This document shows positions 1-29,705 of a stretch of DNA of 29,705 nt, one piece after another. The stretch's first letter is position 1; each line of letters starts with the position of its first letter. Origin of the DNA: a virus; the IMG/VR virus record IMGVR_UViG_3300032288_001132, positions 1-29,705 of that record; one strand, written 5' to 3'. A program made the translations under genes and the position numbers. The notes under the pieces were generated by a model that saw nothing but the letters and a program-made list of their open reading frames with translations, made no database searches and was not told the origin of the DNA.

Positions 1-2
1 AG

Positions 3-83
3 GAGGATATCGAGGACTGGAGAGCAATTAAGAAATGTATAGAACGAACTGAAGATAGAAACAATGGCAAACTTTTCTCGTAG
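3..83 (+). CDS. C-terminal end of an unknown upstream gene (partial)
   Basis: An open frame enters from the left edge and stops with TAG at 81-83, giving a 26-residue hydrophilic C-terminus (beginning EDIEDW, ending GKLFS). It overlaps the start of the next gene by 20 bases. Such short overlaps are usual in this arm, which is packed with co-directional genes. The other two plus frames are closed early here (TAG at 40-42, TAA at 29-31), so this is the only frame that could carry an incoming gene. No function can be read from so short a piece. Confidence 0.45.
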   Translation, partial: EDIEDWRAIKKCIERTEDRNNGKLFS

Positions 84-351
84 TAAGACATATAGAACCC
101 GTGCCGAGAAGTACATGGAACTTGACAACCTACACAAGAGGGTTGTTGCCATGCTAAATAAGACGGGACTTAGAAACGATCCGAAGGCTTATCTCGCCTT
201 TGATCTTGCTCTCTACCCCATGGATATTGATCAGAGGAGGAGGATTCTTAAGAGGATCTTCAGCCCTGACGGAAGGGAGATTAAGGAGGAGCATAAAGAA
301 CACATTGAATTGTTAGAAACTTTTTTCGATAGAAATTGTAAAAGTTTATAA
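64..351 (+). CDS. Hypothetical protein, 95 aa, basic and helical
   Basis: I do not recognise this family. The ATG at 64 follows an A-rich stretch with no Shine-Dalgarno sequence, as for most genes here. The N-terminal third is rich in Arg and Lys (RSKTYRTRAEKY), the middle has a short hydrophobic helix-like segment (about residues 44-52), and the C-terminal third is charged. No signal peptide, membrane segment or Cys pair is present. It is the last gene before a strong Bacteroidota-type promoter, so it probably belongs to an operon that starts left of the window. Size, charge and position fit a small early phage protein, possibly nucleic-acid binding, but that is a guess. Confidence 0.7.
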   Translation: MANFSRSKTYRTRAEKYMELDNLHKRVVAMLNKTGLRNDPKAYLAFDLALYPMDIDQRRRILKRIFSPDGREIKEEHKEHIELLETFFDRNCKSL

Positions 352-367
352 TTCTTTTGTATATTTG
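336..367 (+). promoter_or_regulatory. Bacteroidota-type promoter, TTG-N21-TATATTTG
   Basis: A TTG at 336-338 is followed 21 bases later by TATATTTG at 360-367, an exact match to the -7 element TAnnTTTG of Bacteroidota sigma factors, with spacing in the known range. Transcription would begin near 371-373, about 20 bases before the ATG at 394. The TTG lies inside the end of the preceding gene. It would drive the 73-residue gene and probably the recombination module downstream. Confidence 0.7.
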
Positions 368-393
368 TATAACCTAATAAAAAATAAATAACT

Positions 394-615
394 ATGGAAA
401 ACGGAGAAAAATGTGCATTTGGTTTTGAAGGTTTAACAAGCCTTGCGGAAGGTCTAACTAAACGTGAATACTTTGCAATACATATTGCTACAGGATTATC
501 TGTTCAAGCTATTGCAGGTATCCATAATATCCCTCAAACTATGGCAGCAGATGTACCTTATGCAGCTGTACTTATTGCAGACGGACTATTAAAAGAACTT
601 GATAAAACTAAATAA
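394..615 (+). CDS. Small conserved phage protein with LTKREYFA motif
   Basis: The 73-residue product has a pattern I associate with a widespread family of small phage and prophage proteins: LTKREYFA near the centre (residues 21-28) and a C-terminal helix ending in a form of ADGLLKEL. The function of that family is unknown to me. Here the middle is unusually rich in Ala, Ile and Val (about 29-60) and might form a hydrophobic helix, although it does not look like a clean membrane segment. The gene is first behind the promoter at 336-367, with a leader of about 20 bases that is almost pure A/T and has no Shine-Dalgarno. It ends two bases before the next gene and so is co-transcribed with it. Confidence 0.75.
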   Translation: MENGEKCAFGFEGLTSLAEGLTKREYFAIHIATGLSVQAIAGIHNIPQTMAADVPYAAVLIADGLLKELDKTK

Positions 616-617
616 CT

Positions 618-806
618 ATGAAAGACTACTGCCGTTATTGCGATTCTGAACAGATTAAAGAACGAATTGCAGACATTAAACAAACCAATAGAAGATACCG
701 TGACTGGGATGATTCAGACGTACAAGAACTATTCGAAGACGAAATAGGATTGTGCTACGAATGCACGAAAGAGGAAGACGCGGATATGGATAGAGATGAA
801 TATTAA
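618..806 (+). CDS. Small acidic Cys-pair (zinc-ribbon-like) protein
   Basis: The 62-residue product carries two CxxC pairs, C5/C8 (CRYC) and C46/C49 (CYEC), as expected for a four-Cys zinc knuckle or ribbon. The segment between the pairs is charged, and the tail after C49 is strongly acidic (EEDADMDRDEY). The ATG starts two bases after the previous stop, so translation is probably coupled. Small zinc-ribbon proteins in phage replication regions often act in nucleic acid binding or as inhibitors of host proteins; the acidic tail could mimic DNA or recruit a partner. Those roles are inference. No enzyme motif is visible. Confidence 0.7.
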   Translation: MKDYCRYCDSEQIKERIADIKQTNRRYRDWDDSDVQELFEDEIGLCYECTKEEDADMDRDEY

Positions 807-825
807 TTAGTAAATTACACACAAA

Positions 826-1695
826 ATGTCAAACATAACAATTTCACCAAAGACGGTAATGCCGTTCATCGAACCTCGCAAAGAGGAAATGATTAAGCTA
901 ATGGGAGGAGAGGAAGTTCTCATGAGAGAGATGTCCTTTGCCATTCAAGCTGCTAACAACAATGTAGTTCTAGCGAACTCAAACCCTCAATCTGTAGCCA
1001 TGGCCGTGTTCAACTGTGCCTTGACTAAATTGTCACTCAACCCTGTAATGAACCTAGCTTACCTAGTTCCTTTCAAGGGCAACGCGAAGCTAATGCCAGG
1101 GTATCAGGGCATGATTAAACTTATCTCTGACACAGGGATTATCAAGTCTGTATCTTCAGCGGTAGTTTACCGAGGGGACGAGTTCGACTTCGTTCAAGGA
1201 ACTAACCCTGAGATTATTCACAAGCCTAAGGGGGAGACCTTCAAGGACAGCGATGTGATAGCTGTGTATGCGATCTTTGTACTGCACAATGACGAGAAGT
1301 TATTCGAGATCATGTGGAAGCCTCAGATTGATGCCATTAAGAATCGTTCAGAGACTGGCCGTAAGGATATAGGCCCATGGTCTACTGACTACGCAGAGAT
1401 GGCTCGTAAGACTGTTGTGAAGAGAGGATGGAAGTCTATACCTAAATCTTCGTTTGCTTTGGATAAGATTGAGAAGGTTAATACCGCTATCTCTATCGAC
1501 AACGAGGAATACAAGACTGTTGAGTACGTTAAGATGAGCGAGGAGCAAATCGAGAGACTACTTGAGAAGACAACCAATGTAGTGGAACTTGAGGCTGCTC
1601 TATCTGACGAGTCTGTGATGATCGATCCAGAACAGAAAAAGGAGATCATTGAGAAAGCTAAATCTAAAAATAAGAAGGGAGGTGATAGTGAATAA
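826..1695 (+). CDS. recT: RecT-family single-strand annealing protein
   Basis: The 289-residue protein matches the RecT/Bet-type DNA annealing family along most of its length. The hallmark core is clear: an N-terminal helix region, then NCALTKLSLNP (about residues 64-74), YLVPF, LMPGYQGMIKL (about 88-98) and a C-terminal half with WSTDYAEMARKTVVKR. RecT proteins bind single strands and pair them with complementary DNA, working with a 5'-3' exonuclease. The adjoining downstream gene is a YqaJ exonuclease, the usual partner. The last residues (from about 270) are Lys-rich and probably disordered. The reading frame ends inside the start region of the exonuclease gene. The ATG at 826 has no Shine-Dalgarno, only A-rich sequence. 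Family assignment is strong; its role in phage recombination or replication is by analogy. Confidence 0.93.
   Translation: MSNITISPKTVMPFIEPRKEEMIKLMGGEEVLMREMSFAIQAANNNVVLANSNPQSVAMAVFNCALTKLSLNPVMNLAYLVPFKGNAKLMPGYQGMIKLISDTGIIKSVSSAVVYRGDEFDFVQGTNPEIIHKPKGETFKDSDVIAVYAIFVLHNDEKLFEIMWKPQIDAIKNRSETGRKDIGPWSTDYAEMARKTVVKRGWKSIPKSSFALDKIEKVNTAISIDNEEYKTVEYVKMSEEQIERLLEKTTNVVELEAALSDESVMIDPEQKKEIIEKAKSKNKKGGDSE
1677..1690 (+). promoter_or_regulatory. Unusual Shine-Dalgarno deciding the GTG start of the exonuclease
   Basis: GGGAGG at 1677-1682 stands five bases before GTG at 1688. Most other starts in this window have no such sequence, so this one supports 1688 as the start. It lies inside the recT coding frame (Lys-Gly-Gly codons), so chance is possible. 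Confidence 0.45.
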
Positions 1696-2371
1696 TCTAT
1701 TGAATGAAATCTTAAAGGAACAAGCTATGGCCGCAGATCAGCGGTCACAGGCTTGGTTCAACGCTCGTGTGGGTAAGTTTACCTCGTCAGAGATATACAA
1801 ATTGCTAACCAACCCTCAATCAAAGGAGGCTCGTGAGAAAGGGGAGATGTCTGAGACAGCTAAGTCTTACGTTATGTCTAAGGTTGCCGAGGAAATGGCC
1901 GGAACGGAACAGACTACTAACTCTGCCGCTACAGACTGGGGCTTGGAACACGAGGCTGAGGCTTGTAATCTATACGCAGAACTCATGGAATCTACGGTAG
2001 ATTCTACGGGGTTCATTCCTTACGGAGACCACGCAGGAGGATCACCTGATGGCATCTGCTCACGCTTCGGTGTGATTGAGATTAAGTGTCCTTACAACTT
2101 TGAGAACCACGTTCAGAACCTGCTCATTAAAGATGAGGCTGAGTTACTCAAGGAGAGAAAGGCTTACTGGTGGCAGTTACAAATGAATATGTTGGTAGCA
2201 GGTAAAGAGGAAGGGATGTTCATATCTTACGATCCTCGCATGGACGGTAAGAACAAGATGGCAATAATTCCCGTACATTTGCAGAGCAACACAAAGGAAG
2301 TTATTGATACCGTTCTTGAGAAGGCAGTAGCATATAAAAAACACTTAATAGAAATACTCACACAAAGATGA
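1688..2371 (+). CDS. YqaJ-type viral recombinase exonuclease
   Basis: The protein (227 aa from GTG at 1688) has the lambda-exonuclease-like YqaJ fold of the PD-(D/E)XK superfamily. Visible landmarks, numbered from that GTG: the entry motif QAWFNARVGKFTSSEI (about 22-37), GLE with E87, SPDG with D121, EIK with E131 and K133, and YWWQLQ with Q163/Q165. These give the metal-binding and catalytic set expected of an active enzyme that resects DNA for RecT. Start choice is uncertain. The frame is open from a TTG at 1649; GTG at 1688 has GGAGG five bases upstream and overlaps the recT stop by eight bases; ATG at 1727 begins just before the conserved domain. I prefer 1688. The gene ends in a four-base ATGA overlap with the next gene. 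Confidence 0.9.
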   Translation: MNNLLNEILKEQAMAADQRSQAWFNARVGKFTSSEIYKLLTNPQSKEAREKGEMSETAKSYVMSKVAEEMAGTEQTTNSAATDWGLEHEAEACNLYAELMESTVDSTGFIPYGDHAGGSPDGICSRFGVIEIKCPYNFENHVQNLLIKDEAELLKERKAYWWQLQMNMLVAGKEEGMFISYDPRMDGKNKMAIIPVHLQSNTKEVIDTVLEKAVAYKKHLIEILTQR

Positions 2372-2733
2372 TTTTAGACGATCACAAAAAGCATCAGATC
2401 ATTGCATCTGTTATCCATGCCAATGCCTTTATTAATATCTCAGACCATATAGGTCCTCCCTTCTGGGAGAAGGAGGTGAAGATGAAGGGCAATCAATTTA
2501 TCAAGGCAGCTGAACAGAAGTATAAAGTATTAGCCACTGCTCTATTTGATATAGAGGGAGGAGGGTTTTACCTTAAAGCTTTAGAGGATGCTGAGGAATT
2601 AGTTCAGGAGATCGCCACTCTACCGTGGTTCTCATATCACGATATTGTACAAATCATTAAAACTTATAAACATGAACAAGCTCTTCAACAAGCTAATGCT
2701 ATTAAAGAAGAACTGGACAATAAAGATAAATAA
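2368..2733 (+). CDS. Hypothetical protein, 121 aa
   Basis: I do not recognise this protein. It starts with ATG overlapping the exonuclease stop (ATGA), so translation is coupled to the recombination genes. The N-terminal half mixes hydrophobic and His-containing segments (DDHKKHQIIASVIHANAF), and the second half is mostly amphipathic helix (KALEDAEELVQEI, then EQALQQANAIKEELDNK). There are no Cys residues, signal peptide or membrane segment. Its position suggests an accessory to DNA metabolism, but nothing in the sequence proves it. Its last 62 bases overlap the start of the next gene if that gene begins at the ATG at 2672. Confidence 0.75.
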   Translation: MILDDHKKHQIIASVIHANAFINISDHIGPPFWEKEVKMKGNQFIKAAEQKYKVLATALFDIEGGGFYLKALEDAEELVQEIATLPWFSYHDIVQIIKTYKHEQALQQANAIKEELDNKDK

Positions 2734-3106
2734 ACAGGAGTTGGCTATAGTTTTTATAGCCCTCTTCATGCTTATCTTATTTGCCTTCTTGCATTTACGC
2801 AGTGTAAAAAAGAATCAAGATAACACTCAATACGAAAACTACCTTAGGAAAGAGATACAGGACAAACAAGAACAAATAGATCAGCACAAACAGAACATTG
2901 CTGATCTACAGAACAGAATGTCCACACTCAAAGGAGAGGTAATTTTTATAGAGAGTAAGGAACAAACCACTAAAAAAAAATACAAAGATGAAAAAAGGTA
3001 TATTGATCTTGCTACTCCTAGTCAGCAATCAAGTCTTCTCTCAGCTAACCTTACCCAGCTCAAGGATCTTGATCGGAAAGGATACTTTGACTTGCCTCAA
3101 AACTGA
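2672..3106 (+). CDS. Inner-membrane coiled-coil protein, i-spanin-like
   Basis: Starting from ATG 2672 the product is 144 aa: a short basic N-terminus, one membrane segment at about residues 23-41 (LAIVFIALFMLILFAFL), then a long charged coiled-coil (about 52-90, rich in Gln, Glu and Lys). Type II membrane topology plus periplasmic coiled coil is the plan of phage i-spanins such as lambda Rz. The following gene starts inside its 3' end in the +1 frame and encodes a secreted coiled-coil protein, which is the Rz/Rz1 arrangement. The frame is also open from a TTG at 2645, and ATG 2696 is another possible start; both keep the membrane segment. Against the spanin reading: it is far from the endolysin and on the other strand. 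An alternative is a membrane protein acting in host takeover. Confidence 0.6.
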   Translation: MNKLFNKLMLLKKNWTIKINKQELAIVFIALFMLILFAFLHLRSVKKNQDNTQYENYLRKEIQDKQEQIDQHKQNIADLQNRMSTLKGEVIFIESKEQTTKKKYKDEKRYIDLATPSQQSSLLSANLTQLKDLDRKGYFDLPQN

Positions 3107-3437
3107 GGAAGTTAAGCTAATCAATAAGGTATTTGCATCTGAGAAGTTCTACCACTCCATGTATAAAACAAATATGGAGAAGATAGATAATCTTAGCGAG
3201 CAGATATCTTTAGCTGAGGATATTGCTAATCAGTATATGCTCTCACTTGAGGCAAAGGAAAAGCAATATGAAAATCTCAATCTACTATACGATCAGAAGG
3301 TGATTGATTACAACTCATTAGAGGACGATTACTGGAGAATGAATGGTAAGAGATGGGGATGGAAGACAGCTACGATTCTTGGCGTTCCTATCGCTTTTAC
3401 AGGGGGTGTTTTATTAACCGCTAAACTATTAAAATAA
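2988..3437 (+). CDS. Secreted coiled-coil protein with C-terminal membrane segment, possible spanin partner
   Basis: The 149-residue product begins with a clear signal peptide (MKKGILILLLLVSNQVFS, likely cut before Gln19), continues with a helical charged region predicted to form a coiled coil (about 60-118) and ends with a hydrophobic segment (about 126-147). The ATG lies 119 bases upstream of the stop of the preceding membrane coiled-coil gene, in the +1 frame, like Rz1 in Rz. There is no lipobox Cys near the signal cleavage site, so it is not a standard o-spanin lipoprotein. The C-terminal membrane segment could instead anchor it, as in a unimolecular spanin turned round, or make it a separate envelope protein. 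A spanin-like role in disrupting the outer membrane is an inference from topology and overlap only. Confidence 0.6.
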   Translation: MKKGILILLLLVSNQVFSQLTLPSSRILIGKDTLTCLKTEEVKLINKVFASEKFYHSMYKTNMEKIDNLSEQISLAEDIANQYMLSLEAKEKQYENLNLLYDQKVIDYNSLEDDYWRMNGKRWGWKTATILGVPIAFTGGVLLTAKLLK

Positions 3438-3443
3438 AAAATT

Positions 3444-3719
3444 ATGCAACCACTATTTGATCGAGTTAAGTTTAAACTTGTAACTAAGAAAAATATTCAG
3501 TCCGATGTATTACACACTGATTTCGTGTCTCGCAATGTGCCTGATGAAGGTATTGTTGTCTCTATGGGAGAAGAAGTGACAGAAGTTAAGATGAATGACC
3601 GCATTAAGTTTGCCGATAAGAAGGTGACATGGGTAATGGAGAATGATGTTAAATACGGTTTAATCGCTCAGGGAGATATACTTCTTGTAATAGAAGATGA
3701 AAACATACAGGAGGGTTAA
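3444..3719 (+). CDS. GroES-like (Cpn10) co-chaperonin
   Basis: The 91-residue protein aligns with GroES from end to end. It has PLFDRV at residues 3-8 (GroES PLHDRV); a stretch of about 20 residues in the place of the mobile loop, with DVL where GroES has the chaperonin-binding IVL; then EGIVVSMG for the GEVLAVG strand; VKMNDRIKF for VKVGDIVIF; and Y-GLIAQGDILLVIE for the C-terminal ESDILAIVE. The stretch after the GxVxxxG strand is shorter than in GroES. Co-chaperonins cap the GroEL-type barrel; phage versions such as T4 gp31 adapt it for capsid folding. The gene lies six bases after the spanin-like gene and overlaps the next by 23 bases. Weaknesses: loop residues differ from bacterial GroES, which is also true of gp31. 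Confidence 0.75.
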   Translation: MQPLFDRVKFKLVTKKNIQSDVLHTDFVSRNVPDEGIVVSMGEEVTEVKMNDRIKFADKKVTWVMENDVKYGLIAQGDILLVIEDENIQEG

Positions 3720-4017
3720 ATACTGGACCGGTGTCGCTATTGAGAAAGGCTTATGCTTTAAGTGGGATGGCGAAAACAATATGGTTCATTTTGATGGTGC
3801 TAGGACAGGCTTCTTCCACTCATGGGGTTTCTCAAGTGGAGAGTCTGTCGGTATCATTGAATCTATGGATGGTGATCTTCACTTAGTTGATCCATCCTTT
3901 ATTAAATTTACATACTCAGATAGTGTCTCAGAGTCCCTTAATGAGATGCTACACTTTATACATGACGAGGAAAGTAGACAGAGGGTTATTGATATTATAT
4001 TTAAGATGAAGGAATGA
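3697..4017 (+). CDS. Hypothetical protein, 106 aa
   Basis: I do not recognise this protein. It starts within the last codons of the GroES-like gene (overlap 23 bases) and is the final gene of the plus-strand arm. The N-terminal two thirds look like a small beta-rich domain with aromatic residues (KYWTGV, CFKWDGENNMVHFDG, GFFHSWGFSSGE), and the end is helical (NEMLHFIHDEESRQRVIDIIFKM). No membrane segment or signal peptide is visible. Overlap with the co-chaperonin gene implies coupled translation, which might mean a shared function, but the sequence gives no direct clue. Confidence 0.75.
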   Translation: MKTYRRVKYWTGVAIEKGLCFKWDGENNMVHFDGARTGFFHSWGFSSGESVGIIESMDGDLHLVDPSFIKFTYSDSVSESLNEMLHFIHDEESRQRVIDIIFKMKE

Positions 4018-4025
4018 AGGTAAAT

Positions 4026-4049
4026 GTAAAACCATAAAAGTGGTTTTAC
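4026..4049. terminator. Perfect 9-bp hairpin at the convergent gene junction
   Basis: GTAAAACCA (4026-4034) and TGGTTTTAC (4041-4049) are exact inverse complements around a six-base loop. It sits nine bases after the plus-strand arm ends and 25 bases before the stop of the minus-strand endonuclease gene, the right place for a two-way terminator. Neither side has a following T-run, so it is not a textbook intrinsic terminator and could be only a 3'-end stabilising structure. Confidence 0.5.
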
Positions 4050-4073
4050 TATCACCTCCTGCCATGCAATGGA

Positions 4074-5081
4074 TTATTTTTTATACTTTTCGTAAAAATG
4101 CTTCCTACAAAGATTTTTTGAGTGATGTGGTTGATCACATTCTTCCATTAAACACTTTCTTACAACCTTGTTGTCTTGTACAGAATCAAGCATCCCCCAA
4201 TTAGGAATAACGCCTTTATTTTTAGATATTGCATTATACCTTTTTGAGTCTATTAATTCTAAAACAACATTAGGATAATATTTACTCATTCTTTTTAACT
4301 TCGTTTTAGACTTATTATCCATCCAACCTTTTACCTCTATGTAGTATATACTGCCGTCAATATTTGTAATCCTAAAATCAGGCAAATACGACCTAACACC
4401 TCTTTTAATTGCTTCAAACCAAAATGTTTCAGGCTCATGTTCCCAGGCAGCTATTTCTTTATTTTGTTTTAAAAATTCTAAATACGCAGCAATATTAGCT
4501 TCCCAAGAAGATCTTGCAAAAAAAATATTACCGCCTATTGATATAGTTCCTTTTTTGGATTTGCTATATATGTTTGCAGGGCTGTTTTTTAATCTGTAGT
4601 TCATTAGTTTTGACATTCTATTAGATACTGCTTGCCTGTGTTCAATGCTATTTAATTTTGAGTTTGGATCTTGCCACATTTTTTTTACTCGTTCAGACAT
4701 CTTTTGTTTTAACTCCTTACTATGTGTTTTACCCAACATTCCTCTAGGATGTCCATTTTCTTTTATCCATTTTTTATTTGTTATAGATATTCTTATTTTA
4801 TCCTCTTCGCTTGTTATTCTAAATTTATCAAACTTATCAGTCTTAACCAACTCTTTCATAAATGCAGAATGTCCAGGTCTTTTTTTACCTACTTTGGATT
4901 TAGCTGCTCTTCTTTGAAAATCTATAAAAAAATCAGAGTTTTTATTTAACCTGAGTTTTAATTGCGCTGCTTTTACCCTTATTTGCGACTCAGTTTTATT
5001 TAACTGTTCACAACACCACATTTTCCCCTTTTCAGGGTAATTTTTTATTAAAAAATCTATTTCTTCTTGAGTAAATGCCAT
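4074..5081 (-). CDS. Putative free-standing homing endonuclease (NUMOD3-like, PD-(D/E)XK)
   Basis: Counting from ATG 5081 (the frame also has a TTG at 5087) the product is 335 aa. Residues about 2-48 look like a Myb/SANT helix-turn-helix (FTQEEIDFLIKNYPEK, then SQIRVKAAQLKLRLN). About 110-130 resembles the NUMOD3 DNA-binding motif (GMLGKTHSKELKQKMSE). A PD-(D/E)XK nuclease core follows: SSWEANI with E194, LPDF with D235, and IEVKGW with E249 and K251. The C-terminus has a C-x4-C-x9-C-x2-H set (C310, C315, C325, H328), probably a zinc finger. Such layered proteins are typical phage homing endonucleases. The gene is visibly more AT-rich than its neighbours and stands alone at the convergent junction, as expected of a mobile gene. 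Its target cannot be seen. Confidence 0.8.
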   Translation of the reverse strand: MAFTQEEIDFLIKNYPEKGKMWCCEQLNKTESQIRVKAAQLKLRLNKNSDFFIDFQRRAAKSKVGKKRPGHSAFMKELVKTDKFDKFRITSEEDKIRISITNKKWIKENGHPRGMLGKTHSKELKQKMSERVKKMWQDPNSKLNSIEHRQAVSNRMSKLMNYRLKNSPANIYSKSKKGTISIGGNIFFARSSWEANIAAYLEFLKQNKEIAAWEHEPETFWFEAIKRGVRSYLPDFRITNIDGSIYYIEVKGWMDNKSKTKLKRMSKYYPNVVLELIDSKRYNAISKNKGVIPNWGMLDSVQDNKVVRKCLMEECDQPHHSKNLCRKHFYEKYKK

Positions 5082-5084
5082 ATG

Positions 5085-5092
5085 CAAATATA
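5085..5092 (-). promoter_or_regulatory. TAnnTTTG -7 box directly before the endonuclease start
   Basis: TATATTTG reads on the minus strand from 5092 to 5085, only three bases before ATG 5081. No TTG lies at the usual distance upstream. If used, transcription would start at or next to the ATG, giving a leaderless message. Confidence 0.45.
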
Positions 5093-5141
5093 ATCAAGAT
5101 TCTGTTAATCTGCTAAAAACTAAATAAAAAACTATAAATAC

Positions 5142-5435
5142 TTATCCTTTTTTAGTGCTTTTCCCATCACGCCCATTCCTTCTACGATTAGCCGATTGAC
5201 TCTCTTTAACAACTTTGCCTGATTTAGTGTGGCTCATGTCTTTACCATCTTTATTACCTGTTGTACCAGCCTTACGGTTCTCCTTGTTCAGTTCTGAACG
5301 ATACTTACGTCTCGCGGGAGTAGAATGATATTCCTTGTTATACTCATCCTTCTTGGCCTTAGCCTTTGGATGTGACTGAAAGTATTTAGCACTCTCTGAT
5401 TTTCCTTTTTTAGTGCCTGCTAGTGAATTTCTCAT
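5142..5435 (-). CDS. Small, highly basic conserved phage protein
   Basis: The 97-residue product is very rich in Lys, Arg, Asn and Ser and poor in hydrophobic residues. I recognise the pattern YNKEYHSTPARRKYRSELNKEN followed by GKDMSHTKSGKVV and SANRRRN as a widespread small phage protein whose function I do not know. The second part faintly resembles the core of HNH-type proteins (Asp/His followed by Gly, Asn and Arg positions), but without Cys or a second His, so nuclease activity is doubtful. The charge suggests nucleic-acid binding or a packaged DNA-binding protein. It lies 24 bases downstream of the putative HNH nuclease gene on the same strand and has its own TAnnTTTG box. Confidence 0.7.
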   Translation of the reverse strand: MRNSLAGTKKGKSESAKYFQSHPKAKAKKDEYNKEYHSTPARRKYRSELNKENRKAGTTGNKDGKDMSHTKSGKVVKESQSANRRRNGRDGKSTKKG

Positions 5436-5439
5436 GTGA

Positions 5440-5447
5440 CAAATATA
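5440..5447 (-). promoter_or_regulatory. TAnnTTTG -7 box directly before the basic-protein start
   Basis: TATATTTG on the minus strand (5447 to 5440) stands four bases before the ATG at 5435. A TTG occurs 15 bases further upstream (5463-5465), shorter than the usual spacing. The position predicts an mRNA with little or no leader. Confidence 0.45.
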
Positions 5448-5459
5448 CGTATAAAAATG

Positions 5460-5879
5460 TTACAAGCCTTCTGAGTAATATGCTATCTTGAGCATCTCAT
5501 ATAACTTGAATACATAGGCCCAACGGCTATCTTTTTGGAGCAATTTTTCTCTTGACATGGTATGCCAATCTGTGTGATACTCCGCATTGACAAAAATGAT
5601 GTTGGTAGGATTGAGACGATAAGCAGGAAAAGCTCCCTTGCCAAGAATATGAAAGCAGATTGATGGAGAGAACTCTAAGTCTCTTCCTGTTACATAACAC
5701 TTGTGCTTTCTAGTCTCCCATAGATGTTTGAAGAGATCCATCTCGCCAGTAGCCTTGTACTTCTTCTTCATTGGAGTACGCTTCAACCCTTTAGACTTAG
5801 GCTTCGCATCCTCTCTGTAGTTCTTACAGAATGTACGGTTAAAATCCGTACAAAAACATTCCTCGGCTTGACACTTCAT
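5460..5879 (-). CDS. Putative HNH/NinG-like nuclease
   Basis: The 139-residue product has a Cys-rich N-terminus (C3, C8, C10, C18), a basic linker (about 25-43), and then a domain from about residue 48 that resembles phage HNH or NinG/Rap-type endonucleases: HKCYVTG with C61, FHILGKG with H77, an Asn at 93 in LNPTNIIFV, and HTDWH with H102 and H106. The order His-Asn-His fits a betabeta-alpha-metal nuclease fold, which could resolve recombination junctions or nick DNA, in keeping with the RecT/exonuclease pair in the other arm. The gene is behind a full promoter with a leader of about 95 bases that contains a hairpin. It could also be a small homing-type HNH protein. The family label is by motif reading alone. 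Confidence 0.6.
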   Translation of the reverse strand: MKCQAEECFCTDFNRTFCKNYREDAKPKSKGLKRTPMKKKYKATGEMDLFKHLWETRKHKCYVTGRDLEFSPSICFHILGKGAFPAYRLNPTNIIFVNAEYHTDWHTMSREKLLQKDSRWAYVFKLYEMLKIAYYSEGL

Positions 5880-5900
5880 TGGAGTTTCATTTTGTTAGAA

Positions 5901-5932
5901 ACACATAAGGAGGATTTCTCCCCCTTATATGT
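5901..5932 (-). promoter_or_regulatory. Imperfect hairpin in the leader of the HNH-like gene
   Basis: ATAAGGAGGA (5905-5914) pairs with the complementary arm at 5919-5928 except for one A/C mismatch, around a TTTC loop; three more pairs follow beyond a second mismatch. It lies between the promoter at 5980-6011 and the ATG at 5879. With no T-run after it, it may be an attenuator or translational control element, or a weak terminator for read-through from the tail operon. Note that on the plus strand it contains AAGGAGG, but no plus-strand gene follows. Confidence 0.45.
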
Positions 5933-5979
5933 AACCTAAATCAATAATCAATAAATCTATGAGAAACAATTGAACATCG

Positions 5980-6011
5980 CAAATGTACAAAATAATCTTT
6001 TGTAATTGCAA
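5980..6011 (-). promoter_or_regulatory. Bacteroidota-type promoter, TTG-N21-TACATTTG, with 8-bp direct repeat
   Basis: On the minus strand TTG (6011-6009) is followed 21 bases later by TACATTTG (5987-5980), the same spacing as the promoter at 336-367. It lies in the 167-base gap between the last tail gene and the HNH-like gene and would start transcription near 5975. GCAAATGT occurs at 5979-5986 and again at 6008-6015, covering both promoter elements, so a repressor or activator could bind both. The rest of the gap holds only the leader hairpin. Confidence 0.65.
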
Positions 6012-6045
6012 ATGTTAATAAATTTAATTTTCCTCAGTTGATTCG

Positions 6046-6237
6046 TTAGCCATTGTTTTGCTGTTGTAACAATTCCCAAATTAAATATGATTGCGGCGCT
6101 GTGTCGTGCCATTCCCAACCGTCTATTGATTCCCTGTTGCCGTCCCTTTCGAGTGAGTACGTTGGAGCGTAAACGAAGTGAGGAGCGTAGAACCATTGGT
6201 CTTCTGCATATTTATAAAATCCGCTTGTATCTTCCAT
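6046..6237 (-). CDS. Small tail-associated conserved protein, 63 aa
   Basis: The product fits a small family seen after tail fibre genes in phages: a start like M-DT-GFYK, then the FYAPHFVYAPTYSL stretch and a DGWEWHD segment near residue 40. The many Trp, Tyr and Pro residues suggest a compact beta-rich piece. It starts four bases after the stop of the DUF285-repeat gene and is the last gene of the long minus-strand operon. A role in fibre assembly or as a fibre-tip subunit is inferred only from position. Confidence 0.65.
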   Translation of the reverse strand: MEDTSGFYKYAEDQWFYAPHFVYAPTYSLERDGNRESIDGWEWHDTAPQSYLIWELLQQQNNG

Positions 6238-6241
6238 AATG

Positions 6242-7468
6242 TTATCCAGTAATTAACCAGTTTTTACCAGTTGCTATTGCTCTTTCTCCAGCAGTCAATG
6301 CTGATGCACCCCAGTTTCTAAATATATTTATTGTTGCGCTTGTTGTTGCAGTTCTATCCACTAAATTGTTAAATATCTCTACAAGTGCAGTTCGTGAAAG
6401 TTGACAATCTTGTATGTTTATTGTTCTTGAAAATACCATTGGTATTCTATATAAAGAGTTACAACCTTGCGCAAATCCACTATAATCAGTTCCGCTTGTA
6501 GTTGTAATTGATGCAGTTGAAAACGCTGGAATAGAATTCAAACTTGAACAACCTATAATCATAGATGACATATTGTTGACGTTTGCAGTATTAAATAAAG
6601 GCAATGATTGTAATCTTGCGCAAGATGAAAACATACTTTGCGTAATTACTACGTTTGCAGTGTTGAATAAAGGAACAGAACGTAATGAAGCGCAAGAATT
6701 AAACATATTACCCATATTTGTCACGTTCTGTGTATTAAATAATGGTACTGATTCAAGCGAACTGCAATTTTGAAATATACTTTGCATAAGAATAACATTA
6801 CCAGTATTGAATAAAGGAACGCTTTTTAATGATGAGCAGTTTATAAACATTGACCTCATATCTGTTACGTTAGTGGTGTTGAATAAAGGAACAGATTGAA
6901 GTGAACTACAACTTGCAAAGAAACCTTGCAAATTTGTACATCCACCTATTGTTTTAATATATACTCGTTCAACGTACCTATGTGCTGGAACTCCATTTCC
7001 AAAAAGAATACTTGAACCACTTGTTGCATTCGGCATTGACAAAATGCAATCTAAAAATCCACTTGCATATGTAGTTGTTTGTGTAGGTGTTGATGGGTAT
7101 GAAATTTGAAAACTGCAAAATGTTAAATTCCCACTTACTGCGGTGACAACAACCATTGCTTGTTTGTATCCACGACTGCAAAGAGTTGAATTACTCGTGT
7201 CATATGTTGCATAATTATATTCGTGAATTGCATTTGAACCACTATTAACCAAATCAATAACTCCATCTCCCCAATCCACGCGATATTGACCAGCACTTGT
7301 ATTGAAGCGGAAAGAACAAAAATTGTTGCCTTCTGGAAAGATAGCGTGAAGACCTACAAATGTTTGGTCAGCACTTGTTATTCCTGTCGGCATAGGTAGC
7401 CAATCGGAAGGTCTAACCCATTCATCCCCACCGCTTGAAATTGGTAACTTAAAACTTCCTGTTGCCAT
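6242..7468 (-). CDS. Tail fibre-tip protein with BspA/DUF285-like repeats
   Basis: The 408-residue product looks like an exposed fibre or receptor-binding protein. Residues about 62-90 have a PKD-like pattern (YRVDWGDG then IHEYNY). From about 176 come Leu/Cys repeats: one partial unit and five 24-residue units (197-316), each with N-T-x-N-V, M-x-x-M-F, C-S-S-L and VPLF. This is the BspA-type leucine-rich repeat (DUF285), best known from bacterial surface proteins that bind other cells. The C-terminal 60 residues form a different small domain ending in GKNWLITG. The gene starts with a one-base overlap with the stop of the large fibre gene. The repeats could let the tip change by gain or loss of units. 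Assignment to the tail is by position; repeat recognition is strong. Confidence 0.75.
   Translation of the reverse strand: MATGSFKLPISSGGDEWVRPSDWLPMPTGITSADQTFVGLHAIFPEGNNFCSFRFNTSAGQYRVDWGDGVIDLVNSGSNAIHEYNYATYDTSNSTLCSRGYKQAMVVVTAVSGNLTFCSFQISYPSTPTQTTTYASGFLDCILSMPNATSGSSILFGNGVPAHRYVERVYIKTIGGCTNLQGFFASCSSLQSVPLFNTTNVTDMRSMFINCSSLKSVPLFNTGNVILMQSIFQNCSSLESVPLFNTQNVTNMGNMFNSCASLRSVPLFNTANVVITQSMFSSCARLQSLPLFNTANVNNMSSMIIGCSSLNSIPAFSTASITTTSGTDYSGFAQGCNSLYRIPMVFSRTINIQDCQLSRTALVEIFNNLVDRTATTSATINIFRNWGASALTAGERAIATGKNWLITG
6521..6880 (-). repeat. Five tandem 72-bp coding repeats (DUF285/BspA units)
   Basis: Five in-frame units of 72 bases encode residues 197-316 of the fibre-tip protein. 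The best kept part is the plus-strand form of VPLFNT (for example GTATTGAATAAAGGAAC near 6803), repeated every 72 bases. A degenerate unit precedes them (about 6881-6943). Confidence 0.75.
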
Positions 7469-9234
7469 TAGTTAAAGATGTTAATTGAAACGATAATGTC
7501 TGACGTTGGTAAGTTGGTAGCGTATAACTTCACCGAGCCACTCGCGCTTGATGTAGCAGGTAGCACTTGCGCTGCCTGTACTATTGCAATGGTGCTGTTA
7601 GCAGGAATAACGTCAACGATGCTCGTACTTGTAATGTTTACATTTGAATAGGTGTATTCGTATAAGCCACTCACCAAAGACCAACCGCCCGAAGTTAGCG
7701 TTACAGGTGTAACTTGTAGCACGGTTGTTTTTGAATTTAACTGAGTTTGAACAGAAGATGTTACTCCATCAAGATACCCAAACTCTGTGTTATCTACGGT
7801 TCCTGCTCCTATATTGGCGGCTGGTATTCCAGTAGGCAACATCGTAGTGGTTATATTATCATTGGTCCAAACATTGCCTAATGATGTTTTAAATGTAAGG
7901 ACTTGACCATTTGTTGGAGTTCCTACAATTCTAACATTATGAAGCTCGTCTAACTCGTAACCATTATCGCACTTCACATATATCTTCCCATGAACAGCAT
8001 GGGCATATTCAACATATCCAACAACAACAAGATGATCAGGAGCCACTGGCTTCACGTTTGTTAGCTGTCCTGCTACTGTTGGAGATAGGTATAGAATGTC
8101 TCCGTCTACCCATGTTTCCCCCTGTAGAGATCCTGTTGTGTTAATCTCACGAACAGCCCCAATAGTAGTTATAAAACCCTCTTGGTTGTTGTTTATCGTT
8201 TCTGTTACAAGTCCTATTGTGGTGGCTGAGTTTATATCGCTGTCGGCTAATGCAAGTTTAACGGCTAGGCGTTGTCCCGATGCCCCTCCCTCACTAACCA
8301 ATCTCAAACGAACCGCCTGATAGTTAGCCTCCAATAAATCTACACCACTCTTATTTACAGCGAGAATAACCATCTCTTGGCCTAATTGGAGAGTAACATT
8401 ACCCCCTTTCAATCCAAGGTCAGCAGTACCATCTGTGTCGTTCCAACGCATCACAGCAACACCCGCTGTTCCTGTTGGTGTTTGGTCGAACTCTATCTGT
8501 CCTGCCTTCAACTCATACTCCCCTAGGTCTACATCTCCTGTCGCTCCTGTATAGGGAACCTTATCGTCTAGGGCGGCTTGCAAATCGGTCTGATCAGCAA
8601 GATTTCCTGTAATAGAACCCCATACAACAGATCCTCCACCCATAGATTCATAGGCCGATCCATCCCAAACATACGGCTCAGGAACACTCATGTCAATATA
8701 AATGACATCAGCCGAACCTGTTATAGGAAAAGATGCAAAGTTTGCATATTGCTCTACGTTTTTAGCTATCAAAAGTTGATAAGAGGTGCCATCCCAATAG
8801 TAGGCACTATTGTCAGCCTCATCAATATATATTACTGATTGAGTCCCCGTTACAGGAAAAGAGGCGAAGTTTGGATAGGCTGCTACTACTCCTCCTACAT
8901 AAGTTGGGCCTGGAGAGAATCCTTGGAACACTTCTGAGGAGAGGAAGTCAAACACTTCAAAGATTCTACTGCTGTAGTCAGGTCCCGTGCTTGTTGTATC
9001 TATTGGATCATAGGTGACAGAAGTTGTACTGCCTACGATTTGTTGAAGATTAAATACTTGAAATGAAATAGTGCTGCCGTTATCTGTAAATTGAATCGTC
9101 CGTGCATTATTATTCTCATACCCAATGGAGATAGAATTTAATGCACTAAAAGCCCCAATAACATTGGAGCGATTATACAATTTCACCATCCCTGAGGACA
9201 GTCTTTCAATCTTAGTTACGTTCTTATTTGACAT
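7468..9234 (-). CDS. Tail fibre protein, 588 aa
   Basis: The N-terminus (1-110) probably attaches the fibre to the tail. Residues 120-154 and 163-197 are two copies of a 35-residue module (NFASFP-TG, VIYID, Y-WDG--Y), common in Bacteroidota phage fibres. Then come a fibre shaft segment with VPYTGATGDVDLG, a long module with GLVTETINNNQEGF, GAVREINTTGSLQGETW and GDILYLSP (about 320-430) that I know from other phage fibres, and NTEFGYLDGVTSSVQTQLNSK (about 480-500), a typical short fibre motif. The C-terminus is beta-rich. The protein is likely a trimeric fibre that bears the DUF285 tip protein encoded next. Gene ends overlap by one base on both sides (TAATG type), so the fibre genes are translated in a coupled way. 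Confidence 0.8.
   Translation of the reverse strand: MSNKNVTKIERLSSGMVKLYNRSNVIGAFSALNSISIGYENNNARTIQFTDNGSTISFQVFNLQQIVGSTTSVTYDPIDTTSTGPDYSSRIFEVFDFLSSEVFQGFSPGPTYVGGVVAAYPNFASFPVTGTQSVIYIDEADNSAYYWDGTSYQLLIAKNVEQYANFASFPITGSADVIYIDMSVPEPYVWDGSAYESMGGGSVVWGSITGNLADQTDLQAALDDKVPYTGATGDVDLGEYELKAGQIEFDQTPTGTAGVAVMRWNDTDGTADLGLKGGNVTLQLGQEMVILAVNKSGVDLLEANYQAVRLRLVSEGGASGQRLAVKLALADSDINSATTIGLVTETINNNQEGFITTIGAVREINTTGSLQGETWVDGDILYLSPTVAGQLTNVKPVAPDHLVVVGYVEYAHAVHGKIYVKCDNGYELDELHNVRIVGTPTNGQVLTFKTSLGNVWTNDNITTTMLPTGIPAANIGAGTVDNTEFGYLDGVTSSVQTQLNSKTTVLQVTPVTLTSGGWSLVSGLYEYTYSNVNITSTSIVDVIPANSTIAIVQAAQVLPATSSASGSVKLYATNLPTSDIIVSINIFN
8644..8877 (-). repeat. Two direct copies of a 35-residue fibre module
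   Basis: Bases 8877-8773 and 8748-8644 code for the two copies of the NFASFP/VIYID/YWDG module of the fibre. The most similar stretches are GGAAAAGA-GC-AAGTTTG around 8727-8745 and 8856-8874. The spacer is eight codons. Confidence 0.6.
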
Positions 9235-10091
9235 TAACTTACAAGCATTAGTACTGACGCAATCTCATCTTCAGAGGCGTTAATACAAAAGTACTGAAAA
9301 TTACCGTATTTGTCAGCCATTGACTGACTTATTTTTTCAAATGTTGAGCTGTTTACTCCGTGGCTTATCATCTTGCCAATCACATACTTAGCATCGGCAT
9401 GAGATCTAGCTGTAGAGGGAGCTACAAATTCAATGGGTTGTATCTTTTCTACAATAGGACTCTGCTTACTATCATCCTCTTTCTGAGGTATAGAGATACG
9501 TTCTGCCTTTCTCTTTTTAAAGCTTGATTTAACTTTATTATAATTTGACTCTCCGTATAGAAACTCAAAGAATTGTTTTGTTGTTACCCTTTCCGACTCA
9601 AACTTCTTCTGAACTTCTTCCAGAGCCTGGCCAATAGGGAAATTAAGGGACTTACTATACCTTCGAAGAGACTTAATAGTACTGCACTTAGCAACCATAA
9701 TAGGATCCAAGGCATGATCTTCAGCCACCTCCTTCCACGATTTAACTTCATGATATTCTGTTGGTTTTTTATTCTTTTCAAATTGAAAGTCTACGGGTAT
9801 TCCGAGTGCCGTGCAGCTCATTATAAGGAGTTTTATATTGGCTATGGCTGTTATCACCTCCTTAGGTCTAGCGTCCTCACATATGGCTGTAAATGAGTCT
9901 GAACATCTCTCTACGCCACTCTCTGTAATAGAAATATAGCCACTTACCCTTGCACTCTTAGGGGTGAGAGTCTCCTCCTTGATTAATCTCCATGAAGATG
10001 TAGGGCTATTTAATTGGCCGTTCAAGATCGTGTAGAGATCCATCAGGGCTTTCTCCTCCGAAGAGAGAGAGAACGGTACTTTAAAACTCAT
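9234..10091 (-). CDS. Hypothetical protein, 285 aa, between holin and fibre genes
   Basis: I do not recognise this protein. The first 70 residues look like a small folded domain (beginning SFKVPFSLSSEEKALMDLYT), residues about 75-100 form a hydrophobic helical region with LLIMSCTALGIPVDF, and about 118-190 is charged and helical (VAEDHALDPIMVAKCSTIKS, then LEEVQKKFESERVTTKQFFEFLYG). A Lys/Ser/Gln-rich linker (about 190-225) leads to a C-terminal helical domain. No signal peptide, membrane span or catalytic motif is evident. It lies 14 bases after the holin-like gene and its stop overlaps the fibre start by one base. It may be a fibre assembly factor or virion component; the sequence itself does not decide. 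Confidence 0.75.
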   Translation of the reverse strand: MSFKVPFSLSSEEKALMDLYTILNGQLNSPTSSWRLIKEETLTPKSARVSGYISITESGVERCSDSFTAICEDARPKEVITAIANIKLLIMSCTALGIPVDFQFEKNKKPTEYHEVKSWKEVAEDHALDPIMVAKCSTIKSLRRYSKSLNFPIGQALEEVQKKFESERVTTKQFFEFLYGESNYNKVKSSFKKRKAERISIPQKEDDSKQSPIVEKIQPIEFVAPSTARSHADAKYVIGKMISHGVNSSTFEKISQSMADKYGNFQYFCINASEDEIASVLMLVS

Positions 10092-10105
10092 GTGTGTGTT
10101 GTTTT

Positions 10106-10354
10106 TTATTGTTCTTCGGATGGTGTGTCACCCTTCTTCTTGTATCGCGTAAAGATACTCTCAATAACTGTAAGTCCCAAACCTCCCCCTGCAATAACTA
10201 AAAGGCCCTCGAACATATATTCAGGGCATTTATATTCTGTAAATGTAGCAATGTAGGCAAATGATATACAAACAAGAAGAGAGAGAATGGCACTTGCTCT
10301 CTTAGAGCTTGCATCTCCCTCGCTGCTAAGTAATGACTTAAGCCATTTCCTCAT
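10106..10354 (-). CDS. Small two-helix membrane protein, holin-like
   Basis: The 82-residue product has two membrane helices, about residues 20-39 (ASAILSLLVCISFAYIATF) and 47-68 (MFEGLLVIAGGGLGLTVIESIF), with a basic N-terminus and a Lys-rich C-terminus. Both ends would face the cytoplasm. That layout is found in class II-type holins and in small holin-like proteins of Bacteroidota phages. Holins open the inner membrane at a set time so the endolysin can reach the wall. It overlaps the preceding XhlA-like gene by four bases (ATGA) and that gene follows the endolysin gene directly, which supports a lysis cassette. Other small membrane proteins of the same size cannot be excluded. Confidence 0.7.
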   Translation of the reverse strand: MRKWLKSLLSSEGDASSKRASAILSLLVCISFAYIATFTEYKCPEYMFEGLLVIAGGGLGLTVIESIFTRYKKKGDTPSEEQ

Positions 10355-10599
10355 AACATTTTCATAATCATCTCAACGATAAAACCACCTAAAATACCCA
10401 TGCCCGTTGCTATACCTGCAATTCTAGCCTGGCTAATCTTTTGCTTCTGAATAAAACGATCATGTTGAGCCACCTTGTCAACAAGACCTTCAATTTTCAT
10501 CTGCTCGTCTCCGATCAACACGTGATATATACGGTCAATCTTTTTATTCATGTTCTGAAGCTCTTCGTGTATCAATGTAATTTCTTTTTCAGTGTTCAT
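10351..10599 (-). CDS. XhlA-like membrane protein (coiled coil plus C-terminal helix)
   Basis: The 82-residue product is an N-terminal amphipathic coiled coil (about 1-55, with ITLIHEELQNMNKKIDRI) followed by one C-terminal membrane helix (about 58-78, ARIAGIATGMGILGGFIVEMI). That plan matches haemolysin XhlA-type proteins, which are encoded beside holins and endolysins in phages and take part in lysis. It lies two bases after the endolysin stop and overlaps the holin-like gene by four bases, so the three form a coupled unit. It may be an accessory or antiholin-like partner. Confidence 0.7.
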   Translation of the reverse strand: MNTEKEITLIHEELQNMNKKIDRIYHVLIGDEQMKIEGLVDKVAQHDRFIQKQKISQARIAGIATGMGILGGFIVEMIMKML

Positions 10600-10601
10600 A
10601 A

Positions 10602-11093
10602 TTAACCGTAAATTTCAGTGAATAGTTTGTCAGAATATGGCAAATACACAGTCTTTCCGTTCTTCTTTGTAGCTATCAATACCTGCCCTCTATTGTGTAG
10701 TCTTGAGTATGAAACATGGATCCACTCAGGGTTAGATCCATTCTTAAATTCAGCGATGATCTGATCGAATTTTAAATTGTTTTTTATAAATAAGAAAAGA
10801 TCTTTGTTATTACCATTTTTGAATATATCGCAGTCGATATCTAGAGCCTCACCCTTCATGTGCTGCGATGTTTTAGATCCACCAACAGCCTTATTTAATT
10901 TGGGACTTCTATACCCTGAGGCAATCCCTAGAGGATTACCGACAAATTCACGACACGGATCAAATATTTTAGAGCAAACCTCCCTTAAGTTATCTCTAAC
11001 TTCTACTGGAGGATTGTTGTCAATACCTAGACGAGCTGCTGTAACTGATTTACTGCACTCCTCTAAAGTCGCGTATTTGCTTAGTGCCGTCAT
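10602..11093 (-). CDS. M15-family peptidase endolysin
   Basis: The 163-residue product carries the M15 metallopeptidase signature: GIASGYRSPKLNKAVGG (about 56-72), then SQHMKGEALDID with zinc ligands H78 and D85, and a C-terminal EWIHVSY with third ligand H126 and the nearby acidic E123. This is the short, single-domain form used by many phages to cut peptide cross-links or stem peptides in peptidoglycan. There is no signal peptide, so export would depend on a holin; holin-like genes follow at once. The gene's ATG overlaps the ferritin stop by one base. Exact bond specificity (L-Ala-D-Glu or D-Ala-D-Ala type) cannot be told from sequence reading. Confidence 0.88.
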   Translation of the reverse strand: MTALSKYATLEECSKSVTAARLGIDNNPPVEVRDNLREVCSKIFDPCREFVGNPLGIASGYRSPKLNKAVGGSKTSQHMKGEALDIDCDIFKNGNNKDLFLFIKNNLKFDQIIAEFKNGSNPEWIHVSYSRLHNRGQVLIATKKNGKTVYLPYSDKLFTEIYG

Positions 11094-11593
11094 TATCCAA
11101 ATAGATTACTTTCTAACATTAACATTTCAAATTTGCTTCCTAGGCTAACACCTTCTAACACATTGATCATATCACTGTATTCTGCAACTGCCTTTGTTTG
11201 CTTTGTTCTATATGTTTGTAGGAAATCAAATACACACAAATCCTCTGTCTTAAAAATCTTTACGCTAGTCTCCTCGTAAGCTTCATATAGAGCATACTCC
11301 ATCTCATAAGACTGAGAAATTACATCCGATAAATTAGAAAAAGTAAGAACAGGCTTTGTAATAGTCGGCAACTCAGGAGTTACATTCCAATTAACCAAGA
11401 AGTCTTCAATACCCTTAGCATGGCTGAACTCATCTTCTGATTCCTTAGCGAAAAAAGCACCTGCCTTAAAGAAACCTACGTTATTACACCAGTTAGATGC
11501 AGAACGATAAAAATAAGCAGCTGTAAACTCATCCTTCAAACGAGGGAGGAGTAAGTTTACAATCTCTGAAGATAATTTTACTGGTTTTTTCAT
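11093..11593 (-). CDS. Phage-encoded ferritin (FtnA-type) with complete ferroxidase centre
   Basis: From ATG 11593 (an in-frame GTG lies at 11599) the product is 166 aa, the usual length of a bacterial ferritin. The four-helix pattern is clear: DEFTAAYFYRSASNWC, FFAKESEDEFSHA, EMEYALYEAYEE and FLQTYRTKQTKAVAEY. The iron ligands E22, E55, H58, E99 and Q132 have the same spacing (33, 3, 41, 33) as E17, E50, H53, E94 and Q127 of E. coli FtnA. The third-site Glu equivalents (FtnA E129, E130) are Lys and Ala here. It should oxidise Fe(II) and store iron, or shield DNA and enzymes from oxidation. It is in the late operon, between the giant virion protein and the endolysin, overlapping the latter by one base. 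Family is strong; purpose in the phage is open. Confidence 0.85.
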   Translation of the reverse strand: MKKPVKLSSEIVNLLLPRLKDEFTAAYFYRSASNWCNNVGFFKAGAFFAKESEDEFSHAKGIEDFLVNWNVTPELPTITKPVLTFSNLSDVISQSYEMEYALYEAYEETSVKIFKTEDLCVFDFLQTYRTKQTKAVAEYSDMINVLEGVSLGSKFEMLMLESNLFG

Positions 11594-11598
11594 AGTCA

Positions 11599-11606
11599 CA
11601 AATTTA
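11599..11606 (-). promoter_or_regulatory. TAnnTTTG -7 box directly before the ferritin start
   Basis: TAAATTTG on the minus strand (11606 to 11599) stands five bases before ATG 11593. The nearest TTG upstream (11622-11620) is 13 bases away, too close for the usual spacing. It would give the ferritin-lysis genes their own start within the late operon, with almost no leader. Confidence 0.45.
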
Positions 11607-11614
11607 CACTTTTT

Positions 11615-14600
11615 TTATTCAACTGGCGTTATTTTGCCATTATAATCTTTATAAAAATAATCACTTGCTTTTGGCTCTTTACCTGGCACAGGAGTTACAT
11701 TATACTTATACAAATCATTGAAGTAAGTATTCATTGCTTTTATCGCTCCGATATTTTCAACTTTATTAGGATCAAGGGCGTTGTAAGAATCTTTATAAGG
11801 ACTGCTATCTATAAGCTTCTGTACACCTTCTTGTACATCTTTCGAGGTTGATAATTTAGAGGCAGATGAGAATTTACCTGTAGCACGTGCTGTTTGGTAC
11901 GCTTCAACCCACTTCTTCTTTTGCTCTTGGCTTTCAAAGTAGTCACTTGACATTGAAGGTTCCTTTGGAGCTTCTTCTGGTTTAGCAAGTTTTGCCTCTA
12001 CTTTAGCTTGATGCACTGCTAAGTCATAGTAATATTGGATTTGAGCAAATTTCTCTGCTTCTTGTTCAACATTATTTTCAGGCATTCTGTCTATACGCTC
12101 TTTATTTTTTTCAATTAGTTTGTTGAACTTATCGCTAGCTGAATTTGAAAGAGTTTCATTGAGAACTTTCTTTTGGTCAGAAGGCATTCCAGGAATATCA
12201 ACAGTTACGGATATCATTCCATTACCATCAATATCAAAATCAAGAACTCCTTCAACCATATTCTCTCCGTTCTTATTGAGAATAACTATATTCTGCTTGT
12301 CTTGAACATCTTTCTTTATAAGTTTAACTACATCCTTTATAAATGGCAAGCTAATACCTGTTACAACGCCAATTTGACTAGCTAAAGTAAGACCTCCAGC
12401 TAAGAATTTTCTGTACTCCACAACTTCAGGATCGTCAAAGAATTTACCCATTTGATCAAAGAAATCTGTAATAGTAGCTCCCTTGTATTTATCACTACCT
12501 GATAAGCGATCAAATTCTTTTTGAGCTTGGTTAGCAATAACATCAGCAGGAGGAATATACATTGTAGTTGCCATGTAAACAAACTTCTCTGCTGCTCCGT
12601 ATTGCCCTGTCTCTACAGGCTCTTGGAAGTACATAGAGGCTAAAGCATCAGCAGCCATTTGTTTCTGCTCCTTGTTATCCGTGCTATTGTATAAGTAATT
12701 CAAACATCCCACAGCAATAGCTCTACCATTGGCACCGTATTTAGATGTAGCAACTGTTGTAACAAAGTTTAACGTAGTATTAAATGCAGTATCCCATCTA
12801 CCTTCTTCTGTAGTGAACATCTCCATCTTTTTATCGCCCTTTTTCTTCTCCTCGTCATCACCAAGAGCAGACTTCATAGCAGCGTCAATAAGGTTGTATA
12901 TCAAGTAATATGAGCCTAGACGATATGAAGAGCCTATCATATCTTTAATTCCTCCTGATACATCTCTTCCTGTTCCTGCTTGCCAAGCACCTGAGACAAA
13001 GTTCTTGACGTCACGACCAACAAAGTTGTTGAACACATTTGTCATTTGAGCAAAGGTATCACTAGAACTTACCATTCCCTCTTCGTCCTTTATCTTCACT
13101 CCAGGGAATAACTTCTTAATATCAGTAATAGGATTTACCGCAACGAATTGTTTGCCTTGACCTTTGAACGCTCCTCCTTTGATTCTTTCAATCTGTTGGT
13201 TGGCATAAGACGAGGCTTGTTGCATAGCGTAGAAGTACTCATCATTCTCAAGGTGTTTAGCTTCATTGTATTTCTCTCCTGTTAACTCTTTAAATTTAGC
13301 ATCAAATTCAGCTTTCCATTCACCTGCTGTAAGTGGACCTGAAATATTCATAAGCATATTAACGGTATTATTGTAGAAAGAAAATAAATTATTCTTATCT
13401 ACTTTTCCATTGCCGTATTTTGCGTATGACTTCATAGTCCATCCCATAAACTGTACAGGACTATCAAATTTTTCCATTAACTTTAAAGCCTCTCTCGCTT
13501 GAACAGGATTTACAGGACTAGTAAGTGCCTTAGGCCCAATCTTAGCAAAATTACTAAGTTGATTAAATATACCTGAAAGTAAGTTTGTCCCAAATTCAGC
13601 AGGAGTTCTCACCTTACCAATCAAAGCGTATGAAGCAAAACCTCCAAATGCTCTGGTGATAACATTCTTAGCAGACTTCTCTAACTCAAAGTCAACACGC
13701 TTTCTGTTCCAGTCTTGAATAGCTTGTAGTAAAGCCTTCTCATCAGGATTAGCATTCTCCTTAGCGTTTCTAAATACTTCATTTGTCTGTTGAATAGCAT
13801 CGTTCAAATACAAGTCACGAGACGCTTCGTAGATTTGAGTTGCCATTACTCTGTCAAGATTCAAGTCGATAGCATCTGTAGGAGTCTCAAGCACACGAGC
13901 GTATGAAGATCCTGCACGAAGACCACCAACCTTACCACCTGTTCCTGCTACTAAATCTGCATCTTGAGAGGAAGATTTTCCTAGAGGCTTTCTTGGGTAG
14001 TGTACAGCACTGATTTCTCCGTTAATACCACGGATAGCATTGGCACTTACAAGAGCCTCTCCAATTTCTTTCTTATTTATTCTTTGAGTAGCCTCGTATA
14101 GCTTATACTCAGCCTCACTCATTACAGACTTAGGGTCGTTTAAGAAAGCTTCGTAAACCTTTGTGTAATCCAACTTGCCGTTTGTTTGGAAGCGAGGATC
14201 ATTACTTAATTTAGAGTAGATATCTTTAACGATATGAAGAGAGCCATCATTGTGGTAAGCCTTCTTAACATCAGCCTTCTCTAAGTTCTCGCCCCAGAAG
14301 TCTTTTGTATCAGCCTTCTGCTCCATAGCCTTACTAGCGTAGTCAAAGATGCTTGATAGCATAGCTACACGAGTGGAGTAATACTTATCAGCTTTTACAT
14401 TGATATTCTCACCACGCTTAAGTATAGAACCTTTGTCATATTCTGATCTCTTAACAAGAACATCTCCTTTGAACTTACTCTCTTGACGAGCCTTGTAATA
14501 ATCATCCATCAATCTCTCCGTATTCTTACGCATCTTAGTGAATGCCGAGTTGATTGGTTGAATAACATTATTATAGATAGGTCCTGAAGAAAGTCCAAGT

Positions 14601-17600
14601 ACACGTTCTATTTGAGCAGGCTCCGTAAGTTTAAGTAAGTTTCTCAACTTAGTTAAATCAGGAGAATTTAATGAGTCGTATATTTTTGATAATTGCTTAA
14701 CAATGCTCTCTCCCTTCTTCTGTCCTCTTGTCTCTGCCTTGTTTACAATCTCACGTAATTCTTTCTCAGCTACAAAACCATCAGCCATACGATCCATTAC
14801 CTCTGTCAGCTTGACAATATCTTTAACATCTAAAGACATTAGCATCTCAGGCTTTGTAAGCATGATCTCTAATCGCTTGTAAACTTCTGCTTGTTGGCCA
14901 ATGAATCCTGACTTATCAACATAATTAGACATATCAACAATGTCATCGATCATGTTTTCTTTCAAGTCATTAATTTGATCCTGGTGCTGTTGTTCGTAAA
15001 CTCTAAGACCATTTTCCTTAGTGTATAAGTCATTCAAAGCATCGTTGTACTCATCCTCTGTAACCTTACCGTTATTGTAGAGAGAGTCAAGTATTCTCTT
15101 CGCTTTGTTAACCTTCTTTACAAATTCATTGTACTCTGATAAATCATCAATAGTAGAGTTCTTAATATCATTAACCGCATCATTGTAATCAGACTTCTCC
15201 AACTTAGAAGGGATTTCGTTGTAGTCATTTAACACACGAGTAGCAAGATTCATATCCATGCGGCTATGGTCAGGTACACTTTGATTTAAACGAGCTACAG
15301 ATTCAGCATATGCCTTTAACTCCTGATCGTTCATAAGAGGAGTGCCATCAGAGTTCACAAGAGGAAGAGATAAATATCTTCTCACCGCCTCTGTGTACTG
15401 GTTGTGTCTCTTCTTGCTCGCTCCCTTCTTATCCTTCTCAAGATCGTTAATCATTTGAGCGTACTCCTGATCGGCAACTACCTTCTCAACATAATCTGTA
15501 AGTGCCTTCATTTTAGTGTCCGTCATATCAGCGACAACTCCTGTTGCTCTTGATACGATAGCCTTTAATTGAGTAGGAGAAATCTTAGCAGAAATGCCAG
15601 AAGTCTTTAAGTATTCTTTCACCCAATTGCGTACCAATTGACGCATCTCCTTATCGTCTTTCTTATCCTGTTTAGCTTTTGCTACAGCCTCTTTAAGAGC
15701 AGCGTCCATAGCCTTAAGCTTGTCCTTCATGATCTCTTTATCTGTAGTTGTAACAACAGGCTCATTCTTTCTTGCTTCAGCTGAATCCTTAGACTTAATC
15801 TTATCAACAGAGTTCTTAACTGAGTCGCGTAGTTGGTCCACTGTAGAGAACTCCATTCCTTGAGATGTCGCATCTCCTAAAGCTTTCTCAATAGCATCAG
15901 CCTTACTCATGTTCTCAACATCCATGTAAGATTTAGCATCACCTGCTATCTTAGTTGCCAATTGATCCATCACGCTAGCCTTAGCCTTTTCAACTAGATC
16001 CTTCTTAAGAGTTTTGTCTTGAGACTTGAAGAAGCCAACTTCGTTATTAATAAAATCAGAAAGAGAATTTAACGCATTGTCTAAACCAGCACCCGATCTA
16101 ATATCCTCCACAGCTTTATCTGTAGCGTTTACTATCATCTCTTCTGCCTGTGCCTTAACAATTTTCTCAGCCTTTCCAACGATACGATCAAAAGTTGCCT
16201 CATCAATGATACCCTCCTTAATCATTTGATTCTTCACATTTTGTGAAGCAGTGTAAACACCTTTACCCTTCAACATTTCTTCGTTGATAAGATTGGCAAT
16301 AGTTGGAGCGATTTGCTCATCCATTGCTCTCTTAAGATCGTTTACAGCCTTGCTCTTCTCTTGAGCAGTTAAGTTCTTATAGAAATCTGAGTTCTTAAAT
16401 GCCTCAATACCCTTTGCAATTGCCTCTGTTAGAGAAGCTCCTGCCTCAAGTGCTTTGGCAACAACTTCTAAGAACGGATCAATAGGATTCATCGCAAGAC
16501 CGCCTCTCTTTCCTTGTCTAATTAAATCAGCAGCCTCTCTTAATCCACGTGCTATGCTTTGAGATGCAGATACAGGTTTTATTCCTGAACCATATGGAGC
16601 TATCTTTTGACTTTGTTCACTTGTTTTTAAATCTTCACCTCTTAATTTATCTGGAAGAATATCATACGCATTTATTTTCTTGTTAGGAACCCCAACAACC
16701 TCCCCCATCAAATCATTTTCATATGTTGAATGCTCTGACTTGCCACCTAATTTTTCAGGCTTTAATACAAGCATTATATCATTTTGTTGAAAATTATTAT
16801 CAGCGTAAAATCCGTCTCTAAGTTCATCAACATTCACCAAAGCGTCTCTATCTTTTAATACTTTATAAAGACTACTATTAGGTTTTTTAGAAGCATCAAC
16901 AAGTTCATTTAAAAATTTCTTTCTACCTGTTCCTATCTTTCCTTTTTTGCCGTTTACGGAAGCGTCTTCAATCAAAGATTCCCACGAGTCATGAGCTTCT
17001 AATACTTCTCTAATTCCTTTAACTGGCTTATTAGCGAGAACTTCTTTTTTAAATGTGTTATAATCACCAATTTTTTCTTGGAATACTTGGAACACAGCCT
17101 TATTAAACAATTTGCTCTTCTCAGGAGATCCGCTAATTATAAATATATAATCTGCCTTTTTAATATTTTTGTTTAATGTTGTTGCTTCAACACCACTTGC
17201 CCAAATAACATTCTTTTCTCTGTTTTTAGGATCCAAAGCATAGGATGGGCCTGCATCTAAATAATGCTTTTCTCCTGTTTTTGAATCCATGTAATAACCT
17301 CTTCCTAACTGATCGGCTACCCAAAACCATACGGTCTCACCTTTTGCCTCAATGTCTTTAATTAAAGCATCGATATCAATTAAGTCCTCTTCTTTTACAA
17401 AAGAAAGGTTATGACCATCAGGATTTACTCTTACAGGAGTTCCTTTAACCTTATCTGTATTGTTTAATTGAAGAGGAGATTGATTAATCACCTCATCCAT
17501 AAATTCTTCAGCAATATCTTCGTTATAGTCATCACCCAATTGCTGTTTAAGATATTCTTTTGCCTTGTTTATTGCATTTACAAAACTCTCACCAGCCTCT

Positions 17601-20600
17601 ATAGAGGTAGCAATAAGTTCAACGGCACCATCCCAAATGGCAATAGGAATACCAAGAGCAGCACTATAAGCTCTACCACTCTCACTCTTAAGCCTTCTTA
17701 CTTGATCAGCAATTGACTTTCTTTCCTCTTGTGCTTTAGCATCTACATCAGATTCTCTTGCAGGATAAGCCTCTCTCTGAGCATCTACATAAGTATCACG
17801 GTAGGCTATCGCCTCATCGTACTGCTCATTTGTAAACTGCTTCTCTTCAATGTTTAACTTGTTCTCAGGATCGTAGATCATAGCAACAACATCGGGAGTG
17901 CCGTGTTTTGCTTTATTCCAACCATCTGGAGCAAACTCCTCATTGAATGGAAGACGAGAGACGATTCTAAATCCGTTCTCTTTGTATATCTTAGTAAGAT
18001 ATATATCGAAGTTGTCCAACTTAATACCACCTGCTTTAATAGCTTCTTTTAAGAGAGTGTCTGAGACACGTTTCGCCTCGCTATCAGGATTTTTATAGAC
18101 AGCTTTAATATCACCATCAGCTCCAACAACAGCCTGGCCATCTTCATTCGTAATGATTGTGCCATTCTCCACATCTTCAACCTCAGGTATGCTAACTGAC
18201 CAATAAGTTTCAGGATCATTGTTTTTAACCTCGGTTAATTTATCAACATAGGCTTGAGACTCTTCTGTTGAATTTACTTTTTTCTTCCCACCTTCTTGGG
18301 CAACTTCTTCCCCTTGGACGCTTGGTTCCACTCCTTTACGTTTACGCCCTGTTTCTCTAACTTCGCTCGGTTGGCTTGGAAGAATTTCTGTTGTGCTTGG
18401 CTCTTGTACGGCATTTGTTTTTGGTTTTTGTAGTTCTGGTTGTGTTGGTATTTCTCCTTTCTTAGGTGCCTTGAGAGAGTTTAAAACATCCTCTCTAATT
18501 TTTTCAGCTTCAATAAATCCAGGATCTTTTTTACCTAGACCTCTGTTCTTAGCACCTAATTCTATAGCTTCGGCTCTATATAATTCAGATAGCACTTCAG
18601 CTTTTTTCCCGTTACTCAAATCTGTATAACCTGGCATAGACTGCAAACCAACTTCCATAGCCTCAAGCTCTGTTAATTGTTTGTCTAACTCGTTTAATTC
18701 TTCTTGAGAGTTAAATGATGCATTTCTTAATATATAGTTTTTGTTTTGAGAGAAACTTAACAATACATTCTGTTCAACTGCACTTCTCTTACCGCCTCTT
18801 TGGAATGGAATTAATACCGCTGTTATAGACGCTCCACTTTCCCCTGATGTAATAATAGAATTAACATCGAAATCTTTATTAAATGAGGCGTTATCCCATG
18901 CTAAGTTGGCAGCCATCCCACCTAATTGATTGGCAAAGTCTTCAAGCGACTCCTCTGCAAACTCCCCTGCTGTTCTATTTAAATGTTTTTGAAGACTAGG
19001 TATGATAGCCTTACTTAACATACCCATTGCTTCTGGACGAGTTAATTTCCCTTTAGACCATTCTTTTAATATAATTTTAGTGGAAGGTTTTAAAGCGTCA
19101 TAAAAACTCTTAGAGTCGGGGACTAATTGATTAATTCTACCAAGAACCATTGACATAAACAAACCCCATGCTGCCGCCTGATCATCATCTAACCCACTAG
19201 CTTTAGCTTGGTCAGTTTGATCCGAGAGCATAAGTAGAGTTGTTAATGCAGGACCACCTACAAGTCCAGACACAGCGTATGCTCCTAAATTACTGATACC
19301 TGCTGTAGTATTTAACCAGAATTTTTGAGTGCCAGAAAGACCTTCCATATCTTGAGGTTGATAGGCATTCATATCCTTAATCATCTCATCGATATATGCA
19401 GACCATTGATCAAACAATTGAGTTTCGTCTCCTAAGGCATCAGCAAGGATATCAGGCACTTTACCAATTTTAATAATAGTAGATAATCCAGGAATGAATA
19501 AATTCGTTCCTCCATATAACATTGTATAAAAGAAAGAAGTAAAGAAGTCCTCTGACTTCATTCTATCCTCTGCTATCTTTTGATTTCTTTTATCGTTCTC
19601 ATCTTCCTCTTTCAGATCCTGCATTGCATTCTTTTGGTAGAATGAAGTTTCTGTATTTTGAAGATTACCTAGTTTCTGACCAAGGCGAGTCAATTCATTG
19701 ATATTCTCTGGAGTCGCTCCTGTAGCCTCTGCTGCACTTGCGATTTGCTCCTTAGCTAAATTGATTTTAAGAATAGCATCACTGAACTTAACTTGATCAC
19801 TCTGCTTAATTTTAGCAGAAGGGTTAATATTGCCATTCTCATCTAAGGCCCCAATAGACTTAAGAACTTCAAATTCTTTAGCTACTTGTTCTAATGGTTT
19901 TTTAGCCAATTTCTTATACGAATTTATGTCAACAGTATTTGAAAGAGTCTGATACTTAGTTTGTAAATAACGCATGGTTGTGTTGACAGCTTGACTGCGA
20001 ATATTCATGATAGCTCGTTTGTCAGCATCACTTAATTCCTTTACAGGCATTGTTTGGAAACCACCTGTCTTTTTCTTATAATAATCATAAGTAGACAACA
20101 TATCAGCTGCTGCTTTCTCATGATCTGTATTTCTTAAATATGTAGCGTAGTCTTTAATGTTTTGTTCGTACACATTGAGGAGTGCCTGATTTAGATTCTC
20201 CTTCTGCTTGTACAATTTCATCTTTTCCTCATAAGATATCTTAGGTTGAGCATCTAAAATCTTATCGATATTGTCTAACTCTAATTGAATGTCATACGGA
20301 GTTCTTATCTCAGTACTGTAAGCATTATTATAGCCGTTCTGATGAAGGTTTTTGTAGTCTGCATCAGCCTGTTTATTGCTTATCTCAGCAAGAGAAATTT
20401 CTAATTCTGATCCTCCTTGTTGAGGAGCAAACTTGCTGTCTTTAACTTTTTCGTAAATAGCTTGATTTGCAGGATTACTTAAGAAGTCGCTTTTATATCT
20501 TTTCACTGGCTTCCCCGTTGCAAGAGCTTGAGCGTTTTCCATTGTAGATCTAACTTCTTTAGCTTTCTCTTCTTCCCATTTCTGTAAGAAAACTTTCGAT

Positions 20601-22060
20601 CCGTTTTTATAAAAATTATATCTTTCAAGTTCAGTTAAATCGTTAACATCACCCAATTCTAATTCGCCTGTCTCAGGGTTGGTAGTAATAAATTCTATAG
20701 AGGCTCTTTTCTTTTTTTCTTCTTGCTTCTGCTCTTGTTCTGTTACAATTTCGTTATCCTCTTTTGTATGAACATATGACGGGAAAGCTAATTGTCTTGG
20801 TCCTTTTGGAGCCATATTTTCCTGAGGCATAGAAGCATCAAACTGCTGTTGTGCTTGCTTCTCTTCCTCACTTAAACTAGGATCAATATTGTTAATAAAA
20901 TCTTCCGCATCGTACTCTTCCTCCTTTTGCCAAGGGCGATCAACTTCTTTATTAATGATATTATTCCATAGACTCTCTGCTGCGTTATACAGATTAGAGG
21001 ACTTTAATTTGCCAATTAGAGTATTAGAAACAGGAATTTCACGATCTTTATTATCCCCACTGATGATAGTAGGTTCCATTATTTCGTCCTGCGTAAAACC
21101 ACCAAAGGCACGGTCTGCAATTTCTTTTGCAGCTGGATTACCTGCCGTCTCTAAATAGTTTTGATACCCTTGTTTATTACCCTCTCTTTGTAGTTGAATA
21201 AGATCCTTAAAGGCATCAGAGTTTTTTAACTGAACAGTGTAAGGATTTTTAGCAATGATATTAGAATAATCTTCACTTCTCTTATCCATTGAACGAACCT
21301 TGCCGTTCTCATATATATAAGCCTTATCACTTGCTGAACTTGGAGTATATGTTATAACAGGTACCTCAAATGCAGTATCTTGCTTCTTTCTTTTGAACGT
21401 AGTTCCTGCAACAGCGTTAGCGTCAGTTACAATCTTATTTACTTTATTAGCATCTGGCTCCTGCTCAGAAATAACACTACCCACTACAGTAGTTTTATCT
21501 AAGTTATTAACATCTGTATTTGGAGTTTGAGCCGCCTGTGTTTCTAAGACTTGCTCTTCAATAGATTTCTCAGGAGCGACAAGTTCAGGAGTCTCAGGCA
21601 TTTCAGGAGCTTCAGGAGGAGCCTGCAAATCAGTAACAGGCATATCAGGTTTTTCCGTTGCCGCTTTCTTAGGCTTTTGGATTATTTGACCTGTCTTCTT
21701 GTTGAACCAATAAGTTCCTCTATCTTCAAAACCTTGTTTAATAAATGCCTCATCAGGACCTAATTCTCTATTAGATCCAGGACCTCCATCGGCCTCAGGC
21801 TGGCTAGCACCAACCGCTTGGGTTTCCTCTGTAATCTCTGATGGCTGCTCTGTAGGCTGAGATAATTCGTCCTCGCCATCCTTTTTTTTTTTAGGAATGT
21901 CGTAGGCGTTGATGTCTTTACCTAAACTAGACATCACTTCATCTAAACGCTTTAAGAAATTAGCATCTTTTAACTTTGCATTAAAAGTATCGTAGTCATC
22001 TTTAATATTTACAAGAGGGTTACCCTTTAATTCATCGTATAGATCTTTTGTGCTAGCCAT
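11615..22060 (-). CDS. Giant virion-associated polyvalent protein, 3481 aa
   Basis: This is the largest gene, in the place of T7 gene 16. Residues about 25-180 are a Pro/Glu/Gln-rich linker. Hydrophobic stretches lie near 838-866 and 923-943. About 1270-1410 resembles a GNAT-like acyltransferase-type domain of phage polyvalent proteins (ADGDIKAVYKNP, a GGIKLDNFD segment, GFRIVSRLPFN, PDVVAMIYD). About 1530-1810 is a second module recalled from giant phage proteins (VWFWVADQLGRGYY, LDAGPSYALDP, IFIISGSPEKS, HSTYENDLMGEVVGVP), unnamed. About 1850-2620 is charged and coiled-coil-rich. About 2800-3250 is a helical, partly hydrophobic C-terminal domain (FASYALIGKVRTPAEFGTNL). Such proteins are packaged, ejected with the DNA and may cross the envelope and counter host responses; that is inference. 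I see no RNA polymerase, transglycosylase or protease motif. Confidence 0.75.
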   Translation of the reverse strand: MASTKDLYDELKGNPLVNIKDDYDTFNAKLKDANFLKRLDEVMSSLGKDINAYDIPKKKKDGEDELSQPTEQPSEITEETQAVGASQPEADGGPGSNRELGPDEAFIKQGFEDRGTYWFNKKTGQIIQKPKKAATEKPDMPVTDLQAPPEAPEMPETPELVAPEKSIEEQVLETQAAQTPNTDVNNLDKTTVVGSVISEQEPDANKVNKIVTDANAVAGTTFKRKKQDTAFEVPVITYTPSSASDKAYIYENGKVRSMDKRSEDYSNIIAKNPYTVQLKNSDAFKDLIQLQREGNKQGYQNYLETAGNPAAKEIADRAFGGFTQDEIMEPTIISGDNKDREIPVSNTLIGKLKSSNLYNAAESLWNNIINKEVDRPWQKEEEYDAEDFINNIDPSLSEEEKQAQQQFDASMPQENMAPKGPRQLAFPSYVHTKEDNEIVTEQEQKQEEKKKRASIEFITTNPETGELELGDVNDLTELERYNFYKNGSKVFLQKWEEEKAKEVRSTMENAQALATGKPVKRYKSDFLSNPANQAIYEKVKDSKFAPQQGGSELEISLAEISNKQADADYKNLHQNGYNNAYSTEIRTPYDIQLELDNIDKILDAQPKISYEEKMKLYKQKENLNQALLNVYEQNIKDYATYLRNTDHEKAAADMLSTYDYYKKKTGGFQTMPVKELSDADKRAIMNIRSQAVNTTMRYLQTKYQTLSNTVDINSYKKLAKKPLEQVAKEFEVLKSIGALDENGNINPSAKIKQSDQVKFSDAILKINLAKEQIASAAEATGATPENINELTRLGQKLGNLQNTETSFYQKNAMQDLKEEDENDKRNQKIAEDRMKSEDFFTSFFYTMLYGGTNLFIPGLSTIIKIGKVPDILADALGDETQLFDQWSAYIDEMIKDMNAYQPQDMEGLSGTQKFWLNTTAGISNLGAYAVSGLVGGPALTTLLMLSDQTDQAKASGLDDDQAAAWGLFMSMVLGRINQLVPDSKSFYDALKPSTKIILKEWSKGKLTRPEAMGMLSKAIIPSLQKHLNRTAGEFAEESLEDFANQLGGMAANLAWDNASFNKDFDVNSIITSGESGASITAVLIPFQRGGKRSAVEQNVLLSFSQNKNYILRNASFNSQEELNELDKQLTELEAMEVGLQSMPGYTDLSNGKKAEVLSELYRAEAIELGAKNRGLGKKDPGFIEAEKIREDVLNSLKAPKKGEIPTQPELQKPKTNAVQEPSTTEILPSQPSEVRETGRKRKGVEPSVQGEEVAQEGGKKKVNSTEESQAYVDKLTEVKNNDPETYWSVSIPEVEDVENGTIITNEDGQAVVGADGDIKAVYKNPDSEAKRVSDTLLKEAIKAGGIKLDNFDIYLTKIYKENGFRIVSRLPFNEEFAPDGWNKAKHGTPDVVAMIYDPENKLNIEEKQFTNEQYDEAIAYRDTYVDAQREAYPARESDVDAKAQEERKSIADQVRRLKSESGRAYSAALGIPIAIWDGAVELIATSIEAGESFVNAINKAKEYLKQQLGDDYNEDIAEEFMDEVINQSPLQLNNTDKVKGTPVRVNPDGHNLSFVKEEDLIDIDALIKDIEAKGETVWFWVADQLGRGYYMDSKTGEKHYLDAGPSYALDPKNREKNVIWASGVEATTLNKNIKKADYIFIISGSPEKSKLFNKAVFQVFQEKIGDYNTFKKEVLANKPVKGIREVLEAHDSWESLIEDASVNGKKGKIGTGRKKFLNELVDASKKPNSSLYKVLKDRDALVNVDELRDGFYADNNFQQNDIMLVLKPEKLGGKSEHSTYENDLMGEVVGVPNKKINAYDILPDKLRGEDLKTSEQSQKIAPYGSGIKPVSASQSIARGLREAADLIRQGKRGGLAMNPIDPFLEVVAKALEAGASLTEAIAKGIEAFKNSDFYKNLTAQEKSKAVNDLKRAMDEQIAPTIANLINEEMLKGKGVYTASQNVKNQMIKEGIIDEATFDRIVGKAEKIVKAQAEEMIVNATDKAVEDIRSGAGLDNALNSLSDFINNEVGFFKSQDKTLKKDLVEKAKASVMDQLATKIAGDAKSYMDVENMSKADAIEKALGDATSQGMEFSTVDQLRDSVKNSVDKIKSKDSAEARKNEPVVTTTDKEIMKDKLKAMDAALKEAVAKAKQDKKDDKEMRQLVRNWVKEYLKTSGISAKISPTQLKAIVSRATGVVADMTDTKMKALTDYVEKVVADQEYAQMINDLEKDKKGASKKRHNQYTEAVRRYLSLPLVNSDGTPLMNDQELKAYAESVARLNQSVPDHSRMDMNLATRVLNDYNEIPSKLEKSDYNDAVNDIKNSTIDDLSEYNEFVKKVNKAKRILDSLYNNGKVTEDEYNDALNDLYTKENGLRVYEQQHQDQINDLKENMIDDIVDMSNYVDKSGFIGQQAEVYKRLEIMLTKPEMLMSLDVKDIVKLTEVMDRMADGFVAEKELREIVNKAETRGQKKGESIVKQLSKIYDSLNSPDLTKLRNLLKLTEPAQIERVLGLSSGPIYNNVIQPINSAFTKMRKNTERLMDDYYKARQESKFKGDVLVKRSEYDKGSILKRGENINVKADKYYSTRVAMLSSIFDYASKAMEQKADTKDFWGENLEKADVKKAYHNDGSLHIVKDIYSKLSNDPRFQTNGKLDYTKVYEAFLNDPKSVMSEAEYKLYEATQRINKKEIGEALVSANAIRGINGEISAVHYPRKPLGKSSSQDADLVAGTGGKVGGLRAGSSYARVLETPTDAIDLNLDRVMATQIYEASRDLYLNDAIQQTNEVFRNAKENANPDEKALLQAIQDWNRKRVDFELEKSAKNVITRAFGGFASYALIGKVRTPAEFGTNLLSGIFNQLSNFAKIGPKALTSPVNPVQAREALKLMEKFDSPVQFMGWTMKSYAKYGNGKVDKNNLFSFYNNTVNMLMNISGPLTAGEWKAEFDAKFKELTGEKYNEAKHLENDEYFYAMQQASSYANQQIERIKGGAFKGQGKQFVAVNPITDIKKLFPGVKIKDEEGMVSSSDTFAQMTNVFNNFVGRDVKNFVSGAWQAGTGRDVSGGIKDMIGSSYRLGSYYLIYNLIDAAMKSALGDDEEKKKGDKKMEMFTTEEGRWDTAFNTTLNFVTTVATSKYGANGRAIAVGCLNYLYNSTDNKEQKQMAADALASMYFQEPVETGQYGAAEKFVYMATTMYIPPADVIANQAQKEFDRLSGSDKYKGATITDFFDQMGKFFDDPEVVEYRKFLAGGLTLASQIGVVTGISLPFIKDVVKLIKKDVQDKQNIVILNKNGENMVEGVLDFDIDGNGMISVTVDIPGMPSDQKKVLNETLSNSASDKFNKLIEKNKERIDRMPENNVEQEAEKFAQIQYYYDLAVHQAKVEAKLAKPEEAPKEPSMSSDYFESQEQKKKWVEAYQTARATGKFSSASKLSTSKDVQEGVQKLIDSSPYKDSYNALDPNKVENIGAIKAMNTYFNDLYKYNVTPVPGKEPKASDYFYKDYNGKITPVE
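21882..21892 (-). other. A11 homopolymer inside the giant gene
   Basis: Eleven T on the plus strand (A on the coding strand) encode the Lys run in PKKKKDGE near residue 56. It is a slippery stretch for polymerase and ribosome, and a likely place for real length variation or sequencing error. Confidence 0.8.
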
Positions 22061-22086
22061 TATTAGGATATATTTTTATAGTTTAA

Positions 22087-22094
22087 CAAAGATA
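22087..22094 (-). promoter_or_regulatory. TAnnTTTG -7 box upstream of the giant gene
   Basis: TATCTTTG on the minus strand (22094 to 22087) is 26 bases before ATG 22060, in the 62-base gap after the 493-residue gene. No clear TTG at the usual distance. It may boost transcription of the giant gene and downstream lysis and fibre genes. Confidence 0.4.
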
Positions 22095-22122
22095 ATAAGA
22101 AAACCTTAAGTTCTAAATCTTA

Positions 22123-23604
22123 TTAAAGCTCGTTTTTAGTTAAACCTTGTTGTTTGTCAAAAACATTGAAAATAGTTCCGAAAGGATCGGTAGTTGCATT
22201 TTTACCAAGTAATCCTGCATCAGTAAATGTCAATATGAATTGTTGAGCATTAGCTTTTGCTGCGTTAGATGCAGCTGTTTGTGTTCCGTATGCATCTGTT
22301 TTTGTTGGGTATATCATGACATTTACACTTCCTTGACTTCCTTGAATAGTAGCCCATCCATTTCCTGCTTGGTCCCATATAAGATTAGTAGGTCTTCCGT
22401 TAACAACCTTACCACTTGGAGTTTTATATTGACCATCTTTAGGCTGCCAATTTTTATCTTTTGCAGCTTTATCAGTCCAAACCCAATCTATATTTTGTTT
22501 TGCAGCAGGGCTATCCTTATCTTCAAATTTCCAAAGATCATCTAATTTAATATATCTTCTTCCACCTTCATCTTTAATAGAAGCTGCTGCATCTGCCGTT
22601 TGAATAACACTGTCATCAACTGATATTGGAATAAATAAAGTGTCACCCTCTGGTTTTATACCTGTTAAATCTATAGCTTGGAATTGCTTGTTAGCATCTC
22701 CTGGAGTTATTGTTACAGTATTTCCTGTAGGTGTAGTTGGAGTACCTCCTGCATTATTGACATTAATAGTCATCGTGCCTTTTACTTGTACTCCCACATT
22801 AGCACGTAACGCGACAGCTGTTCTAACCTTATCGGCCAAATAATCATCGTAATCGGTGTATTGATCAAACTCAGCATCTGGGATTCCTTTATCTTTCTTA
22901 AAATTGAATAGCTTCTCCTCTAACTGACTTTCATTAGAGGTTTTAATTTTATCTATAATAGGCTGTATTTTATCTGAAGGTATTTCTTTTTTCAAATCAA
23001 TTTGCTTCATGTTTAAAGCTGCTGATTTTATTGCTGCAACTTCTGTGTCCAAAGGCACTCGACCAACCGTTTCATCTACAATTTTCCTATTATCAGGAGC
23101 CTTAGCAAGAAGCTCTTTATTCTCTCTGTAATCTGTAACAATTGCATCTACAGACGATGGATCTTTAGCTTTTCCAATCTGTTCAACATAAAATTTATAA
23201 GCGTCTTGGTCAGCTCCTTTAATACCTTCTATCTCATTAATATCTTGCTCATAACCCTTCATCTCATTAGAGAATTTATTAAGGCTAGCAATCTCTTCAG
23301 CAAAGGCCGATCCCTCTGGAGTAGTCGCGTCCCAAATAGGGATACCTGCCGCAGCCATCTTGCTATACGTATCACGGATTTGGTTCGCCTTATTCTCTAT
23401 GGCACCATTTAACACCCCTTCTGTAGTCCACGTAGGTTTTACAGCAAGAGCCGCATCGTTCTTAGTCTTTAAATCCTTTTTAGCCTGTACGCCTGCTTTT
23501 AGAGCAGCAGCTTTATTAGCCGCTTCAGCATCTATTTTACCTCCAAAATCAACAGGTTGATATACGTAAGGACTAGGTATTCTAGCGTTTGTTTCTAAAG
23601 CCAT
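22123..23604 (-). CDS. Putative internal virion protein, 493 aa (T7 gp15-like position)
   Basis: I do not recognise the family by sequence. The N-terminal half (about 20-280) is Ala/Lys/Glu-rich and helical with many heptad-like stretches; from about 283 the protein is beta-rich, with a Gly/Thr/Pro linker (GGTPTTPTGNTVTITPG), and the C-terminus is helical. No signal peptide or membrane span. The place between the small Gly/Ala/Gln-rich protein and the giant protein corresponds to T7 gene 15, whose product is part of the ejected tube. The start overlaps the previous stop by one base. It could also be a cargo-type protein as in crAss-like virions. Confidence 0.6.
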   Translation of the reverse strand: MALETNARIPSPYVYQPVDFGGKIDAEAANKAAALKAGVQAKKDLKTKNDAALAVKPTWTTEGVLNGAIENKANQIRDTYSKMAAAGIPIWDATTPEGSAFAEEIASLNKFSNEMKGYEQDINEIEGIKGADQDAYKFYVEQIGKAKDPSSVDAIVTDYRENKELLAKAPDNRKIVDETVGRVPLDTEVAAIKSAALNMKQIDLKKEIPSDKIQPIIDKIKTSNESQLEEKLFNFKKDKGIPDAEFDQYTDYDDYLADKVRTAVALRANVGVQVKGTMTINVNNAGGTPTTPTGNTVTITPGDANKQFQAIDLTGIKPEGDTLFIPISVDDSVIQTADAAASIKDEGGRRYIKLDDLWKFEDKDSPAAKQNIDWVWTDKAAKDKNWQPKDGQYKTPSGKVVNGRPTNLIWDQAGNGWATIQGSQGSVNVMIYPTKTDAYGTQTAASNAAKANAQQFILTFTDAGLLGKNATTDPFGTIFNVFDKQQGLTKNEL

Positions 23605-24296
23605 TATTTAACGTATTGTGGGTAAGCTGTTTTGTATAATTTATATGTAGCACTATCTGGAGATAAACCTGTTATCGCTTCTAAAACGTCAGCTTCTTTA
23701 AGACCTAAACCTCTAAGACTTACTGCCTGAGTAGTTAAATCTCCTACAGAGTTAGCTGCAATGGAAGAACCGATTGTTTCAAAACCAGAAGCAATTCCAC
23801 CACCTATATTTTCTGTTCCTTTATTTTGAAGATCTGATATTTGCTGTTGCTGACGTAGATATGGGGCTAATTTATTAGTTTCATAAGCCTTGTCTGCATA
23901 ACCTTGTAACCCACTAACTCCTTGCAAGTAGTTTTGGAGAAGACCTTGTTTAGTCATAGCTCCTTGGCCGATAATGTCAGCGTAAGTTTGATTTGCACCA
24001 GCATTAGCTTGAACTAAGGCTCCAAGACCTGCTGCTCCAGAAGGTGCCATATTAGCAATGTTCTGAGTGGTATTAGCCATGTTCTGATTAACAGCCTGCA
24101 ATTGTTGAGTCATTCCAGGAGCCTCACCTTGAGCAAGGTTTAATTGTCCTGCAACGCCTCTCTTAGCAAAATCAAAGTCATACGTAGGTTGAGGGCCAAG
24201 TTTCTTCTGAAGATCCTTAGCTTGTTTCTGTTGGTATAACCCGTATCCTATCTGACCTGCGGCCTGTATTGCTCCTAGTGCTGCTAAACTAATCAT
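23604..24296 (-). CDS. Putative internal virion/DNA pilot protein, 230 aa
   Basis: The N-terminus holds a hydrophobic Ala/Gly-rich helix (about 1-20, ISLAALGAIQAAGQIGYGLY), followed by a Gln-rich helical segment, a Gly/Ala/Asn/Gln-rich middle (about 60-110) and a second Gly/Ile/Ala-rich region (about 160-185). Such composition is typical of phage pilot and internal virion proteins (T7 gp14, P22 ejection proteins, microvirus H) that form a channel across the envelope. Gene order is the same as T7 11-12-14-15-16, which supports it. It is behind its own TAnnTTTG box, and its stop overlaps the next start by one base. No enzyme motif is visible. Confidence 0.6.
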   Translation of the reverse strand: MISLAALGAIQAAGQIGYGLYQQKQAKDLQKKLGPQPTYDFDFAKRGVAGQLNLAQGEAPGMTQQLQAVNQNMANTTQNIANMAPSGAAGLGALVQANAGANQTYADIIGQGAMTKQGLLQNYLQGVSGLQGYADKAYETNKLAPYLRQQQQISDLQNKGTENIGGGIASGFETIGSSIAANSVGDLTTQAVSLRGLGLKEADVLEAITGLSPDSATYKLYKTAYPQYVK

Positions 24297-24316
24297 GTTA
24301 GTATAAATTTAAAGTT

Positions 24317-24324
24317 CAAATATA
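24317..24324 (-). promoter_or_regulatory. TAnnTTTG -7 box upstream of the internal virion genes
   Basis: TATATTTG on the minus strand (24324 to 24317) is 20 bases before ATG 24296, in the 36-base gap after the tail hub gene. No TTG at the usual distance. It might give the ejection-protein genes separate control. Confidence 0.45.
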
Positions 24325-24332
24325 CAAAAAAA

Positions 24333-27300
24333 TTACTGTATTATCGGTTCTGATGCAGCGAAGTTAACACCTACGTTCATAAGTATCTTTTTGACGCTTG
24401 TATCAGAGTTTGTTAAAGTATGCTTTAAGACATATCCTCTAAGCTCTCTACCATTCATTCTCGCCTCTAGAGGAGAGGTAAATGCAGGATCGTTTAAGTC
24501 TCTGAAATATCTTGAGACGTAGTACCCTTCTTGATTCTTAAGTACTGCCGAAGGTATATTACTTGACATACCTAATGGATATGTCTGATTCGCAGGGACA
24601 GAAACCTCTACATAGAATGGGTAGTTAGCCTGTTGTAAGTGAGTGTAGAATCTTTTTACCACAGTTGGATTATCATTGAATATAAAGTCCAATTGTTGAG
24701 TTCTAGAAGTACCTAAGAAAGTTAATTCCGAACCAAAGTTTTCCTCATATAATTCACCAAATGTGAATATGTTTCCACCTCCTGTAGAATAAGCTCTGCT
24801 ACCTAATTGAGTGGCAAAAGACACGCCATGCTGAAGACGGGTAATCCATCTATTTCTCTCGTATGAATAAGAAACACCTTCTCCAGCAGCTTCTTCAAAA
24901 TCACTGTAGTAGTATAAAGTAACACCTGGACCTGTCTCATTGTCAAAACCTATTGGAGGATTAGATACTAACACCTGAGTAGATCCTGTTCCTGCATTAT
25001 ATGATACCGCGGATATCACAAAAGAACCATTGTTTTCAGGATTGCTCGATCCGTCTATAAAAATAGTATCACCTGAAGATAATACACTTGTATAATTGCC
25101 AACTAGGATTATCTCGTTTGGCTTAGTCATAGCAAAAACAGGTATCTCATTTTGAGTAGGAAGGTTGCTAGACACCTTATCGCTTACATAAAATGTATAC
25201 TCATTATTGTTACGGTTGATGTGAGACCATATGTTGGCATTATTATAACCTCCATATACGTTATTTATTCTTGCGGTTAAATCTCGAACCCCTTTAGAGA
25301 ATTTCTTATCCTGTTCACATATGTTAATAACTCCTCCTGCTGTCACCACTGCAAAAGCTGCGTTGTAGTAATCATAGAAGAATACATTATTCTCTATACG
25401 AGAAACAGATCCTGCGTGTATTGTACCGTAGTCATCATCGTGAGGGCGGATACCTGCAAATGTCTTGTCGGAAAGGATTACATTATTTGTTCCGTCACCA
25501 TTAAGAGCAAATGCCTTTTGGATATACACAGAGGTAATCTTCCTGTCTTGGAATGACTTTAATATATCACCTACTTGTATCAGTTTATTAATACCACCCT
25601 GCTCCTCTTTAAGAGCTACATTATTGAAGAACTCAACTCGGCTCAGACCGTTTATTTGAGTATTGTCAATAAATGCATTAGTATGATATATAGATGATTT
25701 TAAATGCTGTCTCTTAGCAAATGGAGAGTAAAGAGCAATACGTCCTTTATTATTCCAATTGGAAATGTAGTAATCAGAGTAGTGAGGATCTTCGCAAAAC
25801 CAAGCCCCTAGATTATCATTAGCATCTCCAATATTTTCTAAATCTCCTGTATACGCATATCCTGTTGCCATAATACGCTGACGGATATAAACGTCACCGC
25901 AATCGAGATTTAATTCAGCGTTAGTTATATTTAATACTTGATTTGTATCACCTCCATGTACACGATCTTCAGTATGAGGATTTAATATAGGAAACTCTAT
26001 ACCCGTCTCAAACCAAGGATCATTTTCACTTTGTTTTTTAGGAGTGTAAATCTCAATCTGAAAACCTCCACTCACTAAAGTCTTATTTGTATTCGTGCCT
26101 GTATACTGTAAATAATCACCAAGTAAATTAGAATCAAAGTAATTTACTGTAATCATTTCCTCTCCTTCAGGGCCTCCTGCTGGATCGTACAGCATAACAT
26201 TCAACTCTTGAATCTTGTTTATATTGTCTGTTACATATTCAGGGTAATAATGGTAGTTGTCATAATCCACAAAACCATTTAATACTTTAACTTGAAGTCC
26301 TGTTATATCTAAAGTTCCTGTTGGTGAATATACTGGACCTAGTGGAGAAAATATTACTCTTATATAAAATTTAATTTGATCTCCAGCTGTTAAAGTAGGA
26401 TTGTTTGTGTGATTATTCGTAGATATAATTAATGGGTTTGACGGATTGTTATAGGTGTTATTCATTCCAATTTGAGTAAATGCACCTCCATTAATTGTAA
26501 CTCCTACTTGCAATGAAGCTGAAGATGGATCAGCATAGGTGCCATCCCATGTAAATTCCACATTGCCTAGAAAATCAAAATTATAAACACCTGTAGAAGG
26601 CACTGTATATATACCTGTTATAGGATCGAAATCTGATCCAGGATCGTAAGCTTCTGTTAAATAAGTAGCTAAATCAAAAATGTAAGTATTTGTAACAACA
26701 AGTGATGTCGTTATAGAATTATTTCCATTTGCTAATAAAACATTATTACTTTCCTTTTCAAACAAAGCTCTTTTTCTAACAAAACGAACCAAATCTCCTT
26801 GTGATGGATTTTGATTTATTGAAGCTCCTACAAATTGGCCATTATCATCTGACTTATAATAATCTTCTAAAGTGAGAGATATTGTATTATCAGGATTGTA
26901 AATAACAGATTTAACGGAACGCTGTTGGAAATTAGCGATATTTGTAGATGGCTTATATAATATTTGATAATTTGTTGCCCACACAGGTGGTTGAAAATCA
27001 TTTGCTATTTCCAATAACATTTGAGTATAATAAGGCTGTCTATTAAACCCTAGATTGTTATTTAAATTGTTGTCAGATAAATCTGTATTAAAAGGGTTGT
27101 ATACTTCTCCTGCTGGAATTAATATGGCTGTTCCGTCACGATTCGCTCTGTCATAATATTGAATTGCAAATTCATGATTGGCACCTGTTTTAAAAGTTCT
27201 TACAGATTTGTTATTTCTAAGTATAGTAATCTTAGAGGTATAATTATTTGTATTTACTGCTGGAGGTGTTCCGCTAGGTATTGTTGATATTTGGTTTTCT

Positions 27301-28811
27301 GTTTGATTGAACCAAGTTTTGCCATTAAGTTGTAGCGTATCCCAAGTAATTAGATTTGATCCAATACTAATAGTATTAGCAGGTACAACAAGAGCATCTA
27401 TTCCATTTTCACCTAAGAAGTCAATTAATACGGTGTTTAGATAAGCTATTTTAGATAAATCTGTCGTGTACAATGTACCATCTATTTCTGGCACAACAAA
27501 ATATAAAGAAGGATCAGGAAGAGTGGTATTATTTAAATAAAACTCTAGATCCTTTAATTGTATGATAAGTATATCTCCAGGCTCAAATCTATATTTCACA
27601 AAGTCATCACCTCCGTAATTGCATAAGCTAATAATTTGCATTCTAGCTCCTGATATATAATGATTTATAAAATCAGCTAAAGGAGCTGTAAAGGCTGTGT
27701 CTTCTATTTCAATACGGTCAATAGTAAATTGAAAGTCACTTGTGCTAACTTGTATCTTATCATAACCCTCAACGTAATTTGCTATTGCAAACTCATTAGA
27801 TGGCAAGTATTCAATTGCCTTGGCTATTTGAGGGATTAAATCGTAGTTTCTCTCAGAGTTGCTTATTGCAGGTCCTGAAGTCTCGTTCTTAAAAGATACT
27901 GTAACATCATCGTTGTCAGCCCATCCCTCTTCTTCTTTGATAAACTCTTTGTATAAAAAGAACTCTCCTGTATTACCTATTCTGTATGCTACGCGAATTA
28001 AACGAGCAATAGAAGATCCTGTATTTAAAGTTACATTAATAGTGTTATCAACACTAGGATCAATATTTACAGTCTGAGAAATATACTCCCCACTTGGAGG
28101 AAGTGCCATAATTGATATTGGGGACCACGCAGATTCTTCGTTATCATCGTAGATATATTGGTAACGAAACTGAAATAATTTATTCTTTAAGTTATTTGCG
28201 GTCTCCGTAGTATCAGTAAAGTATACAGGTTCAGGAGAGAATAGAGGAGGGTGTTTGATCCAGTCTAAATTATCAAAAGTAATTTCAGAATATCCATTAG
28301 GATCTGTACCTCCCGATTCTGTGTATAAAATTGCCTTCTCAATGTTAATCTTTCGAGGAGGATTGAAATCATTTCCTTCGTAAGAGTTAAAGTAGTTATC
28401 TGTCCAATACAGTAAGTTGTTAACAACTGCTGCGTGATAAATAGGGTAATCTAATTTGAAATTAAGAATCTCACTCTCTAATATTTTTGTGTACGACAAG
28501 TCTTGGGTGCTATATCTCCAGATCGTATGATTATTCAAATCATTCCAAACAAAAAGAATTAAGTTTCCACTTGTACTTGCTTCTTTACCTTCAGTATCCT
28601 CACAGGCACCGATAACAATATTAATTCCAATAGGTAAATTGTTATTGGTTCTTAATAAGTTACCAGTCATTGACTGTAAAGCCCCCTCATCAGAACTATT
28701 AATACCGTAGTTTCTAGAGTAAAAGGCATCTCTAAAATCTGTATTAGGTATTAAGCGGTCCTCGTCATCGGTATTTATACCTCCGTAAAAAAAGTTTGAC
28801 TGTGAGTACAT
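24333..28811 (-). CDS. Tail hub/nozzle-like protein ("stabilization" type), 1492 aa
   Basis: The opening NFFYGGINTDDEDRLIPNTDFRDAFYSRNYGI resembles the start of podovirus tail hub or DNA-stabilization proteins (P22 gp10, T7 gp12 and the muzzle-type protein of crAss-like phages), which close the portal and guide ejection. The length is closest to the large muzzle type. The rest is almost wholly beta-rich, with many Asn, Tyr, Thr and Gly residues and repeated strand patterns, as in beta-propeller-like hubs; several segments have large insertions, such as a jelly-roll-like piece about 700-820 (GIYTVPSTGVYNFDF). No coiled coil or membrane span. It follows the adaptor-like gene by three bases. Family assignment rests on N-terminus, size, composition and order. 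Confidence 0.7.
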   Translation of the reverse strand: MYSQSNFFYGGINTDDEDRLIPNTDFRDAFYSRNYGINSSDEGALQSMTGNLLRTNNNLPIGINIVIGACEDTEGKEASTSGNLILFVWNDLNNHTIWRYSTQDLSYTKILESEILNFKLDYPIYHAAVVNNLLYWTDNYFNSYEGNDFNPPRKINIEKAILYTESGGTDPNGYSEITFDNLDWIKHPPLFSPEPVYFTDTTETANNLKNKLFQFRYQYIYDDNEESAWSPISIMALPPSGEYISQTVNIDPSVDNTINVTLNTGSSIARLIRVAYRIGNTGEFFLYKEFIKEEEGWADNDDVTVSFKNETSGPAISNSERNYDLIPQIAKAIEYLPSNEFAIANYVEGYDKIQVSTSDFQFTIDRIEIEDTAFTAPLADFINHYISGARMQIISLCNYGGDDFVKYRFEPGDILIIQLKDLEFYLNNTTLPDPSLYFVVPEIDGTLYTTDLSKIAYLNTVLIDFLGENGIDALVVPANTISIGSNLITWDTLQLNGKTWFNQTENQISTIPSGTPPAVNTNNYTSKITILRNNKSVRTFKTGANHEFAIQYYDRANRDGTAILIPAGEVYNPFNTDLSDNNLNNNLGFNRQPYYTQMLLEIANDFQPPVWATNYQILYKPSTNIANFQQRSVKSVIYNPDNTISLTLEDYYKSDDNGQFVGASINQNPSQGDLVRFVRKRALFEKESNNVLLANGNNSITTSLVVTNTYIFDLATYLTEAYDPGSDFDPITGIYTVPSTGVYNFDFLGNVEFTWDGTYADPSSASLQVGVTINGGAFTQIGMNNTYNNPSNPLIISTNNHTNNPTLTAGDQIKFYIRVIFSPLGPVYSPTGTLDITGLQVKVLNGFVDYDNYHYYPEYVTDNINKIQELNVMLYDPAGGPEGEEMITVNYFDSNLLGDYLQYTGTNTNKTLVSGGFQIEIYTPKKQSENDPWFETGIEFPILNPHTEDRVHGGDTNQVLNITNAELNLDCGDVYIRQRIMATGYAYTGDLENIGDANDNLGAWFCEDPHYSDYYISNWNNKGRIALYSPFAKRQHLKSSIYHTNAFIDNTQINGLSRVEFFNNVALKEEQGGINKLIQVGDILKSFQDRKITSVYIQKAFALNGDGTNNVILSDKTFAGIRPHDDDYGTIHAGSVSRIENNVFFYDYYNAAFAVVTAGGVINICEQDKKFSKGVRDLTARINNVYGGYNNANIWSHINRNNNEYTFYVSDKVSSNLPTQNEIPVFAMTKPNEIILVGNYTSVLSSGDTIFIDGSSNPENNGSFVISAVSYNAGTGSTQVLVSNPPIGFDNETGPGVTLYYYSDFEEAAGEGVSYSYERNRWITRLQHGVSFATQLGSRAYSTGGGNIFTFGELYEENFGSELTFLGTSRTQQLDFIFNDNPTVVKRFYTHLQQANYPFYVEVSVPANQTYPLGMSSNIPSAVLKNQEGYYVSRYFRDLNDPAFTSPLEARMNGRELRGYVLKHTLTNSDTSVKKILMNVGVNFAASEPIIQ

Positions 28812-28814
28812 ATC

Positions 28815-29558
28815 TTATCGTAGTTTTAATCCAGGAGCTGAGTAGTATGCGTCAAGTAATTCATCGATAGTATTACCTTGAGACATCGCTGCATCTGCCA
28901 TAGATTCCGTATAAATTCTCTCTCTGTTCTGAGCATTCACAGGATACTTCTGTGGTTCGAACTCAGCTAATTGCCAAATGATGTAGTTTCTCATTGGCTC
29001 AATATAATAGTGAGGGACAAGAGTTTGAGAGTTAATATCTGCACCTGTGCTTAAATACTCTAAAACAATTTTACCACCTCGAATATCATTACTTAATTGT
29101 ATAAAAGTATTTGTCGGATCTACTCTGTAGTAAGCCTGATTAAATCCACCGCCTGCTGCAAAGAGAGCAGGGAAGTAAACACCGTTCCATGAGTGGTCAA
29201 TGAAGTACACTCCTGTTTGAATATCTGTTGCACTTGCCTGAGGAATGCTATCGCAAGCCTGCATATCTGTAGGTAGGGACATATTTGGATCCAATCCTAA
29301 AGTCCACAAGCGGCCACCGTAATCAAGGGCAATCTTTGTGTATCTCATGATGTCAGGAGGAAGGGCAACTTGATTAACCGAGTTAATATCTAAGTGTGCC
29401 ACCTTAAGGCAAGGGAATGCTGTGGTTCCTCTAACAACCTCACTCATCCATTCTATACCGATCTGTTCTAAGCGAGGGATCTCAGTAGCCTGTCCCTTAA
29501 CACGGTTAAGTGCTGACTGAATTACGTATTCTATATTTTTTACAGGAGTACCTTCCAT
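28815..29558 (-). CDS. Head-tail adaptor/tail ring protein, 247 aa
   Basis: The N-terminal helix (about 7-20), PRLEQIGIEWMSEVV, PDIMRYTKIALDYGGRLWTLG, the short beta segment with RGGKIVLEYLSTGADIN (about 159-175) and the helical PHYYIEPMRNYIIWQLAEFEP fit the gp4/gp11-type tail adaptors of podoviruses, which bind the portal ring and the hub. In P22 and T7 this gene directly precedes the hub gene, as here (three bases apart). The ATG overlaps the stop of the gene before it by one base. Family assignment is by pattern and order; a crAss-like tail ring protein is an equal description. Confidence 0.65.
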   Translation of the reverse strand: MEGTPVKNIEYVIQSALNRVKGQATEIPRLEQIGIEWMSEVVRGTTAFPCLKVAHLDINSVNQVALPPDIMRYTKIALDYGGRLWTLGLDPNMSLPTDMQACDSIPQASATDIQTGVYFIDHSWNGVYFPALFAAGGGFNQAYYRVDPTNTFIQLSNDIRGGKIVLEYLSTGADINSQTLVPHYYIEPMRNYIIWQLAEFEPQKYPVNAQNRERIYTESMADAAMSQGNTIDELLDAYYSAPGLKLR

Positions 29559-29705
29559 TATTGAGCGTAATTAGTTTGTTTAGGCGTATTGTCTTGACTC
29601 GTGTTATTTACAACTTCCTGAGGTCTTGTATCTGTAGCACGAACTAATTCAATCACGCGAGTTAAAATAGCAGAGATAGAGCTAGGCATTACAGCTTCTT
29701 CACTA
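29558..29705 (-). CDS. C-terminal end of an unknown virion-region gene (partial)
   Basis: An open minus-strand frame runs in from the right edge and ends with TAA at 29560-29558, sharing one base with the adaptor start (TAATG). The visible 48 residues include a helical, hydrophobic-patterned segment (SSISAILTRVIELVRAT) and a Gln/Asn/Thr-rich C-terminus ending in TNYAQ. The protein continues beyond the window, and by position could be a small virion protein. Nothing more can be claimed. Confidence 0.7.
   Translation of the reverse strand, partial: SEEAVMPSSISAILTRVIELVRATDTRPQEVVNNTSQDNTPKQTNYAQ

Follow-up and report, generated by a model that had tools for sequence, protein, structure and literature searches.

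The window, that is, the whole stretch of viral DNA that we analysed (29,705 nucleotides), carries on its minus strand a gene for a giant 3481-aa protein, followed by a ferritin gene, an M15 endolysin gene, genes for two small proteins, and further late genes. The main features are the following.

10106 to 10354, minus strand: small membrane-type lysis-cassette protein, 87-98% identical in most type I loci and 63-70% identical in loci L014 and L016
10351 to 10599, minus strand: small lysis-cassette protein, holin-like by a weak match (phrog_175 holin, E 0.03), at the same position in type I relatives
10602 to 11093, minus strand: endolysin of the peptidase M15 type, 163 aa (PF08291, E 7e-17; phrog_894 endolysin, E 9e-34)
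11093 to 11593, minus strand: ferritin gene (PF00210 match, FtnA alignment, AlphaFold2 model and fold matches)
11599 to 11606, minus strand: TAAATTTG, a -7 box of Bacteroidota type, unique in the window and 5 nt upstream of the ferritin ATG
11615 to 22060, minus strand: giant 3481-aa protein upstream of the ferritin, with homologues of giant size in the corresponding position of type I loci
24333 to 28811, minus strand: probable virion structural protein of 1492 aa, 31% identical to flavophage structural proteins

The ferritin reading frame (minus strand, 11093-11593) starts with ATG and encodes 166 aa, with a GTG in the same frame two codons further upstream (11599). A match to Pfam PF00210 that lies well outside chance (E 3.4e-19; 69.6 bits, cut-off 24.5) places the product in the ferritin superfamily. 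The top phmmer match was H. pylori ferritin (E 1.6e-16), and the E value was 3.5e-27 when the protein was run as a family profile. An AlphaFold2 model built from 12 window and viral-locus sequences (pLDDT 88) has five helices, at residues 9-39, 42-68, 88-115, 119-146 and 154-165, the last of which occupies the position of helix E, giving the four-helix bundle plus short fifth helix expected of an Ftn protein. The fold comparison proposed in the first-pass annotation returned an Ftn-type helical fold: the ferritins of E. coli, H. pylori and C. jejuni ranked top in Foldseek (TM 0.87-0.91), and VIA-align superposed the model on C. jejuni ferritin with Z 22.8 and 1.6 A over 160 residues. Scores were below the cut-offs of the NCBIfam equivalog for non-heme ferritin, PRK10304 (51.1 bits; cut-off 178), and of bacterioferritin, TIGR00754 (17 bits; cut-off 125.55). 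A Dps protein would have an inter-subunit ferroxidase site and no helix E, whereas here the ligands are in-subunit and of Ftn type, and helix E is modelled. Alignment and predicted structure confirm the gene as encoding a genuine non-heme (Ftn-type) ferritin.

The first-pass annotation had described a phage ferritin with an intact ferroxidase centre whose ligands keep exactly the spacing of E. coli FtnA, and both points hold: E17, E50, H53, E94 and Q127 of FtnA (L205 in our alignment) align with E22, E55, H58, E99 and Q132 at a constant offset of +5 at all five positions. FtnA Tyr24 aligns with Tyr29, completing in the alignment the in-subunit A/B ligands and tyrosine that characterize Ftn. 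The annotation was also right that the glutamates of the third (C) iron site of prokaryotic FtnA have no equivalents. E49, E126, E129 and E130 align with D54, K131, K134 and A135, of which only the first is a conservative change, and the third site is therefore lost. The same pattern runs through the family. Across 67 distinct viral proteins, with identity to the window protein down to 44%, the A/B-site residues (the five ligands and Tyr29) are invariant in all 67, and neighbouring positions vary freely. The position of E130 is Ala or Ser in all 67, just 3 retain E126, and none has Trp122. In comparison, all 23 alignable comparison ferritins (21 cellular, and 2 from fecal contigs filed as phage) keep E126, E129 and E130. 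The intact di-iron centre and the loss of the third site are family-wide, which is stronger evidence than a single sequence provides. Two-iron chemistry is well supported by these alignments and, given the loss of the third site, turnover and O2 stoichiometry may differ from those of prokaryotic FtnA.

Ferritin relatives were found on 14, 32 and at least 228 viral contigs in three scans, the viral set being gathered with motifs of the family itself. In a tree with long branches and a small cellular sample that did not include chromosomal ferritins of Flavobacteriia, a branch with 100/100 support set all sampled viral ferritins apart from the cellular ferritins, from which a long branch separates them. 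Support was 99/98 when two very divergent phage ferritins were added (L372 and L373, from records G033 and G034). These second ferritins, at 27-31% identity, keep the same ligands, show the same third-site loss, and are again located between giant proteins. The window ferritin and that of L002 differ by dN 0.049 and dS 1.06, those of L017 and L018 by dN 0.011 and dS 0.246, and dN is far below dS in all viral pairs with finite dS. These estimates show purifying selection on the viral branch.

A first genome scan for cellular relatives, using motifs of the viral family, found none; in a second, pattern-based scan the best identities were 29-34% among the matches listed. Bacteroidota ferritins on plasmid-collection records share 16-21% identity with the window protein. 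Among the matches listed, the best cellular identity is about 33%, and the data do not support a recent capture of the gene from a host cell. A tblastn search of the INPHARED isolated phages with three queries found no member of the viral clade, and one with H. pylori ferritin as query recovered only other ferritins, some on short contigs of fecal origin and the rest in two Staphylococcus phage records. The ferritins in the latter (OR850087.1 and OR845001.1) match the query just as an S. aureus plasmid-collection record does, and are possibly host DNA inside phage records. The viral ferritins appear to form a large clade found so far only in viruses, with no close relative among the cellular sequences covered.

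The phage group to which the window belongs is indicated by its 1492-aa protein, which is present in 20 of 30 long ferritin-bearing records. About a quarter of this protein aligns, at 31% identity, with annotated virion structural proteins of Flavobacterium elemo phages, and it has further matches in Cellulophaga and Tenacibaculum phages. These matches to flavophage structural proteins point to phages of Flavobacteriia. The 3481-aa giant (11615-22060) has segments in common with giants of otherwise different loci, e.g., L187, L031 and L166. Searches of Pfam with the giant neighbour proteins gave no family match, and the window's giant is a mosaic of modules without Pfam matches. It is probably a virion-module protein. 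An 11-kb structural gene ends the late operon of an elemo phage; its likeness to the giant is positional only, with no homology detected. Tenacibaculum phage Gundel_1, a podovirus (PMC8776804), has an annotated structural protein that one giant neighbour protein matches. Among the genes given for the annotated late regions of the elemo phages and Gundel_1 there is no ferritin. Elsewhere in the window, a gene at 6242-7468 contains five copies of a 72-nt spaced repeat encoding "NTxNVTxMxxMFxxCxSLxSVPLFNT" units and resembles a DUF285-type protein annotated in an elemo phage late region, and a GroES-like co-chaperonin gene on the plus strand (3444-3719; phrog_3188, E 4e-5) is shared with most type I relatives.

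The sequence TAAATTTG fits the -7 box consensus TAnnTTTG and occurs once in the window when both strands are scanned; no -33 box was seen at the usual spacing from it. It is retained in all 12 testable type I relatives, 4-5 or 22-24 nt before the ferritin ATG. In the window, 5 of 16 minus-strand genes have the consensus in the 30 nt upstream of their start, an enrichment over the 0.25 expected (P ~2e-4). At positions 5092, 5447 and 11606 (minus strand) it lies 3-5 nt before the ATGs of 4074-5081, 5142-5435 and the ferritin, respectively, a distance that suggests leaderless late messages. In L296, AAATAACAAAATGACGTAAATTTGTAAGTATGAAAAAGCC runs directly into the endolysin gene, and in L004 the near-identical AAATAACAAAATGGTGTAAATTTGTAAATATGAAAAAGCC runs into the ferritin; the box therefore belongs to the lysis transcript. 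The first-pass annotation had assigned the ferritin its own -7 box. The box does stand 5 nt before the ATG, but it is that of the lysis transcript, since it fronts the endolysin in L296. Judged by these arrangements, the comparison of relatives shows the ferritin to be optional in this phage group; where present, it heads the lysis transcript. Late expression of the ferritin would fit its operon position.

A census of 75 distinct viral ferritin loci found the ferritin always among late or virion-module genes, wherever neighbours could be named. A giant or large protein is next to it in 45 loci, mostly starting with a motif like MAxPCxITFxGKxYSYEEFAxMLHDGLL. An endolysin is next in 14, of two unrelated types (M15, n = 5; the other, n = 9, matching phrog_3000 and an endolysin PHROG). 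The ferritin lies between a Mu-type portal gene and a MuF-like gene in 8 loci (families confirmed by HMM in L022 and L025), after a portal gene in 3, and before a head maturation protease in 1; the neighbours in 4 were left unclassified. In loci such as L022 and L025, the first 4 nt of the ferritin gene lie within the portal gene, which leaves no room for a -7 box after the latter, so the ferritin is probably co-transcribed with structural genes. Across L002-L016, the M15 and phrog_3000-like endolysins replace each other after the ferritin, and the ferritin and the downstream small membrane protein stay.

These data do not bear out the earlier view that the ferritin is coupled to the endolysin gene. 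Endolysins of two unrelated types account for only the 14 loci above, and the suggested search for ferritin beside M15 endolysins in viral genomes yields only 5 of the 75. The single shared base that the annotation had noted is real (11093, within TAATG), but 4 of the window's 15 minus-strand junctions have a 1-base overlap, which makes this one ordinary. Moreover, L294 and L296 have a giant, an endolysin and small proteins of the same kind as the window's, and ferritin is absent from both entire records, that of L294 being a 33-kb piece; such relatives, with the same lysis cassette and no ferritin, are what the annotation had named as counting against it. That ferritin and endolysin form a functional unit, with the ferritin acting in or timing lysis, therefore seems highly improbable: they have a -7 box in common and overlap by 1 or 4 nt in type I loci, but other genes adjoin the ferritin in 61 of 75 loci, one endolysin type can replace the other beside a retained ferritin, and L294 and L296 do without the ferritin. 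As a general arrangement such a unit was rejected, because the fetched flanks, some of them short, contained ferritin in only 3 of 77 viral loci with a related endolysin and lacked it in the other 74. The ferritin adjoins lysis genes only in the window's own phage group, and the endolysin is best explained as a late-operon neighbour of the ferritin rather than a mechanistic partner.

We propose, with about even confidence, that the ferritin is a late-made two-iron ferroxidase and iron sink that protects the infected cell or the assembling virions. As a soluble member of a virus-specific branch, with a predicted five-helix Ftn fold and a complete, invariant A/B di-iron site, it would be synthesised late, alongside lysis and structural proteins, assemble into a cage, and oxidise Fe(II) at its two-iron centre. 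It would thereby draw down free iron in the dying cell, using O2 or H2O2, and phage DNA and proteins would suffer less Fenton damage in the time up to lysis. The invariance of the A/B site, the fold match, dN far below dS, the late or virion-module location, and the -7 box common with the endolysin favour this role, and the Dps and Mn-catalase of Bacteroidota gut phages provide a precedent for protection (PMC8008677). The lack of ferritin in two near relatives, L294 and L296, counts against it. In addition, ferritins with only two sites can release H2O2, and such release would make protection alone a weaker explanation.

The neighbours of the ferritin also suggest a role in the particle, as a virion component that is synthesised together with the giant and minor head proteins, is packaged or ejected, and has as its target iron or oxygen in the particle or during entry. 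A giant protein is next to it in the 45 loci noted above, one such neighbour matches the Gundel_1 structural protein, 8 loci have the ferritin between portal and MuF-like genes, and the divergent ferritins of G033 and G034 occupy the same place between giants. This recurrence leaves a virion-associated role open, but we consider packaging unlikely: no packaging signal or fusion is visible in the ferritin, the type I ferritin is the first gene of a lysis transcript, proximity within an operon is no proof of packaging, and a 24-mer ferritin cage would be too wide for a phage tail channel. A role in managing iron as a nutrient, either by storing or redirecting host iron for a phage-replication enzyme or by loading virions in the manner of the widely discussed Ferrojan-horse idea, is permitted by the complete ferroxidase site, which would allow iron storage, and is similarly improbable. 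The late location is ill-suited to replication enzymes, and the ferritin itself has no tail link. Two families were sought as iron-enzyme partners, the class I ribonucleotide reductase small subunit (PF00268) and the PF13640 2OG-Fe(II) oxygenase, and neither was found in 30 long ferritin-bearing relatives, so the earlier suggestion that iron is stored for a host enzyme gains no support; nor does the suggested supply of iron to virions gain any here. The loss of the third site and Trp122 across a viral branch that lies far from cellular ferritins could instead reflect a four-helix protein repurposed for a structural or regulatory role without iron handling; this is very unlikely, since six A/B-site residues are invariant in 67 of 67 proteins and in the divergent branch while adjacent positions vary freely. 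We find it unlikely that an old virus-owned ferritin has been kept beside giant and minor-head genes as a virion-associated or ejected ferroxidase or a dedicated late iron sink, with a simplified two-iron chemistry not seen in its prokaryotic relatives.

Whether as iron sink or otherwise, the viral ferritin resembles the FtnA of E. coli, H. pylori and C. jejuni in its helix E fold and in the spacing of the A/B ligands and Tyr24. Unlike them, it lacks the third site (E126, E129, E130) and Trp122, is 22-29% identical, scores below the NCBIfam non-heme ferritin cut-off, and falls in a separate clade (100/100 in the sampled tree). PHROG 16594, which has no assigned function, is the same family (E 9e-12), as are BFVD phage proteins annotated as ferritin, e.g., A0A6J5MFB8 from an uncultured Caudovirales phage; a BFVD fragment is 40% identical to the window ferritin, with TM 0.91 by target. 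A literature search gave no match for phage-encoded ferritin, and found no analysis of site conservation, context or phylogeny of the PHROG 16594 or BFVD ferritins. Other ferritin-like superfamily genes are known from Bacteroidota gut phages (Gratiaviridae and Flandersviridae), in which Dps and Mn-catalase are proposed to lower iron and oxidative stress (PMC8008677); these belong to other families of the superfamily, whereas the window ferritin is of the Ftn type: it has helix E, and its di-iron site lies within the subunit. Bacterioferritin genes, which are likewise virus-borne, iron-oxidising and of ferritin type, have been reported from viruses of lake sediment (PMC10904782) and Flandersviridae (PMC11780533). 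They are annotated as bacterioferritin, and the lake-sediment one, for which purifying selection was reported, is described as Thermoproteota-derived (PMC10904782), in contrast to the window's branch, which has no close relative among the cellular sequences searched. Given these reports, the kind of gene is known. The novelty lies in an Ftn-type branch that is broad, unified and apparently confined to viruses, and in which the metal site is simplified throughout.

Until now, phage genes of the ferritin family had been noted as auxiliary genes of scattered occurrence. The present ones make up a deep, apparently virus-only clade, kept in several phage groups beside virion genes. Natural ferritin-plus and ferritin-minus relatives exist with the same kind of lysis cassette and, if the ferritin is active, whether phages manage iron and oxygen late in infection would become a directly testable question.
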